In this document: positions 1-64,000 of the stretch, one piece after another | How the letters are laid out: every line of letters starts with the position of its first letter | Numbering within the stretch: the first letter of the stretch is position 1 | Source: Flavivirga amylovorans | GTDB taxonomy: Bacteria; Bacteroidota; Bacteroidia; Flavobacteriales; Flavobacteriaceae | DNA: 64,000 bases | Direction of reading: 5' to 3' | Assembly (NCBI RefSeq): GCF_030540875.1 | Contig: NZ_JAUOEM010000002.1 | Location: 62,001 to 126,000 of the forward strand | The notes under the pieces: generated by a model | What the model was told of the DNA's origin: nothing | Seen by the model: only the letters and a program-made list of their open reading frames with translations | The model's database searches: none | Position numbers and translations under genes: made by a program

Positions 1-661
1 TTTGGCCTTTTTTAATTTCGCCATTAAAAACTCTAAAATAGGTTTCAATACCTCTAAAAGTATTATAAACAGAATCGAAAATTAAGGCTTGTAAAGGGGC
101 GTCCGGGTCTCCTTTTGGAGCAGGAACGCGATCTATAATCGCTGCTAAAATATTGTCGACTCCAAAACCAGTTTTTCCACTGGCATGAATCACTTCTTCT
201 GCATCACAACCTAATAAGTCTACAATATCGTCGGTTACTTCCTCTGGATTCGCACTTGGTAAATCTACTTTATTTAAAACAGGAATAATTTCTAAATCGT
301 TTTCTAGAGCTAAATACAGATTAGAAATGGTTTGTGCTTGAATACTTTGAGCGGCATCTACAATAAGTAAAGCGCCTTCACAGGCAGCAATAGATCGAGA
401 TACTTCATACGAGAAATCGACATGACCGGGCGTGTCAATTAAATTTAAGATATAATCTTCTCCTTTGTAAACGTACTCCATTTGGATGGCGTGCGACTTT
501 ATGGTAATACCACGTTCACGCTCTAAATCCATACTATCTAGTAGTTGGTCTTGCTGCTCTCTAGCAGTTACCGATCCTGTATAATCTAATAAACGGTCTG
601 CGAGCGTACTCTTACCGTGATCTATATGTGCAATAATGCAAAAATTCCTAATATTCTTCAT
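1..661 (-). CDS. lepA: Translation elongation factor 4 (LepA), 3' end beyond window
   Basis: Reading the minus strand from an ATG at 661 gives [20 protein letters not shown], with the GTPase P-loop AHIDHGKST, then [12 protein letters not shown] (G3) and NKVDLP (G4). This is the N-terminal translational GTPase domain of LepA/EF4, a ribosome-associated factor acting on stalled or mistranslocated ribosomes. About 220 of the family's roughly 600 residues are present; the gene runs off the left edge with no stop. A TATCTTTG -7 box lies about 30 nt upstream of the start. The family assignment is secure because domain order and motifs are all intact. Confidence 0.97.
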
Positions 662-691
662 ACTCAAAAAAGCCGTTTAAAACAGCGACTG

Positions 692-699
692 CAAAGATA
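692..699 (-). promoter_or_regulatory. Bacteroidota -7 box of lepA
   Basis: TATCTTTG on the minus strand matches the Bacteroidota -7 consensus TAnnTTTG and sits about 30 nt upstream of the lepA ATG. No good TTTG -33 element is seen at the usual distance, so this is a partial match. Confidence 0.5.
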
Positions 700-822
700 G
701 TTAAATATGTTTGTGAATGGCAATAGCTAAAGAATCTAAATTAATGTAGTTTACGAACCCAATTAGTGGTTTACAATAAATAAATATTAGACGCTTTTTA
801 TAGGTGTTATTTTTGGTATAAA

Positions 823-1023
823 TTAAGCCATCATACCGCCACAAATACCTAAACTCACAATAACATAAACAGCAGCTAGAATGAATAATACTTTGGCTGC
901 TTTTTTGTTTTTTTTACGAACAGCAAGCCCAATGATAGCTAATAAAATAGCTGGACCAAACATGACAGCTATAATTAAGACTATCAAGCCATTTAAATTC
1001 ATGTTTCCTTCTAAAAATATCAT
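823..1023 (-). CDS. Small two-helix membrane protein, tandem copy 2
   Basis: A 66-aa protein with two hydrophobic segments (about residues 10-33 and 44-63) joined by a basic loop RKKNKKAAKV. It is clearly homologous to the 67-aa product of the gene just upstream (1034..1237), sharing the LAIIGLAVRKKNK / LAIVALAIRNKNK loop and an ending rich in Gly-Ile-Cys-Gly. This looks like a tandem duplication at the 3' end of the radical SAM/Lgt-like operon. No family is recognised; a membrane accessory role is inference from context only. Confidence 0.6.
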   Translation of the reverse strand: MIFLEGNMNLNGLIVLIIAVMFGPAILLAIIGLAVRKKNKKAAKVLFILAAVYVIVSLGICGGMMA

Positions 1024-1033
1024 AAGTTATGTT

Positions 1034-1237
1034 TTATATCATTGAAATTCCACAAATACCTAGACCTATTAAAGCATAAACTGCAGCAATTATTAATAGT
1101 ACTTTTGATACCCTTTTGTTTTTATTTCTTATTGCTAAAGCTACAATAGCTAATAGTATTGGGACACCAAATGCTAAAAAAAACAGCAAAAGGAAAATCC
1201 AAATTAAACCATCACCGTTTATAACTAAAGTATTCAT
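1034..1237 (-). CDS. Small two-helix membrane protein, tandem copy 1
   Basis: A 67-aa protein with two predicted transmembrane helices around a basic loop (RNKNKRVSKV). Its ATG overlaps the stop codon of the radical SAM gene in a TAATG arrangement, so translation is probably coupled. It is paralogous to 823..1023, which follows after about 10 nt. Function unknown. Confidence 0.65.
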   Translation of the reverse strand: MNTLVINGDGLIWIFLLLFFLAFGVPILLAIVALAIRNKNKRVSKVLLIIAAVYALIGLGICGISMI

Positions 1238-2628
1238 TACATGTCGTTTCTTAAAGTTTCCAATGTAGCTTTTTTATCGTCTCTGTAAAACAAATTCATA
1301 GTTTCAAAAGGGATAATTTTATTGTCTTTATCTACAATATGAACGCATGATTTCTTAATAGTGCGTACATCAAAATTATAAGCATCAATAAACTGCATGA
1401 TAATAACGCGAAATAAATTATCGTAACCCAAATTTGGAGCGTCAATATTAGGTAAGCAACACATAATAGACTTTAAATTTTCTTCAGCGACTTCAACAGA
1501 ATTTCCGGTGCTAAAAAGTTCTATCATTTTATCTTGAAGGTTTTCGTCTTGCTCGTAAATAATAGTGTTTTTACTAGTGTCTAATAAATCATTCGGGTTT
1601 ATATATCTGGTTAAAGGAAATACCTCATCTCCCAATTTTAAGGCATAGCCCATGACCAATGCATCTGGATTACAGGGAACAGGAAGTAAGTCGTCTGGAT
1701 TAAAAATATGGGTTTGTTCCATGATTTTCCGACGTACTTCTGTAAGCGTCATTCTATCGGTTTCGGGATTAAAATTCTCTAATCTTCCCGCTATTTGTGT
1801 TGGTTGAAGTGTGACGCCACGAACACACTTTTGTTTTAAAGCAAAGTCTATTATTTTGCCTATTTCATGATCGTTTAATCCTTTTTGAAGGGTTACAACC
1901 AAAGTGGTTGATAAATTGAGTTGATTTAAATTTTCAAGGGCTTGTTTTCTTATATCATTTAAATTGGCACCACGAAGTTCTTGTAACACACGATTTTCAA
2001 AAGAATCGAATTGAAGATAAATTTCAAAATCTGGCGCATAGGTTTTTAATTTTTCCGCGAAAGCAAAATCTTTAGCAATTTTAATGCCATTGGTATTCAA
2101 CATTACATGTCGAATGGGTAATGATTTTGCATAATCTAAAATTTCAAAAAACTGAGGATGAATAGTAGGTTCACCGCCACTAATTTGTACCACATCAGGT
2201 TCTTTTTCGTTAGCGACTATGGTATCCAGCATGGTTTTTACTTCCTCTAAAGTGCGATGTCTGCCATATGTTGGTGATGACCCCGCATAACAGGTAGGGC
2301 AGGTTAAATTACAACGATCTGTCACTTCAACAACTGTTAAACATGAGTGTTGCTCGTGATCAGGACATAAACCGCAATCGTAAGGGCAGCCATAATCAGT
2401 TTTGGTATTAAACTTATAAGGCGTTTCAGAAGGTTTATTATAGTTTCTTATGTTTTTGTAGTAGTCTATATCGTCGGCAATTAATACTTTAGAATTACCG
2501 TGTTCGTTACAGCGTTTTAACATGTAAACATTGTTATTTTCGAACACGATTTTAGCATCGACACGTTTTAAACATTCTGGACAAAGGCTTAGTGTAAAAT
2601 CGTAGTAGGTATATTTTCTAACGGGCAT
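1237..2628 (-). CDS. Radical SAM protein of the MJ0619/Tes-like type
   Basis: 463 aa. The N-terminus carries a metal-binding-looking Cys module (CPEC near 16-19, Cys40) followed by Cys81, Cys85, Cys88 and Cys96. The radical SAM [4Fe-4S] motif CNLTCPTC occupies 106-113 (CX3CX2C), followed by a GGEPT-type SAM-binding element (QISGGEPTIHP). This arrangement of an upstream Cys cluster just before the radical SAM cluster is that of the archaeal MJ0619 family, which includes the tetraether lipid synthase Tes. The gene overlaps the Lgt-like membrane gene by 11 nt and the downstream small membrane gene by 1 nt. A radical C-C bond-forming or methylating reaction on a lipid or lipid-linked substrate is inferred from family and operon, not shown. 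Confidence 0.8.
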   Translation of the reverse strand: MPVRKYTYYDFTLSLCPECLKRVDAKIVFENNNVYMLKRCNEHGNSKVLIADDIDYYKNIRNYNKPSETPYKFNTKTDYGCPYDCGLCPDHEQHSCLTVVEVTDRCNLTCPTCYAGSSPTYGRHRTLEEVKTMLDTIVANEKEPDVVQISGGEPTIHPQFFEILDYAKSLPIRHVMLNTNGIKIAKDFAFAEKLKTYAPDFEIYLQFDSFENRVLQELRGANLNDIRKQALENLNQLNLSTTLVVTLQKGLNDHEIGKIIDFALKQKCVRGVTLQPTQIAGRLENFNPETDRMTLTEVRRKIMEQTHIFNPDDLLPVPCNPDALVMGYALKLGDEVFPLTRYINPNDLLDTSKNTIIYEQDENLQDKMIELFSTGNSVEVAEENLKSIMCCLPNIDAPNLGYDNLFRVIIMQFIDAYNFDVRTIKKSCVHIVDKDNKIIPFETMNLFYRDDKKATLETLRNDM

Positions 2629-3361
2629 TTTTAAAGATGTTTAAAATGGTTTTATGGTAATAGAGCAAACAAATTAGACATAATATTTGAATCGTACTTA
2701 ATCCGAAGAGGTAAAATACATTTGGTTTTAAAAATTCTATGAAAAATCTAAATGTGAAATAGAGAATCATAAACCATTTAAATAGGTCGCCATTTTTTAA
2801 AGTTACTTTGTTTTTTAAGCGGTTTAAGCTAAAAAATAAAATGATTAGAAATATCAATTCATATAAAGCTACCGGGTGACGTAATTGTCCATCTCCTAAA
2901 TTCATACCAAATATAGAAGTCGTTACTATACCATAAGTAAATTCGTTTATGCCAGAAAGAAAGCATCCAATTCGACCAATAAAAATGCCTAAAATAATGG
3001 GAGATACAAATAAATCACCTGATGATTGTGTTTCACCTATACATTTTTTGGCAATTTCTACACCAAGCAGGCCTCCAAACAAACCACCCATAATGGTTTT
3101 TGTATTGAGTATTTGAATAATATTCTCTTGTGAAATATTAACAAAAGGGTTTTCTAAAAAACCAACGAATCTGGAACCGATTAAAGCACCAAGCGCGGCT
3201 CCTAAAATAATAGAGAGTCTATTATTTGATGAAATAACATCATGGCGTTTCCTTCTTAAGAATACATAATAGCGAAAAGCCACAAAAAATGCAAGGTATT
3301 CTAAAACCAGATGTATGTTTATATTACAACCGAATACTTGAGGCTCAAAAGGAATGTGCAA
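2618..3361 (-). CDS. Lgt-like (prolipoprotein diacylglyceryl transferase family) membrane protein
   Basis: 247 aa with about six to seven hydrophobic helices. It holds the Lgt signature region: an Arg in GSRFVGFLEN, then GRIGCFLSG and, after a short gap, LRHPVALYE, matching the HPxQLYE block of Lgt. It is probably not the housekeeping Lgt: the sequence is divergent and it is translationally coupled to a radical SAM gene (11-nt overlap). The start is a TTG (the N-terminal residues HIPFEP have no alternative ATG); the true start is uncertain. A role in transferring or modifying a glycerolipid group is inferred. Confidence 0.7.
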   Translation of the reverse strand: MHIPFEPQVFGCNINIHLVLEYLAFFVAFRYYVFLRRKRHDVISSNNRLSIILGAALGALIGSRFVGFLENPFVNISQENIIQILNTKTIMGGLFGGLLGVEIAKKCIGETQSSGDLFVSPIILGIFIGRIGCFLSGINEFTYGIVTTSIFGMNLGDGQLRHPVALYELIFLIILFFSLNRLKNKVTLKNGDLFKWFMILYFTFRFFIEFLKPNVFYLFGLSTIQILCLICLLYYHKTILNIFKNAR

Positions 3362-3430
3362 AGGATAAAATTTTCATAAATATAGCAGAATTTTTTATGC
3401 TAACTTTGTTACTTACAAGATATTCAACTC

Positions 3431-4549
3431 ATGAGAATTATAATTTCAATAATAGCTTTTGTTTTAGGTGTATTTAATGCCACAAGTCAGATAAATGCTG
3501 CTGTTGAGAAATTCGCATTACCGAATAATTTAATCGAATCTTCTGGAGCTATTTTTTTTAATAATAAACTAATTACTCACAATGATTCTGGAGGTGAAAA
3601 TAAGCTTTTCGAATTAGATACTATTTCTGGTATAGTTACAAGAATCGTTACCATTTCAAATGCTACTAATGTGGATTGGGAAGATGTTACTCAAGATGAT
3701 ACAAGTATTTATATTGGAGACATAGGAAATAATAGTGGCAGCAGAACAGATTTAAAAATCTATAAAATCAATAAGACCGATTTTATAAATGCTACAAGTG
3801 TAATGGCAGAAACTATTGCCTTTAGCTATGCTTCTCAAGTAGATTTTACGGATAATCCAAACAATACTGAATGGGATTCTGAGGCACTCATTTCTTTTGA
3901 TGACACTAATTTGTTATTGTTTAGTAAAAATTGGGTTGATGGTATAACAAAAGCATGTTTAATCCCAAAAACGCAAGGTACTTATGCGTTATCGTCGTTG
4001 ACCACTACGTTAAATAGTGGCGGGTTAATTTCTGGAGGCACTTATAATCCATTAACTAAAAAACTTTTTTTAGTAGGATATACCGCGCTTTTACAGCCTT
4101 TTGTCTGGGTAAGCGAAAATTTTAATGGGAGTGATATTTTTTCTGGTACAAATGTACAAACAGCACTTTCTTCGTTTGGTTTTGAACAAACTGAGGCTAT
4201 TGCATTTGTTAACGAAAACAGGTATTTTATAACGTCAGAATCATTTAATGTCTCTCCTTTTTCAGATTATGCTAAATTAATTTCATTTTCAACCAACGAT
4301 GTTGCTCTGTCTTCGGAGGAAATTATTACAGAAAAAGACATTGTATTGTATCCAAACCCGGTAGATGCATTTTTATATATAAAAAGCAAACATGTAAATT
4401 CTATCGAAATATACGATACCAAATTAGTTCAGCTTTATAAAGGAAATAATATAAGCGTTGATATGAATACTTTTAGTCAAGGCATTTATATTATTAAAAT
4501 TAATTTAAAAAATGATACTTCGCAGATAAGAAAAATTATAAAGAGATAG
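3431..4549 (+). CDS. Secreted protein with T9SS type A C-terminal sorting domain
   Basis: 372 aa. The first ~20 residues form a signal peptide (MRIIISIIAFVLGVFNATSQ). The central part (about 25-290) looks like a beta-propeller-type or esterase-like repeat domain with motifs such as THNDSGGENKLFELD and WEDVTQDD. The last ~75 residues are a type IX secretion sorting domain (VLYPNPVDAFLYI ... GIYIIKI). The protein is therefore exported to the cell surface or medium through T9SS. It is transcribed away from the Lgt-like gene. Substrate unknown. Confidence 0.8.
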   Translation: MRIIISIIAFVLGVFNATSQINAAVEKFALPNNLIESSGAIFFNNKLITHNDSGGENKLFELDTISGIVTRIVTISNATNVDWEDVTQDDTSIYIGDIGNNSGSRTDLKIYKINKTDFINATSVMAETIAFSYASQVDFTDNPNNTEWDSEALISFDDTNLLLFSKNWVDGITKACLIPKTQGTYALSSLTTTLNSGGLISGGTYNPLTKKLFLVGYTALLQPFVWVSENFNGSDIFSGTNVQTALSSFGFEQTEAIAFVNENRYFITSESFNVSPFSDYAKLISFSTNDVALSSEEIITEKDIVLYPNPVDAFLYIKSKHVNSIEIYDTKLVQLYKGNNISVDMNTFSQGIYIIKINLKNDTSQIRKIIKR

Positions 4550-4636
4550 TTTTTTGTAGTAAAGCTTAAGGTTACTTTGTTTTTAGGATGGTTTCTGTTT
4601 GATTAAAAAACAGTAATTTTGCCCAAAATTTACAAC

Positions 4637-5632
4637 GTGGTAAAAATAGACAACATAGAACTTCCTGATTTTCCATTGCTTTTAGCGCCTATGGAAGATG
4701 TTAGTGATCCGCCATTTCGAGCTTTATGTAAGGAACAAGGCGCAGATGTTGTGTATACAGAGTTTGTGTCTAGTGAAGGTTTAATTCGTAATGCTGCAAA
4801 AAGCGTAATGAAGTTAGATATTTACGAGAAAGAGCGTCCAGTTGGTATTCAGATTTTTGGAGCCAATTTGGATAGTATGCTACAGACCATTGATATTGTT
4901 TCGGCATCAAAACCAGACATTATCGATATTAATTTTGGATGCCCAGTAAAAAAAGTAGTGAGTAAAGGTGCAGGAGCAGGTATTTTAAAGGATATATGTT
5001 TGATGGAGAAACTCACCGCCGAAATGGTTAAACGTACAAATATCCCTGTTACTGTAAAAACCCGTTTAGGTTGGGATCACGATTCTATAAGGATCGTTGA
5101 GGTTGCCGAAAGATTACAGGATGTTGGTTGCAAAGCTATTGCTATACATGGACGTACCCGAGCACAGATGTATAAGGGTGATGCCGATTGGAAACCGATT
5201 GCTAAGGTAAAAAATAATCCACGTATGCATATTCCCGTGTTTGGGAATGGTGATGTAGACACTCCGGAAAAAGCAGTAGAAATGAGAGATAGCTATGGGC
5301 TTGATGGTGCTATGATTGGTCGTGCTACTATTGGAAATCCGTGGTTCTTTAAACAGGTAAAACACTTTTTTAACACAGGGGAACATTTAGGGCCTATTTC
5401 TTTAGCAGAGCGCGTTGAAGCTGCTCGAAGACATTTACAAATGGCTATTGACTGGAAAGGTGAAATTTTGGGTGTTTTTGAAACTCGCAGGCATTACACC
5501 AATTATTTTAAAGGTATTCCGCACTTTAAGGAATATCGTATGAAAATGGTAACTAGCGATCATTCCGCAGATGTATTTGCTGCTTTTGATGAGGTATTAG
5601 AAAAGTTTTCGGATTATCAGTTTACTGAATAA
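4637..5632 (+). CDS. dusB: tRNA-dihydrouridine synthase (DusB-type)
   Basis: FMN-dependent reductase that makes dihydrouridine in tRNA. TIM-barrel motifs are present: LLAPMEDVSDPPFR, then INFGCPVKKVVSKGAGAG with the catalytic Cys, then RTRAQMYKG and GNGDVDTPEKA for FMN binding. An upstream in-frame TTG at 4619 exists, but it lies within a TAATTTTG -7 box. I therefore place the start at the GTG at 4637, giving VVKIDNIELPDFPLLLAPME, which resembles the usual flavobacterial N-terminus and implies a very short leader. About 331 aa, normal for the family. Confidence 0.93.
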   Translation: MVKIDNIELPDFPLLLAPMEDVSDPPFRALCKEQGADVVYTEFVSSEGLIRNAAKSVMKLDIYEKERPVGIQIFGANLDSMLQTIDIVSASKPDIIDINFGCPVKKVVSKGAGAGILKDICLMEKLTAEMVKRTNIPVTVKTRLGWDHDSIRIVEVAERLQDVGCKAIAIHGRTRAQMYKGDADWKPIAKVKNNPRMHIPVFGNGDVDTPEKAVEMRDSYGLDGAMIGRATIGNPWFFKQVKHFFNTGEHLGPISLAERVEAARRHLQMAIDWKGEILGVFETRRHYTNYFKGIPHFKEYRMKMVTSDHSADVFAAFDEVLEKFSDYQFTE

Positions 5633-5653
5633 ATTGTTTCAAACGATAAGGTA

Positions 5654-6859
5654 TTAATAGCCTTTTATCAATGATTTTGATATTCTTACGGATGCAATTT
5701 TAGAGGCAATACTACCTAAAACCGAAATGGTTATAAATACAATAAAAAAGCTCTCAATCTTAATGGTCATTGGATAAGCTAATGATGGTGTTATCATAAC
5801 CAAGCTGAATACTTTTTGGAGCACAGTGATGATTAGTGCGACACCTAAGCCAATAAAACCACCTACAATACTCATTAAGCTGCCTTGCAAAAAGAAAATT
5901 CTACGAATATCTTTTATGGTAGCTCCCATATTGAAAAGAGTGCTTAAACTTCTCTTTTTATCTAACATCATCATTATTAATGATCCGATAATATTAAAGA
6001 AGGCAATAATTAAAACTAAAGTGAATATTAAATATACCGCAAGATTTTCGGTATTTAACATTTTATAAAGCGCATCATTAAGCTGTGCTCTATTTTTTAA
6101 TATAACTTTAGAGCCTAAAGCTTCTTGGATTTTTTGCTTAGCAAGACTTTCATCGACACCTTCATTAAGTTTAAATTCTAACGCAGATACTTGATTTGGA
6201 CTATAACTCAAAAGGTTTTTTGCTAAATCTAAAGACGCATATACATAGGTGTCGTTTAAAGATTCGTTTATATAAAATACCCCAACATTAAGCGCATTAA
6301 CACTATTAAACGCTTTCTTGCTAGATGTTATTTGTCCTTTACCAGGTTTAGGCACATAAATATTTATAGTTTTTGATAAATCTAAAACCCCTAGAGATAA
6401 ATTATTTGAAATGCCCCAGCCTACTACAATGTGATTGGATTTTTGACTTAACCAATCGCCATGATCTATTTTGGATTCAATATTTACGACGTCTTTAAAA
6501 TGCTCATCAACCCCTTTAATGGTTGCTAAATAGTTTTTATCATTACAGGCAATAGCCACACGCTCCTCAATAGTTTTAGAGAATAATGCAACTTCTTCCA
6601 AGCCGTTTAATTTAGAAATATCTTCTTCTGTTAAAATAAATGATTTACCTACAGAAGACTCTGCTTTTAAATCAGGATCAACAATACTAGAAAACTCAAG
6701 TGTGAAATCTTTTAAACCTGCAAAACCAGAGAGTACAATAAATAATGATCCAGCACCTAATATAACACCAATAATAGCAATAATGGTTATAAAATTAATA
6801 GCATTGTTCGTGCTTTTAGAGCGTAAGTAACGTTTTGCTATGTATAACGGGAAGTGCAT
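5654..6859 (-). CDS. LolC/LolE/FtsX-like ABC transporter permease
   Basis: 401 aa. One N-terminal helix (about 25-45), a large periplasmic domain (50-265) and three C-terminal helices (about 275-395) follow the MacB/FtsX permease plan. The N-terminus MHFPLYIAKRYLRSKSTNNA is typical of flavobacterial LolC/E-type proteins that extract lipoproteins for outer-membrane targeting. No ATPase gene is adjacent. It faces dusB convergently and follows rbfA after about 45 nt, so it may be read through from rbfA. Confidence 0.85.
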   Translation of the reverse strand: MHFPLYIAKRYLRSKSTNNAINFITIIAIIGVILGAGSLFIVLSGFAGLKDFTLEFSSIVDPDLKAESSVGKSFILTEEDISKLNGLEEVALFSKTIEERVAIACNDKNYLATIKGVDEHFKDVVNIESKIDHGDWLSQKSNHIVVGWGISNNLSLGVLDLSKTINIYVPKPGKGQITSSKKAFNSVNALNVGVFYINESLNDTYVYASLDLAKNLLSYSPNQVSALEFKLNEGVDESLAKQKIQEALGSKVILKNRAQLNDALYKMLNTENLAVYLIFTLVLIIAFFNIIGSLIMMMLDKKRSLSTLFNMGATIKDIRRIFFLQGSLMSIVGGFIGLGVALIITVLQKVFSLVMITPSLAYPMTIKIESFFIVFITISVLGSIASKIASVRISKSLIKGY

Positions 6860-6906
6860 ATTTATATTAAGTAACGGGAAATGGGTTTTAACTTAAAAGT
6901 TTAAAG

Positions 6907-7302
6907 TTAAGATTTTTTTCTTTTATCTAAAGTTTTGGGATCTTTAATAGGGTTTTCTTCCCCTTTTAAAGACTTTTCTATTTTATCAATATATTCTAAA
7001 GAGTCGTCTACAAAAAATTCTAAATTCGGCATGCGTCTTAACTGGTGTTTGGTGCGTTGTGCTAATTCATGTCTAATTAAAGGTGTATTAGACTTTATAC
7101 CTTCAATAAGTTCTTTAGCCTTATCATTCGGAAAGATACTCAAATATACTTTAGCAACCGATAAATCTACCGTTACTTTAACTTTAGATACCGATATTAA
7201 TACCCCATGCATACCCCCCTGGGTAGCAGCACCTTGCAATACTTCAACTAAATCACGTTGTAAAACAGATCCTATTTTTTTTTGTCTTTGACTTTCCTCC
7301 AT
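6907..7302 (-). CDS. rbfA: Ribosome-binding factor A
   Basis: 131 aa, normal length. The KH-like fold signature is visible: EESQRQKKIGSVLQRDLVEV at the start, then VSKVKVTVDLSVAKVYLSIFP and ELAQRTKHQLRRMPNLEFFVDDS. RbfA binds the 30S subunit and assists 16S rRNA 5' end maturation. The gene precedes the LolC-like permease on the same strand. A TATTTTTG -7 box only a few nt upstream of the ATG suggests a nearly leaderless mRNA. Confidence 0.95.
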   Translation of the reverse strand: MEESQRQKKIGSVLQRDLVEVLQGAATQGGMHGVLISVSKVKVTVDLSVAKVYLSIFPNDKAKELIEGIKSNTPLIRHELAQRTKHQLRRMPNLEFFVDDSLEYIDKIEKSLKGEENPIKDPKTLDKRKKS

Positions 7303-7306
7303 AATG

Positions 7307-7314
7307 CAAAAATA
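7307..7314 (-). promoter_or_regulatory. -7 box of rbfA, nearly leaderless
   Basis: TATTTTTG matches TAnnTTTG and lies 5 nt upstream of the rbfA ATG, so transcription should start at or within a few nt of the start codon. Confidence 0.5.
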
Positions 7315-7440
7315 ATGGATATTTAAAGATTATCTTACTTTTGATTTACATAATTTGTATCTTGACTATAAATGAAGATTCCCTTCTTTATTTAAACAAG
7401 TTCAGCACAGGCAAGGGAATGACAAAAAATAACATTAAAA

Positions 7441-7845
7441 ATGAATAAAATTGAACATATAGGAATTGCTGTAAAAAGCCTTAAAAACTCTAATGATTTG
7501 TTTTCTAAATTATTTGGCGAACCTCATTATAAAATAGAGGAGGTGAAAAGTGAAGGTGTTAACACGTCTTTTTTTAAGGTTGGTGACAATAAAATTGAAT
7601 TATTGGAAGCTACGAACGAAGATAGCCCGATTGCAAAATTTATAAATAAAAAAGGTGAAGGTATTCATCATATTGCTTTTGATGTTACCGATATTGAAGC
7701 AGAAATTAAACGTCTTAAAAATGAAGGCTTTAAAGTTTTAAACGAAACACCAAAAAAGGGAGCAGACAATAAATTAGTGGCATTTTTGCATCCAAAATCT
7801 TCAAATGGCGTTTTAATTGAACTGTGTCAAGAGATAAAGCGATAA
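7441..7845 (+). CDS. mce: Methylmalonyl-CoA epimerase
   Basis: 134-aa vicinal-oxygen-chelate protein. It begins MNKIEHIGIAVKSL and contains GEGIHHIAFDVTDI and HPKSSNGVLIELCQ, the canonical metal-binding His/Glu positions of methylmalonyl-CoA epimerase, which interconverts the (2R) and (2S) forms in propionyl-CoA metabolism. The mutase genes are not in the window. A tRNA gene follows about 50 nt downstream. Confidence 0.93.
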   Translation: MNKIEHIGIAVKSLKNSNDLFSKLFGEPHYKIEEVKSEGVNTSFFKVGDNKIELLEATNEDSPIAKFINKKGEGIHHIAFDVTDIEAEIKRLKNEGFKVLNETPKKGADNKLVAFLHPKSSNGVLIELCQEIKR

Positions 7846-7894
7846 TTTTTCTTGCTAAGAAATAAAATAAGTAGTAATATTGCACTCCAATTTC

Positions 7895-7968
7895 GGTCCC
7901 ATAGCTCAGTTGGTTAGAGCACCTGACTCATAATCAGGTGGTCCTTGGTTCGAGCCCAAGTGGGACCA
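7895..7968 (+). tRNA. tRNA with CAT anticodon (elongator Met or Ile2)
   Basis: Cloverleaf: acceptor GGTCCCA (7895-7901) pairs with TGGGACC (7961-7967), discriminator A. Anticodon stem CCTGA/TCAGG flanks loop CTCATAA with CAT at 7929-7931. The T-arm contains GGTTCGAGCC. CCA is not encoded. The acceptor resembles tRNA-Ile2 (lysidine-modified CAT) more than tRNA-Met, but sequence alone does not settle it. The full acceptor pairing argues against an initiator. Confidence 0.95.
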
Positions 7969-7980
7969 CTTAGAAATTGT

Positions 7981-8011
7981 AAAGCCTTACAGAGATGTGA
8001 GGCTTTTTTTT
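7981..8011 (+). terminator. Rho-independent terminator after tRNA
   Basis: AAGCCTTAC / GTGAGGCTT stem followed by a run of T, directly downstream of the tRNA. Confidence 0.85.
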
Positions 8012-8051
8012 GCAAACACTCCAAAATTTAACATTTTTTAATGGAAATGAA

Positions 8052-8075
8052 AAGCCTCCTTTTTTTCGGAGGCTT
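8052..8075 (-). terminator. Hairpin terminator for the minus-strand sigma operon
   Basis: AAGCCTCC / GGAGGCTT stem with a T-rich loop. On the minus strand it is followed by TTTTC, so it could end transcripts coming from 8835-8187. The T-run is short. Confidence 0.5.
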
Positions 8076-8186
8076 GATATTTGACTAGTTCCCCTCAATA
8101 AAATTGAATAGTCAATTTTGATTGCTCACAATCAAAAAGATATTTTAACAGGTTTTTTCTATGATAACAATTACAGAAGAAAACCT

Positions 8187-8465
8187 TCAATTTAAAAAAA
8201 CACGGGTTTTTAAAAGATGTTTGGTTTTTAAATAATTGAGGCATTCATCTTTTACAGCCTTATAAAAATAGCTTGTTCTATGCTTTTTATTTTGAAAAGT
8301 AATTTGATCTTCCCAAACCTTTACAAAAATGGCTTGTACTAAGTCTTTTGAGGTATCCAAATCATTGAGATACTTGTCTGCAAACACACAAAGTTGCGGA
8401 TACAAACTTTCAAAAAGCTGTTTATAACGCTTAAGCGTGATTTCCTTTTTGCTCCCTCTCATCAT
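8187..8465 (-). pseudogene. Truncated ECF sigma factor (region 2 only)
   Basis: 92 aa. Residues about 10-80 match sigma-70 region 2 of ECF sigma factors (YKQLFESLYPQLCVFADKYL, LVQAIFVKVWE, SYFYKAVKDECLNYLK). The family is normally 160-190 aa with a DNA-binding region 4. Here the frame ends in KTRVFLN right after region 2, and the following minus-strand DNA shows no region-4 coding. It is either a remnant or an unusual single-domain protein. It follows the 122-aa gene 8467..8835 with almost no gap. Confidence 0.65.
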
Positions 8466-8466
8466 T

Positions 8467-8835
8467 TTAAATCAAGATATTTTCTGCTTTATCTTTTGGA
8501 GTGCTTACAATCGTATTAGCTTTAATACAAGACTCTATATTTTTCGCTACGGTATAAACACAAATCCATTTTCTGTTCTCTCTTTTTTCGTTATAGTATT
8601 TGGCAGGAAAACGAGCAAAGAATAGGTCAAATTCTTTCTCCATTAACAAATGAGTACCCGTATCGTAATTTAAATCTGCTAAAATGATTCCAAAGACTTT
8701 CAAGCCCAGTCTACAATGTTTTTTTACGTCATCTTTAAGGGATGTTTGATTAATCAATAGCGTTAAGGAGTTTGAAAGTGCATCGTGTGTTAAAATCAAG
8801 ATTTCCCGTGAATAATTAACTTTGGTTTTTTTCAT
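8467..8835 (-). CDS. Hypothetical protein paired with truncated sigma factor
   Basis: 122-aa soluble protein, MKKTKVNYSREILILTHDAL at the N-terminus, predicted mixed alpha/beta. No family recognised. It is immediately upstream of the ECF sigma remnant, so the two probably shared a promoter. Its function cannot be inferred. Confidence 0.55.
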   Translation of the reverse strand: MKKTKVNYSREILILTHDALSNSLTLLINQTSLKDDVKKHCRLGLKVFGIILADLNYDTGTHLLMEKEFDLFFARFPAKYYNEKRENRKWICVYTVAKNIESCIKANTIVSTPKDKAENILI

Positions 8836-9288
8836 GGATTCGGTTTTTTAGATGTTCCTTTATCCTTGTGGTTACGCATCACAAGGCCACTTTAAATAAA
8901 AAATAGCGCATAACTATTTAAAGTTAATAAGCTTAATTTTATAATGTTCTACAAAGTTGAAGTCCTTTAAAAATGAGATTAATATCTCATTAAAACCTTT
9001 TAAGTGTGGAAACAAAAAGGCGTGGAACTCAACTTAAACGTTTTCAAGGTACTGGTATACCGTCGCACGAATAAGCGAGCCCACGCCAATAGACGTGAGC
9101 ATCCTACTTATCATCTCGTGCATTTAAAAATTACCAGTTTTTGAAAACGAGATTCAAAGCGATTGCTTCAAATATTTTTAATATGAAGAATCACAAAATT
9201 AGTAAATCAATGGCTAATATAATGAAATTATTTGAAATACGGTCGAACGACCGAAATATTTTATACTTCTTACATTTTCTTTGTTATT
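8836..9288. other. Intergenic stretch with nested palindromes
   Basis: No gene seen. It holds a short inverted repeat CCTTGTG/CACAAGG near 8861-8884 and the large palindrome at 9039-9149 listed separately. Confidence 0.5.
9039..9149. repeat. About 110-bp nested imperfect palindrome
   Basis: Outer arms CGTTTTCAAGGTACTGGTA (9039-9057) and TACCAGTTTTTGAAAACG (9132-9149) are near-perfect reverse complements. Inside lie GCACGAATAAG and CTTATCATCTCGTGC, and CCACGCC / GACGTG around the centre. The whole stretch could fold into one long cruciform or RNA hairpin. It may be a structured small RNA, a non-autonomous element or a lone recombination site. It is not obviously related to the attC-like sites further right. 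Confidence 0.55.
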
Positions 9289-9522
9289 ATGACAAACATT
9301 AATATTGAAATATGTGGCTTTATAACGAAAGAATGGTTACACCCATGGTTCAAAGAAGGCAAGTCTCAAAATGCTTTTGCTATAAGGCATAATATTGATG
9401 AAAGTACTGTCAGAAAAATAAAGAGTAAAACTGAATATAGAATTCCTGTTGAAACTCTAATAAAAATCTGTGACGCTAGGGGAATTAAATTATCAGATTT
9501 TTTTAAAATGATAGATAACTGA
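9289..9522 (+). CDS. Small Xre-type helix-turn-helix protein
   Basis: 77 aa from the ATG at 9289; an in-frame TTG at 9232 would add 19 residues unlike the family. The core AFAIRHNIDESTVRKIKSKT followed by IPVETLIKICDARGIKLSDFF is a helix-turn-helix of the Xre type. The same regulator type recurs in the right half of the window. Possibly controls a neighbouring accessory gene; its target is not evident. Confidence 0.7.
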   Translation: MTNINIEICGFITKEWLHPWFKEGKSQNAFAIRHNIDESTVRKIKSKTEYRIPVETLIKICDARGIKLSDFFKMIDN

Positions 9523-9534
9523 TTTTAATAATCC

Positions 9535-9710
9535 GCTCCGCAAAGTCTCCCGACTTTGAGGTCATTATAATTCCAAAAATACTTATATAAAACTTTCATT
9601 TTCAATACTGATTATATTTTGTAATTGATGACTTCTTTAAAATATCTATTACTGGGTTATCTGCAATTTCGACTTCAATTAAACCGCTAAGTCGGGAGAC
9701 TTTGCGGAGC
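9535..9710. repeat. MITE-like element with perfect 22-bp terminal inverted repeats
   Basis: The 22 nt at 9535-9556 (starting GCTCCGCAAAGTCTCCCG) are an exact reverse complement of 9689-9710. The 132-bp interior is AT-rich and has no ORF. High-GC perfect ends in such an AT-rich stretch suggest a non-autonomous transposable element. No clear target duplication is seen. Confidence 0.6.
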
Positions 9711-10061
9711 AGGTATTTTTATGTCTAGAAAATTAAAATAACATATTGTTAATATTTGTTTTATTCATTCTAATCAATACTTTTTTAGTTAAAAAGCACA
9801 CATTGAAAAACAATACAATAAATTAACTTACATAAGCTATAAATAATTCTCACAAATTATTATCTTTAGTACCTCTCCCTAGAATGATGTAGTTAGACAG
9901 AACTATATGACGTTTTCTTTCTAATTTTTAGAATTAAATAAAATTGTGTTTTGCTGTTTTTTATGATTTTGTTTACCTAATTAATTGGTGAATTCTTTTT
10001 GATATTAAAAGGAGCTGATGCTTTTTTTGTTTCAAATAATTAGAAATCTAATATTATAATA
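9711..10061. other. AT-rich intergenic region upstream of amidase operon
   Basis: No gene or RNA recognised. It must contain the promoter of the plus-strand operon 10062-15104, but no convincing TTTG/TAnnTTTG pair is seen. Confidence 0.4.
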
Positions 10062-11048
10062 ATGGAACAAAGATTTGGATTTAATAAAATGGCTATCAAT
10101 GAGTTTGAAAGTTGGCTATTAGAATTTAAAATTGCCAGAACCGTTTTAAGCATTCAAGAACATCATACTTGGCTTCCGTCTTATTCAATGTTTAATGGAG
10201 CCAATCATTTTGAGTTACAAAAAGGGATGCGAAATCACCATATGAATAAAAACGGATGGAGTGATATTGGACAGCATCTCACTATTTTTCCAGACGGTGA
10301 GATTTTAACTGGCCGATCTTTTGAGAGATCTCCTGCTTGTATTTATGGACAAAACTCAAATGCGTTTTGTATTGAAAACCTTGGCGATTTTGATGCTGGT
10401 AAAGATGAAATGACCAATGAGCAACGAACCAGTATAATAAAAGTGACGGCTATTTTGTGTAAAAAATTCGGACTACAAATAAACATGAATAGTATTGTGT
10501 ATCATCATTGGTTTAAATTAGATACAGGAGAAAGAAATAACGGGAATGGTGGTAATAAAAGCTGCCCGGGAACCAACTTTTTTGGAGGCAATAAGCCTGA
10601 CGATTGTGAGACTAATTTTATTCCTGAAGTCACCTTGGCATATAACGAATTATTTGAATTATCTGCTAACACTAGCGTTTTAAGGTTTGTTTGTGTGAAT
10701 TCCGAAAGTCTTAATGTTAGATCTGCCCCGCATTATAAAAAATCCTTAGCTAGAAGTCCTTTGTCTAGAGGTATTGTAGTAAGAGTTTTCGAAATTGCAG
10801 AAAACGGATGGCTAAAAATATCAAGTAAAAAGGATCATTGGGTGTCCGGGAAATTTACGCATCAAGTGTGGAAAGTATTTATAAAGAATGAAGGGGTCGT
10901 TTCTAGAACTGGGTGCGGAATGGAATTTGATAAAGCGTCTGTTTTTATGAAAGACGAAGCGTTATTTGTTAGTGAGAAAAAAGAAGGTTGGTATAAAATA
11001 AATATGATTATGGAATGGCTTAATGAAAACGATTTGACTTTTCAATAA
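10062..11048 (+). CDS. PGRP/Ami_2-type N-acetylmuramoyl-L-alanine amidase with SH3-like domain
   Basis: 328 aa, no signal peptide. Residues about 25-185 form an amidase_2/PGRP fold: EHHTW (34-36), QHLTIFPDGEILTGR (71-85), YHHWFK (147-152) and KSCPGTNFF (Cys168), giving the His/His/Cys zinc ligands. A bacterial SH3-like segment follows (SLNVRSAPHYKKSLARS, about 225-285). It would cleave the MurNAc-L-Ala bond. Lack of an export signal is unusual for a cell-wall enzyme. It is the first gene of a four-gene operon with a membrane protein, a protease and a predicted outer-membrane protein. Confidence 0.8.
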   Translation: MEQRFGFNKMAINEFESWLLEFKIARTVLSIQEHHTWLPSYSMFNGANHFELQKGMRNHHMNKNGWSDIGQHLTIFPDGEILTGRSFERSPACIYGQNSNAFCIENLGDFDAGKDEMTNEQRTSIIKVTAILCKKFGLQINMNSIVYHHWFKLDTGERNNGNGGNKSCPGTNFFGGNKPDDCETNFIPEVTLAYNELFELSANTSVLRFVCVNSESLNVRSAPHYKKSLARSPLSRGIVVRVFEIAENGWLKISSKKDHWVSGKFTHQVWKVFIKNEGVVSRTGCGMEFDKASVFMKDEALFVSEKKEGWYKINMIMEWLNENDLTFQ

Positions 11049-11079
11049 GCTATTTATAATACATTCAAAAAGTATAATT

Positions 11080-12117
11080 ATGAAAATAAAAAAGAAACCT
11101 AAAACAATTTGGCTCATTTGGGCTTCAACAATTTCTATTCTATTTATTGCAACATATATCGTAACACATGTTTTTTGTTCTTGTTATGGAGAAGAAGAGG
11201 TGTTTTTAAATAGAGATCAACTAAGTGCTATTAATTCAATTATTGCTTTAGAAAGTGATTCTACAAATACGAGGCATTCAGAAACTAATGAAATAGCAAC
11301 TAAAAAATTAATTCGGAACTACCTAAGGAATGTATTAACAGAAAAAGAAGGCAGTGATGATAGTAGTTCAATAGATTCTTTGCTCTATACTTTCAAAGTA
11401 AAACATTTACCAACGGTATTACCAAAATATTCGTTTAAAGTTGACTCATTTTTCTGGTTAACAGGACGCAAAATCTTTTTAGAAATAGTGTTTTGGTCTC
11501 TTTTTGGACTAATGGCAAACCTCATGTTTAGCGTAACGATAACAGAGAATTTTGATAAGAAAAGAATACCAGAACATATTGGAAAAATATTTTACACGCC
11601 TTTTAGTGCTATCATTATTTATTTGTCTATTAATGCACTGGTTAATGGTGGATCTATTGTTTTTGACGGAGTTGGTAAAAGTGTTATAGTGCTTTCATTC
11701 ATTTTAGGTTTTTTTACAAGGAGAACGATTGTATTAATTGGTAAGATTAAAGACTTGATACTCCCTTTAGGAAAAGAAGATTTAGAAAGAAAAAAGACCA
11801 TTGGAGAAGTTGGAATAAACACAATTAGAGGCGTTATTGTTATAGATGAGGTTTCAGATGAAGTTAAAGAGCAGAATAATGAGTATGTAGCGATTAAAAT
11901 TTCAGGAATGGAATCTGATTACATTAATGTTGTTAACCCAGATAAAACAGGTGCATTCTTTTTTAGTGATATACCAAACGGTAATTATAAAATAGAATCA
12001 GAATTGGTTATTAATCAGACAAGGTTTTATGATGAAGATGAAATTCAAGTTTTAAATAATGAGGAGCCTTTAGAAGTAAATATTGTACTAAAGAAAAGTG
12101 AGCTTATTGTAAAATAA
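11080..12117 (+). CDS. Membrane protein with C-terminal carboxypeptidase-regulatory-like domain
   Basis: 345 aa. Hydrophobic helices at about 10-30, 125-148, 168-186 and 198-220, then a soluble C-terminal beta domain (about 245-345) with SGMESDYINVVNPDKTGAFF and DIPNGNYKIE, which looks like a carboxypeptidase-regulatory or SpaA-type fold. No enzyme motif is visible. It lies 31 nt after the amidase and 7 nt before the protease, so co-transcription is likely. It could be a membrane sensor or anchor for the soluble partners; this is inference. Confidence 0.65.
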   Translation: MKIKKKPKTIWLIWASTISILFIATYIVTHVFCSCYGEEEVFLNRDQLSAINSIIALESDSTNTRHSETNEIATKKLIRNYLRNVLTEKEGSDDSSSIDSLLYTFKVKHLPTVLPKYSFKVDSFFWLTGRKIFLEIVFWSLFGLMANLMFSVTITENFDKKRIPEHIGKIFYTPFSAIIIYLSINALVNGGSIVFDGVGKSVIVLSFILGFFTRRTIVLIGKIKDLILPLGKEDLERKKTIGEVGINTIRGVIVIDEVSDEVKEQNNEYVAIKISGMESDYINVVNPDKTGAFFFSDIPNGNYKIESELVINQTRFYDEDEIQVLNNEEPLEVNIVLKKSELIVK

Positions 12118-12124
12118 ATGTGTT

Positions 12125-13039
12125 ATGCAAAGATTTAATTTTTCAGAAGATCTTATTATTGCTCATACTATTGCTATGAATACGTACAAAAATGACCCAA
12201 ACGTATTTGGTATTGATATTGGTAATCGTTATGAAAATGATACTCGTAAAAAAGAACTCTGTGTACGAGTGCATTTGAGTTTTGATGGAGGGTATACCTC
12301 AACGAATCCCTTAATCACCTTTATTAATTATGCCAATTTTGGAGTTCAAACCAGACGGAAGGTCATTACTGTTAATTCGGAAAGAAGAAAACGATTTCAA
12401 ACCATAAAACCAGGAATAAGTGTAGGGACTTTTGCATCAGGAACACTTGGCTTAATTTGTTTTGATAAGCTTAATGGAAAAAAACCGTGCTTGCTTACAG
12501 CAGAGCATGTTATAGAGGGAAGAGTAGGCACTATTGTATCGCAGCCAGGAGCCGGACTTGATAGAGGGCGCTTCTTTGCGGATGGGATAGCCAATAAATT
12601 ACGGTCAGACACACATGGTGACGCTGCTATTGCCACATTAAAAAGAAATAGGAAATATACCCTTGATCAGTTTGAAACCAGTAATGTCATTAATGGTACT
12701 CAACAAGTAAAGGTGGGAGACGTGTTAACCAAATCGGGAAGAACCACAGGGTTAACAACGGCTTTAGTTGATGGAGTAGGTGTGTATTTTAAGAAAACAT
12801 CCTATATGCGTAGAGCTATTAAAGGTTTTAGGTTAGTACCTATAGATGATCAAAATACAGACGACATCCAAATTTCTGATAATGGAGACTCTGGTGCCAT
12901 TTGGTTTGATTCAAAAACTAATAAAGGTGTTGGATTGCTCTTTGCAGGAGAAAATGGTTCAGTAAAAGCCAATCAAGAGTTTTGCTTAGCACAACACTTA
13001 CCTGATATTATTGAGCGTTTAAACATATCAATCATATAA
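12125..13039 (+). CDS. Trypsin-like serine protease, no signal peptide
   Basis: 304 aa. The chymotrypsin-fold triad is visible: His128 in LLTAEHVIEG, Asp166 in THGDAAIA and Ser256 in NGDSGAIW, with a GRTTG motif between. The N-terminal ~90 residues (HTIAMNTYKNDPNVFGIDIG) are a family-specific extension. No signal peptide is predicted, so it probably acts in the cytoplasm. Third gene of the amidase/membrane/protease/OM operon. Proteolytic activation of a partner is plausible but unproven. Confidence 0.8.
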   Translation: MQRFNFSEDLIIAHTIAMNTYKNDPNVFGIDIGNRYENDTRKKELCVRVHLSFDGGYTSTNPLITFINYANFGVQTRRKVITVNSERRKRFQTIKPGISVGTFASGTLGLICFDKLNGKKPCLLTAEHVIEGRVGTIVSQPGAGLDRGRFFADGIANKLRSDTHGDAAIATLKRNRKYTLDQFETSNVINGTQQVKVGDVLTKSGRTTGLTTALVDGVGVYFKKTSYMRRAIKGFRLVPIDDQNTDDIQISDNGDSGAIWFDSKTNKGVGLLFAGENGSVKANQEFCLAQHLPDIIERLNISII

Positions 13040-13064
13040 TATTATAATAAATCCAAAAATTAAA

Positions 13065-15104
13065 ATGATAATTAACCAACGTAACCTCCAGAGACTATTA
13101 TTTATTTTATTACTGAGTCTTTCGTTTTCTCTAAGTGCTCAAAATGCCTATTACGACGCCTTAAAGATAGATTTTTTAGAAGAAAAATATAAGGAATTTA
13201 AAAGTAAAGCAGGAATTTCTGCAACTGAAATAAATACAATAGAAACCCAAATATTAAAGGACAAGAATAATTATGATTCATTTCTTGCTACACCGTTCTC
13301 TATTGCTTTGTCAAAGGAAAACATAGAGAGTATTAGAAAGAGTATTGTAATCAACGATTTAGGAGTAATCGCATTTTCTTCCAATTTTGTTGCGCTTGCT
13401 GATCAGGCTGCAAATCCTGCGACTTCAAATCTTTTTTCTATTCCAGTTTCAGCACAATCTGCCATAATTGATGGTACCGCTAAGTTTCTAGCCGAACGTT
13501 TTAAAGAAGATATAACAACCTTATATATAAACAAGTTTAGGGAAAAACTTGAGTCGATTCCAGAACTAAAAGCATTATATCCTAAAACATTTTCATTTCT
13601 TAAAACGGCAGATGTGTTTAATTACAGATCCTTAGGAAATGATTTTAAAGAGGCTTTTGAAGAAGATCTTAAAAACATATTAAGTAACCTTGGAATTTAT
13701 ATTAATGATAATGCAAACTTGAAAGCCAAATTAATAGCAAGTAAGGTTTATTACCCATTCGATTTTACACTAGCATTATCAGACAAGTTAATAAATGGGT
13801 ATCATCCTGTTGAAATTTTAGATTATCTGGAAAGTAGGTACAAAAGTAATCCAGATGTCGGCTTTAGTAATTACTATAACATTACTCATGGCTTAAATAT
13901 TCTGCAAAAAAACTTACAAAGAAAAAAATCAGATGAACCTAGTCAAAGCATAGAGCTCGTAAAACCATTTGAAAATATTTGGCTACGGTTTTCAGATTTG
14001 AAAAAGATAAATACAGCAGATAAAATAAAATATTTTACAGCATTAATTTACAATCAAGATCGAAACTACTTTTCAAATGTTTTAAAAATTGATGCAAATA
14101 ACGTTTACGACTTTTTTAATAACACAATTTATCCCATTGCAGGAATATTAAATGATATAGAAAATATTCAATCAAAAGGAAAAAGTATGACCGCAGATGA
14201 TTATGTAGGTGTGATGTCAAATACATTGAAGTTATTAAAATACATAAACGGTAAAGAAGAGATCGGTTTTAGAGTTGGAGAAATTAAGTTTACGGGCAAA
14301 GATGGTGAAGAAGTCATAATAGACGTACTAGATTTGATGGATAAAATGGTTGATTTGTATAAGTCGATTCAAAATAAGGATTATGGATATATTGTAACCA
14401 ACGGTTTGTATGTAACCGAAAAAATATTATTAGCGAGCGGTGAGTCCAAAGCGAATATCATAAAAGTGACTCAAGTCGTTAGTAAATATGGTGGGTTTAT
14501 GGTAGATGTTGTTACAGCCGATAATTCTGATGAAGTGAAAGATGCCATTAAAAAGAATGTCACAAAGTTTTCATTTTTAGATAAACGAAATAGTTTGTTT
14601 AGTCTAACAATTAGCGGACATCCTGGAATATATGGAGGGGTCGAAGAATTAACTAAAAATAATACGTCTCAAGCAAATTTTGGAATCACAGCGCCTATTG
14701 GTTTTGAATTTATGTGGGGTTTTAGAACGTGCAAAGGCACAAAGAATAAGCAGTATGCTTTTGTAAATGAAGATGATACCATTAAGTATCTTTCTGGACA
14801 TGCATGGAGCATTTTTGTCTCTTTTGCCGATATTGGTGCGGCGTTTAACTATAGATTGAATGATACAGAAAGTGAGCTTCCTCAAGAATTGACCTTTAAG
14901 CAAATATTTTCCCCTGGAGTTTCTATTAATTATGGATTTAGAAACTCTCCAATAACACTTGGAGCAGGGATACAATATTCGCCAGAATTAAGAAAAGTTA
15001 CTGTCGAAAATATAGAAACAGGATCAAATTCACTTAGAGCTATGTTAAGATTGAGTTGGGATATCCCTTTAATAAAAATATACAGTAAGCATGTAAAAAA
15101 ATAG
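13065..15104 (+). CDS. Large exported protein with predicted C-terminal outer-membrane strands
   Basis: 679 aa. A clear signal peptide (LLFILLLSLSFSLSAQNAYY) is followed by a long mostly helical region (about 30-520). The C-terminal ~160 residues alternate polar and aromatic residues (ITAPIGFEFMWGF, WSIFVSFADIGAAFNYRL, SVNYGFRN-like and SLRAMLRLSWDIPL), typical of beta-barrel strands. It is last in the operon. I do not recognise the family. Confidence 0.65.
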   Translation: MIINQRNLQRLLFILLLSLSFSLSAQNAYYDALKIDFLEEKYKEFKSKAGISATEINTIETQILKDKNNYDSFLATPFSIALSKENIESIRKSIVINDLGVIAFSSNFVALADQAANPATSNLFSIPVSAQSAIIDGTAKFLAERFKEDITTLYINKFREKLESIPELKALYPKTFSFLKTADVFNYRSLGNDFKEAFEEDLKNILSNLGIYINDNANLKAKLIASKVYYPFDFTLALSDKLINGYHPVEILDYLESRYKSNPDVGFSNYYNITHGLNILQKNLQRKKSDEPSQSIELVKPFENIWLRFSDLKKINTADKIKYFTALIYNQDRNYFSNVLKIDANNVYDFFNNTIYPIAGILNDIENIQSKGKSMTADDYVGVMSNTLKLLKYINGKEEIGFRVGEIKFTGKDGEEVIIDVLDLMDKMVDLYKSIQNKDYGYIVTNGLYVTEKILLASGESKANIIKVTQVVSKYGGFMVDVVTADNSDEVKDAIKKNVTKFSFLDKRNSLFSLTISGHPGIYGGVEELTKNNTSQANFGITAPIGFEFMWGFRTCKGTKNKQYAFVNEDDTIKYLSGHAWSIFVSFADIGAAFNYRLNDTESELPQELTFKQIFSPGVSINYGFRNSPITLGAGIQYSPELRKVTVENIETGSNSLRAMLRLSWDIPLIKIYSKHVKK

Positions 15105-15151
15105 GGTAGACAATTATCCTACCAGCTATGGTTTTATTATTTATAACAGCT

Positions 15152-15183
15152 AAAAAAGCATCTTATTTTTGTGAGATGCTTTT
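15152..15183 (+). terminator. Terminator of the amidase-protease operon
   Basis: AGCATCT / AGATGCT stem with T-rich loop, T tail following, 50 nt after the last stop codon. Confidence 0.75.
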
Positions 15184-15204
15184 CAATTTTCAAATGGGTT
15201 TGTT

Positions 15205-15510
15205 TTGGCTTTCAGTATTCCAAGCGTACTGTTTTTATTCAAAATAGTAAAAGTCAAGATGAGTTCAATGATTATTTTCCTAATCAATTTAAAACTCGAC
15301 GTAAACTTTATTGAAAATGGTTTTATGCAAGATAATAACCAGTTAAAATTCACAATAATTAATAGCCTAAACTCTAATGAATTACAAAATGTTAGTAAGG
15401 GAATTGAAAATGAAAATGCAAAACGACGACTAAATTTACTATTTTCGAGTAATTTACATTTTAAAATTGAAAACAATGATTATAACTTGTTCTTAAAAAA
15501 TCCCTGTTAG
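15205..15510 (+). pseudogene. Remnant of a LytS-type sensor histidine kinase C-terminus
   Basis: The 101-aa frame keeps fragments of the ATPase end of a LytS-family kinase: FIENGF (from the usual FIENAFKHG), LKFTIINS, GIENENAKRRLNLLF (usual GIGLENVKRRLELLY) and a final hydrophobic strand. The sensor, dimerisation and phosphoacceptor parts are absent and the HG-containing loop is missing. This is therefore a decayed 3' fragment, not a working gene. No paired LytR regulator is present. Confidence 0.6.
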
Positions 15511-15609
15511 TCGCAATTATATAAAGCAAGCCAAAGAACGCATTTTTAGTATTTAAAGACGATAAAGAAAATCAAAACACTAACTATACTCTAAACCTAA
15601 TTAATAATC

Positions 15610-16941
15610 ATGTCTAATAACCAAGAAACCACATCTCCATCTAAAAACAACACATTAGTTCCTATACTTATTATTGCAGGATTATTTTTTATTTTCGGAT
15701 TTGTTACATGGATAAATGGCGCATTAATTCCATTTATGAAAACTATAAATGAACTCACCGATGCACAATCTTATCTGGTGGCAACCGCATCTTATATTTC
15801 ATTTGTTATCATGGCATTACCAGCTTCTTATATTATTAAGAAGATTGGTTATAGAAAAGGCATGTCATTGGGGCTAATAATAATGGCAATAGGGGCTTTG
15901 GTTTTTATCCCTGCTGCTGAGGCCAGAACCTATTGGATGTTTTTAACAGCGATTTTTATACAAGGAGCTGGGATGACCTTATTGCAAACGGCTTCAAACC
16001 CATATATAACTATTTTAGGGCCTATTGAAAGTGCAGCAAAACGTATTGCTATTATGGGTATAGCAAATAAAGTAGCAGGTGCATTAGGGTCTGTGATTTT
16101 TGGAGCGATTTTGCTATCTGGAATAGACGAGATTAAAGAAAAACTAAACCTTGTGGATGCTGCTGAAAAAGCTAACTTATTAAATACAATGGCAGATAGT
16201 GTTGTTGCACCTTATGTAGTCATGGCAATCGTTTTGCTTTTACTAGGGGTTTTAATTAGAAAGGCACCTTTGCCACATGTAGAAGCGCAACCTATTGAAG
16301 CATCTGAAACTGGAGGAAAAGCAAAATCAAGTATTTTACAATTCCCTCATTTATGGTTGGGTGTTTTAGCCTTATTTGTATATGTTGGTGTTGAGGTTGT
16401 TGCTGGGGATACTATCATTGCGTACGGAATATCATTGGATATTCCCGTCGAGCAAGCTAAGTTTTTTACATTGTTTACTTTAATGGCTATGGTAGCAACC
16501 TATGCTTTAGGAGTATTTTTAATACCAAAATACATAAGCCAAGCTTTTGCATTAAAAGCAAGTGCTATTTTAGGTATTATATTGTCGTTTTGTATTGTAT
16601 TTACAGACGGTTTTACTTCTGTACTTTTCGTAGCAGCATTAGGTGTTGCTAATGCTTTGGTTTGGCCAGCTATTTGGCCTTTAGCTTTAACAGGATTAGG
16701 TAAATTTACTAAAACAGCTTCGGCATTACTTATTATGGCTATTTCGGGAGGGGCTATTATTCCACCATTATATGGCGCTCTAGTAGATAATAAAAAAGAA
16801 GATTTGCTTGCAAGTGGAATAAATGAAGTTGTAGCTACGGCTGATGCTGCATCTTTTGGTTATTGGATTTTATTGCCCTGTTATATCATTATTTTGTACT
16901 ATGCGTTTTTTGGACATAAAGTAGGGCTTAAAACAGCATAG
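15610..16941 (+). CDS. Sugar MFS transporter (FucP/glucose-galactose family)
   Basis: 443 aa, 12 hydrophobic helices. The motif FFIFGFVTWINGALIPFMK and GAGMTLLQTASNPYITILGP are hallmarks of the FucP/GluP group of proton-coupled sugar importers in the inner membrane. Flanking debris of glycan genes (NagX-like and GH92 fragments just downstream) supports a glycan-utilisation context. The exact sugar cannot be read from the sequence. Confidence 0.9.
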   Translation: MSNNQETTSPSKNNTLVPILIIAGLFFIFGFVTWINGALIPFMKTINELTDAQSYLVATASYISFVIMALPASYIIKKIGYRKGMSLGLIIMAIGALVFIPAAEARTYWMFLTAIFIQGAGMTLLQTASNPYITILGPIESAAKRIAIMGIANKVAGALGSVIFGAILLSGIDEIKEKLNLVDAAEKANLLNTMADSVVAPYVVMAIVLLLLGVLIRKAPLPHVEAQPIEASETGGKAKSSILQFPHLWLGVLALFVYVGVEVVAGDTIIAYGISLDIPVEQAKFFTLFTLMAMVATYALGVFLIPKYISQAFALKASAILGIILSFCIVFTDGFTSVLFVAALGVANALVWPAIWPLALTGLGKFTKTASALLIMAISGGAIIPPLYGALVDNKKEDLLASGINEVVATADAASFGYWILLPCYIIILYYAFFGHKVGLKTA

Positions 16942-16959
16942 GAATATTTTATGTATGGT

Positions 16960-17344
16960 CTGACAAAAAAGAATTGAGTCTGTTGATGTTTTTAAGAGGG
17001 TTTACCATTGTCACTATGATTTTTATTGTAACAAACCAGGGGGCTTATGGGAAATGATGATTGTGGTCAAATGCCTGCTTGGTATATGTTTTCTGTCTTA
17101 GGGTTTTATCCAGTGAATCTAACAGGAGGTCAATATATCTTTGAAGCTCCACAAATTGAGGAGACTATCGTTCATTATATCCAATGGTAAAAAGTTTCAG
17201 ATGGAAGCCAAAAACCTAAATAAAGAAAATTATATCGTGAAATCAGTACACTTGACGGGGGTCTTAAACCGTAATTATATCACTCATGAAGACATTCTTA
17301 GAGGGGGAGAACTTGTATTCCAAATTGGAAATGAGGTAAATTGA
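16960..17344 (+). pseudogene. Fused remnants of a NagX-like acyltransferase and a GH92 alpha-mannosidase
   Basis: 16974-17040 reads SLLMFLRGFTIVTMIFIVTN, the start of a DUF5009/NagX-type membrane acyltransferase (usual SVDVFRGFTIVTMI). It runs directly into GNDDCGQMPAWYMFSVLGFYP (from about 17048), a highly conserved C-terminal block of GH92 mannosidases. A frameshift near 17160 is followed by NGKKFQMEAKN and NYITHEDILRGGELVFQIG, the GH92 tail. Two genes have thus been collapsed by deletion and are dead. Confidence 0.75.
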
Positions 17345-17735
17345 TTTTCTAATAGTAATACTAGCTTTATTATGAATTTAAATAGAAAGAAAAAGCTATT
17401 AAAACGGGGCTTTAGGAATGGCATTGTCTGCATTCATTTTAAGTGTAACATTATGATTTATAATAAATTAAATAGATTGATAAATGATTTCAATCAATGA
17501 GAAAAAAATAATACTTTAAATAATTAGAAATAAGACAGGTATATTTTTTATTAGTTTGACATTAAATTATATATATTTACCAAGTAAATAAAAATGAGGG
17601 ATTGTTTTTATAAATCGCAATTTTTTAAATAATAAGTGATTTATTAAGAGAATGTTATTAATACAATAAAACTGCATTTCAACGATGATTTATAGCGTTT
17701 CGTAGATGTTTTTTTATGAATAATAACATGTTTTT
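17345..17735. other. AT-rich intergenic DNA
   Basis: A short trace near 17385-17455 reads like GMALSAFILSVTL and may be another decayed membrane gene start. Otherwise nothing is recognised. Confidence 0.4.
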
Positions 17736-17765
17736 TTTGTAACCTCACTTTTTTTAATACATTTG
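17736..17765 (+). promoter_or_regulatory. Textbook Bacteroidota promoter of the PID-CTERM gene
   Basis: TTTG at 17736-17739, 18-nt spacer, TACATTTG at 17758-17765: an exact TTTG/TAnnTTTG pair. The ATG follows 7 nt after the -7 box, implying a leader of only a few nt. Confidence 0.75.
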
Positions 17766-17772
17766 TGTCCCG

Positions 17773-17970
17773 ATGACAGTAAAGAAAAAAAGAATATTAG
17801 CCTCGACCTTATTTGTATTAATAAGCTTTATGTGTATGGCTCAGGTAACTCCCCCACCTCCAGGGCCATCACCAGCTCCAGGTCTTCCTATAGATGGAGG
17901 CGTATTATTTGGTATGATTTTCGCTTTGTTTTATGGAGTAAGAAAGGTAATGATTAATAATAAGAGATAA
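17773..17970 (+). CDS. Small PID-CTERM-type secreted membrane protein
   Basis: 65 aa. A signal peptide (ILASTLFVLISFMCMAQ) is followed by a Pro-rich PPPPGPSPAPGLPIDGG stretch, one hydrophobic helix and a basic tail KVMINNKR. The PIDGG-plus-helix-plus-basic ending is the PID-CTERM sorting signal common in flavobacteria. These very small proteins are abundant; their role is unknown. Confidence 0.75.
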   Translation: MTVKKKRILASTLFVLISFMCMAQVTPPPPGPSPAPGLPIDGGVLFGMIFALFYGVRKVMINNKR

Positions 17971-17973
17971 TTA

Positions 17974-18573
17974 TTATTGATCTGCCTTATTTAATTCAAC
18001 TAATTTAGAGACGTACTTTCCCAAAACATCAAATTCTAAATTTACAATAGTACCTATTTTAAAAGTATTAAAATTTGTGTGATTGTATGTGTAAGGTATA
18101 ATAGCGACACTAAAAGTGTCTTTTTTCGAATTTACAACCGTTAAACTAGTCCCGTTAATAGTTATAGATCCTTTTTCTATAGTAATGTTATTAAGTGATG
18201 CGTCATAATTAAAAGTAAATATCCAACTACCGTTAGCTTCTTCTATATTAGTGCAAATAGCGGTTTGATCTACATGACCTTGCACAATATGTCCATCTAA
18301 CCTATCGCCTAGCTTCATGGCGCGCTCCAGATTCACTTTATCATTAATTGCAAAAGTATTAAGACTTGTTTTGTCTAATGTTTCCTTTATAGCTGTAACC
18401 GTATACTCATCATCATTAATAGTTACAACAGTTAAGCACACACCATTATGTGCGACACTTTGATCGATTTTTAACTCCGCTGTAATATTGCTTTTAATAG
18501 ATATGTGAAGGTTGTCTTTCTCTCTCTTTAAATTAGAAATGACACCTATATCTTCAATAATTCCTGTAAACAT
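17974..18573 (-). CDS. ribE: Riboflavin synthase (alpha subunit)
   Basis: 199 aa. Two lumazine-binding repeats are visible: MFTGIIEDIGVI with AHNGVCLTVV, and GDRLDGHIVQGHVDQ with SITINGTSLTVV. It converts two 6,7-dimethyl-8-ribityllumazine molecules into riboflavin. Divergent from pdxA across a 75-nt gap. Confidence 0.95.
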   Translation of the reverse strand: MFTGIIEDIGVISNLKREKDNLHISIKSNITAELKIDQSVAHNGVCLTVVTINDDEYTVTAIKETLDKTSLNTFAINDKVNLERAMKLGDRLDGHIVQGHVDQTAICTNIEEANGSWIFTFNYDASLNNITIEKGSITINGTSLTVVNSKKDTFSVAIIPYTYNHTNFNTFKIGTIVNLEFDVLGKYVSKLVELNKADQ

Positions 18574-18648
18574 ATTATTATCTGTTTATTTGGTTAAATT
18601 TGCCTAACCAAACGAAATTCAAAATTACGAACAAAAGTTGTTATATTA

Positions 18649-19689
18649 ATGATGAAAACTGAAAATATAATAGTAGGAATATCAATAGGAGATTTAAATG
18701 GTATTGGTGGAGAAATAGTTTTAAAAACATTTGAAGATGCAAGAGTTTTAGATTTTTGTACACCCGTAATTTTTGCTTCAGCAAAAACTATGAATTACTT
18801 TAAAACACATTTTAAATCAGGTATTAATTTTCATATCGTCAATAATATAAATCAATTAGCAAAAGGAAAAGTTAATGTGTATAATTGTTGGAACGACCCA
18901 GTTAAGATTGAATTTGGGAAAGAAGACGTAAAAATAGGAGAATATGCTATAAAATCTTTAGAAGCGGCAACAAAAGCATTAAAAAATAATGATGTTGATG
19001 TTTTAGTTACGGCACCAATAAATAAGCATAATATTCAATCAGAAGACTTTAAATTCCCAGGTCACACAGATTATTTAGCTCAGCAACTAGAAGGAGAAAG
19101 TTTAATGTTTATGGTAACGGAATCGTTAAGAGTTGGGCTATTAACAGACCATGTGCCTGTAAAAGATATTGTTGATCATATTACAGAGGACTTAATTGTT
19201 AAAAAAATAGACACGGTTTACGATTCTCTTAAAAGGGATTTTAAAATAGGGAAACCAAAAATTGCCGTTTTAGGAATTAATCCGCATACAGGTGATAATG
19301 GTGTTATAGGTAGTGAAGATGATGCCGTTTTAAGACCTACACTTAAAAAAATTAAAGAAAACGGAAAATTAGTATTTGGTCCATATGCAGCCGATAGTTT
19401 TTTTGGATCTAGTAACTATAAAAACTTTGATGCCATAATTGCAACATATCATGATCAAGGCTTAATTCCTTTTAAAACATTGTCTTTTGGACAAGGCGTT
19501 AATTATACAGCAGGTTTAAATAAAGTAAGAACTTCACCAGATCACGGTACTGCTTATGAAATAGCAGGAAAGGGAAAAGCTGATTCAAGTTCATTTAAAG
19601 AAGCTGTTTTTACTGCAATACAGATATATAAGAATAGAATTGATTATGAAGAACTTACTGCAAATCCGTTGAAAAAAGCAAACAAATAG
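18649..19689 (+). CDS. pdxA: 4-hydroxythreonine-4-phosphate dehydrogenase
   Basis: 346 aa. Motifs ISIGDLNGIGGEI, KFPGHTDYLA, LGINPHTGDNG, ATYHDQGLIPFK and RTSPDHGTAY are those of PdxA, the NAD- and metal-dependent enzyme of the DXP-dependent vitamin B6 pathway. Metal-binding His residues are all present. An ATGATG start gives two possible initiators three bases apart. Confidence 0.95.
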   Translation: MMKTENIIVGISIGDLNGIGGEIVLKTFEDARVLDFCTPVIFASAKTMNYFKTHFKSGINFHIVNNINQLAKGKVNVYNCWNDPVKIEFGKEDVKIGEYAIKSLEAATKALKNNDVDVLVTAPINKHNIQSEDFKFPGHTDYLAQQLEGESLMFMVTESLRVGLLTDHVPVKDIVDHITEDLIVKKIDTVYDSLKRDFKIGKPKIAVLGINPHTGDNGVIGSEDDAVLRPTLKKIKENGKLVFGPYAADSFFGSSNYKNFDAIIATYHDQGLIPFKTLSFGQGVNYTAGLNKVRTSPDHGTAYEIAGKGKADSSSFKEAVFTAIQIYKNRIDYEELTANPLKKANK

Positions 19690-19738
19690 ATATAAACAAA
19701 AAAATGTTTATAAGTAATGTTGCATAAATAAAAATTCA

Positions 19739-19746
19739 TATATTTG
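19739..19746 (+). promoter_or_regulatory. -7 box of the DUF177-rpmF operon
   Basis: TATATTTG matches TAnnTTTG and lies 22 nt before the ATG at 19769. No clear TTTG -33 element. Confidence 0.45.
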
Positions 19747-19768
19747 CAGGCTCAAAATAGATGAAAGA

Positions 19769-20305
19769 ATGAAGTCATTGAAAGAGTTTATAATTCCTTT
19801 TGTAGGGTTAAAAATTGGAAAGCATCTTTTTGAGTATAAAATAGAACATGCGTTCTTTGAACATTATGAGTATGAAGAGTTTAACGATGTAAATATTGAT
19901 GTAAATGTTGAGTTAGAAAAGAAGACAACATTACTTGAATTACATTTTAAAGTTTCAGGATGGGTAAATGTTAATTGCGATTTAACAAACGAGCCTTATA
20001 ATCAGACTATAGGAAATGAGTTTGATTTAGTGGTGAATTTTGGAGATGAGTATAATGATGAACATATTGATATTCTTATAGTGCCACATGGAACTTACGA
20101 AATTAGTATACAGCAATACATTTACGAATTGATTGTGCTTGCAGTACCTACTAAAAGAGTGCATCCAGGTGTTGAAGACGGAACCCTAGACTCAGACATA
20201 CTTAAAAAATTAGAAGAATTAAGCCCAAAGCTTAAAGAAGATAAAGAAAAAGAGGATATAGATCCTCGTTGGAATACATTAAAGAAACTATTAACGGATA
20301 AATAA
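19769..20305 (+). CDS. DUF177 (YceD-like) rRNA/ribosome-associated protein
   Basis: 178 aa. It is encoded 9 nt upstream of rpmF, the conserved position of DUF177/YceD in most bacteria. Motifs VSGWVNVNCDLTNEPYNQ and YIYELIVLAVPTKRVHPG resemble the family, although the usual Cys motif is reduced. In other bacteria YceD is needed for 23S rRNA accumulation. The C-terminal acidic tail ends DPRWNTLKKLL, the family's typical ending. Confidence 0.88.
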   Translation: MKSLKEFIIPFVGLKIGKHLFEYKIEHAFFEHYEYEEFNDVNIDVNVELEKKTTLLELHFKVSGWVNVNCDLTNEPYNQTIGNEFDLVVNFGDEYNDEHIDILIVPHGTYEISIQQYIYELIVLAVPTKRVHPGVEDGTLDSDILKKLEELSPKLKEDKEKEDIDPRWNTLKKLLTDK

Positions 20306-20314
20306 ATATAGAAA

Positions 20315-20515
20315 ATGGCACATCCTAAGAGAAAAATCTCAAAAACAAGAAGAGATAAGAGAAGAACTCATTACAAAGCAACTGCGCCACAGATTGCTAC
20401 ATGCCCTACAACAGGTGAACCTCATTTATACCACAGAGCTCACTGGTTTGAAGGAAAATTATATTACAGAGGTCAGGTATTAATTGACAACTCAGAAGTA
20501 GAAAACGTAGCATAA
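20315..20515 (+). CDS. rpmF: 50S ribosomal protein L32
   Basis: 66 aa, [20 protein letters not shown] at the N-terminus, [15 protein letters not shown] in the middle: typical bL32 of Bacteroidota. Co-transcribed with DUF177 and followed by a strong terminator. Confidence 0.97.
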
Positions 20516-20535
20516 ATAGTATGCATGCATATAAT

Positions 20536-20564
20536 AAAACGCTCACCTGTGAGCGTTTTTTTTT
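20536..20564 (+). terminator. Terminator after rpmF
   Basis: AAAACGCTCAC / GTGAGCGTTTT stem, two-base loop region CT, and a run of eight T. Confidence 0.9.
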
Positions 20565-20694
20565 ATGAAGTGTTTTTTCTAAGACAAAAACAATTAATTT
20601 GTGTGTTATTAAACTAAAATTTAGTAGTTTTCACCAAAATTTGAACGTTTTTGTCCAATTTTAATGATTTTTTGGTCGAATTAACTATAAAGTT

Positions 20695-21696
20695 ATGAGT
20701 AAAATTTCAGCAGCAATTACAGCTGTAGGTGCGTATGTACCAGAATATGTGTTAACTAATCAGATTCTTGAGACTATGGTTGACACAAATGATGAGTGGA
20801 TTACCTCTCGTACGGGAATTAAAGAGCGTAGAATTCTTAAAGACGAAGGAAAAGGTACTTCTTATTTAGCTATCCAAGCTGCCCAAGACCTTATTAATAA
20901 AAAAGGTATTGATCCCAAAGATATAGAACTTGTTATTGTTGCTACAGCAACACCAGATATGAAAGCAGCCTCAACGGCAGCTTACACGGCATCTAATATT
21001 GGAGCTGTTAATGCCTTTTCATTCGATATGGATGCGGCATGTTCTAGCTTCTTGTTTGGTATGTCGGTAGCAGCTAGTTATATAGAATCTGGTAGATATA
21101 AAAACGTATTATTAATAGGAGCCGATAAAATGTCTTCTATTATTAATTATAAAGATAGAGCCACTTGTATCATCTTTGGTGATGGAGCGGGTGCTGTTTT
21201 GTTCGAACCTAATGAAGAGAATTTAGGACTTCAAGATGAGTATTTAAGAAGTGATGGTACTGGTAGAGAATTTCTACAGGCCACTTATGGAGGATCTTCA
21301 TTTCCGCTAACACCAGAATCGATGGAAAAAGGCGGACAATATGCTTTTCAGGAAGGAAGAACGGTGTTTAAAAATGCGGTATTTAATATGGCAGATGCCA
21401 CTGTTAAAATATTAGAACGCAACAACTTAACTAAAGACTCTGTTTCTTGGTTAGCAGCGCATCAAGCCAATAAACGAATTATTGATGCTACTGCACAACG
21501 TATAGAATTAGAAGACGAAAAGGTAATGATGAATATTGAGAAATATGGTAATACGACATCTGCAACATTACCGTTACTTCTAAACGATTACGAATCGAAA
21601 CTTAAAAAAGGAGATAATATAATATTTGCTGCTTTTGGTGGCGGATTTAATTGGGGGTCTATTTATTTAAAATGGGCATATAATTCAGTAAACTAA
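20695..21696 (+). CDS. fabH: 3-oxoacyl-ACP synthase III
   Basis: 333 aa. The Cys-His-Asn triad regions are DMDAACSSFLFG, WLAAHQANKRI and KYGNTTSATLPL. FabH condenses acetyl-CoA (or branched acyl-CoA) with malonyl-ACP to begin fatty-acid synthesis. It stands directly before accB and accC, so the operon supplies both malonyl-CoA and the initiating condensation. Confidence 0.96.
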   Translation: MSKISAAITAVGAYVPEYVLTNQILETMVDTNDEWITSRTGIKERRILKDEGKGTSYLAIQAAQDLINKKGIDPKDIELVIVATATPDMKAASTAAYTASNIGAVNAFSFDMDAACSSFLFGMSVAASYIESGRYKNVLLIGADKMSSIINYKDRATCIIFGDGAGAVLFEPNEENLGLQDEYLRSDGTGREFLQATYGGSSFPLTPESMEKGGQYAFQEGRTVFKNAVFNMADATVKILERNNLTKDSVSWLAAHQANKRIIDATAQRIELEDEKVMMNIEKYGNTTSATLPLLLNDYESKLKKGDNIIFAAFGGGFNWGSIYLKWAYNSVN

Positions 21697-21714
21697 CCAA
21701 TAATTAGGGAAATC

Positions 21715-22197
21715 ATGGATATAAAAGAGATTCAAAACTTAATCAAGTTTGTAGCCAAATCTGGTGCAAGTGAGGTTAAATTAGAGATGGATGATATTAA
21801 AATCACCATTAAAACAGGATCAGAGTCAGATACAACTATTGTACATCAAGTTCCTTCGACTCATATACCTCAAGCAGCTCCGCTAGCTGTGCAACCAGTA
21901 GCAACAGAAGCTACACCAACTAAAGCAAGCGAACCTGCCGCTGCTGAAGATTCAAAATATATAACAATTAAATCTCCTATTATTGGGACTTTTTATAGAA
22001 AACCAGCACCAGATAAGCCTCTATTTGTCGAGGTAGGACAAACCATTGCTGAAGGAGATGTGCTTTGTGTTATTGAAGCAATGAAACTTTTCAATGAAAT
22101 TGAATCTGAAGTTTCTGGAAAGATAGTTAAAGTATTAGTTGACGATTCTTCACCTGTAGAGTTTGATCAGCCACTATTTTTAGTAGACCCGTCATAA
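21715..22197 (+). CDS. accB: Biotin carboxyl carrier protein of acetyl-CoA carboxylase
   Basis: 160 aa. N-terminal MDIKEIQNLIKFVAKSGASE, an Ala/Pro-rich linker (about 45-80) and a C-terminal biotinyl domain with EAMKLFNEIE carrying the biotinylated Lys. Nineteen nt after fabH. Confidence 0.96.
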   Translation: MDIKEIQNLIKFVAKSGASEVKLEMDDIKITIKTGSESDTTIVHQVPSTHIPQAAPLAVQPVATEATPTKASEPAAAEDSKYITIKSPIIGTFYRKPAPDKPLFVEVGQTIAEGDVLCVIEAMKLFNEIESEVSGKIVKVLVDDSSPVEFDQPLFLVDPS

Positions 22198-22203
22198 CCT
22201 ATT

Positions 22204-22270
22204 AAAAATTCCAATATACAAATCTCGAAATCCAATGTTTGGAATTTGGCGATTGGAATTTGTAATTTTT
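22204..22270. repeat. Short nested palindrome between accB and accC
   Basis: AATTCCAAT ... ATTGGAATT arms nest around ATCCAA / TTGGAAT. A REP-like palindromic repeat inside an operon; it may fold in the mRNA and adjust accC expression. Similar AATTCCAA palindromes are, to my knowledge, dispersed in flavobacterial genomes. Confidence 0.5.
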
Positions 22271-22283
22271 AATTCAACAAGTT

Positions 22284-23636
22284 ATGTTCAAAAAAATATT
22301 AATAGCCAATAGAGGTGAAATAGCATTACGTGTTATTAGAACCTGTAAGGAGATGGGTATCAAAACAGTAGCTGTTTACTCAACTGCAGATGAGGAAAGT
22401 TTACATGTTAAATTTGCTGATGAAGCCGTTTGCATAGGTCCACCAGCAAGTAGTGAATCCTATTTAAAAATGTCTAATGTTATAGCAGCAGCAGAAATTA
22501 CAAATGCCGATGCTATTCACCCTGGGTATGGTTTTTTATCTGAAAACGCTAAATTTTCAAAAATCTGTGATGAACATGGTATAAAGTTCATCGGAGCCTC
22601 GCCAGAGATGATTGATAGAATGGGAGATAAAGCGAATGCAAAGGCAACGATGAAAGCCGCAGGTGTTCCATGTGTTCCAGGAAGTGAAGGTGTTATAGAA
22701 ACTTTTGAAGAGTGTGAAAAAGTAGCTGTAGAAACAGGTTATCCGGTTATGTTAAAAGCATCTGCCGGAGGTGGAGGTAAAGGTATGCGTGCCGTATGGA
22801 AACCAGAAGATTTAAAAGACGCTTGGGATTCAGCAAGACAAGAAAGTAAGGCTGCCTTTGGGAATGACGATATGTATATGGAAAAGCTTATTGAAGAGCC
22901 TAGACATATCGAAATTCAAATTGTTGGAGACTCTAGAGGAAAAGCATGTCACTTATCAGAAAGAGACTGTTCAGTACAACGTCGCCATCAAAAACTAACA
23001 GAGGAAACACCGTCTCCTTTCATGACAAAAAAGCTTCGTGATGATATGGGAATAGCAGCTGTTAGAGCAGCAGAATATATTAAATATGAAGGCGCAGGGA
23101 CTGTAGAATTTCTTGTAGACAAGCATCGTAATTTCTATTTTATGGAAATGAATACACGTATTCAGGTTGAACACCCTATAACAGAACAAGTCATAGATTT
23201 TGACCTAATTCGTGAACAAATATTAGTAGCTGCAGGAGTTCCAATTTCAGGAAAGAACTATACGCCTAAATTACATTCTATAGAGTGTCGTATTAATGCA
23301 GAGGATCCGTTTAATGGATTCCGTCCATCACCAGGTGTCATAACAACGTTACATGCCCCTGGAGGTCATGGAGTACGTTTAGATACTCATGTTTATGCCG
23401 GTTATGCCATACCACCAAATTACGATTCTATGATTGCTAAGTTAATTACAACTGCGCAAACCAGAGAAGAAGCGATTAATAAAATGAAGCGAGCTTTAGA
23501 TGAGTTTGTAATAGAAGGTATTAAAACGACCATTCCATTCCATAGGCAACTTATGGATCATCCAGATTATTTAGCTGGAAACTATACCACTAAGTTTATG
23601 GAAGACTTTGTAATAGAAAAAGAAATAGAAGAATAA
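22284..23636 (+). CDS. accC: Biotin carboxylase of acetyl-CoA carboxylase
   Basis: 450 aa. It begins [23 protein letters not shown]-grasp motifs [36 protein letters not shown] and [14 protein letters not shown] are intact. It carboxylates biotin on AccB using ATP and bicarbonate. Followed by a terminator, ending the fabH-accB-accC unit. Confidence 0.97.
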
Positions 23637-23641
23637 ATGAT

Positions 23642-23670
23642 AAACTCCGAAAGCAATTTCGGAGTTTTTT
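23642..23670 (+). terminator. Terminator after accC
   Basis: AAACTCCGAAA / TTTCGGAGTTT stem with T tail. Confidence 0.85.
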
Positions 23671-23777
23671 ATTAATACCTCTTGTAAAAACAAAAGTCAG
23701 GCTGTATGCTCTATCTTTTTATAGAGAAGTAAGTCTAAGAGTTTCTATCCTTAACACGAAAACTGTAACTTCGTAAG

Positions 23778-24893
23778 ATGGACTTATCCTATTGGGAAAT
23801 AAAAAGCTGGTTAACTAATGTAGATTTTACTATTGTAGGTAGTGGTATCGTTGGTTTAAACTGTGCCTTAAATTTAAAAGAGCGTTTTCCTAAAGTTAAT
23901 ATTCTGATACTGGAAAAAGGTATTTTACCTCAGGGAGCAAGTACTAAAAATGCTGGTTTTGCTTGTTTTGGTAGTCTAAGCGAAATTCTGGATGATTTAA
24001 AGTCACATACCGAAGAAGAAGCCATAGAACTTGTGAAAAAACGAGTTGTTGGGTTACAATTATTGCGTAAAACCTTAGGAGATAAGGCAATTAACTATAA
24101 AGGGCTTGGAGGTTACGAGCTGTTTACAAAAGAAGACGATTTATTGGAGGAATGCCTTTCAAAAAAAGCACATATTAATAAGTTACTTCAACCAATATTT
24201 AAAGACCCTGTATTTAGTGTAAAGCCCAATGATTTTAAATTCCAGAAGATAGAGAATCAATACGTGTTCAATCAATTTGAAGGACAAATTGATACCGGGA
24301 ACATGATGGTGTCATTAACTCAGTTAGCATTTAAAAAAGGAATAAAAATCCTTAATAATATGACTGTTCAAAGTTTTTCTGAAGATATCAATGCAATAAA
24401 AGTAGAAACAAATCAGTTTGTGTTTTCGACGTCTAATCTATTAATTGCTACGAATGGTTTCGCAACACAATTAATAAATGAAAATGTAAAGCCCGCTCGA
24501 GCACAAGTATTAATTACAAAACCTATAAAAAACCTTCATATACGAGGAACCTTTCATTTAGATAGAGGGTATTATTACTTTAGAAATGTTGATGATAGGA
24601 TCTTGCTTGGTGGTGGTCGACATCTTGATTTTAAAAGGGAGGAAACTACAAAGTTTAATCAAACAGACTTAGTTCAAAATAAACTGGAAGCACTTTTAAA
24701 AACGACTATTTTACCTGAGACTGATTTCGAAATTGATCATAGGTGGAGTGGTATTATGGGAATAGGTAATCAGAAAAAAGCAGTTGTAAAACAACTATCA
24801 AATCATGTGTTTTGTGGTGTACGTCTAGGAGGTATGGGCATTGCAATTGGGAGTTTGGTTGGAAAGGAATTAGCGGATTTAATTTCTGAATAA
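23778..24893 (+). CDS. FAD-dependent oxidoreductase (DAO family)
   Basis: 371 aa. The dinucleotide-binding motif DFTIVGSGIVGLNCAL (about 16-31) is followed by LEKGILPQGASTKNAGFACF, typical of DadA/ThiO-like amino-acid or amine oxidases, and a C-terminal GIMGIGNQKKAVV ... GVRLGGMGIAIG. Substrate unknown. It is followed by mtgA after about 30 nt, so the two may be co-transcribed. Confidence 0.85.
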   Translation: MDLSYWEIKSWLTNVDFTIVGSGIVGLNCALNLKERFPKVNILILEKGILPQGASTKNAGFACFGSLSEILDDLKSHTEEEAIELVKKRVVGLQLLRKTLGDKAINYKGLGGYELFTKEDDLLEECLSKKAHINKLLQPIFKDPVFSVKPNDFKFQKIENQYVFNQFEGQIDTGNMMVSLTQLAFKKGIKILNNMTVQSFSEDINAIKVETNQFVFSTSNLLIATNGFATQLINENVKPARAQVLITKPIKNLHIRGTFHLDRGYYYFRNVDDRILLGGGRHLDFKREETTKFNQTDLVQNKLEALLKTTILPETDFEIDHRWSGIMGIGNQKKAVVKQLSNHVFCGVRLGGMGIAIGSLVGKELADLISE

Positions 24894-24923
24894 AAAGGAC
24901 TCTTAAAAAGTAAACTATTCAAG

Positions 24924-25634
24924 TTGATAAAACGTTTTTTTAAATTCATATTAAAAATTGCGCTGTGGTTTGTTATATTATCTATAGGCCTTGTTTTTCT
25001 TTATAAATGGGTGCCAGTGCCTGTTACCCCTCTTATGGTAATAAGGCATTTTGAAAAATCGGATGTTAAAAAAGAAACATTTTGGAAGCACGATTGGGTT
25101 TCGATTGATGCCATCTCCAAGAACTTACAATTAGCAGTTATTTGTAGCGAAGATCAAAATTTCTTAACCCATAAGGGTTTTGATATAAAGGCCATTGAAA
25201 AAGCGTATAAGAATAATAAAAGAGGGCAAAAAATTAAGGGAGCTAGTACGATAAGTCAACAAACAGCAAAAAATGTTTTTTTATGGCCACAACGTAGTTG
25301 GCTTCGTAAAGGCTTGGAAGCCTATTTTACTTTTTTAATTGAATGGATATGGTCTAAAGAGCGTATTATTGAAGTTTACTTAAATAGTATAGAAATGGGA
25401 CATGGAATTTACGGTGCAGAGGCAGCATCGCGGTACTGGTTTAAAAAATCAGCAAGTAAACTGTGGCTATATGAAGCAGCTGCTATCGCTGCTATTTTGC
25501 CAAACCCAAGAGTTTATAAAGCGAATCCCGCTTCAAATTATATTCAAACCAGAAAGACTTGGATTGTAAAACAAATGAATTATTTTGGATCATTAGATTA
25601 TTCTAAAAATGATGGAAAACCTCTTAAAAATTAA
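24924..25634 (+). CDS. mtgA: Monofunctional biosynthetic peptidoglycan transglycosylase
   Basis: 236 aa with one N-terminal helix (about 9-27) and a GT51 domain: AVICSEDQNFLTHKGFD (catalytic Glu), KGASTISQQTAKNVFLWP, ERIIEVYLNSIEMGHGIYGAE. It polymerises lipid II in the periplasm. The start is TTG at 24924; no nearby ATG. Its 3' end overlaps the next gene by 26 nt. Confidence 0.93.
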   Translation: MIKRFFKFILKIALWFVILSIGLVFLYKWVPVPVTPLMVIRHFEKSDVKKETFWKHDWVSIDAISKNLQLAVICSEDQNFLTHKGFDIKAIEKAYKNNKRGQKIKGASTISQQTAKNVFLWPQRSWLRKGLEAYFTFLIEWIWSKERIIEVYLNSIEMGHGIYGAEAASRYWFKKSASKLWLYEAAAIAAILPNPRVYKANPASNYIQTRKTWIVKQMNYFGSLDYSKNDGKPLKN

Positions 25635-26073
25635 AGAAGATCTGTATTCACAATGTTTAGACGCTATAAATGATAGATATCGAACTGTGCAGAATACTAT
25701 AAATGAAATTCAGGTTTCATTGACTTCAGAAACAAAAAGCAGTGCAGGCGATAAACATGAAACTGGACGCGCTATGCTACAATTGGAACGTGAAAAAGCA
25801 GGAAGTCAACTAGCCGAAATTCAAAAAATTAAAGAGATTTTATTTAAAATGGATATTTCTAAAACATTAAAAGTAGTTGGTCTAGGAAGTGTTGTTTTCA
25901 CCTCTCAAGCCAATTATTTTATTGCTATTAGTACAGGTAAATTAATTGTTGATGGGGTTCAATTCTATGCTATTTCACCTAGTACACCAATTGGGCAGTT
26001 GTTAATTGGGAAAACGGTTGGTGATAAGGTTGTTTTTAGAGAACAGAAGTTTTTAGTCAATCTAATTATCTAA
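25609..26073 (+). CDS. GreA/GreB-like elongation-factor-family protein
   Basis: 154 aa. A helical N-terminal half (about 1-80, with SSAGDKHETGRAMLQLERE) and a C-terminal FKBP-like half (VGLGSVVFTSQANYFIAIS ... AISPSTPIGQLLIGKTVGD) match small GreA/GreB C-terminal-domain proteins of flavobacteria. The classic coiled-coil tip acidic residues are not obvious, so transcript cleavage is doubtful. Overlaps mtgA by 26 nt. Confidence 0.7.
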   Translation: MMENLLKIKEDLYSQCLDAINDRYRTVQNTINEIQVSLTSETKSSAGDKHETGRAMLQLEREKAGSQLAEIQKIKEILFKMDISKTLKVVGLGSVVFTSQANYFIAISTGKLIVDGVQFYAISPSTPIGQLLIGKTVGDKVVFREQKFLVNLII

Positions 26074-26220
26074 AAGAAAAACAAACTAATTTAACTTGGG
26101 TTGTATACTATGAAAAGACAATTTATTCTACATTTAGAATTCTCTTCAATAGAATTACCAAATGGATTACAGTATGCCGAAAAAGAAGTATTGTAAGTGT
26201 TTTTATTCATTAGATAATGT

Positions 26221-26517
26221 CTATGACATTGGTAATATCTCTATTACTTTTCCATAAACATTTTTAGTCCATCCGTTAATTCTTCCATGATTATTACCAA
26301 TTAATAAGCCACGCTTGTTATTTTTTCCTTTCACAAGATGTGTAAAGCAATTGCCTCTAACCTTACAATAAACAATATCTCCTGTTTCGCAATCTTCCCA
26401 TTGAATAGGTTGAAGTTTTACAGGTTGTTTAGACTTTAGCAGAGGTAACATAGAATTACCGGATTCTTTTGAAATAATGGTTTCTCCATTTTGTAGTTTT
26501 TGAATTTTCCAATTCAT
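26221..26517 (-). CDS. S24/S26 (LexA/signal-peptidase-fold)-like small protein
   Basis: 98 aa. ESGNSMLPLLKSKQPVKLQP and GDIVYCKVRGNCFTHLV have the shape of the S24/S26 fold, with the SMxP serine motif (SMLP) in place. No DNA-binding domain precedes it, unlike LexA or phage repressors. The base Lys is uncertain. A strong inverted repeat lies 20 nt upstream of the start. Confidence 0.55.
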   Translation of the reverse strand: MNWKIQKLQNGETIISKESGNSMLPLLKSKQPVKLQPIQWEDCETGDIVYCKVRGNCFTHLVKGKNNKRGLLIGNNHGRINGWTKNVYGKVIEILPMS

Positions 26518-26536
26518 ACTATTTAATTTTAAATGT

Positions 26537-26562
26537 TATGTAAGACATTATTGTCTCACATA
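26537..26562 (-). promoter_or_regulatory. Operator-like inverted repeat upstream of the S24-like gene
   Basis: TATGTAAGACA / TGTCTCACATA, 10 of 11 positions complementary, 4-nt spacer. Position just upstream of the minus-strand start suggests a repressor site. Confidence 0.45.
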
Positions 26563-26614
26563 GCCTTCAAAATTTTTAAAAAGAATGTTTCCAATGAACT
26601 GTTGCAAAGATATG

Positions 26615-26772
26615 AACTCATTTAGACTTTTTGGATTTAAGTGAAAATTAGAAGTTTTTGCCTATGTTAAAGACTTTTTTGAGTTGCATAGCAGAGCTAC
26701 AGAAGGAAAAAAAGACAAAAACAGAGTTGAAAACAGCCATTTTTTAGCAAATTGAAAAAGTCTAAATGAGTT
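26615..26772. repeat. MITE-like palindromic element with perfect 18-bp inverted ends
   Basis: AACTCATTTAGACTTTTT (26615-26632) is an exact reverse complement of 26755-26772. The match extends outward into GATAT with one indel. The interior is also partly self-complementary (TTTTTG ... CAAAAA). No ORF. It is 158 bp, fits a non-autonomous element, and lies between two minus-strand genes. Confidence 0.65.
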
Positions 26773-26777
26773 CTATA

Positions 26778-27686
26778 TCAAACTTGATATAAAAAGACCG
26801 TTTTTCCTTTTTTAAGTTGGACATCATGCTCAAAAAATACGTTTTCCCCATTTAAATCAGCTTCAATTAAATAGAAAGATCCTTTATAGTAAGATTGTTT
26901 TACGATTGCTTTTAAATCGGATCTATCAACAGGTTTTAATTGATTGGCATAGATAATTTTACTATTGATCTCATTAAATTCTCCAAAAAAAGAAGCAATA
27001 AGTTTGTTTTCAGGATTGTTGTATAATTCTTGAGGTGTAGTATTAGCCATGATTTTTGCATCATGAAGTACAATCATATTATCTGAATATGATAACACAT
27101 CATCTTTATCGTGAGTTGCAACAATACAGGTAATGTTTTTTTCTTTTAGGTATTTAAATAAACTTCTGCGTAAAGATTGCTTTTTAAAGTTATCAATATG
27201 ACTAAAAGGTTCGTCTAATAAGATTATTTCGGGCTGTTTTGCAATGGCTCTGGCTAAAGCAACACGTTGTTTTTGTCCACCACTTAATTCTTTAACTTTT
27301 GTTTTAGCAAAAGGTTTTAATTCAACAACATCTAATAACTCGTTAATACGTGCTTGTTTTTCTTCAGGATAGAAATTAGACAGGAATGCACCAATATTTT
27401 CGGCAACAGTAATAAAAGGCATCAAATCGAACTCTTGAGCGACATACTTCATGAATTCCGGGCCAATAATCAGGTTGTGTTTTGGCCCTAAAATTTCAGA
27501 ATTATTCCAAAAAATGTGTCCTTTGTGTAAATCATAAGTGCCATAAAGTAGCTTTAAAAGGGTACTTTTTCCAGAACCACTTTCACCTATGATAGAAACA
27601 TGTTCTCCTGCTTTAACATTAAAACTGATGTTATTTAAAACAGCTTGTTTTTTATAGCTAAATGATATATTTTTTACTTGAAGCAT
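26778..27686 (-). CDS. ABC transporter ATP-binding protein
   Basis: 302 aa. Walker A GESGSGKST (about 34-42), Q-loop around AQEFDLMPF, signature LSGGQKQRVALARA, Walker B IILLDEPFSHID, H-loop ATHDKDD. A C-terminal extension of about 80 residues (IASFFGEFNEIN ... DVQLKKGKTVFLYQV) resembles a TOBE domain as in PotA/CysA-type importers. No permease gene is adjacent. It is the last chromosomal gene before the cassette array. Confidence 0.88.
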   Translation of the reverse strand: MLQVKNISFSYKKQAVLNNISFNVKAGEHVSIIGESGSGKSTLLKLLYGTYDLHKGHIFWNNSEILGPKHNLIIGPEFMKYVAQEFDLMPFITVAENIGAFLSNFYPEEKQARINELLDVVELKPFAKTKVKELSGGQKQRVALARAIAKQPEIILLDEPFSHIDNFKKQSLRRSLFKYLKEKNITCIVATHDKDDVLSYSDNMIVLHDAKIMANTTPQELYNNPENKLIASFFGEFNEINSKIIYANQLKPVDRSDLKAIVKQSYYKGSFYLIEADLNGENVFFEHDVQLKKGKTVFLYQV

Positions 27687-27702
27687 AATCTTTACAGAAA
27701 TG

Positions 27703-27710
27703 CAAAAATA
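27703..27710 (-). promoter_or_regulatory. -7 box of the ABC ATPase gene
   Basis: TATTTTTG on the minus strand, 16 nt from the ATG at 27686; matches TAnnTTTG. Confidence 0.45.
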
Positions 27711-27825
27711 TGATAAAAAACCTTCTTGGGTAATATTGATATTTTGTTTATCAATTTCTTATTAATGTTTTTCTAATTGCATACAGCTTTTAGTAATTAT
27801 CTTTATTCAGGACGGGTCAAGCTTG

Positions 27826-27895
27826 CACACAACGTTTAGTATAACAAGAGAAGCCTGCCGATAGGCGACTATGATTTGTTATACTTTGTTATTTG
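27826..27895. repeat. attC-like site S1 (left end of array)
   Basis: AAC at 27831-27833, GTT at 27888-27890. Arms AGTATAACA / TGTTATACT. Short type (58 nt core to core) with loop GCCTGCCGATAGGC. Right flank GTTATTTGC is complementary to the left flank of S2. The stop codon of the next gene lies inside the right core. Confidence 0.75.
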
Positions 27896-28587
27896 CTTTT
27901 TTTTTCTTGTTCAACTTTCTGTATCGCACTAATATTAGCTTTTTCAATATCCGTCAAAAAATCATCAACATTTTCATAGATTCCTCTATACCATTCCTGT
28001 TTTTTAAAGTATCGATCCATTTTACCTCCCTCTCTAAAGATATAGCCATACTTTGCAAATATTTCGTTTCTCATTATTCTTAGTTCCTCTAAAGATAAAG
28101 ACCTTATATATTCATCTTTCATAATTTCAAATTCGGTTGTCTGTTTATAACTAAAATGGTCGCTGTCTTTTTCGAGAAAACCAAATTCAAACTGTGTTTC
28201 TACTCCTCCTAAAGGAATATCTAGTTTTAAATATTTTTGACTCCACCCCCTATTTTCTTTTATCACAAACTCACCACTAGTTTCATTTGAAAAGAATTTA
28301 TTTCCACTAATTTTTACATTCGTATATGTGAAGTATTCAACATCCCAATCAATTAATTCGATATTTTTAAAAGATCTATATACTGAAACACGCTGTGCGC
28401 AGATTATTTTTCCCTCTATCGCAATATTTATTTTGGATTCTTCTTCATCTAAAAACACAAACAAATATGCTCCTTCATATTCAGATACGTCGCTTGCTAT
28501 CCATGGAATCAATTCGGTTTTATCAAATTTCAGTTGACTTAATGAAACAGTTGGGATTAGTATTAATAAAAACAGTATTTTTTTCAT
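27889..28587 (-). CDS. Exported YARHG-domain protein
   Basis: Start placed at the ATG at 28587, giving a signal peptide MKKILFLLILIPTVSLSQ; the upstream in-frame ATG adds eight atypical residues. The last ~75 residues (LSLEELRIMRNEIFAKYGY, YFKKQEWYRGI, LTDIEKANI) are a YARHG domain, found in extracellular bacterial proteins. Central part is beta-rich and unknown. Sole gene of cassette S1-S2; its TAA overlaps the S1 core. Confidence 0.75.
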   Translation of the reverse strand: MKKILFLLILIPTVSLSQLKFDKTELIPWIASDVSEYEGAYLFVFLDEEESKINIAIEGKIICAQRVSVYRSFKNIELIDWDVEYFTYTNVKISGNKFFSNETSGEFVIKENRGWSQKYLKLDIPLGGVETQFEFGFLEKDSDHFSYKQTTEFEIMKDEYIRSLSLEELRIMRNEIFAKYGYIFREGGKMDRYFKKQEWYRGIYENVDDFLTDIEKANISAIQKVEQEKKSK

Positions 28588-28711
28588 TGTATCAATCTCG
28601 ATTAACATCAAATTTAGTTATTGATAATCAGTTAATTATTTTTTTCTTTTCTCAGCCTCTTTTTACCTCGTTAGCTCAAGGAATTAATCGGATTCTGATG
28701 TGGGGAATTGC

Positions 28712-28765
28712 AAATAACGGTTCAAATAAAAAGCCGTTTTTAATGCTTTTTATTTTGTGTTAGCC
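28712..28765. repeat. attC-like site S2 (short)
   Basis: AAC 28716-28718, GTT 28759-28761. Interior AAAAGCCGTTTTTAATGCTTTTT folds weakly. Left flank GCAAATAAC matches S1 right flank; right flank does not match S3, so this junction is decayed or rearranged. Confidence 0.55.
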
Positions 28766-28818
28766 ATTGTTTTCTAATTCAAGAAAGCATTAATTAAACT
28801 GACTTTTCTTACGAAATA

Positions 28819-29446
28819 CTAATCCCATTCATCCATTTCATCTTCGTCATCTAAATTTATGTCGGAGTCATAAAAATCTCTTTCTTCATCAAAATTAACA
28901 TCACAAGCTTGTAATAAATCTTCTATTTCCTCTTTTTTATCCTCAGAGATATTATTCTTAAACAAGTCTAGTTCATACAATTGATCTAATTCTTCCCAAG
29001 ATTCTGGAATACCTGTAATAAGATTTTCTGAAAGATCCATTCTCTCAAGGTTGAATAGACTCCCAATACTGGTTGGTAATTCAGTTAACTTGTTTCGATT
29101 TAAGTGTAGGTGGCAAAGTTCTTCGAGTTCTCCTACGGAATCTGGTAACTTAGTGAGTTCATTTTCTGATAGGTCCAGAATGCCTAATTCCTTTAATCCA
29201 CCAATGGATTCAGGTAAATTTTTGAGTTTGTTATTTCTAATATAGAGAGTCCCTAAATGGTTTAGTTCATTAATCCATTTAGGTATTTCTTCGATTTGAT
29301 TATCGCTCAAGTCCAGGTATTCCAAATTTGGAAAACTCCTTATGGATTCAGGTATTACATTTAAATTTTGGTTTGTTAATTTTAGGCAAGAGACTTTTTT
29401 TTTCTTTTAATGCTTCCTCAATGGAAGAATACATTTTATCATTCAT
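28819..29446 (-). pseudogene. Leucine-rich-repeat protein, frameshifted in a homopolymer
   Basis: The uninterrupted frame (28819..29325) has five to six LRRs of the LxxLxLSxNxLxxLPxSIGxL type and an acidic tail (LDDEDEMDEWD). Upstream, an ATG at 29446 starts MNDKMYSSIEEALKEKKK and, after a run of nine A (29395-29403 on the plus strand as T), the frame is lost. With eight A the reading continues KVSCLKLTNQNLNVIPESIR and joins the LRRs. One extra A thus separates the first ~18 codons. It could be decay, phase variation, or sequencing error. Protein-binding role; cassette S2-S3. Confidence 0.7.
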
Positions 29447-29473
29447 AAATTTTATCAATTAATGTTTAATAAT

Positions 29474-29606
29474 GTTTAACGTTTTTGTATAAGATTTGTA
29501 GCGTTGGTTTAGCAGTAAAGCTACTAAATAATTACTGACCAAGAAAGTCCGAGAGGACTTTGCAAGTAAGTAAAAAGCCAGCAATAAAGTTTATATGGTG
29601 TTATGG
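29474..29606. repeat. attC-like site S3
   Basis: AAC 29478-29480, GTT 29600-29602, inner TGTATAAG / TTTATATG. Interior GAAAGTCCGAGAGGACTTTGC hairpin. Flanks match neither S2 nor S4. Confidence 0.6.
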
Positions 29607-29613
29607 TCTGGTT

Positions 29614-30102
29614 TTAATTTTTCTCTACTTTTTTGTCAACTAATTCAGAAGAATTATTTTGAGTAAACCTTTTAAATATGGAAAAAGCAAGCGGAATAAT
29701 TATTGTTAATAATATTTCTTTAACCTGAAAATTAAGTTTAAATATAACAATTGATAATGCACAAAAGAACCATATAATACCAATTGCCAAGAAATAATTA
29801 TGAAAGAAGTTTTTTGAATTTTTCATTAGATTTATATTTTGAATTTGTTTGTTGAATTTGTCAATTGAATCTTCGATATAGGTCAGTAATCGTTGTTTTT
29901 CAGTTAATGATTCATTATTTATATCATAATCGAGTGTTTCGAAGATGAGTTTAATTGTAAAACTTCTAGGATTAACTTCTCCAGATTCGATTCGTTGTAA
30001 TGTTCTTACATTTATATTGCATTTTTCAACAACTTCCTCTTGGGTTAATCCTTTTTTCTTTCGAAGTTCTATTATTTTTTGTCCTAATTCTGGTTGCTTC
30101 AT
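29614..30102 (-). CDS. Xre-type regulator with two transmembrane helices
   Basis: 162 aa. N-terminal HTH (about 6-60): GQKIIELRKKKGLTQEEVVE, then CNINVRTLQRIESGEVNPRS. Two hydrophobic helices at about 100-120 and 125-145 (FLAIGIIWFFCALSIVIFKL and ILLTIIIPLAFSIF). A membrane-tethered DNA-binding protein, common in flavobacteria; target unknown. Cassette S3-S4. Confidence 0.8.
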   Translation of the reverse strand: MKQPELGQKIIELRKKKGLTQEEVVEKCNINVRTLQRIESGEVNPRSFTIKLIFETLDYDINNESLTEKQRLLTYIEDSIDKFNKQIQNINLMKNSKNFFHNYFLAIGIIWFFCALSIVIFKLNFQVKEILLTIIIPLAFSIFKRFTQNNSSELVDKKVEKN

Positions 30103-30245
30103 TTTTTTACTAAAATCTATTACAAGAATACAATTTGTTTAATACCCAAAAATAATTTCCACTAGTATTTTTCCCGACATTAACCCGACTTTTAATTTAT
30201 CTTGCTGATATACAGTTTTATTCTGTTTGACTGTAATGTTTTTTT

Positions 30246-30370
30246 TGCTAACGTGTTCGTGTATGGTTAGTTGCTTTGGTTAGAACTAAGTTATTAAAAG
30301 AAAACGAACCAGAGGAAAATCCATAGGATTTTCCGAGTACACACAGAACAAGCAATTAAATATACACTTT
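30246..30370. repeat. attC-like site S4, left part (interrupted by IS copy 1)
   Basis: AAC 30250-30252, then the GTGTATGGTTAGTTGC body of the S10/S18/S19 family and GAAAATCCATAGGATTTTC inner hairpin. It is cut after TATACACTTT by the IS; the remaining CTTTGTTGAGTGTAG is at 32051-32065, with CTTT on both sides as target duplication. Right flank is 8/10 complementary to the S5 left flank. Confidence 0.8.
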
Positions 30371-32050
30371 GTGCCTGTTGCACAAGACCAATATATAGAT
30401 AAAATGATTATCTTTAGTTATGCAAGGCAAGAAAGGTTATCAAGAGAAATTATTTGCTTAATTCCAATTGAGCGATCGTGTTCCCGAGCACAACTTTTAT
30501 AGGAGATTAAAAGAAGTTCTAGATCTCAACTTTTTATATCCAATGACCAAACCCTATTATGGATCAAGCGGTCAAAAGAGCATCGATCCCGTGGTTTTCT
30601 TTAAGCTGTGTTTGGTCGGTTATTTAGAAAACATCATCAGTGATAGACATTTGATACAGCATAGCAGTATGCGTTTGGATTTCCTCTATTTTTTAGGCTA
30701 TGATATAGATGAGGAACTGCCCTGGCATTCTACCATTAGTCGAACCCGTCAATTGTACCCAGAATCTATATTTGAGGAGGTTTTCACAAGGGTACTAAGA
30801 TTGTGCGTGGAAAAAGGTATGGTAAGTGGCCATACCCAGGCGATCGATTCTGCACCAATAAAGGCGAATGCCTCTATGGACAGTCTGGAGCTAAAAGTCC
30901 CAAAGGAAGATTTAGAAACTCATTTGCATCATATCCGGCATATCAGTAAAATAGATAAAAAAAAACTTCAATAAAGAAGTCAAAAGTTAATAAAACTTTA
31001 AGATCACAACAATCTCTAAGTGCTACTAGTCAAGAATTAGCTGCAATTAAAAGCAGAAATGAGAAATGGAGTAAAGATCAAGATCAGCGTCCAGGAGCAG
31101 GTAACAAAGCTAGTAAATACACTTCAAATAAAACGCATTATAGTCCTACCGACCCCGATTCACGGATCAGTGTAAAACCCGGTAAAGCAAGAAAGCTAAA
31201 CTACATGAGCCGATTAAGTGTAGATACCGCTCATCATGTTATTACAGATATCAATGCGTATCACGCAGATAAGAAAGATAATCAGTATTTACAGGATATC
31301 ACAAAGCGGTTAAAAAACAGATTACATACCCAAGGTTTACTTTGGCACAACTGTGTAGTTGATACAGGTTATAGTAGTGGAGAGAATTACGCCTTTTTAG
31401 AAAGCGAAGCTTTAAAGAGTTTTATACCACCGCATGGGACTTACAAAGGTGGTCCAGACGGTTTTACTTACCATAAAAAAGAAGATTATTATGTGTGTTC
31501 ACAAGGAAAAATTATACCATTTATAAAAGTGTTTTTAGATTATCGTACCAAGCACCAGAAAAAAAGAATATCGAGCAAGAAAGCATGTTTGTTTAGACTG
31601 TCCCTTAAAGCGGACCTGTTTAGGTAAAAGTGCTCAAGAGAAAAAATTTAGTGTCACTTATTATCGCGAGCAGTATCAACGAAATAAGGACGTTACATGA
31701 AATCAAAGCGACAAAGTACAGTAGAACCAGTTTTTGGAACTTTAAAAGAATACATGGGTCTCAGAAAAATCAATACTATTGGTATTTAGCAAGCTAATAA
31801 GGTAATGCACTTATCTGCTATGGCTTATAATTTAAAAAAATACTTGAAATTCATTACAAAAACAGTGAGAAGCGATGCCAAAACAGTCTATCATGTTGTA
31901 TTAAACATAAAACCCCTAATGACACTTAAAGTAAGACATTTACAAGCTCATAAATTTGAGAACAAACAAACGCGTCTTAAAACAAAAGCCCTTTAAATAC
32001 AAGCTTTTGAGTTGAATTCTGTGTTTTTTAGAGCCTTGCGCAACGATTAC
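30371..32050 (+). mobile_element. IS1182-type insertion sequence, copy 1 (degenerate)
   Basis: About 1.68 kb. Left end GTGCCTGTTGCACAAG and right end (reverse complement) GTAATCGTTGCGCAAG share the GTTGC-CAAG core. Flanked by CTTT duplicated at 30367-30370 and 32051-32054. Inserted in attC-like site S4. It shares most of its sequence with copy 2 at 36510-38206. Confidence 0.8.
30420..31996 (+). pseudogene. IS1182-family transposase, copy 1, multiply broken
   Basis: Reads MQGKKGYQEKLFA then a TAA where copy 2 has CAA, then FQLSDRVPEHNFYRRLKEVL with PYYGSSGQKSIDPVVFFKL and the DDE-type TQAIDSAPIKANASM. The frame breaks near 30965 and 31585, and has an in-frame TAG near 31787. No intact transposase can be made. 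Confidence 0.85.
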
Positions 32051-32069
32051 CTTTGTTGAGTGTAGTTTT

Positions 32070-32369
32070 TTATTCGATTATTCTATTTTTCAAATCCATT
32101 CTCTCGTGCAAAATTCTTATAATTTCAATTCTATCGCTTGATATTTGCTGATAAAATATAATGTGCTTTCCAGATTTTAGTCCAAGTAAGTTTCGGCTTA
32201 TTCCGTTATATTCTTTTCCTATATCTGGATTTTCTCCAATTCCATTACAAGTCATTTTAACGGTTGCATAATATTTATCGGCTTGATTTTCCGACCATTT
32301 TTCGAAAGTGTAGTCCCAAATTCCGTTTAAATCATCAATGGCTTCTTGTCTCAATATAACTTTAGCCAT
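32070..32369 (-). CDS. ParE/RelE-family toxin (pair 1)
   Basis: 99 aa. MAKVILRQEAIDDLNGIWDY, YYATVKMTCNGIGENPDIGKEY and HIIFYQQISSDRIEIIRILHERMD are the ParE fold with its typical C-terminal ILHxRMD. Overlaps the ParD antitoxin gene by 8 nt. ParE toxins target gyrase. Together they would stabilise the array. Cassette S4-S5. Confidence 0.88.
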   Translation of the reverse strand: MAKVILRQEAIDDLNGIWDYTFEKWSENQADKYYATVKMTCNGIGENPDIGKEYNGISRNLLGLKSGKHIIFYQQISSDRIEIIRILHERMDLKNRIIE

Positions 32370-32610
32370 TCTTTCTCTTTTCAGCTTTTAGTCTTTTCAG
32401 ATTTTCATCAAAGTCAAAATCTTCAACTAAAGGACTGTTCAATCCCTCTTGTATGGCATTTCTCAATGCGATTACTTTACTTTCTTCATTTTCTAACATT
32501 CTTAGTCCAGCTCTGATGACTTCGCTAACGTTTTTGTATCGACCAGCAGAAACTTGGGTTTGTACAAATTGGTCAAAATAATTTCCGAGTGATATGGATG
32601 TATTCTTCAT
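32362..32610 (-). CDS. ParD-family antitoxin (pair 1)
   Basis: Start at the ATG at 32610: MKNTSISLGNYFDQFVQTQV, then GRYKNVSEVIRAGLRMLENEE, the ribbon-helix-helix domain of ParD. 82 aa. An upstream TTG-type extension to 32676 is not needed. Promoter proximal to its toxin, as expected for autoregulation. Confidence 0.88.
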   Translation of the reverse strand: MKNTSISLGNYFDQFVQTQVSAGRYKNVSEVIRAGLRMLENEESKVIALRNAIQEGLNSPLVEDFDFDENLKRLKAEKRKNG

Positions 32611-32681
32611 TGTTTGATATTTATTCAAAATTACCAAAAATTGGTAAAAAATCCAAATTTTTCGATTTTCTCTCAAATTAC

Positions 32682-32743
32682 ATCCAACGATTAGTATAAG
32701 AGTAGTAGCGGATTTAATAAAATTACTTATACATTGTTGTATG
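32682..32743. repeat. attC-like site S5 (short)
   Basis: AAC 32686-32688, GTT 32736-32738. Arms AGTATAAG / CTTATACA, loop AGCGGATTTAATAAAA. Right flank GTTGTATGG has no match at S6. Confidence 0.65.
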
Positions 32744-32775
32744 GCGTTTTTTTCTTAACGGTATTGTTCAAACAT

Positions 32776-33450
32776 TTAATTCGTTAGTAAGTCTATCATT
32801 TTAAGCGCAACACTTGATGCGGATGCAGGGTTCTGTCCTGTTACTAAATTTCCATCATTTACAACATAAGATTTAAAAGGTTCGGTATGCGAAAATATTG
32901 CACCCTGTTTTTTTAGTTCATCATCAAGCATAAATGGAATTACGTTTCCAAGCGTATGTTTGTCAATTTCTTCCTCTGTTTTTGTGAATGAATTGATTTT
33001 CTTTCCTTTTAAGAAATTGCTTCCATTGGTTAATTTGACATTTAGTAACGCAGCAGGTCCATGGCAAACAGCACCAATAATTTTACCATTTTCGTATGCT
33101 TCTTTGATGATTTCTTTAACCAATGTATTGTCAATCATATCTGTCATTAATCCTAAGCCTCCAGGGAAGAAAATTGCATCATATGCAGTGGTATCAATAG
33201 AACTTAATTTATGACTAAAACTAAGTCTTTTAAATCCGTTACTTTCTTTAAAACTCCGACTGACTTTTTGAGAGGAATCATAGCCTACATAAGGCGGCTT
33301 TCCACCTAAGATACTAGCGAAATCTACAGTATATCCTTTATTGATGAATTCATAATAAGGGTCGGCTATTTCCGAAAATTCATAACCTGCTGGATGTTTT
33401 CCATTACCAGTTTTATCAGTACTGGTAACAATAAATAATATATGTTTCAT
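32776..33450 (-). CDS. DJ-1/PfpI-family protein (type 1 glutamine amidotransferase-like)
   Basis: 224 aa. AVCHGPAALLN carries the nucleophile-elbow Cys-His, with an upstream DAIFFPGGLG Glu/Gly block. Resembles Hsp31/YajL-like chaperone/glyoxalase proteins that detoxify methylglyoxal adducts. It follows the tautomerase gene after 37 nt. Same cassette (S5-S6) as a Crp-type regulator with matching operator upstream of the pair. Confidence 0.88.
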   Translation of the reverse strand: MKHILFIVTSTDKTGNGKHPAGYEFSEIADPYYEFINKGYTVDFASILGGKPPYVGYDSSQKVSRSFKESNGFKRLSFSHKLSSIDTTAYDAIFFPGGLGLMTDMIDNTLVKEIIKEAYENGKIIGAVCHGPAALLNVKLTNGSNFLKGKKINSFTKTEEEIDKHTLGNVIPFMLDDELKKQGAIFSHTEPFKSYVVNDGNLVTGQNPASASSVALKMIDLLTN

Positions 33451-33487
33451 TTTTTATTTATTTAAGTTCAAAAAAAAAGAAACAATA

Positions 33488-33904
33488 CTAACCTTTGCTT
33501 ATAGCATCGCCTAACTCTTCATTAGTCATTGCAATACCATCTAAGTTCCATCCTCCATTTACAGCATGAACTACGTTTACATAAATATTTTCTTTAGGTT
33601 GTACTCCTCCAGATAATTTGTGAATAATTTCTGTTGTATCTGCAAAAAAATGTTTCTGAACATTTCTGTCTGCAAGTGCAAATGATGGAACTTTCCATTC
33701 AATCCATGCACCAGAAAACTCTTTTCCTCCAGAGAAGGTTGAACTTTTAGGTAGTACAGTAACAGTAGCAGTCACATTAGGTGTCATTACTTTATTTCCT
33801 GTTAAACCATGATTTTTTAAGAATGCATCTGTAATTTGAGCTACTGCTTCTTTTTCTTTTCCTTTAGGCAATACGCCTTCTGTTAATGTCAATGTTAATG
33901 GCAT
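33488..33904 (-). CDS. Tautomerase-superfamily protein
   Basis: 138 aa. MPLTLTLTEGVLPKGKEKEA has the N-terminal Pro2 of the 4-oxalocrotonate tautomerase superfamily, and NIYVNVVHAVNGGWNLDGIA resembles the cis-3-chloroacrylic dehalogenase/MSAD-like C-terminal strand. Substrate unknown. First gene of the pair with the DJ-1 gene; a Crp-like operator lies about 76 nt upstream. Confidence 0.75.
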   Translation of the reverse strand: MPLTLTLTEGVLPKGKEKEAVAQITDAFLKNHGLTGNKVMTPNVTATVTVLPKSSTFSGGKEFSGAWIEWKVPSFALADRNVQKHFFADTTEIIHKLSGGVQPKENIYVNVVHAVNGGWNLDGIAMTNEELGDAISKG

Positions 33905-33979
33905 AATATTTATTTTTAAAGTGATGAACTTTATTGTTCATCAACAGTACAAATGTCCTATGATTGGAATGTTTAAAAG

Positions 33980-33993
33980 TTGTCTTATGACAA
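33980..33993. promoter_or_regulatory. Crp/Fnr-like operator upstream of tautomerase-DJ-1
   Basis: TTGTCTTATGACAA, a perfect 5+5 palindrome around TTAT, 76-89 nt before the ATG at 33904. It overlaps the eamA stop codon. Related to the sequence before the crp gene (35513-35526). Confidence 0.6.
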
Positions 33994-34872
33994 TGTTTTT
34001 GAGAATTGTGAAGTACTACTTTTACTAATAAGTAAACCTATTACGATACATATTCCTCCTGTGAAGTGATAGGTGTATAGCTGTTCTTTAAAAAAAACAG
34101 CAAATAGTGTGGCGGATAGTGGAATAATATTCATGTAAATTCCAGCTTTATCAGCCCCTTTAGTTTGAACCCCCTTTTGCCATAAAAAATAGGCCAATGC
34201 TGTACCTAAACATCCTATACCAAATACTGCAATCCAAAAATTGGTGGTGTGTGATGTTACTACTTTAGTTCCATTAATTGGTAGTAGAATAAAGAATCCA
34301 ATCAAACAGCATAGGCTTGTTAAAAGTGTAAAATTCAAACTTGAAATTGTAGTAGCATATTTTTTTACCCAAACATGATGTAATGCAAAAAGTACATTGG
34401 CTATCAGTATAAGAAAATCTCCATAATTAAATTGAATGCTATCAAGATTTGTAATATTTCCTTTTGAGATTAAATAAGTTACTCCAATGAAAGCGAGAAT
34501 GATACCGATGAGTTGAATTTTATTGATAGATGTCTTTAATATTTTATGTGAGAAAAGAATCGTCAACGCAGGGTTTAAACTGATAATAAGTGCTGCATTG
34601 ATTGCTGAAGTATTGAGTAACCCTAAAAAGAAAAATAAATTAAATCCGAAAAGACCAATAAAACCTGTAAGTGAAATACCTTTTAAGTTTTTTCGAATTA
34701 TTTCAAATGAAGGTAATTTTTTAACTACTAAAATCACCAAAGCTATAACGCCAAATAAGAAACGCCAAAAACCAGCTTCAATAAAATTCACTTCTTCTAA
34801 AATTACTTTGGCAAGGTGGAAATTTAGCCCTAAAAGAATAGGTGCAATAATCAAATAGAAAGTCGCTTTCAT
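33985..34872 (-). CDS. EamA/DMT-family transporter
   Basis: 295 aa with ten hydrophobic helices in two EamA halves (LGLNFHLAKVILEEV near the start; LGTALAYFLWQKGVQTKGAD in the second). Inner-membrane drug/metabolite exporter; substrate unknown. Ten nt after the Crp-type gene, so they form one operon. Confidence 0.9.
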   Translation of the reverse strand: MKATFYLIIAPILLGLNFHLAKVILEEVNFIEAGFWRFLFGVIALVILVVKKLPSFEIIRKNLKGISLTGFIGLFGFNLFFFLGLLNTSAINAALIISLNPALTILFSHKILKTSINKIQLIGIILAFIGVTYLISKGNITNLDSIQFNYGDFLILIANVLFALHHVWVKKYATTISSLNFTLLTSLCCLIGFFILLPINGTKVVTSHTTNFWIAVFGIGCLGTALAYFLWQKGVQTKGADKAGIYMNIIPLSATLFAVFFKEQLYTYHFTGGICIVIGLLISKSSTSQFSKTLS

Positions 34873-34882
34873 AAATAGCAGA

Positions 34883-35452
34883 CTACAATTTTGCTCGTAA
34901 CTTACTCAATGTAGAATTCGTCATTCCTAAATATGAAGCAACGGCTTTACTAGAAATACGAGATAGTAATTTAGGTTCGTGTTCCATAACCCATTTAAGT
35001 TTATCAATTCCCTCCATTCCTAAGAAGCTATAAATACGCATTTGTGAATGAATAAAAGCAAACTCTATAAATTTATGATAAACATTAGCAAATTGCGGTA
35101 CTGTATTAACTAATTTAAAAAAATCATCTCGATAAATTATTAGAAGTTCAGATGGTTCTAAAGAAACAAGACAATCTCTTGATGGTTTTTGAAGTATAAA
35201 GCTAGTGTTTGCAGATATGATTGAATCTTCTAATGCAAAGTACCCTGTAACTTCATTTCCTTTATTGTCAATTTCATAGAGTTTTAAACACCCTTTTTTT
35301 ATGAAGTAAAAATGTTTACATACTTGTCCAATATTACATAGCATTTCATTTCGGGTAGTTTTTATAGGTTTGAAGCTTTTAATTATTTGTTGTAATTCTT
35401 TCTCTCCAATTTCTCCGTGACTTTTAATATATTGTTCTAATTCTTGATACAC
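34883..35452 (-). CDS. Crp/Fnr-family transcription regulator
   Basis: 189 aa. Cyclic-nucleotide-binding-like domain (about 30-120: KTTRNEMLCNIGQVCKHFYF, GCLKLYEI) and a C-terminal wHTH (ISSKAVASYLGMTNSTLSKL). No conserved cAMP-contact set is visible. It probably controls itself, eamA and the tautomerase-DJ-1 pair through the shared palindrome. Cassette S5-S6. Confidence 0.88.
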   Translation of the reverse strand: MYQELEQYIKSHGEIGEKELQQIIKSFKPIKTTRNEMLCNIGQVCKHFYFIKKGCLKLYEIDNKGNEVTGYFALEDSIISANTSFILQKPSRDCLVSLEPSELLIIYRDDFFKLVNTVPQFANVYHKFIEFAFIHSQMRIYSFLGMEGIDKLKWVMEHEPKLLSRISSKAVASYLGMTNSTLSKLRAKL

Positions 35453-35512
35453 TTTGCGTTTTATGTTTTGTGATTCTGAGTGTAAATGTAAGAAGTGTTA
35501 ATTGTGTAAAGA

Positions 35513-35526
35513 TTGTCATATGACTA
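35513..35526. promoter_or_regulatory. Crp/Fnr-like operator upstream of the crp-eamA operon
   Basis: TTGTCATATGACTA: GTCATATGAC is a perfect 10-bp palindrome, about 61-74 nt before the crp ATG at 35452. Shares TTGTCnTATGAC with 33980-33993, suggesting autoregulation. Confidence 0.6.
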
Positions 35527-35579
35527 TCTTTTTTAATTCCTGATTTTTTGAATTTAGGTGGTGTCTTCTCAAATATTAT

Positions 35580-35782
35580 TTGTAACGTCTCATATAAGAA
35601 ACGTAGGGCAGGTGATAGGCGCTATCGTTTCGGTTCATTACTTAGCTAAATATAAATATTTTGCTTTTATCTTTTCTTCTATTCTATAAACGCCGAATTT
35701 TATATTTAGTGGACTTTGTTAATATTCACAAAACTTTGGATTTAGCACAAACGCCCTATGTTTTTTATAAATTGTTAGCTAA
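35580..35782. repeat. attC-like site S6 (long type)
   Basis: AAC 35584-35586, GTT 35774-35776; about 190 nt. Body GAAACGTAGGGCAGGTGATAG ... ACGCCCTATGTTTTTT-type arms, near-identical to S16. Right flank GTTAGC matches S7 left for six nt only. Confidence 0.75.
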
Positions 35783-35788
35783 TGTCTA

Positions 35789-36085
35789 TTATAATCTATT
35801 CTCAATATCCATTCTTTGATGTAGAATTCGAATTATTTCTACCATTTGAGTTTTCTTATCTATTTTATAGAATAAATAATGAAGTCTAACTTTAGTTCTT
35901 AAATATCCTTTTCTAACATAGCTAAAGTCTTTTCCTTCTTCTGGTTTTGTTGAGATATACTCAATCTCCTCAAAAATCTGATTTATATACCTGTCAGCTT
36001 GTTCAATAGACCAAGTTTCAAAAGTATATGCCCATATTTTTTCAAGGTCTTTTTCCGCTTCAACACTTATTTTATATTTCGTCAC
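35789..36085 (-). CDS. ParE/RelE-family toxin (pair 2)
   Basis: 98 aa. ISVEAEKDLEKIWAYTFETW and YLFYKIDKKTQMVEIIRILHQRMD are typical ParE. It overlaps its antitoxin gene by 14 nt. It is clearly distinct in sequence from pair 1, so the two pairs arrived separately. Cassette S6-S7. Confidence 0.88.
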   Translation of the reverse strand: MTKYKISVEAEKDLEKIWAYTFETWSIEQADRYINQIFEEIEYISTKPEEGKDFSYVRKGYLRTKVRLHYLFYKIDKKTQMVEIIRILHQRMDIENRL

Positions 36086-36326
36086 TCGAATATTTTTTAT
36101 GCATTGAACTTAAAAAATCACTCTTATTAAAGTTCTCTACAAATCCTGAGTTTTCTCCTTTTTTTAATTCTCTGATTAGTTCTTTTTTCTTATTTTCCTC
36201 TTGTTCAAATAATCTTAGCGCTGTTCTAACAACTTCGCTTGCAGAAGAAAATCGTCCTGAGGTTATTTGTTCACTTATAAACTCATTAAAGTAATCACCC
36301 AATAATATTGATGTATTCTTTGCCAT
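36072..36326 (-). CDS. ParD-family antitoxin (pair 2)
   Basis: 84 aa. MAKNTSILLGDYFNEFISEQ, then GRFSSASEVVRTALRLFEQEE: ribbon-helix-helix DNA-binding antitoxin. The acidic/hydrophobic C-terminus would wrap the toxin. Confidence 0.88.
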   Translation of the reverse strand: MAKNTSILLGDYFNEFISEQITSGRFSSASEVVRTALRLFEQEENKKKELIRELKKGENSGFVENFNKSDFLSSMHKKYSSDEI

Positions 36327-36384
36327 AATTATTGTTTTTTACAAATATACCAATTCCTGGTATTTAACACAAATCCTTAATGAA

Positions 36385-36509
36385 TGCTAACCGGTTGGTA
36401 TAAGATTGGTTGCGTGTGCAAGCACTAAAATAAGTAAATAAACACTGGCTGGAAAATTCCGCAGGAATTTTCCAAGTAAGCACTTACCAAGCAATTAATT
36501 TTATACCTT
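36385..36509. repeat. attC-like site S7, left part (interrupted by IS copy 2)
   Basis: AAC 36389-36391; inner hairpin GAAAATTCCGCAGGAATTTTC; cut after TTATACCTT by the IS. The right part CCGTGTTACCCACAG is at 38207-38221. Right flank GTTACCCACA matches S8 left flank exactly. Confidence 0.8.
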
Positions 36510-36558
36510 GTGCCTGTTGCACAAGACTAATATATAGATAAAATGCTTATCTTTATTT

Positions 36559-38133
36559 ATGCAAGGCAAGAAAGATTATCAAGAGAAATTATTTGCACAA
36601 TTCCAATTGAGTGAACGTGTCCCCGAGCACAATTTTTATCGGCGATTAAAGGGAGCTTTAGATCTAGACTTTCTATATCCAACGACCAAGGTCTATTATG
36701 GATCAAGCGGCCAAAAGAGTATCGATCCGGTTGTGTTTTTCAAACTGTGTCTGGTAGGTTATCTGGAAAACATCATTAGTGACCGGCAGTTGATACAGCA
36801 TAGTAGTATGCGCTTGGATATCCTGTATTTTTTAGGCTATGATATAGATGAGGAGCTGCCCTGGCATTCCACGATCAGTCGTACCCGAGGGCTGTCCCGG
36901 AAACCGTATTTGAAGAGGTGTTTACTAAGGTATTAGGCCTGTGTGTAGACAAAGGGATGGTGAGCGGCCATACCCAGGCGATCGATTCCGCACCAATAAA
37001 GGCCAATGCCTCTATGGACAGTCTGGAGCTAAAGGTACCAAAGGAAGATCTGGAAAGCCATTTGCATAATATCCGCCATATTAGCGAGATGGACAAAAAA
37101 AACTCCAACAGGAAGGTCAAAGAAGAATAATGCAAGCAAGCAAACTCAGGGTATTACAGCAAGTTCCAAAGAATTACAAGGGATAGTATCAAGGAACAAG
37201 AAATGGTCAAAAGACCAAGACCAGCGGCCAGGAGCAGGGAACAAAGGCTCCAAGTACACCTCCAACAAGACCCATTACAGTCCCACCGACCCCGATGCCC
37301 GTATCAGTGTAAAACCGGGCAAGGCACGAAAGCTCAATTATATGAGCCAGCTCAGTGTTGATACAGGCCATCATGTGATCACCGACATCAAGGCCTACCA
37401 TGCCGACAAGAAAGACAATCAGTATTTACAGGATATCACCAAACGCTTAAAAAGGAGATTGCACGATCAAGGACTCCTATGGCGAAACTGTGTGGCCGAT
37501 ACAGGATATAGTAGTGGTGAGAATTATGCTTTTTTAGAAAGAGAAGGCCTAGAGAGTTTTATACCGCCTCACGGGACTTACAAAGGCGGGCCAGAAGCGT
37601 TTGTTTATGATAAAGAACATGACCATTATGTTTGTCCAGAAGGCCAAATAATTCCTTTTAAAAAAGTATTTTATGAGGGTTGCAATAATAACAAAAAGAA
37701 AGAATACAGGGCCTCGAAGTATGTCTGTTTAGATTGTCCTATACGGAGACAGTGTTTAAAAAAGAGCCAAGAAAAGCGTATCACGATAACCTTTTACAAA
37801 GAAGCATATGAGCGCAATAATAAACGGGTTAATAGCAATCGAGGACGATACATGAAAGGCAAACGACAAAGTACAGTAGAACCCGTATTTGGAACGCTTA
37901 GGCAGTTTATGGGGCTTCGAAAAATAAATACATTGGGGATACAACAGGCAAACAAAGTAATGCATCTATCCGCCATTGCTTATAACCTGAAAAAGTATCT
38001 GAAATTCACCCCAAAAAGAGTAAAGAGTGGAGCAGGAATACTTTCTTTATTGTTTTTAGTAAAAAATAGTGTGTACAAGCTTAAAAAGTTGTTTTTAAGG
38101 AACCTTAAAATAGCTAATTATAAAGTGATCTAA
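36559..38133 (+). pseudogene. IS1182-family transposase, copy 2, with two frameshifts
   Basis: MQGKKDYQEKLFAQFQLSER at the start, intact through HSTISRT, then a frameshift near 36895. It resumes at FTKVLGLCVDKGMVSGHTQA, shifts again near 37110, and is intact from NYMSQLSVDTGHHVITDIKA to the end, including CLDCPIRRQC and KRQSTVEPVFGTLRQFMG. Much fresher than copy 1 but not a single frame. Programmed frameshifting cannot be excluded from sequence alone. Confidence 0.85.
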
Positions 38134-38140
38134 AAAAAGA

Positions 38141-38160
38141 AACTGCCTTAAAAGGCAGTT
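38141..38160 (+). terminator. Hairpin at the end of IS copy 2
   Basis: AACTGCCTT / AAGGCAGTT stem with two-base loop shortly after the transposase stop; no long T-run. Confidence 0.5.
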
Positions 38161-38225
38161 ATAGAAGTCTGTTTTTTTATAATTTATTAGCTTGTGCAAC
38201 GGTTACCCGTGTTACCCACAGTATT

Positions 38226-38681
38226 TTATTCTGCAAATAATCTTTTCGGTACTTGGTAACTTGCTGAATACATTAAATTCTTTTCACGGTTTTTAAATTC
38301 AGTAAATGCTTTTTTGTACCATTTTGGATCATTCGCATCAATTTTATAATCTTCGAAACTCAAAACATCATAAAAATCTCCATTTAGCCAAGGTTCAATT
38401 CCGAAAATAGCGATTCCGTTTTTTTCTACTCGGTCAAGTACGATTTCAAAGTCAGATTCCGAGAAATAGTAAATCGATTCAGAGTCGAATCCATCATTCA
38501 GATTTTTAAGTCCGTTAAACACATTTGCTTTCAGATACTCAAATTCCTTTTTTCGTTCTTCTTCGCTGTAATCTTTTAATTCCATTTCCGTTTCCTCAAA
38601 AGTTTTGGTTTCAGTTCTATTTTTGTTGTTACAACTCAATATTAAAAGTCCGATTAATACTATTTGAAGCAGTTTTTTCAT
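38226..38681 (-). CDS. Small lipoprotein of unknown function
   Basis: ATG at 38681 gives MKKLLQIVLIGLLILSCNNK with a lipobox LLILSC; the longer frame to 38747 adds a non-signal N-terminus running into site S8. The mature part is charged (KDYSEEERKKEFEYLKANVF) with no recognised domain. Sole gene of cassette S7-S8. Confidence 0.65.
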   Translation of the reverse strand: MKKLLQIVLIGLLILSCNNKNRTETKTFEETEMELKDYSEEERKKEFEYLKANVFNGLKNLNDGFDSESIYYFSESDFEIVLDRVEKNGIAIFGIEPWLNGDFYDVLSFEDYKIDANDPKWYKKAFTEFKNREKNLMYSASYQVPKRLFAE

Positions 38682-38686
38682 ATTGT

Positions 38687-38881
38687 GGGTAACGGTTTGT
38701 GTATGAAACGTAGCGTACAAAAAGACACAAACTTTTCGGTTTAACACAGAGCCGAATTTTTATATTTTGTTTTAATTTTTTTCTTTTTAAAAGCCAAATT
38801 AAAAATTTGGCGGACTTTCAAAATATACACAAACCTTTGGATTTAGCACCTATTAGCTATGTTTTATACACCGTGTTGTAG
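38687..38881. repeat. attC-like site S8 (long type)
   Basis: AAC 38691-38693, GTT 38875-38877. Body GTGTATGAAACGTAGCGTAC, with AAGCCAAATTAAAAATTTGGC inner hairpin; near-identical to S17. Left flank matches S7, right flank GTTGTAGTG matches S9. Confidence 0.85.
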
Positions 38882-38932
38882 TGTCGTTTTTTATTCAGAT
38901 TGATTTTTCGTCCGTTAAATCTGCAATCAAAT

Positions 38933-39322
38933 TTAAAATTCAAAACCCTTTATTGGTGAAGATATATCAACTAAAGTTCCATTTGGGTCTTTCAGTAATA
39001 AACGTCTTTGTCCGTAAGATGTGTCAGTCGGTTCGCTGATGATTTCAAATTTTTCCGTTTTCGCAACTTCAAATATTTCGTCCGCATTATCAACCACAAA
39101 CGTCACATAAAAGCCTTGTGGATTATTTTGAAAATCATTCGGTACGATTTCATTTGTTCTGTCAATTATTCCCAATTCAAGCTTTTTGTCTTTTGAAATT
39201 AAGTGTACGAACCAATCACTATCATAATCCACATTAAAATCAAACAGTTTAGTATAAAAATCACGACTTTCGGCTAAATTGTCCGAACAGATATTTGTCA
39301 TTATTCTATTAATCGTCTTCAT
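38933..39322 (-). CDS. VOC-family (glyoxalase/bleomycin-resistance-like) protein
   Basis: 129 aa. MKTINRIMTNICSDNLAESR, FYTKLFDFNVDYDSDWFVHL and KDPNGTLVDI match the two beta-alpha-beta-beta-beta modules of VOC proteins. Substrate unknown. Cassette S8-S9. Confidence 0.85.
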   Translation of the reverse strand: MKTINRIMTNICSDNLAESRDFYTKLFDFNVDYDSDWFVHLISKDKKLELGIIDRTNEIVPNDFQNNPQGFYVTFVVDNADEIFEVAKTEKFEIISEPTDTSYGQRRLLLKDPNGTLVDISSPIKGFEF

Positions 39323-39355
39323 TTATTTTTTTCAGTTTTTGTTTGGTTTAATGCA

Positions 39356-39489
39356 CTACAACGGTCTCGTATAACCGTCAGTTACGGGTTTATATGCGTT
39401 AATATTCGGTTTAGCACAGGCTTTAGCAATTCCGAGTGGATTCGGACGTAGTCGAATCCGCCGTAATTGCGGTTATACATTGTTGTGTG
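39356..39489. repeat. attC-like site S9
   Basis: AAC 39360-39362, GTT 39482-39484. Body CGTATAACCGTCAGTTACGG and CCGTAATTGCGGTTATACA; almost the same as S20 24 kb away. Flanks match S8 and S10 (GTTGTGTGCA). Confidence 0.88.
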
Positions 39490-39934
39490 CAGTTATTTTA
39501 TTTCGTTTTCTATTTTTCAATTCTTTAAGTTCCATTATTCTATTTATAATGATTCCGACATATGAAGTCAAAACGATTACAAGAGATAGAATGAATTGCC
39601 AAGGTTCAGATTTTAAGTCATCAAATAATAATTCAAATTGCGGGATTTGAATCACAGTCAAGATTATTATCAAAGTCAGAAATATTAGCAACGATTTCAA
39701 ATTCCGATTTTTTGATTTCGGGTTATACCCAATTAAGAGTTCCTTAGTATAGAAAATCAAAAGTCCTATTGTAAAGATATTCGGCAAGAGTAAATTCCAA
39801 AACCCATATTTTTCTTTAAACAGATTTCCAAATGTTAAATAACCAAAAGTCAGCCAACCAAAAATATAGATTGTGAACAGAATCAGTCCAATCCAAAGTA
39901 TTTTCAATAATATTTCTAAATTCCGATTTTCCAT
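39473..39934 (-). CDS. Small membrane protein
   Basis: 153 aa, four hydrophobic helices (about 8-33, 48-65, 82-100, 112-135), no recognised domain. Its stop codon lies inside the right arm of S9, so the attC-like arm also supplies the C-terminus; common for tight cassettes. Cassette S9-S10. Confidence 0.65.
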   Translation of the reverse strand: MENRNLEILLKILWIGLILFTIYIFGWLTFGYLTFGNLFKEKYGFWNLLLPNIFTIGLLIFYTKELLIGYNPKSKNRNLKSLLIFLTLIIILTVIQIPQFELLFDDLKSEPWQFILSLVIVLTSYVGIIINRIMELKELKNRKRNKITAHNNV

Positions 39935-39960
39935 TTACAGATTACTGTTTCTCTAATTGC

Positions 39961-40094
39961 ACACAACGTGTTCGTGTATGGTTAGTTGCGTTGGCTATAA
40001 CTAAGTTAGCAAAAGAAAACGAACCAGAGGAAATTCCGAAGGAATTTCCAAGTAGACTATAACCAAAGCAATTGGCTATACACGTTGTTGTGTG
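39961..40094. repeat. attC-like site S10
   Basis: AAC 39965-39967, GTT 40087-40089. GTGTATGGTTAGTTGCG body and AAATTCCGAAGGAATTT hairpin. Flanks match S9 and S11 (GTTGTGTGTA). Confidence 0.88.
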
Positions 40095-40101
40095 TAGTTT
40101 T

Positions 40102-41184
40102 TTAATGCATTATTGAGTCAATTGCTATTCCATTTTCTTTAATAACTGTTTTAATAAGCTTTCCACTTTTGTCAAAATGTTTTATTTCTCCTTCTAGTAA
40201 ATTGTTTTTAGCAAAACCAGTATATTGAAGCTCTCCTGTCTCATAATATACATTTACCTTACCGCTTTTGATATTGTTTTTTATGTTAAATTCTTGAGCT
40301 AATTTTCCATTTTTGTGAAATAATTTGGCTTTACCATTTGGTTCTTCATTTTTCATTTCTAGTATCTTTTCAAGTTTTCCGTTTTCAAGATATCTATGAG
40401 TAATCCAAGTGGACGATAGTGAAACTGTATCTAATTCTATTATATCAATTGCTTTTAAAATTCCATTTTCATAATAAAACTTACATGTATCCATTTTTTT
40501 TCCGTTCCAATAAGTACATTCTGCTTGTAATTTACCGTTAGGATAATAGCGTATTGATTTCCCATGAGCCTTGTTGTCATTTAGGAAATTAATTTCTTCT
40601 AAAGCTCCATTTTCATAATAATGAACAGCTTTACCCATTAGTTTTCCATTTATGTAAGATGTAGAATCTCTTTTTTTGCCATTCTCCCAGAAGTCCATTC
40701 GAGTTCCATGATATTTATCGTTGACATATCCAATAATCTGTTTTAAGGTTTCTCCATCTTTTCTGTAAAATTTCCATTCACCTTGATACATTCCATTTTC
40801 AATCAGTCCTTCTGATTTTAGTAATCCAATATTTGAGTGATAGCCTCTATAGTATCCATTTTCATAAACCGTTTTAAGAACTGAATCAGATTTGAATTTA
40901 CTAGTGCGGATTAATTTATCTTCTTTATTATAAAATTTAAGTATTCGGTTAGGAAAGCTATCGATAACTTCTAATTCGACATACCTTTTTCCATTTGGAA
41001 AGAAGTAAGTTGAATGTGATTTTGGAAGTTTTATTTCTAGTTCAGGATTTATTTTTAACCATTTACCATCTTTTCCATTTTCTTGGTAGAAAACATAATT
41101 TTCATTTCTAAATTTTTCATTTGAAATATCGTCTTTACAGGAAGTTAAGACTACTAAAAGAAGTAATAAGTATTTTATTTTCAA
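40102..41184 (-). CDS. YwqK-like MORN-repeat lipoprotein
   Basis: 360 aa. Lipobox MKIKYLLLLLVVLTSC. At least eight repeats of the YxNGxLxxxxxYxNGKxxG type (such as HYYENGALEEINFLNDNKAH and YYPNGKLQAECTYWNGKKM), as in YwqK/MORN proteins. Outer-surface lipoprotein; in other bacteria YwqK-type proteins accompany toxin systems, but no toxin is adjacent here. Cassette S10-S11. Confidence 0.8.
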   Translation of the reverse strand: MKIKYLLLLLVVLTSCKDDISNEKFRNENYVFYQENGKDGKWLKINPELEIKLPKSHSTYFFPNGKRYVELEVIDSFPNRILKFYNKEDKLIRTSKFKSDSVLKTVYENGYYRGYHSNIGLLKSEGLIENGMYQGEWKFYRKDGETLKQIIGYVNDKYHGTRMDFWENGKKRDSTSYINGKLMGKAVHYYENGALEEINFLNDNKAHGKSIRYYPNGKLQAECTYWNGKKMDTCKFYYENGILKAIDIIELDTVSLSSTWITHRYLENGKLEKILEMKNEEPNGKAKLFHKNGKLAQEFNIKNNIKSGKVNVYYETGELQYTGFAKNNLLEGEIKHFDKSGKLIKTVIKENGIAIDSIMH

Positions 41185-41212
41185 TTTAGTTGATTGGTTT
41201 GGTTCAAATTAC

Positions 41213-41282
41213 ACACAACGTTCCATGTATGGTGTCGTAGCTATCCCGCAGGGTAGCTATGCACTATACATATTGTTGTGTT
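41213..41282. repeat. attC-like site S11 (short), left border of defence cassette A
   Basis: AAC 41217-41219, GTT 41275-41277. GTAGCTATCCCGCAGGGTAGCTA hairpin core (as in S12). Flanks match S10 and S12 (GTTGTGTTT). Confidence 0.88.
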
Positions 41283-41320
41283 TTCGTTCTTTATTTTTCA
41301 TTCCGTTATTCAGCGTAGGA

Positions 41321-41390
41321 GCAAACATACTCTTTGACAAGTTTGGCTCGAGTGATTGGTTTTGAGCGACTTGGCAATGTGTATGATTGC
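41321..41390. repeat. Defence-chassis hairpin L-A
   Basis: GCAAACATAC-TCT-TTGACAAGT pairs with ACTTGGCAA-TGT-GTATGATTGC. Homologous to L-B, L-C and, in loop and TCT/TGT triad, to R-A, R-B, R-C. Lies just after the last gene of the operon. Confidence 0.7.
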
Positions 41391-41397
41391 AGTGGGA

Positions 41398-42480
41398 TCA
41401 AAACAGTCCTTTATATAATTCATCTGTATCAAAATCCGGTGATCCTTGTCTAGAATAATAATAGGAGAATCGAGCTACAATGTCTTTTGTAAAAGTGCTA
41501 TTGATTGAAGCTTTACGTGTAAAATTTTGATTAAACTCTTTCGCTCTAATGGATTTCATTTTTTGAAAGTTAATTAGACCGCCTTCAATATCTTTATATT
41601 TTGGCAGAAAATGATATTTATTGGAGTAACTATTATGTATTAAACTTTTCAGTACGTATTCAGCTTCTTCTAATACTTCTTTAGAAGCTTTTCCTTTATT
41701 TATGACACCAACTTTTTCTTTTAAAATTCCTTCATTGGACGAGTCTATTTGCACAATTAAGATATCTTTTGCTTTTCCCTGTGCTAAGTCACATGAAGGT
41801 GTAAGTACAATGTAATTACTTGAAGTGTTGTTTTCAATAACTAGATCGCCAGTGAAAACATTAGGCTTTATACAAGGAGTAATATAAATTTCAGAAGGAT
41901 GATAATTTTCAAAACCAGACTCTTCATTTAATTCTAAATATTCCTGAATGTGAAGTAGTGTATATCTTAGAAGAGTTCTCTGTTTTTGTTCAGAAGTTCT
42001 AGTAGAGTCATTAATCCATAAATCCATAGAATTGGATAGATGATTCCAAAAAATCGTATTTAAATAGTTGTCTACGTCTCCTTTCTTTCCTAAGATTTTT
42101 GTAATTCCTGTTTCATAAATGTCGAGAATTTCCTGTAACACTTCTTTGAAGTCACCATCTCTTGATCTTTTTTTGAAGAAAGCATTTTCGTCTTTATCGA
42201 CTTGTCCTATGCTGCCAGAAACTACAAATATTGGAAACCTTAATGTTGATTCAATTTCATTTACAATTTCTAATCCTTCTAACTCTGTAGTATTAGACGA
42301 TAACTTTAAATCAACAATTGCAGCATCATAGTCAGGACTAATCAAGGATTCTTTAGCATTCTTAAGCGTTTCAACGATTTTATAAGTGACTTGTACACTA
42401 GATTTTTTATTGAAAGAATCTATATTATCTGAATACGATTGAATCGTAGCTTTATCATCTTCAACGATTAGTAAATTCAT
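41398..42480 (-). CDS. Response-regulator receiver protein with unknown effector domain
   Basis: 360 aa. Receiver domain about 1-120: acidic pocket NLLIVEDDK (EDD 7-9), phosphoacceptor Asp57 in AAIVDLKLS, Ser in FPIFVVSGS and a Lys in the FFKK segment. Residues 130-360 are not a known DNA-binding domain; the segment YIVLTPSCDLAQGKAKDILI is distinctive. It follows the GHKL/kinase-like gene by 4 nt, suggesting a phosphorelay pair. The C-terminal part may be the effector of the system. Confidence 0.8.
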   Translation of the reverse strand: MNLLIVEDDKATIQSYSDNIDSFNKKSSVQVTYKIVETLKNAKESLISPDYDAAIVDLKLSSNTTELEGLEIVNEIESTLRFPIFVVSGSIGQVDKDENAFFKKRSRDGDFKEVLQEILDIYETGITKILGKKGDVDNYLNTIFWNHLSNSMDLWINDSTRTSEQKQRTLLRYTLLHIQEYLELNEESGFENYHPSEIYITPCIKPNVFTGDLVIENNTSSNYIVLTPSCDLAQGKAKDILIVQIDSSNEGILKEKVGVINKGKASKEVLEEAEYVLKSLIHNSYSNKYHFLPKYKDIEGGLINFQKMKSIRAKEFNQNFTRKASINSTFTKDIVARFSYYYSRQGSPDFDTDELYKGLF

Positions 42481-42484
42481 AGTT

Positions 42485-44722
42485 CTATTGTATTTTAACT
42501 TCTATTTTAAAAAATGCTCCGTCTTCAGAATAAATTGCTTTTAAGTCACCATCATTCCTGCCTATTGCTTCTCCAGAAATAGCTAAACCTAAGCCTGTTC
42601 CACCTCCTGTTTTATTACTGAATTCTGGCTCAAATAATATTTCACTCTCAATTAGATTTTTTTCAATTCCTGGTCCAGAATCGCGGTATTCAATTATTAA
42701 TAAACCATCCTCTTCATAGGCTTTAAATTGAATCTTTTTTGGCTTGTCTTTATTATTTTGAAGCCAATAAATACTATTGTCTACTAAATTTGTAAACACT
42801 ATATAAAAATCTTCTTTCCATCCGTATCCTTTTAAATTAATATCACAGTCGATATGGATTTCTATATCTTGAGCGGCCAGCTCTGATAAGAATACATCCT
42901 TGACATTTTCAATAACATCAACAATAGAAAAATCTTTTTTACGATCTCTTTTCTTTGCAGAAAGTGGATCAAGCTTACCGAAAAGTTTTATGAATATTTT
43001 GCCCTGTTCGTCAATTACAGAAAGACGATCAATTATTTTATCCAATAAATCTTGATCAAAATTTTGTTCAAGCTCTTCTTTCCATTCAGTTATTAATGGA
43101 ATTTGATTTTTGAAATAACCAAGTGGTTTTCGACCTTCATGGAGAACAACATTTACAATTTTCCCAACCGTAGCTTGGCCTTGGTATAGTGCAATTATTT
43201 GTTTTAAGTCATTGGCTAGTTTATTATTTCTTTCTTCCTTATCAGAGATAAGTTTATTGATTTTCTTTCTTTTTTCTTTCTCAATTCCTAATGAATCAAG
43301 TTCAATATTGATTTTTTCTTGAAGGTCTTTAAAATTGTAGAGCTTGTTGATTTTTTCGTTGACATCACGATTACTTCTTCCTAGACCAACTCTTTGTCTA
43401 TATGCAAAACGCCTGTTTTCTAACTCCTTTAAGATTTGTTTTGCAATTTCTCTTAATCCAAAAAATTCAGGGTTTTCTTTTAGGCCATCCCTAGCACTTT
43501 TCTCTTCTAGGTTTGATTCTGTCTCTGATTCTATATGAATAAAGCCAATCACTTGATCACATCCAACTCTTAATGAAGGGTTCTGGATTCTTTGATTATC
43601 TAAGGATAGCCAATCATAACCTGCATCACCTAATGGTCTTATTCTAAACCCTTTACGATAAACTCCAATTCCGTTAAAAGTATCTAGTATTATTCTAGCT
43701 TCTCTTTTTCCAACAGACTCTCCTGTAATAGGGTCTTTTAATCCTCTTTCTATTAATGCATCTATCGAACTTGGGTCTCTATCGAAAACTCGAAAATCAA
43801 TTTTCAAATCTCCTGCAAAAGCTTGTTTTTCTTCATTTTTGTCCTGATTCAATAAAATTTTGAAATCTTTTAAAATTTCTGGAGGGCTATTTTTAATCCT
43901 GTTATTTTCAAATCGAATACTTGCAATCCCTTCTTTGGATACGACTCCAGAAATTCTGTAATCATATAATTCAAATAAAGGATAAGGCTCTATGTCTTCT
44001 GTAACATTTGAATAGCCCTCAAAAGGAAATTCTCCGAGTTCAAGGGTAATTTTAAAATTCTCTGTATCATCTTCAATTTGATGAATCTCTCTATCAACAG
44101 GCGGGATTAATTTCTTTAGTTCAGATTTTAAGTTTTTGAGTTGTTTTTCATTCCAATCATTTAAATGATTTTCATCTCCAACAATTATTATTTCAGTTCC
44201 CGAATCAGAACTTGATTTAAAATTTTCAATTAGAACATCAACATCTTCAAGGTATTTTGCTTTTTCAAAATCATCCCAAATTAAGTACAAGGTTGTTAGT
44301 TCTCCAGATTCATCAATGGTTTCCAGAATCATATCATCACCGATCATTGAAGCAGAGTATCTTCCAATACCTTTCTTTCCTTGCATTATTCTGCCTCCTG
44401 GGCTAACTGCTCGATGGAGTTTGTCGTCAGTCGAAGGAACCATCCATTTATCGGTTACAGTTTCAAAAGACATACCATGTCCTTTGTCTTTTATGACAAC
44501 TTTTATTCCTTTTACAGTTGTTGGTTTTCCTTCAATTTCTGCCTCTTTTGAAAATGGAAGCAGGGATATTTTACAGGTTTTTGAATCCGCATCATACGCG
44601 TTTTTAACTAATTCAACTATAGCAGCATATTTATCCTTAATTAAATCTCGGCCTATAGTAATTATATGTCTTCCTGCAGGCCTTATTTTATAAAGGCCAT
44701 CTTTTATTTTTTCGTCTGACAT
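42485..44722 (-). CDS. Protein with two GHKL ATPase domains (MORC/Hsp90-like plus histidine-kinase-like)
   Basis: 745 aa. First GHKL module at the N-terminus: VELVKNAYDAD (36-46), KDKGHGMS (78-84) and GKKGIGRYSA (115-124), the MORC/MutL/Hsp90 pattern. A second, histidine-kinase pattern lies at the C-terminus: an H-box-like VVLHEGRKPLGYF, N-box FTNLVDNSIYWL, DSGPGIE and GGGTGLGLAISGEA. A helical region with TSPRxx-free coiled coil (EKRKKINKLISDKEERNNKL) links them. It overlaps the methyltransferase gene by 19 nt. Known MORC-like ATPases are linked to restriction-modification; the fusion to a kinase with a partnering receiver is unusual. Confidence 0.82.
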   Translation of the reverse strand: MSDEKIKDGLYKIRPAGRHIITIGRDLIKDKYAAIVELVKNAYDADSKTCKISLLPFSKEAEIEGKPTTVKGIKVVIKDKGHGMSFETVTDKWMVPSTDDKLHRAVSPGGRIMQGKKGIGRYSASMIGDDMILETIDESGELTTLYLIWDDFEKAKYLEDVDVLIENFKSSSDSGTEIIIVGDENHLNDWNEKQLKNLKSELKKLIPPVDREIHQIEDDTENFKITLELGEFPFEGYSNVTEDIEPYPLFELYDYRISGVVSKEGIASIRFENNRIKNSPPEILKDFKILLNQDKNEEKQAFAGDLKIDFRVFDRDPSSIDALIERGLKDPITGESVGKREARIILDTFNGIGVYRKGFRIRPLGDAGYDWLSLDNQRIQNPSLRVGCDQVIGFIHIESETESNLEEKSARDGLKENPEFFGLREIAKQILKELENRRFAYRQRVGLGRSNRDVNEKINKLYNFKDLQEKINIELDSLGIEKEKRKKINKLISDKEERNNKLANDLKQIIALYQGQATVGKIVNVVLHEGRKPLGYFKNQIPLITEWKEELEQNFDQDLLDKIIDRLSVIDEQGKIFIKLFGKLDPLSAKKRDRKKDFSIVDVIENVKDVFLSELAAQDIEIHIDCDINLKGYGWKEDFYIVFTNLVDNSIYWLQNNKDKPKKIQFKAYEEDGLLIIEYRDSGPGIEKNLIESEILFEPEFSNKTGGGTGLGLAISGEAIGRNDGDLKAIYSEDGAFFKIEVKIQ

Positions 44723-45975
44723 AATATTTCTTTAATAATTTTTGAGATTTCGTAAGCCATAAGAGGTGGCACGGCATTTCCAATTTGTTTAAACGCTGGT
44801 GTTCGATTAACTCCTTCTCTCACTCCTTCAAAATAATAATCATCAGGGAAAGATTGAAGTCTAGCTGCTTCACGAATTGTTATAGAACGGTTTTGACTTA
44901 AATCGGGGTGTATATAATAATGACCATCTTTTGCAATATGTGCAACAACAGTTTGAGAATGAGGTTCATTGGCTGCAACTACTTTAAACCTGTCGAAGAA
45001 TGATGATCTATTTTTATGCGTTTTTAATTTTTCTGGTAAGTCATTGTAATGCAGCCTCTCTTTCTTTTTGTTCCATTTCTGAACTGCGATTCTATAAATT
45101 TCTTTATCCTGATCTGAATGTGGTCTAGCTTTGTGTTGTGTCAAAATATCAATTCCATTTCTGATGAAACTTTTATTCAAATATTCATTAGTAAGTGTTT
45201 TATATTTCACAAATTTATCTTGTCCTTCTCCCGCTTGTAGTTTAGGTAAATCAGTTAGTAAATCTTGTACTGAATATTTTGTTGATGAAAGATTTATTGC
45301 TTCCAAATCAGGAATTTGAAAATCAAATTTCTTATCCCAACCAATGATAATTATTCTTCTTCTGTTCTGTAATACACCAAAATTATTGGCTTCTACTGTG
45401 AAGAGTTTCATGTTGTAGCCTTTTTTGTCAAAAAGTTTTTTCATGTTATTCAGGTAAAGTCCGTCTTTAGCAGATTTTAATCCTATAACATTTTCAAACA
45501 CAAACACTTTTGGGTTATATTTTTCAAGATAACCTGCATATTGAACATAAAGGAAGTTTCTTGGATCACCAGACATCCCATTTTTAGACCTTGCTCGTCC
45601 AACAAGTGAATAAGCTTGGCAAGGAGGGCCACCAATAATTAAATCAACACTTTTGTTTTTTAGATTCTTCTGAATTCTCTCATGGATTACGTCATTGTTT
45701 TCCTCTGAGATTGGAAGATTTATAACGGAATTCAATAAGTTTTCTGGTACGAAAGAATATAGTTCAGTTCTTGTTATTTTTCCTTTTAGATACTCGACAT
45801 AAGTATCATATTGATCTACTGATTTGAGATAATGATATGCTGTACGAGTCTTTAAGGTGTTGCACGCAGCAGTATCTATTTCAACATGAGCAATAGGTTC
45901 AAACCCATTTCTTACAAAACCCTCTGATAGCCCACCAGCTCCTGCGAATAGGTCGATATAAGTCTTACCTTTCAT
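44704..45975 (-). CDS. DNA (cytosine-5) methyltransferase
   Basis: 423 aa. All m5C motifs in order: I DLFAGAGGLSEGF (8-20), IV GGPPCQAYS with catalytic Cys119, VI ENVIG (161), VIII QNRRRIIIIG, IX RSITIREAARLQSFPDDYYF, X QIGNAVPPLMA. The target-recognition region between VIII and IX is about 130 residues, so the recognition sequence is unknown. No classical restriction endonuclease accompanies it; the GHKL and receiver genes take that position. Overlaps the xre gene by 11 nt. Confidence 0.93.
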   Translation of the reverse strand: MKGKTYIDLFAGAGGLSEGFVRNGFEPIAHVEIDTAACNTLKTRTAYHYLKSVDQYDTYVEYLKGKITRTELYSFVPENLLNSVINLPISEENNDVIHERIQKNLKNKSVDLIIGGPPCQAYSLVGRARSKNGMSGDPRNFLYVQYAGYLEKYNPKVFVFENVIGLKSAKDGLYLNNMKKLFDKKGYNMKLFTVEANNFGVLQNRRRIIIIGWDKKFDFQIPDLEAINLSSTKYSVQDLLTDLPKLQAGEGQDKFVKYKTLTNEYLNKSFIRNGIDILTQHKARPHSDQDKEIYRIAVQKWNKKKERLHYNDLPEKLKTHKNRSSFFDRFKVVAANEPHSQTVVAHIAKDGHYYIHPDLSQNRSITIREAARLQSFPDDYYFEGVREGVNRTPAFKQIGNAVPPLMAYEISKIIKEILCQTKK

Positions 45976-46183
45976 CTTTTGTTGGGTTTAATAATTCTCT
46001 TATATCAACGTCTAGAGCTTCAGCAATCTCTACTAATGTTTCAAGTGAAGGCTGCATATCGTTCGTGCACCATCTTGAAACAGTAGTTCTGTTTTTGTCT
46101 ACTTTTTCCGATAGCCATTTGTTTGTTCTGTCTTGTTCAGCAAGCACTACCCTAATTCTATTGATTTGCTTTTTAGATGTCAT
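45965..46183 (-). CDS. Xre-family regulator of defence cassette A
   Basis: Start at 46183: MTSKKQINRIRVVLAEQDRT, then NKWLSEKVDKNRTTVSRWCT and SLETLVEIAEALDVDIRELL. 72 aa, single HTH. Clearly paralogous to the cassette C regulator at 59568 (KNRTTVSRWC / MNRTTVSKWC; DIRELL / EVRELL). First gene of the operon and divergent from the microprotein, so it likely controls both directions. Confidence 0.85.
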   Translation of the reverse strand: MTSKKQINRIRVVLAEQDRTNKWLSEKVDKNRTTVSRWCTNDMQPSLETLVEIAEALDVDIRELLNPTKDER

Positions 46184-46263
46184 TTGAATCGTATTATGTT
46201 GCATAAATAGCAATTAAGACAAATTTAGTTGATTAAAAACTTTTTATTTTGTTCTTTTTGCGA

Positions 46264-46284
46264 TATATTTGTTTCGTAAAACGA
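46264..46284 (+). promoter_or_regulatory. Promoter and operator-like palindrome of microprotein A
   Basis: TATATTTG (46264-46271) matches the -7 consensus; TCGTAAAACGA just downstream (46274-46284) is a palindrome where a repressor could block initiation. Cassette C has the same layout. Confidence 0.5.
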
Positions 46285-46351
46285 TTCATTAGTTGTTTAT
46301 TTCAGTTTTAATGAATCATATTAAGAATCAAAATTTAAAACTAACTTTTTT

Positions 46352-46555
46352 ATGAGTACGAGATATACCAAAGCCGATTTAGAGCAAATTGTATATAAAC
46401 AATTAGATAATCTAAACGCAATGCACGATTTACTGAAAATTATGAAAGTTCAAAATGACCTAATTCAAAGTATCAATCAGACACTCAGAGAAGAAATCGG
46501 TCAATTCAAAGAACAGCAAGTTATGTATCCAACTAGAAGAAAATCAAAATCGTAA
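46352..46555 (+). CDS. 67-aa helical microprotein of defence chassis, copy A
   Basis: MSTRYTKADLEQIVYKQLDN, then a long amphipathic helix and a basic tail ending RRKSKS. 64 of 67 residues equal copy B and about two thirds equal copy C. Predicted coiled coil, no known domain. Transcribed divergently from xre and the effector operon in all three cassettes. Could be an antitoxin, an inhibitor or a co-regulator; unknown. Confidence 0.85.
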   Translation: MSTRYTKADLEQIVYKQLDNLNAMHDLLKIMKVQNDLIQSINQTLREEIGQFKEQQVMYPTRRKSKS

Positions 46556-46576
46556 CTATTAGGAGCGGTGGGAAGG

Positions 46577-46636
46577 TTAAGCTCTTTTGGTTTTTTAGGG
46601 TCGGATTGTGTGATGGCAAAAACCAAATGTGCTTAA
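46577..46636. repeat. Defence-chassis hairpin R-A
   Basis: TTAAGC-TCT-TTTGGTTTTTT pairs with AAAAACCAAA-TGT-GCTTAA, loop TAGGGTCGGATTGTGTGATGG. Begins 21 nt after the microprotein stop. Confidence 0.75.
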
Positions 46637-46660
46637 TGTGCGGTTGGTTTTCCGAATGAA

Positions 46661-46732
46661 ACACAACGTTCTGTATAAGATGTCGTAGCCATCCCGCAGG
46701 GTGGCTATGCATTTTATACCTTGTTGTATGCC
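46661..46732. repeat. attC-like site S12 (short), between cassettes A and B
   Basis: AAC 46665-46667, GTT 46723-46725. GTAGCCATCCCGCAGGGTGGCTA core with changes that keep pairing relative to S11. Flanks match S11 and S13 (GTTGTATGCC). Confidence 0.88.
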
Positions 46733-46773
46733 GTTTTTATTTTATTCATTTCGTTTTTAGCGTTGGCATAAGA

Positions 46774-46832
46774 CATACTCTTTTGCAATTTTTGGCTTTA
46801 GCATTGGCTGGTGCGAATTGCAAATGTGTATG
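46774..46832. repeat. Defence-chassis hairpin L-B
   Basis: CATAC-TCT-TTTGCAATT pairs with AATTGCAAA-TGT-GTATG. Compared with L-A and L-C the inner stem bases differ but both arms changed together (covariation). Confidence 0.7.
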
Positions 46833-46836
46833 GTTT

Positions 46837-47562
46837 TTAAGCGTTGGCTTCTTCCTGAGCGTATTCCGTTTTTAATTCTTCAAATATCTTTTCAATTTCG
46901 GCATAATTCGGTTCCGCTGATAATTGGGTAATATCATAATCTAAACAAAATTCAATGTCCTTTTGCGACATATAATGTTCGTGTATCAATTCCTCGTTAA
47001 TCTGTTCTTGAATGTCAATATATCGTCTTTCTTCTTCGTCTTGACTTTCTATTAAAAATTTTTCGAAGCCATCTTGAATTGCTGATTTAGTTTTTTCTTG
47101 AATTTCGTCTGCGAATTTCAAAATTTCGGTGATTTTTTCATCAACTGTTTCTTGAGCTTTGAAATAAATGTTTCCATTACTGTGGGCAACTTCATTTCGT
47201 TGGTCAACAATTTTCTTGTATTTCCCAATTTGCTCCTTTCTCAATCCGAAAAAAGTAAATAATAGAAATATTCTTCTTTCATTTTCTTTACTATATGTAA
47301 ATGGTGAAGTCGCTGTTGAAAAACAATCATTGAAACCTAATGTGATTTTATCATAATCAGCTTGATGTATTTTCTTGATTTGCCAAACATTAAAATAAAC
47401 GAAACTCATAAACAGCATATGATATGCCATAAAAGAAAATTGATACTTTTCGTTTTCATAATTACTTTTGAAAGAATCCCACAAAAATTCAATATATTCT
47501 TGCTCTACTTGATTTTTAAAACGATTTGGAAGGTAATTTAATATTTCAGTTGCTTCTTCCAT
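46837..47562 (-). CDS. HEPN-domain protein in type I restriction operon
   Basis: About 241 aa, all-helical. RNEVAH at 122-127 is an Rx4H motif of HEPN ribonucleases. Start at the ATG overlapping the hsdM stop (TAATG); an upstream in-frame TTG at 47574 would extend by four residues. C-terminal half acidic and coiled. HEPN proteins are typical suicide RNases in defence; here it may be the abortive backup of the restriction system. Confidence 0.75.
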   Translation of the reverse strand: MEEATEILNYLPNRFKNQVEQEYIEFLWDSFKSNYENEKYQFSFMAYHMLFMSFVYFNVWQIKKIHQADYDKITLGFNDCFSTATSPFTYSKENERRIFLLFTFFGLRKEQIGKYKKIVDQRNEVAHSNGNIYFKAQETVDEKITEILKFADEIQEKTKSAIQDGFEKFLIESQDEEERRYIDIQEQINEELIHEHYMSQKDIEFCLDYDITQLSAEPNYAEIEKIFEELKTEYAQEEANA

Positions 47563-49484
47563 TATTCTGTCCAAACTTTAGCGATACTATCATTAATATT
47601 ATTCTCCTTTTGTTCAATTTCTTTTCCTAAAGTTTCTATTTCATTCTTGATTTTATCAACCTCATCAATTAGTTTTTGTTGCTCCTCAATACTTGGTAGT
47701 GGAATTTTAAGCTCTTTTAAAACTTTCACGGATGCAACATTTTTTATTGCAACACCCATTGTTGTTCTATTAAGGGCTTGTTGAAAAGAATTACTTTCCA
47801 TTAGTAATTTCAAGTATTTAGGTAAAATATTTTCAAGTGGCGTTAATTTTAGAAGTGCTTGGTTAATAATTCCTTTAGGTGCATTTTCTGGTATAATGGC
47901 AACTTTTCCCATAGTACCTGAGCAACTCATAATAATATCATTAGGCTTAATTTCAAAACCTAACATATCATTGAATTTTTCTTCTGTTATAAAATATCTA
48001 AACTCCTCGAATTGATTATTTATGGCGTGTGATTGCTCATAAACAGCAAGACCGTTTTCAACAAAAATCTCTTTTTTTAAACTTCCGCCAAAAGGACCTC
48101 TCTTAAATTTGCATACGTTACCTAGCTTTTCAAGATTTGAGTTAGTTGAAAAGTTAGCAATTTCCTTGTAGGCAAGTACTCTTAAAGAGTAATCACCATT
48201 TTCTGATATTTTTTCTTTTGAAATAGAATAAGCAAAATCTTTATTTTCAAAATCTACTCCTTTTGTTGTTTTATCTTTAAAGTCATTAATTGTTGTAACT
48301 GCTAATTCTAATTGCCCTCCTTTTATTGAGTTTCGTTGAGCGCCTAAACTATAACCATCATTTTCAATATCGATGAAAAGTATTTCTTTGCTATTTTTTG
48401 CTAAAGATTTATCTAAAATAAGAATTGATGTCTTGACGCCACTATAAGGATTAAAGACACCAGCAGGTAGACTAATTACTGAATGTAGATAATCATTAAC
48501 TAACAACTTACGAAGGTCTTTGTATGCTGAGCCATTTTGAAAAATAATACCTTCTGGAACAATTATACCAGCTCTACCATTTGGATTTAAATGTTCTGCG
48601 ATATAATCAACGAAAAGAACTTCACTTCGTTTACTTGAAATTGTAAATTTATTGTGTGGTCTTATACCTCCTTTTGGACTCATAAAGGGTGGATTAGCTA
48701 AAATAACATCAAAATTTTCATTCCAGCGGTCTTCACTACTTAAAGTATCATATTCATAAATATGTGGTTCTGTAAATCCGTGTAAGTACAAATTCACTAA
48801 ACTCAATCGCACCATATCAGGTGAGATATCATAACCAACAAAATTTTGAATGATTTTTTTCTGCTCGTCTGGTGTAAATTGATTGTTGTTTTTTTGTTTA
48901 AGATATTTAAAAGCAGAAATTAAAAAACCAGCAGTACCACAAGCTGGGTCCATTACAGTGTCTGTTTTGTTTGGGTCAACCACAGCAACCAAGAAATCAA
49001 TAATATGTCTAGGTGTTCTAAATTGGCCTGCATCACCTTGAGAACCCATTATTGACAATAAATATTCAAATGCATCTCCTAATTTTTCACTGTGGGTATA
49101 CTCAAATTCACCTATAGTTTTTAAAAATAGTTTTAGCGTTTCTGGGTCACGATATGGTAAATAGGCATTATTAAAAATATCTCTAAATAATTGTGGAATA
49201 TTAGAGTTTTTCTCCATATTCTCAATTGAATCAGAATATAAACGTAACATTTCAATCGCTGTTACTTTTGGGTCAAATAAGTTGTCCCAACTATATTTCT
49301 CAAAGTTTTCAGAGAAAAATTTAGCTTGACCACCTAGTTCAATGGATTCCTTATCCATATCATCCATAAACTTATAAATTAAGCCTATGGTAATTTGTTC
49401 TATCTGTGCTTTTGGGTCAGGAAGTTTGCCAACTAAAATGTCTCGGCAGTCGTCAATTCTTTTCTTTGTTATAGTATCTAACAT
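47562..49484 (-). CDS. hsdM: Type I restriction M subunit fused to a half specificity subunit
   Basis: 640 aa. N-terminal helical HsdM domain (1-170), SAM motif I DPACGTAGF (179-187), catalytic NPPF (264-267), giving N6-adenine methylation. From about 425 a single target-recognition domain with C-terminal spacer helix (PLPSIEEQQKLIDEVDKIKN, typical of HsdS) is fused. Normal HsdS has two TRDs, so the holoenzyme may recognise a palindrome via two fused subunits. Lies 9 nt after hsdR. Confidence 0.92.
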   Translation of the reverse strand: MLDTITKKRIDDCRDILVGKLPDPKAQIEQITIGLIYKFMDDMDKESIELGGQAKFFSENFEKYSWDNLFDPKVTAIEMLRLYSDSIENMEKNSNIPQLFRDIFNNAYLPYRDPETLKLFLKTIGEFEYTHSEKLGDAFEYLLSIMGSQGDAGQFRTPRHIIDFLVAVVDPNKTDTVMDPACGTAGFLISAFKYLKQKNNNQFTPDEQKKIIQNFVGYDISPDMVRLSLVNLYLHGFTEPHIYEYDTLSSEDRWNENFDVILANPPFMSPKGGIRPHNKFTISSKRSEVLFVDYIAEHLNPNGRAGIIVPEGIIFQNGSAYKDLRKLLVNDYLHSVISLPAGVFNPYSGVKTSILILDKSLAKNSKEILFIDIENDGYSLGAQRNSIKGGQLELAVTTINDFKDKTTKGVDFENKDFAYSISKEKISENGDYSLRVLAYKEIANFSTNSNLEKLGNVCKFKRGPFGGSLKKEIFVENGLAVYEQSHAINNQFEEFRYFITEEKFNDMLGFEIKPNDIIMSCSGTMGKVAIIPENAPKGIINQALLKLTPLENILPKYLKLLMESNSFQQALNRTTMGVAIKNVASVKVLKELKIPLPSIEEQQKLIDEVDKIKNEIETLGKEIEQKENNINDSIAKVWTE

Positions 49485-49493
49485 ATATGTTTT

Positions 49494-52025
49494 TTAAGCA
49501 GCAAACTGCTCTAGTTTTATATAATCTTTAATGTACACTGGAATCACTTCACGATATTTTGTTGCAACTGCCTTAAATTGTGAAATGGTCAGTGTAGGAT
49601 TGGTTTGTAATGCTTGAAAATCTTTTGTTTCAATTATTCTTCTAATGTCTTGGTCAACGATATAGGCTTTAAAAAAATATTTCAAAGCTCTAATGTTAAT
49701 GTCATTTTCTTCTGGTGGATAAATAGAAATGAATTTGTCAAATTCTTCTTCTAATAATTCATCCTTTGATTTGAATTTTGGAATAATACCAAATACCTTT
49801 TCTACAACTTCACGAATAGAAACTTTTCTGTCAATTTTGGCAGCTTTTCGCAGTTTTTCTAAATTGAAATATTCTTCTGGTTTATCAAATATTTCTGCTT
49901 GTATATGGCTAACAACGTGTTCCCAATTGCCAAGTTCTACATTCTTTTTTATTATATCATCCATTGCGATTCTGTCTTCAAACTTTTTGAAAAGCTCTCT
50001 GTCAATTCGCATTCCTTCATACCCAATTTGTTCTTCATTAACCGTTAAAATTGGGTCAGGTCTTAAACTGTTGTATTTGTCAATGTCAATTCCGTCACCA
50101 CCATTTTCACCTTTTCCGCTTTTAGGTTTTGGTAGTTTTAGTTTTTCGTCATAATCGAATTTTTCTTCGAAATATTCGCAATTAGCAAAGAAGTCGAATA
50201 ATTTAAACACTTCTTTTTCTTCTTTAATCGTTTCCTCTTCGTTGAGTTCATTTTTAAATTTGTGTGTAAACGTATGTTTACGAGTTCCACGACCTTTTAT
50301 TTGTACAAAATCAGCAGGACTAAATATTGGTCGCATCATACATAAATTAAGTAAATCAGGACAATCGTAACCAGTTGTCATCATACCAACCGTTACACAA
50401 ATTCTAGTTTTACCAGTTTTATAACCTTCTAACCAAGATGATTTTCCATTAAGGTTATTGTTTGTAAAATTGATAGTCATTTGTTGAGCATCACCAACTT
50501 GTGAAGTCACTTGAACCGCGAAATCTGAATTGTATTTATTTGGATATAATTGTTCTGCGAAGTCGTTCAGAATTTCAGTTATTTTTCTTGCGTGATTTTG
50601 ACTAACTGCAAAAATGATTGTTTTGCCAATTTCTTTTGTAATTGGGTCACGTAAAGCATTTTCTAAAAACGTTTTACAGAAAACACGATTTGTTTTTTCT
50701 GAGAAAAACTTTTTCTCAAAATCTCTCGAAACAAAGGTTTCGGTTTCTTCTCCTTCTTCTGTTGTAATTGCAACAGAATAGCCTTCGTCAGAAAGTAATT
50801 GCGTTGTTATTTCTGTTCTAGCATCTAAAACTCTTGGGTTGATTAAGAAACCATCTTTAACACCATCTAGTAAAGAATAACGAAAAGTTGGGTCGCCACC
50901 TTCGCAACCGAAGGTTGCATAGGTGTCTCTGAGCAAACGTCTTTCGATTTCTCTTGGGTCGTTTTCTTTTACTTTGTCAATATCAACACTTTTTAAATAG
51001 TCTTTTGGTGTTGCTGTTAAACCTAATTTATAACCGTGAAAATATTCAAAAACTGCTCTTGCGTTACCAGAAATTGAACGGTGAGATTCATCCGAAATAA
51101 GCAAGTCAAAATCTGTTGGTTTAAACTCGTATCTGTATTTGTTATCGAACATTAAAGATTGAATAGTAGTAACAACTATGTCTGCTTTTCTCCAATCGCT
51201 TTTATGTTCTTTGTAAATAAATGTTGTGTAATCTGGTTTAAGATAATTAGTAAAAGCTTTCCAAGCTTGGTCTTCTAATTCCAATCTGTCTACAAGAAAT
51301 AATACACGTCTTGCGTTTTGAGTTCTTAGAAAAAGTCGAATTACACCAGCAGCAGTAAGTGTTTTTCCAGTTCCAGTCGCCATTTCAAAAAGAAAACGGT
51401 CTTTTTTATTTGCAACAGCTTGTTGTAATTTTTGAATTGCCTTTAATTGGTAATGTCTTAAAAATCGTAATCCATTATTCCAGACAAAGTCTTTACTGTC
51501 AATTGGATTTCCTTTCCATTCAGGCCTTTCTGCATAGTCTGGCATTTGAACGATTGCAATAAAATCATTTTTAATTTCTTCGTTTGCCAATGATGTTCTG
51601 TCAGGATTCCATTCCTTAATTGCTCCAATTTCACTTGGTGAAGGAAATTTGTAAATAGGTTTAGGATTCCCTTTTTCTAAGTTCCAGAGGAAATGTACAA
51701 TTCCATTTGAAAGAATTATAAATTGTGCTCCAACTGTTTTTGCATATTTTCTAGCTTGTTCTTTTGCAACAAGTGGATGAAGACTTTCTTTTTTTGCTTC
51801 TAAAACGCAAATTGGTTTGTTGTTGCTGTCAACCAATAAAAAGTCTAAAGAACCAGACTTTACTTTTTCAAAATCATTTCCCCAAGCATCAACTTCGGTT
51901 TGGGTTATTTTAACATGATTTTCAAGTAAGATATTCGCAGAACCTTGCTCATTGTCAAAGAATCTCCATTCCGCTTCTTCAAGCAGTTGGTTTATTTTAA
52001 TTCTTGCGTGTGCTTCATTTTTCAT
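49494..52025 (-). CDS. hsdR: Type I restriction endonuclease R subunit
   Basis: 843 aa. PD-(D/E)xK nuclease: Asp61 ... Glu76-Ala-Lys78 (SGSLDFLLVD ... CVLEAKK). SF2 translocase: ATGTGKT (216-222), DESH (312-315), TATP, motif VI QIKGRGTRKH. C-terminal helical docking domain. It cuts DNA after ATP-driven translocation. Shorter than EcoKI-type R; of the type I R group with a compact C-terminus. Confidence 0.95.
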   Translation of the reverse strand: MKNEAHARIKINQLLEEAEWRFFDNEQGSANILLENHVKITQTEVDAWGNDFEKVKSGSLDFLLVDSNNKPICVLEAKKESLHPLVAKEQARKYAKTVGAQFIILSNGIVHFLWNLEKGNPKPIYKFPSPSEIGAIKEWNPDRTSLANEEIKNDFIAIVQMPDYAERPEWKGNPIDSKDFVWNNGLRFLRHYQLKAIQKLQQAVANKKDRFLFEMATGTGKTLTAAGVIRLFLRTQNARRVLFLVDRLELEDQAWKAFTNYLKPDYTTFIYKEHKSDWRKADIVVTTIQSLMFDNKYRYEFKPTDFDLLISDESHRSISGNARAVFEYFHGYKLGLTATPKDYLKSVDIDKVKENDPREIERRLLRDTYATFGCEGGDPTFRYSLLDGVKDGFLINPRVLDARTEITTQLLSDEGYSVAITTEEGEETETFVSRDFEKKFFSEKTNRVFCKTFLENALRDPITKEIGKTIIFAVSQNHARKITEILNDFAEQLYPNKYNSDFAVQVTSQVGDAQQMTINFTNNNLNGKSSWLEGYKTGKTRICVTVGMMTTGYDCPDLLNLCMMRPIFSPADFVQIKGRGTRKHTFTHKFKNELNEEETIKEEKEVFKLFDFFANCEYFEEKFDYDEKLKLPKPKSGKGENGGDGIDIDKYNSLRPDPILTVNEEQIGYEGMRIDRELFKKFEDRIAMDDIIKKNVELGNWEHVVSHIQAEIFDKPEEYFNLEKLRKAAKIDRKVSIREVVEKVFGIIPKFKSKDELLEEEFDKFISIYPPEENDINIRALKYFFKAYIVDQDIRRIIETKDFQALQTNPTLTISQFKAVATKYREVIPVYIKDYIKLEQFAA

Positions 52026-52050
52026 AATTCCATTTAGGTTAAAGTGGAAT

Positions 52051-52266
52051 TTAATTCTCCAATTTCAATTCACTAAACACTTCCTTGAACATTTCTCCTG
52101 GATCAATATCAATGGCTAGAGCAATCAAATAGAGTTCATCTGCTCGAAGTTTTGTCGATTCATTTGAAGTCAACTGTGATAGTCGAGCTTGACTGATTCC
52201 AGTCCGTCTGGAAACCATTGCTCTATTCACAGATTTCTTAGTAAGATATAGTCCTAAAGAAGTCAT
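52051..52266 (-). CDS. Xre-family regulator of defence cassette B
   Basis: 71 aa. MTSLGLYLTKKSVNRAMVSR, then RTGISQARLSQLTSNESTKL: HTH, unrelated in detail to the regulators of cassettes A and C. It sits in the same place on the chassis (first gene of operon, divergent to microprotein), so regulators have been exchanged. Confidence 0.82.
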   Translation of the reverse strand: MTSLGLYLTKKSVNRAMVSRRTGISQARLSQLTSNESTKLRADELYLIALAIDIDPGEMFKEVFSELKLEN

Positions 52267-52405
52267 AATACTTTTGAATTTGTTAAGATAAATATATACT
52301 TATTAAATAAAAATGTAGAATATCTAAAGTTTTGTTTTGAATTTAGATAGATTATCATTAGATTTGTTTAGAAAGTCTAAAGAATTATTTATAAAGTATA
52401 ATGAT

Positions 52406-52609
52406 ATGAGCAAAAGATATACCAAAGCTGATTTAGAACAAATTGTATATAAACAATTAGATAATCTAAACGCAATGCATGATTTGTTACGAATTATGAA
52501 AGTTCAAAATGACCTAATCCAAAATATCAATCAAACGCTTAGAGAAGAAATAGGTCAATTCAAGGAACAACAAGTAATGTATCCAACAAGAAGAAAGTCA
52601 AAATCGTAA
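52406..52609 (+). CDS. 67-aa helical microprotein of defence chassis, copy B
   Basis: Start at 52406 by homology (MSKRYTKADLEQIVYKQLDN); the longer frame from 52337 reads non-homologous leader. Differs from copy A at only three residues (positions 3, 29, 40). The near identity, despite different effectors and different regulators, indicates recent exchange or gene conversion of this end of the cassette. Confidence 0.85.
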   Translation: MSKRYTKADLEQIVYKQLDNLNAMHDLLRIMKVQNDLIQNINQTLREEIGQFKEQQVMYPTRRKSKS

Positions 52610-52629
52610 CTATTGGGAGCGGTGGTAAG

Positions 52630-52691
52630 ATTAAGCTCTTTTGGTTTTTTAGCGTTGGATTGTGTGATGGCAAAAACCGAATGTGCTTAAT
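52630..52691. repeat. Defence-chassis hairpin R-B
   Basis: ATTAAGC-TCT-TTTGGTTTTTT with AAAAACCGAA-TGT-GCTTAAT; loop TAGCGTTGGATTGTGTGATGG, sharing TAGCGTTG with L-C. Confidence 0.75.
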
Positions 52692-52712
52692 GTGCGGTTG
52701 GCTTTTCCGCAA

Positions 52713-52850
52713 TGGCATACAACGGTCTCGGCTATGAGTAGTTGCGTGGGTTAGCACTTAACTTTGCAAGTACGCACCAAGTTGGAAATTCCGCAGGAAT
52801 TTCCAAAGTAGGCGAGTAGTAGCAATTACTTATAGCCATTGTTGCCACCA
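52713..52850. repeat. attC-like site S13
   Basis: AAC 52721-52723, GTT 52841-52843. GGAAATTCCGCAGGAATTTCC inner hairpin. Flanks match S12 and S14 (GTTGCCACCA). Confidence 0.88.
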
Positions 52851-52855
52851 GTATT

Positions 52856-54055
52856 TTAATTTATTCTAATATAATAGTAAACAGCTATATTTTTTGGTCT
52901 TGTTTCTTTTTTAGATTCGTCATTAAGTTCTGTTTTTTTGGTTTCTGTTCTTCCATCTCTTGGAACTTCACTTTGAGACCCAGGTCTTTTAGATACATTT
53001 CCATATCTATATGTATCTGTATAACTATGTTTGTGTTCTTTTATCGCATCAGACTGAAATGAGCCAGCTGTTCTATTTCCGCCATCAGGGTCTTTTTGTT
53101 CCTCTGAAACTTCATTTGCATAAAATGGGTCAAAACGATTAAGGCCTCTTAAAAATACTCCTCTCAAATCTGGAACATTTGATTTTCCAGTTTTTCTCTG
53201 ATATTTTGATGATGCCACACTACGTCCATCAGCTGGTGCCCATTTAGATTTTTCAGCGTCCCATTCGCTTGAAGGTTTATCTTCTGTGATTTGAGAAAAG
53301 CTATTCCAGTCGAGCACAGATGTCAGAACAGAACCAATTGGAAATTCTTTAGCAAATCCAACATCGCTTCTTTCTACAACGTGAACTAAATTTTCTCTAT
53401 CTGTGTTAATTGAAAGTATTAATTCATTTTCGGGATATCTCTCACAAGATATACTTATTTGGTCAGGTATTTTTTGACCATCTTCAAGTCCTTGAATTAC
53501 TTTTGTGCTACCAACAACCTTAAAACTCTTAACTGTCGGCATTGGGTCAGAACTCAATCTTTTTCTGTAACTTATATTGAAGATTACATTTTTTGGTGTT
53601 TCAATTACGTCATTTACGAAAAAACCTGATTTTTGATTAACACTAATACATTTTACATATGCTTGCGCTAAGCCAATATCAGGAACGGCTGTGACCGATG
53701 ATTTGTAAAACTTTTGGTCAATTTGAATATCCTCAGCTTTTCTAATTAGCTCCTGAAACTTATTTATTTCATCTTCGGATGCACCAAAATCAAGTCCAAT
53801 TTCTTGCATTAAACCCGTTTTACCAACAGGAATAACTCCGTCCACGCCAAGATTCCATTTACCAGATTTAAAGTCGTCTTTGAATGTTTGAGATTCGAAG
53901 TATGTTTTCAAGTCTTTATTGAAAGAGGATGTTTCAGTTTTCAATACGTGTTTGTAAAGTCCATCTTTCAAAAGAGGAAGACAATCATTTGTCTGTCCAA
54001 ACGTTAAGGCAATTCCTAATAAGATGAAAAGGAATGATGTAATTAGTTTTCTCAT
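52856..54055 (-). CDS. Exported protein with phage-tail-collar-like C-terminus
   Basis: 399 aa. Signal peptide (LITSFLFILLGIALTFGQ). C-terminal ~160 residues have the tail-fibre collar order: GSVLTSVLDWNSF, WAPADGRSVASSKY, VPDLRGVFLRGLNRFDPF, NRTAGSFQSDAIKEHKH and a final AVYYYIRIN. Such domains occur at trimeric fibre tips. A secreted host protein with this tip as a cassette gene is odd; role unknown. Cassette S13-S14. Confidence 0.75.
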   Translation of the reverse strand: MRKLITSFLFILLGIALTFGQTNDCLPLLKDGLYKHVLKTETSSFNKDLKTYFESQTFKDDFKSGKWNLGVDGVIPVGKTGLMQEIGLDFGASEDEINKFQELIRKAEDIQIDQKFYKSSVTAVPDIGLAQAYVKCISVNQKSGFFVNDVIETPKNVIFNISYRKRLSSDPMPTVKSFKVVGSTKVIQGLEDGQKIPDQISISCERYPENELILSINTDRENLVHVVERSDVGFAKEFPIGSVLTSVLDWNSFSQITEDKPSSEWDAEKSKWAPADGRSVASSKYQRKTGKSNVPDLRGVFLRGLNRFDPFYANEVSEEQKDPDGGNRTAGSFQSDAIKEHKHSYTDTYRYGNVSKRPGSQSEVPRDGRTETKKTELNDESKKETRPKNIAVYYYIRIN

Positions 54056-54085
54056 TTTATTTCGATTTGATTGGTTTCTTATATT

Positions 54086-54222
54086 GGTGGCAACGGCTAC
54101 GTATAAGAATAGTTGCGTGGTTTGGTACCTAATTTAGCAAAAGTTAACGAACCAGAGGAAAATCCGCAGGATTTTCCGAGTAAGCAAAGACCAAGCAATT
54201 ATTTTTATACAATGTTAGCAGC
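54086..54222. repeat. attC-like site S14
   Basis: AAC 54092-54094, GTT 54214-54216. GAAAATCCGCAGGATTTTC hairpin. Flanks match S13 and S15 (GTTAGCAGC). Confidence 0.88.
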
Positions 54223-54227
54223 TTTAA

Positions 54228-54620
54228 TTATTTTGAAAAGTACAAAAGAGCATATCCTTCGAATTCTTCTGTAATTTCCACTATCATTTCAGATTCTGTA
54301 AGCTTCTTTAAAGTCATATCTTTTAAAACGTATCCATCATTAGTGAATTTGATAGTATTGTTTTCTCTATCCAATTCATATGTTCCACTAAAGGAACTAA
54401 CAATAGAGTCCGAAGGTGCATTTATTACTACATTATGATACTTTCCATCTTTTTCAAAAGTTAGGTTTTGTATTTGTTCGGCAGTGTATCCAGTACTTTT
54501 TTCGGTTTCAGTCCATTTTCCGTAAACTTCAGAGAATTCAATCTTATATTCAGATTTACAAGAGTTTATGAGAATAGTAATTAAAATCAGTAATACTATT
54601 TTAAAATTAGTTGATATCAT
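54228..54620 (-). CDS. Small lipocalin-like lipoprotein
   Basis: 130 aa. Lipobox VLLILITILINSCKSE. The mature part (VYGKWTETEKSTGYTAEQIQ, SGTYELDRENNTIKFTNDGY) has the GxW-plus-strands look of lipocalin-like lipoproteins. Outer-surface; ligand unknown. Cassette S14-S15. Confidence 0.65.
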   Translation of the reverse strand: MISTNFKIVLLILITILINSCKSEYKIEFSEVYGKWTETEKSTGYTAEQIQNLTFEKDGKYHNVVINAPSDSIVSSFSGTYELDRENNTIKFTNDGYVLKDMTLKKLTESEMIVEITEEFEGYALLYFSK

Positions 54621-54652
54621 TTTTAGGTTTTGGTCGATTTTGTTGTTTATTG

Positions 54653-54790
54653 CTGCTAACGGTTACGTATAAGAATAGTGCGGTTTTGTGTCCGAGGATT
54701 TTCCGCAGGAAAATCAGAGTGACCAAATACGCACTAACCTTTTGATTTAGGATTAAACTTAAGCATTATTTTTATACAATGTTGTAAAAC
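54653..54790. repeat. attC-like site S15
   Basis: AAC 54658-54660, GTT 54781-54783. GATTTTCCGCAGGAAAATC hairpin. Flanks match S14 and S16 (GTTGTAAAAC). Confidence 0.85.
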
Positions 54791-54795
54791 GTTTT

Positions 54796-55230
54796 TTATT
54801 CTTTCTTCGGTCTAAATAGGTAAGGAATTATTCCAGTCAATGCAATAAATCCTGTCACAAACAGCGTCGTTTTCAATTCAATTCGCAAAGCATAAAACAA
54901 GATGAAAACGGAAATACAAGCATAGGTCAAAACTAAAGAGTCCGAAATCAGTTTATTCCGATGGTTTTTAAATCGGTTTAAGATGTTCTTATATCTATCA
55001 TTTCTTAAAAAGTACAGGTAATTTATTCCAACCAATACCAGAGGAATAGCACCAAATCCTTTTTCTCCAATGGATTCAATATCATACTCGGCATAAATCA
55101 AAATAGAGAAAACATTTAGTGCCAGAAGTATCGATATAGCAATAGTGGTCGACCAGTCAGGAATAGATTTATTTGTTATACTCGTATTTCTATAAATACT
55201 ATAAAAAACGTAATCATAAATTTTACTCAT
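54796..55230 (-). CDS. Small membrane protein
   Basis: 144 aa, four hydrophobic helices (about 25-48, 60-75, 95-112, 118-138). No domain recognised. Sole gene of cassette S15-S16. Confidence 0.65.
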   Translation of the reverse strand: MSKIYDYVFYSIYRNTSITNKSIPDWSTTIAISILLALNVFSILIYAEYDIESIGEKGFGAIPLVLVGINYLYFLRNDRYKNILNRFKNHRNKLISDSLVLTYACISVFILFYALRIELKTTLFVTGFIALTGIIPYLFRPKKE

Positions 55231-55245
55231 TGGCTTCTCTCAAAT

Positions 55246-55447
55246 GTTTTACAACGTCTCGTATAAGAAACGTAGGGCAGTTGATAAGCACTTTCGTTTC
55301 GGTTTATTACTTAGCTAAATATAAATATTTTGCTTTTATCTTTTCTACTATAAATGCCAAATTTTATATTTAGCGGACTTTATTAATAAACACAGACCTT
55401 TCAATTTAGCACAGACGCCCTATGTTTTTTATACATTGTTAGGTTTT
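55246..55447. repeat. attC-like site S16 (long type), left border of defence cassette C
   Basis: AAC 55253-55255, GTT 55438-55440. GAAACGTAGGGCAGTTGATAA body, near-identical to S6. Flanks match S15 and S17 (GTTAGGTTT). Confidence 0.85.
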
Positions 55448-55469
55448 CGTGCTTTTTCTGTGCGTTGGG

Positions 55470-55541
55470 GCATACATACTCTTTGACAAGTTTTGGCTAG
55501 CGTTGCTGGTTTTTGCGTGACTTGGCAATGTGTATGGATGC
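55470..55541. repeat. Defence-chassis hairpin L-C
   Basis: GCATACATAC-TCT-TTGACAAGT with ACTTGGCAA-TGT-GTATGGATGC; loop TTTGGCTAGCGTTGCTGG. Confidence 0.7.
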
Positions 55542-55556
55542 TGTGTTGGCGTGTTT

Positions 55557-58535
55557 TCATAGTAGTCTTTCTTCTAATAAATCTTTCCAAATTATAAAAC
55601 CTTTCCTCTCGTCAGAATAGTCATGAATTAATCGGCTAAAATTTTCAGGTTGATTTTGAAGGAAGATTTGTCTCCCATTGTTCCTAATATTATTAAGATC
55701 AAGGTCAATTGCTTGTAATTTTTGAGATAGAACATTTTTGTTAATGTGCCAAATATATGTAGCTTCTTCAGTATCCAAAGTTTCGAGAACAATATGGTAT
55801 TGTTCTATTCCCGTTAATAAAAATACAAAAGAAAATGGATTCAAGACAAATCGAAGTTTTAACGTGTTGCTGTCATGATTCATCGCTAAATATCTTAATT
55901 GCCGAAAATGTCTAACATTCTCATTTTGTAAAAGAGAATTCAGTAATTCATCCTCCGATTTGTATAACTCGACTCCATTTCTTTCTTGTAGTTGGTCTAA
56001 GTCAAGTAAATTTTCATCTTTTTTTTCTGGGTATTTTTTGCCGAGAATTTCTTTTTGAGTAAAACGAAATTTCACACTTTCAATGATTTCTCTATTAATC
56101 ATTTCCAAATCTGTAGAAGTGGCTATTTGAGAAACTAATTTTCCATCTGAAATTTCTGCAAAGATGTTTGCTCTAACATTTTTAGATTTTAAAAACTTAG
56201 CAAAATAAGGTTTAAGGACATCAAACTCTGGTCTTATTTCATCATTTTCTATTTCAAACTCAAGTTCTATTGGGAGTTTTGATTCCTTGTATTTGAAAGC
56301 AATAGCTCCATATCGGAAATCAAGTTGGTCAATCGATATTTTTATTTGTTTATCAATGGTAACAATATTTTTAGATACTTCTTCTATGTGGTCTTGTTCA
56401 TCAAATAACGATGCTTGACGATCAAGATGTCTGTAATAAGTATTTCTTTTCAGGAAAAGTTTATTTAAGTAATCAATTTTCCGATCGTGATAATCATAGA
56501 TAATAGGAGTTATTTCTGATCTTTGGACACGACCGATATATTGAATGAGTTTTCCTTTGAAAGAGAAAGGGTAGACTAAAAAGAGACATGAAGCATTTTG
56601 CAAATCGGTTCCTTCTCCAAAAAATTGTCCTGTAGTTATTAGCGCTTGATAATTTCCTTCATTTAGAATCTTCCATTTGGCTTTTTGATTACTTTCTGAA
56701 TCCTCTCCACTTAAGATGATAGTTTCAAAAGATTGTTTTAGAAATTGATATAACGTATCAATATGTTCTTTTCGTTCAGTAATTAGGATAACCTTTTTTC
56801 CAGAGTTTAATTCTTTGTGTACATCATGAAGAATAAACTTATTCCTAGTAGAATCATGAACAAGCATCTTTGATAATGTTTCAAACGTGTCAGTTTTAGA
56901 ATTAAAAGGAATATCTAATGTTGTTTCTTGGATGTTAATTCTTGCCCTTTTATAATTTTTAATTTCTTCGGGTTTAATGTCAGCTATAATTTTACCTAAA
57001 TGAATAAAGATTTGCTTTCCATCACTTCCTTTACGGAAAGGTGTTGCGGTTAAACCATATTGATAATAAGGAGATAGTTTAGAAATGGTTTTTCTGAATG
57101 TTTCTGCTGGAATATGATGACATTCATCAATGATTACTGTTCCAAATAATTTGTTTAGATTTTTAATCTCTTGTTTTTCAAGTTGTTTTCCTAAACTCTG
57201 AATCATCGCTACTGTTATATGTTTACCAACTTTAGCTTTACCTTGTCCTATTTTTCCAATTTCATTTTTAGGGATTTCAAGAAAAGCCTGAATTCGCTCA
57301 ATCCATTGTTCTAGTAATTGTTTACGATGTACTACGATTAAAGCTGGTTGTTGCTTTTCTGCGATAATTTTTAGTCCTATCACGGTTTTCCCCGAACCAG
57401 GAGGTGCTGTAATTACACCAAGATCTTTTTTAGTTACAATCTCAATTGCCTTATTTTGATGTGGTCTAAGGGTTAAATTGGGAGAGAAAAGTACTGTTTG
57501 AAGTTTCTTTCTCTCATCGAGAAATTTAAAATCAATCTTTTGCTGTTTGCAATACCGAATTAGTTTTCCTATAAAACCTCTTGGAATGATGATTTCATTT
57601 TCAGTTTCTTCGATGAATTTGAAATACCGTTCTGTACTCCATGTACTTTTATTCGTTTTCTTTTTAATGAAGTATTCTGGATTTGAAAAGTTGAGTTCAT
57701 CTTTCAGAAAATTGATTAATTCTGATGTTATTCCTGATCTGTTAAGCCGAATAGAATTATTAAGAGTTATATGTAATTTGGTTGAATGAATTCTTCTGGT
57801 ATCAGAAGAAGGTAGGTCGTTTACTATTAGAGATTCAAATATTTCATCTAGATGAGTAGTTTTTACTCTAAGAATAGAAGATAGAAAATTCCATTGATTT
57901 TCTATTGGATTTAAATTCTCATTTACAAAACAACTGTTTCCTTGTTCCCATGCTGTTTTATAAAATGGTAATGCAATTAAATTCCCTAATCCTTTTCCAG
58001 AGAGAAAGTTTTGATTTGGAAACAATCGATCAAAACTTGAACTTTTGTCGAAAGCTGAAAAAACACCGATTTCTTCGAGTATAGAAATCAAAATCTTTCT
58101 ACTTCTTATTGCTGGGTACGGTTGATCAAAAAATATCCAAACGTGACCGCCATTACCTGATTTTGATCGTTCAAGATATGCTGGTATACCTTTACTTGAA
58201 CATGCATTAATGAATGACCGACTATCTTCTTCCCAGTTTTGTTTATCGAAATCTGAGGCAATAAACCATGAAGTATTGTCCTTGAGTAAAGGGTATATGC
58301 CAACTAGTTGTTCACCATTAAGGTGTTTAGTGATTTGTTGGTCTGTAAGCAGGAGGTATGTTTTATCATTATAGTTTTTAAAAGTACCACCTTTCATTTT
58401 ATGAAGCCGATATCTATATGGATCATAATGATACGCAGGCATGTATCCGCTTTTGTTTCCTTTTTGCCAGTGTATTGCAAAAACGTCTTCTCTACCTTTG
58501 AATAAAGTTTTAATCAGGTTGATTTCCTTGTTCAT
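55557..58535 (-). CDS. TOTE-like archaeo-eukaryotic primase fused to SF2 helicase
   Basis: About 992 aa from the ATG at 58535. N-terminal AEP-type domain: IASDFDKQNW (about 92-101) and GNGGHVWIFFDQPYPA (about 127-142) plus SSSFDRLFPNQ match the primase of TOTE conflict systems. SF2 helicase: APPGSGKTV (377-385), DECHH (470-474), TATPFRKGSDGK, motif VI YIGRVQRSE. C-terminal ~280 residues unknown. TOTE systems are predicted to attack or remodel invader nucleic acid. Overlaps the DUF1016 gene by 26 nt. Confidence 0.85.
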   Translation of the reverse strand: MNKEINLIKTLFKGREDVFAIHWQKGNKSGYMPAYHYDPYRYRLHKMKGGTFKNYNDKTYLLLTDQQITKHLNGEQLVGIYPLLKDNTSWFIASDFDKQNWEEDSRSFINACSSKGIPAYLERSKSGNGGHVWIFFDQPYPAIRSRKILISILEEIGVFSAFDKSSSFDRLFPNQNFLSGKGLGNLIALPFYKTAWEQGNSCFVNENLNPIENQWNFLSSILRVKTTHLDEIFESLIVNDLPSSDTRRIHSTKLHITLNNSIRLNRSGITSELINFLKDELNFSNPEYFIKKKTNKSTWSTERYFKFIEETENEIIIPRGFIGKLIRYCKQQKIDFKFLDERKKLQTVLFSPNLTLRPHQNKAIEIVTKKDLGVITAPPGSGKTVIGLKIIAEKQQPALIVVHRKQLLEQWIERIQAFLEIPKNEIGKIGQGKAKVGKHITVAMIQSLGKQLEKQEIKNLNKLFGTVIIDECHHIPAETFRKTISKLSPYYQYGLTATPFRKGSDGKQIFIHLGKIIADIKPEEIKNYKRARINIQETTLDIPFNSKTDTFETLSKMLVHDSTRNKFILHDVHKELNSGKKVILITERKEHIDTLYQFLKQSFETIILSGEDSESNQKAKWKILNEGNYQALITTGQFFGEGTDLQNASCLFLVYPFSFKGKLIQYIGRVQRSEITPIIYDYHDRKIDYLNKLFLKRNTYYRHLDRQASLFDEQDHIEEVSKNIVTIDKQIKISIDQLDFRYGAIAFKYKESKLPIELEFEIENDEIRPEFDVLKPYFAKFLKSKNVRANIFAEISDGKLVSQIATSTDLEMINREIIESVKFRFTQKEILGKKYPEKKDENLLDLDQLQERNGVELYKSEDELLNSLLQNENVRHFRQLRYLAMNHDSNTLKLRFVLNPFSFVFLLTGIEQYHIVLETLDTEEATYIWHINKNVLSQKLQAIDLDLNNIRNNGRQIFLQNQPENFSRLIHDYSDERKGFIIWKDLLEERLL

Positions 58536-59562
58536 GAGTTCCTGATTTATTCTTAGCGATCTCAATGGCTTGATGTAGCTTATTTTGTAATACTTCTTTA
58601 GTAGGAAGAAGTGTTAAATACTCGGCTACTCTTATATTACTTTTGTCCAATTGTAATAGTTCTATATGTTCTTCATTTTTTCCAGTGCATAAAATCAAAC
58701 CAATTGGACTACCTTCTCCTTCAATAGATTCATTTTTTTCAAGGTAACGTAGATACAATTCCATTTGCCCTTTATATCCAGCTTCAAATTCTCCAATTTT
58801 TAGATCTATTGCTACCAATGATTTCAACCTTCGGTGATAAAATAGCAAATCAATGTAGTAATCTCTATCATCTATTGTTATTCGTTTTTGACGTGCCATA
58901 AAGGCAAAATCAGTACCCAGTTCTGTAATAAACTTTTGAAGTTCTACAAGAATGGAGCTTTCTAAATCCTTTTCAGAATAGGAGTCTGATAATCCTAAGA
59001 AATCAAGAAAGTAGGGATCTCTAAAAACTAAATCTGGTGTAATTTTTTGCTCTTTATTCAGCTGCGAAAGATCATTTTTTACTGTTTGTTCTGGTTTTTT
59101 ACTTATAGCTGTACGTTCATAAAGCATTGAATTTATTCGTTCTCTAAAAGTACGGACACTCCATTTTTCATGAATACACAACTGGATATAAAATTCACGT
59201 TTTAGCGGGTCTTCCATTGGTAGAATAGTCAATAGATGTGTCCAGCTCAATTGTCGTATCAGCGGTACGACAATCTTTTCATCTGGAAAACAATTAGCAA
59301 ATTGCATCATTCTGCGTAAATTTTTCTCAGAAAATGAGGTTCCATATTCAGTTACCAATTGTCGTGACAGTGATACGACAATTTGTTTTCCATATGTTCC
59401 TCTTTCATTTTTTAAGACCTCTTTGTTAATTTTTGTGCCAATCTGCCAATACATTTGACTCATCGTTGCATTAACTGAAAGTGCAATTTGTTGTTTGCTA
59501 TTCTCTATAAGTAGCTGAATGTCTTTAGCAATACTTTGTATGTTATTTAATTCATTACTCAT
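58510..59562 (-). CDS. DUF1016/YhcG-type PD-(D/E)xK nuclease
   Basis: 350 aa. N-terminal DUF1016_N helical region (IALSVNATMSQMYWQIGTKI, GTYGKQIVVSLSRQL, SEKNLRRMMQFANCFPDEKI) and C-terminal nuclease: RDYYIDLLFYHRRLKSLVAIDLKIGEF-type core with Asp and Asp-x-Lys. Predicted Holliday-junction-resolvase-like enzyme often found in defence islands and next to type I restriction. Coupled to the primase-helicase. Confidence 0.9.
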   Translation of the reverse strand: MSNELNNIQSIAKDIQLLIENSKQQIALSVNATMSQMYWQIGTKINKEVLKNERGTYGKQIVVSLSRQLVTEYGTSFSEKNLRRMMQFANCFPDEKIVVPLIRQLSWTHLLTILPMEDPLKREFYIQLCIHEKWSVRTFRERINSMLYERTAISKKPEQTVKNDLSQLNKEQKITPDLVFRDPYFLDFLGLSDSYSEKDLESSILVELQKFITELGTDFAFMARQKRITIDDRDYYIDLLFYHRRLKSLVAIDLKIGEFEAGYKGQMELYLRYLEKNESIEGEGSPIGLILCTGKNEEHIELLQLDKSNIRVAEYLTLLPTKEVLQNKLHQAIEIAKNKSGTHEQGNQPD

Positions 59563-59567
59563 GTGAA

Positions 59568-59777
59568 TTAGCTTTTTGTTGAAATAAGTAATTCTCTTAC
59601 CTCTAAGTCGAGTACTTTTGCTATTTGAAATAGAGTTTCAACCCTTGGTTGCATTTCATTCCTACACCATTTTGAAACTGTTGTACGATTCATTTCCAAT
59701 TGATCTGCCAACCAATTATTAGTTTTCCCCTTTTCTGCTAAAACAGCTTTTATGCGATTGTAAACTTCTTTGTCCAT
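59568..59777 (-). CDS. Xre-family regulator of defence cassette C
   Basis: 69 aa. MDKEVYNRIKAVLAEKGKTN, NWLADQLEMNRTTVSKWC, VETLFQIAKVLDLEVRELL. Paralogue of the cassette A regulator. Only 5 nt before the DUF1016 gene. Likely binds the palindrome 59885-59899. Confidence 0.85.
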   Translation of the reverse strand: MDKEVYNRIKAVLAEKGKTNNWLADQLEMNRTTVSKWCRNEMQPRVETLFQIAKVLDLEVRELLISTKS

Positions 59778-59874
59778 GATAAAATATTATCGTTGAAAAT
59801 CAAAAGTAATGACTTCATTTGAAATGTTTTTGGCATTATTTTATGCTTTTTAGTATTCAATTAAATATTTTTAA

Positions 59875-59899
59875 TAACTTTGTTATGCTTTAAAAGCAT
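59875..59899 (+). promoter_or_regulatory. Promoter and operator-like palindrome of microprotein C
   Basis: TAACTTTG (59875-59882) matches TAnnTTTG; ATGCTTTAAAAGCAT (59885-59899), a perfect odd palindrome, covers the expected start point. A partial second copy ATGCTTTTTAGTAT lies at 59843-59856. Confidence 0.55.
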
Positions 59900-59945
59900 T
59901 AAATAAACCTATTAAAGTTTTTTTTGAATATTTAAAACTAATTAT

Positions 59946-60149
59946 ATGAGCACAAGATATACTAAAGCAGACTTAGAGCAATTAGTCTATTCACAGTTAG
60001 AAAATCTCAATGCTATGCATGACCTATTAAGTATCATGAAACATCAAAATGAGTTAATTGAAAATGCTAATAAGAAATTGAAAGACGAAATATCCGAGTT
60101 CAAGGAAAGCCAAGTCAAATATCCTGTTGGTAAACGATCTAGAAAATGA
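59946..60149 (+). CDS. 67-aa helical microprotein of defence chassis, copy C
   Basis: MSTRYTKADLEQLVYSQLEN, long amphipathic helix, basic end KRSRK. Same length as A and B; the first 28 residues are nearly invariant, the helix middle and tail vary. Conservation of the N-terminal half points to a common partner. Confidence 0.85.
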   Translation: MSTRYTKADLEQLVYSQLENLNAMHDLLSIMKHQNELIENANKKLKDEISEFKESQVKYPVGKRSRK

Positions 60150-60166
60150 ATCTAGGAGGGTGGGAG

Positions 60167-60231
60167 ATTTAAGCTCTTTTGGTTTTTTAGGGGTGGCTTT
60201 GTATGATGGCAAAAACCAAATGTGCTTAAAT
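60167..60231. repeat. Defence-chassis hairpin R-C
   Basis: ATTTAAGC-TCT-TTTGGTTTTTT with AAAAACCAAA-TGT-GCTTAAAT. Relative to R-A an extra T in one arm is balanced by an extra A in the other. Confidence 0.75.
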
Positions 60232-60260
60232 GTGCGGTTGGTTTTTCAGTCACGGTATGA

Positions 60261-60461
60261 AACCTAACGGTCTTGTGTATGAAACGTAGCGTGTAAAAAG
60301 ACGCTAATTTTTCGGTTTAACACAGAGCCGAATTTTTATGTTTTGTTTTTACTTTTTCTTTATTAAAAGCCAAATTTAAAAATTTGGCGGTCTCAGCAAA
60401 TAAGCACAAATCTTTTGGTTTAGCACTTATTAGCTATGTTTTATACACCGTGTTAGGCACT
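60261..60461. repeat. attC-like site S17 (long type)
   Basis: AAC 60266-60268, GTT 60452-60454. GTGTATGAAACGTAGCGTG body like S8. Flanks match S16 and S18 (GTTAGGCAC). Core GTTAGGC fits the integron consensus GTTRRRY. Confidence 0.88.
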
Positions 60462-60467
60462 GGCTTT

Positions 60468-60761
60468 TTATATAATATTTGAATTAAATCCATTTTCTCG
60501 TAATACAGCATTTAGATGAATTTTATAATCATACCATTGAGAGCCATTATGATGTTCCGTTTTGTCTATTTCTTTTATTAATCTTTCTATTTTTTTGAAA
60601 TCAGATTGTGATGGTTTTTCTATTAGTTTAATCATTTTATTAATCTCATTGGAAACTTCGTACTCTGGAAGATATAATTTATTACTCTTCGAGTTTGACT
60701 CAAAAGTTCTAGTCATCATATTCATTCTGCCAAAATGTTCTACAGATATTCTTTTCATCAT
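60468..60761 (-). CDS. Small hypothetical protein, partner of LRR gene
   Basis: 97 aa (or 96 from the second Met). Charged, helical, KLIEKPSQSDFKKIERLIKE near the middle. No family. Starts 4 nt after the stop of the LRR-type gene, so they share an operon. Cassette S17-S18. Confidence 0.6.
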   Translation of the reverse strand: MMKRISVEHFGRMNMMTRTFESNSKSNKLYLPEYEVSNEINKMIKLIEKPSQSDFKKIERLIKEIDKTEHHNGSQWYDYKIHLNAVLRENGFNSNII

Positions 60762-60765
60762 TGAG

Positions 60766-61551
60766 TTATTTCTCCCAAATTTTACGAACTAACTTTAGAA
60801 TAGGCAATTTTGTTTTTTCTTTTTTATCAGTGTTAGTTTCTTTTTCAATTTCAGAGTGAGTTTTTTGCTTTTGTTCTTTTATTAATCTAGCTCTTGTGAC
60901 CGACCAATCTTCAGTTTTCGGTTGTTCCAAATTAGCACCTCCTTTATGGGCTTTTTGAAAATAATTATCAGCTGGTTTTGGTAAATTTCCTTCGCATTCT
61001 TTTGAACATAAGTTTGCTAGTAATGGAATAATATCAGTTCCAACCTGCAGAGTAATCCACATTTGATTTGTTTCCTCCTGCGTTATTTCCTTTTCGCAAA
61101 CACTACATTTTAATTTGTTTTCAAAGTATGTAACAGGATTGTGGTCAAGAAGCGGAAAAAGTTTTCGGTTTTTAAAATTTCCAAAAAGCGCTCTCGTACT
61201 AATTCTACTATCTTTTAAATTTTTGCATTTGGTAATTTCGTATGGAAACCATTTTAAATCATAAGAAGTGTAAGGGTCAAAATATTCAAGGGATTCCATT
61301 TTTCCGATTTCAGGTGGAATTCTTTTTAACTTACTACCATAGAGTCCAATTTTCTTTACTTTTTTAAGTTTTGCAATAGATTCGGGTAGTGTATATATTT
61401 GAGAAAACAATTTGTCACCAAGCGCTTCTCTCGGCACAAATTCATCAGTTCCGTTTTTTGCAACTTCATCTACATATTCACACAACTTTTTCCAAGCAAC
61501 AGAATTCCTGTCTTGGAAATTGTTTTTTATCTTAGAAATATTGTTATTCAT
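60766..61551 (-). CDS. LRR-like protein with zinc-binding Cys module
   Basis: 261 aa. Two to three degenerate LRRs (PESIAKLKKVKKIGLYGSKL, IPPEIGKMESLEYFD), then CSVCEKEITQEETNQ with a later CSKECEG (Cys pairs) that could bind zinc, and a basic C-terminus. Resembles flavobacterial LRR proteins of unknown role; a protein-binding adaptor is the likely function. Confidence 0.65.
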   Translation of the reverse strand: MNNNISKIKNNFQDRNSVAWKKLCEYVDEVAKNGTDEFVPREALGDKLFSQIYTLPESIAKLKKVKKIGLYGSKLKRIPPEIGKMESLEYFDPYTSYDLKWFPYEITKCKNLKDSRISTRALFGNFKNRKLFPLLDHNPVTYFENKLKCSVCEKEITQEETNQMWITLQVGTDIIPLLANLCSKECEGNLPKPADNYFQKAHKGGANLEQPKTEDWSVTRARLIKEQKQKTHSEIEKETNTDKKEKTKLPILKLVRKIWEK

Positions 61552-61568
61552 ATGAGTGAATTTAGCTT

Positions 61569-61706
61569 GTGCCTAACGTGTTTGTGTATGGTTAGTTGCG
61601 TGTTTCAGCAACTAATTTAGCAAACATTCACGAGCCAGAGAAAATTCCGAAGGAATTTTCCGAGTAGACTTGAACCAAGCAATTAATTATACACGTTGTT
61701 GTACAA
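61569..61706. repeat. attC-like site S18
   Basis: AAC 61575-61577, GTT 61698-61700. GTGTATGGTTAGTTGCGTG body, AAATTCCGAAGGAATTTTCC hairpin. Flanks match S17 and S19 (GTTGTACAAC). Confidence 0.88.
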
Positions 61707-61711
61707 CGTTT

Positions 61712-62314
61712 TTATTTTAATTCCATTTTTCCCCATCCACAATATGACCTTATCCAATCTACTTCAAAAGCCACTTTTTCCAAATCAGTCGTAAATTGTT
61801 TGTCAATTTCATAATCTTTAGGATACATACTACAGCTTAAAAAATGAGCAATAATCCATTTGTCAGTTTGATTAAAACTAATTCCTCCTTTCCAAAAAAT
61901 CCCGTAATAATCAAATAGTTCTTTTTTGTCTTTCAGAGATTTTTCTGCAACTGTCTTTATTTTATTAAATTCATTTTGAGAATCTGAAGGGTTTTCAAAT
62001 TCAATAATTAGAAACTCTGAATATCTCTTAAAAGTCTTTACCTTATTTGAATCTATAAGTGTAAAATATTCATCTTTCAATGGCTTATACATCTCTTTCA
62101 ATTCAAGATTTTCAATTTTAAAAGTTGATTTTATAGTTTCAGATATTTTTTCAAATTTCAATTTTGATTTTGACTTTCCGTTTTGTTTTTCATCAGTTTT
62201 AATTATCAATTCAGTTGAATCAACCACAATTTGTACTTCTTCAGTTTCTTTTTCGGTCACATTTTTGCAACTCATAAAAGCTAAAAATAATATCGTTAAA
62301 ACTTGGATTTTCAT
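61712..62314 (-). CDS. Lipoprotein of unknown function
   Basis: 200 aa. Lipobox VLTILFLAFMSCKN, charged mature region with KSKSKLKFEKISETIKSTFK and a C-terminal domain ending EVDWIRSYCGWGK. No recognised domain. Sole gene of cassette S18-S19. Confidence 0.65.
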   Translation of the reverse strand: MKIQVLTILFLAFMSCKNVTEKETEEVQIVVDSTELIIKTDEKQNGKSKSKLKFEKISETIKSTFKIENLELKEMYKPLKDEYFTLIDSNKVKTFKRYSEFLIIEFENPSDSQNEFNKIKTVAEKSLKDKKELFDYYGIFWKGGISFNQTDKWIIAHFLSCSMYPKDYEIDKQFTTDLEKVAFEVDWIRSYCGWGKMELK

Positions 62315-62329
62315 TGTTTAGTCAAATGT

Positions 62330-62467
62330 TGTACAACGTTGTTGTGTATGGTTAGTTGCGTGGTTAAGCACCTAATGTAGCAAATAAATTACAGATAGAA
62401 TATTCCGAAGGAATGTTCGTAAGTCGGCAGTGAACCAAGCAATTAATTATACATGGTGTTAGGCAAC
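62330..62467. repeat. attC-like site S19
   Basis: AAC 62335-62337, GTT 62458-62460. Same body family as S18. Flanks match S18 and S20 (GTTAGGCAAC). Confidence 0.88.
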
Positions 62468-62477
62468 GTTTTTATTC

Positions 62478-63092
62478 CTATTCAATTGTAATACTCTTTA
62501 AAATTTTCTTTATTAATTTTCTGTCATTTCGGTATTGATAACTCGAATCTGGTATTAGATAATTAGTATCTATAATCAAGTCGTAATTATCTAAAGGACT
62601 ACTATACCTTAATGACTGATACTTCGCCTCTTTATCATTAATATCTTTGAGATAAATATTATGTTCAAAGACATAAAATTTGATACCATTTATTATTTCA
62701 ATTCTAGAAGTGCTATCAATTTTTTTTCCATCTTCTTTTAAAGTTTTTTCTTTTACTAAATCGTAAAGAATTATTTTGAAATCCTTCCAATAGGTATGAT
62801 AATTTTGATTTATCTCGTCGTTTAGCTTAGAAGTTTTAGCTTGTAAGGCTGTGAAATCGCCTTTTTTGAAGCTAAATATTAACTCTTGGTTTCGGCTTAC
62901 ATTTAATCCGTTGATACGGATACTGTCAATTCCATCGTTCAGTTTTTGTTTCGCAATTTGTTTATCAATCTTTTCTAATGATGAGGGAATATTAATGCTT
63001 AAGTCAAATTTTCCAATATTGTATTTTTCCTTTTCACAGGATAGGTTCAAAAAGATAATTACTATTAAAAATATTTTGAATGAGTATTTCAC
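62478..63092 (-). CDS. Lipoprotein of unknown function
   Basis: 204 aa. Lipobox IFLIVIIFLNLSCEK. Mature sequence resembles Bacteroidota stress-type lipoproteins only vaguely (FYVFEHNIYLKDINDKEAKY). No enzyme motif. Cassette S19-S20. Confidence 0.65.
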   Translation of the reverse strand: MKYSFKIFLIVIIFLNLSCEKEKYNIGKFDLSINIPSSLEKIDKQIAKQKLNDGIDSIRINGLNVSRNQELIFSFKKGDFTALQAKTSKLNDEINQNYHTYWKDFKIILYDLVKEKTLKEDGKKIDSTSRIEIINGIKFYVFEHNIYLKDINDKEAKYQSLRYSSPLDNYDLIIDTNYLIPDSSYQYRNDRKLIKKILKSITIE

Positions 63093-63105
63093 TTGGTCTT
63101 AAATG

Positions 63106-63243
63106 TTGCCTAACGGTCTCGTATAACCGTCAGTTACGGATTAATATACGCAGACTTTTCGGTTTAGCACAGGCTTTAGCAATTCCGAGTGGATTCGGAC
63201 GTAGTCGAATCCGCCGTAATTGCGGTTATACATTGTTAGCCAC
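63106..63243. repeat. attC-like site S20
   Basis: AAC 63112-63114, GTT 63235-63237. Near-identical to S9 except for a short internal block. Flanks match S19 and S21 (GTTAGCCAC). Confidence 0.88.
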
Positions 63244-63251
63244 TGGCTTTT

Positions 63252-63749
63252 TCAGTTCCATATTGCTTTAATTCTGTCAATCCAATTTTTTTTGGCGTGT
63301 TCAGTTTTCATTCTCAATTTTTTAATCGGATTGAAGTCAACTTCGTAAGCGGTTTCAATAATTCGCTTTTTCGGTTTGTAAATTTTTCCATTTTCGTCCT
63401 CAATAAACGGATAGCAGTAAACTGTATTTTTAAATTTCGGATTGTCAATAGGTATTTCAAATTTCATAACAGCCTTTTTAATAAAGTCCATTTCAAATCC
63501 GTTATTCGACAGTTCCTTTTCAAGTATTCCGCGCAATTTTTTCAAATCCGCTTTTAATGGTTTAATATCCGTTTCTTCTGGGTCAATTCCGTTATTCAGA
63601 ATGTCAATCTCAATTTCTTTTACATTTTTGTCACGAGCTATGAAATTCAGCCAGTCTGCCATATATCCGCCATCATAGTATCCGAGTGTACTCAAATAAC
63701 TCAAGGCTAAATTTCCTGGTATTCCGTTTAAGTTTCTCGTCTTTCCCAT
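63252..63749 (-). CDS. Hypothetical cytoplasmic protein
   Basis: 165 aa. MGKTRNLNGIPGNLALSYLS, GYYDGGYMADWLNFIARDKN; C-terminal basic. No signal peptide, no known domain. Sole gene of cassette S20-S21. Confidence 0.65.
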   Translation of the reverse strand: MGKTRNLNGIPGNLALSYLSTLGYYDGGYMADWLNFIARDKNVKEIEIDILNNGIDPEETDIKPLKADLKKLRGILEKELSNNGFEMDFIKKAVMKFEIPIDNPKFKNTVYCYPFIEDENGKIYKPKKRIIETAYEVDFNPIKKLRMKTEHAKKNWIDRIKAIWN

Positions 63750-63764
63750 TGTTGCTTTTAGCTT

Positions 63765-63900
63765 GTGGCTAACGGTTGGGCTATGGTTTGTTGCGAAAAA
63801 CAGTCACTGTTTTTCGAGTTAAGGGATTAAGATAGTAAAAGGGGAGGAATTTTCCAGCGGAAAATTCCGACGCAATGAACTATAGGTTTTGTTAGCGGCT
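63765..63900. repeat. attC-like site S21
   Basis: AAC 63771-63773, GTT 63891-63893. ACAGTCACTGTTTTTCGAG and GAATTTTCCAGCGGAAAATTC hairpins. Left flank matches S20; right flank GTTAGCGGC belongs to the next, incomplete cassette. Confidence 0.85.
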
Positions 63901-64000
63901 TTGTTTTTGTATTCAGTTCCCGATTGTTCGTTGAGCTTTTTATTCCGACATATCCAGTTTGGCTAGCGACTTAGATCGCAACGGCACTGAATTTGGCGGA
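63901..64000. other. Start of the next cassette (incomplete)
   Basis: No gene visible. AGTTTGGCTAGCGAC at 63957-63971 resembles the loop side of hairpin L-C, so a fourth defence cassette could begin here; the matching arm is not clear in the available bases. Confidence 0.3.

Follow-up and report, generated by a model that had tools for sequence, protein, structure and literature searches.

Short, imperfect DNA hairpins that occur in pairs and are used as single strands are known from REP/RAYT and from the ends of IS200/IS605. In integrons, the bottom strand of attC is the strand bound and recombined by the integrase, as described in PMC2727003, and PMC8138268 presents the IntI insert as essential for integron function, with incomplete conservation in an integron-like subgroup. 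For Bacteroidota, PMC9024848 names one complete integron of the Bacteroidetes, that of Salinibacter ruber M1, earlier finds being array-less integrases only, and PMC10013915 reports a Tenacibaculum isolate in which IntegronFinder detected no integron. The word Bacteroid* is absent from PMC8352920, and PMC8618304 and PMC9668308 count Bacteroidota among the integron-bearing phyla. Because papers already list the phylum, the presence of integrons in Bacteroidota is not new. Arrays of the integron-like kind described below are known. The literature searched, from which most subscription papers and all bioRxiv preprints were absent, contained no account of paired hairpins at the ends of cassettes, and we know of no integron description in which large cassettes carry such a pair. 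Our main reading, to which we assign a probability of roughly 50%, is that the hairpins form the two structured ends of large multi-gene cassettes, in an integron-like array of Bacteroidota, and act there as single-stranded DNA on either side of attC.

We scanned the window, the whole 64-kb stretch of DNA analysed here, for the pattern outer stem-TCT-inner stem ... inner stem-TGT-outer stem. The direct scan returned exactly six places, all on the plus strand, while 20 dinucleotide-shuffled controls gave 10 matches in total (0-3 each). This confirmed the original prediction of six homologous hairpins in the same orientation, above the level of the shuffles. The TCT/TGT triad amounts to a C-G pair flanked by two T.T mismatches. 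GCGTTGG-like boxes lie before, within and after the hairpins, which account for 11 of the 13 matches to this box on the plus strand of the window. Two sub-types could be distinguished, type 2 with the outer stem CATAC/GTATG and type 1 with the outer stem TTAAGC/GCTTAA, and the six copies form three pairs in the order type 2, cargo, type 1, each around one minus-strand operon. The predicted bracketing of defence modules was thus borne out, but not as three left and three right copies around a single region.

All six hairpins were recovered by both the direct scan and the covariance model described below. In module M1, type 2 (41326..41385) and type 1 (46576..46637, the copy from which the original prediction started) enclose a 360-aa ORF, a double-HATPase GHKL protein, a DrmMII-like C5 cytosine methylase and an HTH regulator (41398..46213, minus strand). 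Module M2, between type 2 at 46774..46832 and type 1 at 52630..52691, carries a HEPN-like ORF together with HsdM-S-like and HsdR-like proteins of a type I restriction-modification system (46837..52270, minus), and an HTH-like ORF seen by eye at about 52066-52266 (minus). Module M3, between type 2 at 55475..55536 and type 1 at 60167..60231, carries an AEP-TOTE primase-helicase and a YhcG/PDC-S02 nuclease (55557..59777, minus), upstream of which another minus-strand HTH-like ORF was seen by eye. From 38226 to 63749 the main genes lie on the minus strand, and the plus-strand ORFs are either small or overlap minus-strand genes. In its left part, the window is interrupted by two broken transposase-like gene copies (30468-31627 and 36559-38133, plus strand) and holds two ParE/RelE-like toxin-antitoxin pairs (32070-32676 and 35789-36326, minus strand), all recognized by eye; the second of these pairs adjoins an attC-like site at 35584-35776.

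Directly before each type 1 hairpin of the window lies a plus-strand ORF of 67 aa (46352..46555 in M1, beginning MSTRYTKADLEQ; 52406..52609 in M2; 59946..60149 in M3). The ORF is coiled-coil-like, keeps a constant position and reads into type 1 in 11 of the 36 modules analysed below. Comparison with NCBIfam and Pfam gave nothing over cut-off, placing it in no known family. A search with this ORF led to 40 loci in named genomes, 19 of which have a type 1 hairpin after its stop codon. The genome of the window contains a fourth copy (G000:C7:436256-436438, L008), with no hairpin behind it.

An Rfam search of the window gave no match above the gathering threshold at the hairpins, a tRNA being the sole match. 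We built a covariance model from 30 hairpins of both types, aligned as one structure with 18 pairs. Thirteen of the 18 stem pairs change on both sides, compared with a mean of 9.8 after shuffling (2 of 500 shuffles as high), and the covariation score of 0.526 was reached by none of 500 shuffles (0.174 +/- 0.016), in agreement with the predicted covariation of the stems. One outer stem pair is unpaired in 13 of the 30 aligned copies. Since most of these copies had been chosen by a scan that demanded the triad, its invariance among them is partly built in. At E<=1 the model found eight copies in the 4.86-Mb genome of the window, namely the six of the window and one further pair. Searches confined to the window's phylum, with E-values that are rough, gave matches in 133 of 299 genomes of the family (E<=0.01) and in 69 of 395 genomes of a phylum sample (E<=1e-4); the hairpins thus have many further covarying copies in other genomes, rather than none. 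Hairpins were also present in plasmid records, on three Bacteroidota replicons, and none were found in phage records. From 57 sources we collected 114 model hits, which after removal of 10 opposite-strand duplicates left 104 places and 102 distinct sequences. Both TCT and TGT are present in 95 of these 102, so that the triad, claimed to be invariant, is so in the six copies of the window but not family-wide. Two weak matches, L017:4259 and L029:4873, were typed by our rule as type 1 but look like type 2 partners, and lie outside the 36 modules.

The genes of the array are separated by imperfect palindromes with AAC/GTT boxes, of which the window contains 12 found by script and two short ones found by eye. 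The script was purpose-written, is not IntegronFinder and yields chance sites; with a stricter filter it retained 149 attC-like sites in 28 loci. In reading direction, the boxes include GTTAGGC, GTTAGGT and GTTGTGT. All sites listed here read on the minus strand. The site of M1 (41217..41277 from box to box, R arm GTTGTGTTT on the plus strand) and that of M2 (46665..46725, R arm GTTGTATGCC on the plus strand), the other box of which begins M1, are the two seen by eye. The script placed the site of M3 at 55253..55440 (R arm GTTAGGTTT on the plus strand), and the sites before M2 and before M3 in reading direction at 52721..52843 and 60266..60454. The remaining sites belong to hairpin-free cassettes, three at 38691-38877, 39360-39484 and 39965-40089, two at 54092-54216 and 54658-54783, and three, closest to the recombinase gene, at 61575-61700, 63112-63237 and 63771-63893. 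Because hairpin-free cassettes share the same arrays, the hairpins are evidently dispensable for the reaction, which counts against the main reading.

To place the hairpins relative to cassette ends, we used 36 two-ended modules from 31 sources, with ends 1.3-9.7 kb apart. In 33 of the 36, an R arm of 8-13 nt stands ahead of type 2 and appears again, in reverse complement, past type 1. The match averaged 8.7 nt against 5.1 nt with permuted partners, and none of 500 permutations over the 36 modules was as high. Type 2 is separated from its R arm by 35-49 or 62-78 nt, and type 1 from its own by 28-38 or 61-66 nt, L030 being an outlier. The two spacings of each side are usually coupled, exceptions being for example L099:5919 and L021. 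Read from the sequence, the AAC box has apparently turned into AAT in L030 and L100, and L022, which differs in sequence past the hairpin, has no R-arm match. A loose AAC box occurs within 75 nt after type 1 in 52 of 58 copies and a loose GTT box within 85 nt before type 2 in 46 of 46, some of both by chance. Given the R arms shared by both ends in 33 of 36 modules, the hairpin pair sits just inside the ends of one cassette, and matching R arms are what a circularising cassette requires. We consider it very probable from these sequences that the hairpins are paired at cassette ends in an integron-like array. In the reading direction of the cassette, minus here, the order is R' box, type 1, operon, type 2 and attC-like site. 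Type 2 lies a median of 14.5 nt from the last stop codon of the operon, and type 1 a median of 56 nt before the first start codon (25 modules without the plus-strand ORF). Intervals bounded by attC-like sites had a median length of 5.5 kb when they contained a hairpin pair (n=19) and of 0.83 kb when they contained none (n=97; p=2e-11 by Mann-Whitney test), a comparison in which missed attC sites fuse cassettes and lengthen intervals, and in which four intervals with a single hairpin were placed in neither class. M1 and M2 of the window were left out of this count because missed attC sites merge their cassettes.

The array adjoins the 3' end of a tyrosine recombinase gene (C6:126181-127071, minus strand, equivalent to L056:682-1572), 181 bases past the end of the window. 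Next to the gene, where an integron would have its attI site, there is a palindrome-like stretch at about 600-680 of L056. Its product is the genome's top match to the integron-integrase model, below the curated cut-offs (TIGR02249, 205.6 versus 265; NF040815, 214.7 versus 220). TIGR02249 aligns in two pieces, 2-178 and 241-314, and the IntI-specific insert of the patch III region is absent, about 20 residues standing in place of 62 model positions. As this insert is missing, we classify the array as integron-like and not as an integron proper. Seven relatives of the recombinase retain all the catalytic columns (R, K, H, R, H, Y), and the closest solved structures are XerA-like (183 and 170.5 bits), IntI4 coming third (163.3). 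At E<=1e-50, 115 of the 133 hairpin genomes have such a relative, leaving 18 without one, as do 80 of 166 others (Fisher p=1.5e-12, kinship ignored). The relatives lie beside first-position cassettes in L009, L012 and L034, and not in L015 and L027. Relatives were found in L009, L012, L034, L099, L112 and L114, and several of them are extended by about 100 aa at the N-terminus. A zinc-finger-like ORF of 119-130 aa (CxxC...GR.DK.FC) stands divergently beside the recombinase gene in L056 (1648-2013, plus strand), L099 and L112, and ORFs matched to it by size and position alone stand beside the recombinase in L009, L012 and L034. In a Pfam scan of the divergent ORFs, that of L056 had one zinc-finger match under cut-off and those of L012 and L099 had none.

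Whole cassettes are shared between genomes. A MerT-ArsR-like cassette is 91-95% identical across four genera (L081, L086, L103, L115), with the same hairpin pair, and the cassettes of L030 and L034 are 92% identical. The similarity continues through both hairpins and stops 34-54 nt past type 1 (28-29 nt in L030/L034), R' lying about 30 nt beyond type 1 in the shared cassettes. As the similarity ends beyond the hairpins, they move within the unit and are not its joint. The occurrence of whole cassettes in different genera gives indirect support to excision and capture by the integrase, as far as sequence comparison can indicate. MerT with ArsR, the latter named by eye, is a metal-resistance-like cargo in the same vehicle.

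We next examined cargo in regions L097-L116, which are a non-random set selected mostly for several hairpin matches. The largest protein was scanned with PADLOC in 22 of the 23 two-ended modules of these regions, L103 being omitted as 92% alike to L115. Seventeen of the 22 had a match (E<=1e-15), to restriction or methylation systems of types I, II and IIG, Wadjet JetC, Mokosh MkoA, a ZorD-like helicase and, weakly, type III. At this threshold there was no match for L098, L109, L115, L099 and L101; among these proteins, Pfam identified MscS in L109, MerT in L115 and Hsp70 in L099. With 17 of 22 positive and MerT, MscS or Hsp70 among the others, defence is dominant in these non-randomly chosen regions without being the rule. 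The large PADLOC-negative proteins L098:4792-8490 (1232 aa) and L101:741-3401 (886 aa) belong possibly to undescribed defence systems. Our cargo protein set drew on 16 loci and took in 47 of the 53 proteins on a list that omits some ORFs.

To see which strand would fold, we counted wobble pairs. Read on the plus strand, 206 of 263 candidate attC-like sites contained 398 G.T against 67 A.C pairs, in a search that treats both alike, the 57 candidates with other spacers being excluded and some of those kept being chance sites (for example at 3811, 18786 and 49480 of the window). The G lies on the 5' arm in 320 of the 398 G.T pairs, perhaps at one inherited position. As ninety candidates of opposite polarity show, the finder also yields chance matches. 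The hairpins gave 31 G.T against 3 A.C pairs, a count that omits the two outermost pairs and, in type 2 only, the innermost pair, and that comes from related copies and a model that may favour G.T. Predicted folding was stronger on the plus strand in 101 of 102 copies as RNA and in 95 of 102 as DNA, and never on the minus strand. Among cargo ORFs of at least 90 aa, 110 are antisense to this hairpin strand and six lie on it. Judged by the wobble pairs, hairpins and attC-like sites probably share one folding strand, and we infer that the plus strand, antisense to the cargo, probably corresponds to the attC bottom strand.

That the hairpins act as bottom-strand single-stranded DNA beside attC is in our view an even bet. 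They would work as single strands on both sides of attC. In the free circular cassette, attC would lie between a type 2 and a type 1 hairpin. The hairpins might hold attC in its folded form, label the strand or be bound by a recombination partner. They could instead act in RNA, as insulators or regulators situated in the operon's leader and 3' end or in antisense transcripts, where they would stop read-through from entering or leaving each defence cassette or tune RNA stability. Their positions, 14.5 nt after the stop and 56 nt before the start, are where terminators and leaders sit, both hairpins point the same way in reading direction, as terminators would, and in the 11 modules mentioned above the 67-aa ORF reads into type 1. 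The original prediction had set terminators aside on the ground that direct repeats cannot serve as such, an argument that fails for an array read in one direction. An RNA function nevertheless seems unlikely to us: in 101 of 102 copies the predicted fold is weaker on the operon strand, which also carries the mismatches, and because the operon transcript would fold less well, the terminator reading is disfavoured. By eye, no T-run follows the stems in the window, where, moreover, no plus-strand ORF of at least 80 aa reads into type 2 from its own cassette. None of 10 terminator-like sites in 41001-61000 falls at a hairpin, though that scan was limited to loops of 3-8 and is blind to these hairpins. 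The structured RNA suggested by the original prediction is conceivable, but the best-folding strand is antisense to the cargo.

The folded bottom strand could alternatively provide start sites for second-strand synthesis or for transcription of single-stranded DNA, making a long cassette double-stranded or expressed after uptake or excision. Single-strand origins and single-strand promoters exist in other elements, and both the strand bias shared with the attC-like sites and the presence in long cassettes would fit. We think this improbable, as there are two hairpins where one would suffice and inspection by eye revealed no promoter consensus. In 41001-61000, sigma-70-like sites were no more frequent than in shuffled sequence (77 against 85.2 +/- 10.2), in a scan blind to promoters of the Bacteroidota type. 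A further proposal, which takes in the second class of recombination site suggested by the original prediction, is that the hairpins are points of cargo exchange, where new genes join at the inner edges of constant ends by homologous or other recombination. From the comparison of modules, cargo can apparently be replaced inside constant ends: L099, L102, L104, L112 and L113 carry unrelated cargo within the same GTTGTAAGTA ends, L112 has, relative to L102, an extra gene 16-29 nt inside type 2, and L108 and M2 of the window have hsdR and part of hsdM in common but different type 1 ends. The latter two are, however, the only such cases, and both coincide with gene ends. In most of the 15 pairs of related modules the likeness extends across at least one hairpin. 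Whole cassettes join at the GTT/AAC boxes of attC-like sites, 28-78 nt outward of the hairpins, and shared cassettes are alike through both; this speaks against the hairpins as recombination sites and leaves cargo exchange a long shot.

Long arrays with defence cargo occur here in marine relatives, and current tools may miss them. The hairpin pair is directly searchable and points to cassettes that are large and mostly devoted to defence, so that it offers a way towards new defence systems. With it, the origin of cassettes and the means by which an integron moves one of 5-10 kb become testable questions. Tentatively, and with less confidence than in the main reading, one can imagine two cassette classes throughout Bacteroidota, served by a recombinase without the insert: small ordinary cassettes, and large operons, mostly against phages, with dedicated single-stranded DNA hairpin ends. 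The ends would be constant and the operons placed between them, and they would enable the arrays to carry systems of up to nearly 10 kb. If so, the hairpin ends may reveal how cassettes are made.

Compared with known systems, the hairpins resemble intrinsic terminators in lying shortly after the last stop codon, but differ in their A+T-rich stems, their loops of about 20 nt, the lack of a T-run and an operon strand that is the poorer folder. Like REP/RAYT and IS200/IS605 hairpins they are paired, but the copies examined are pairs inside attC-bounded cassettes. With attC they have in common their size of about 60 nt, a block of internal mismatches enclosed by two stems and one predicted folding strand. 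Unlike attC, they have no AAC/GTT box at the base of the stem and are conserved in sequence, the moved units do not end at them, and an ordinary attC-like site stands beside each pair. The array itself is integron-like in its tandem cassettes of mostly one orientation, its GTT/AAC boxes, the related recombinase alongside, the matching R arms at both cassette ends and the single folding strand that is predicted to be preferred. It differs from an integron in a recombinase that is without the IntI insert and under the curated cut-offs, and in large cassettes that carry a hairpin pair.
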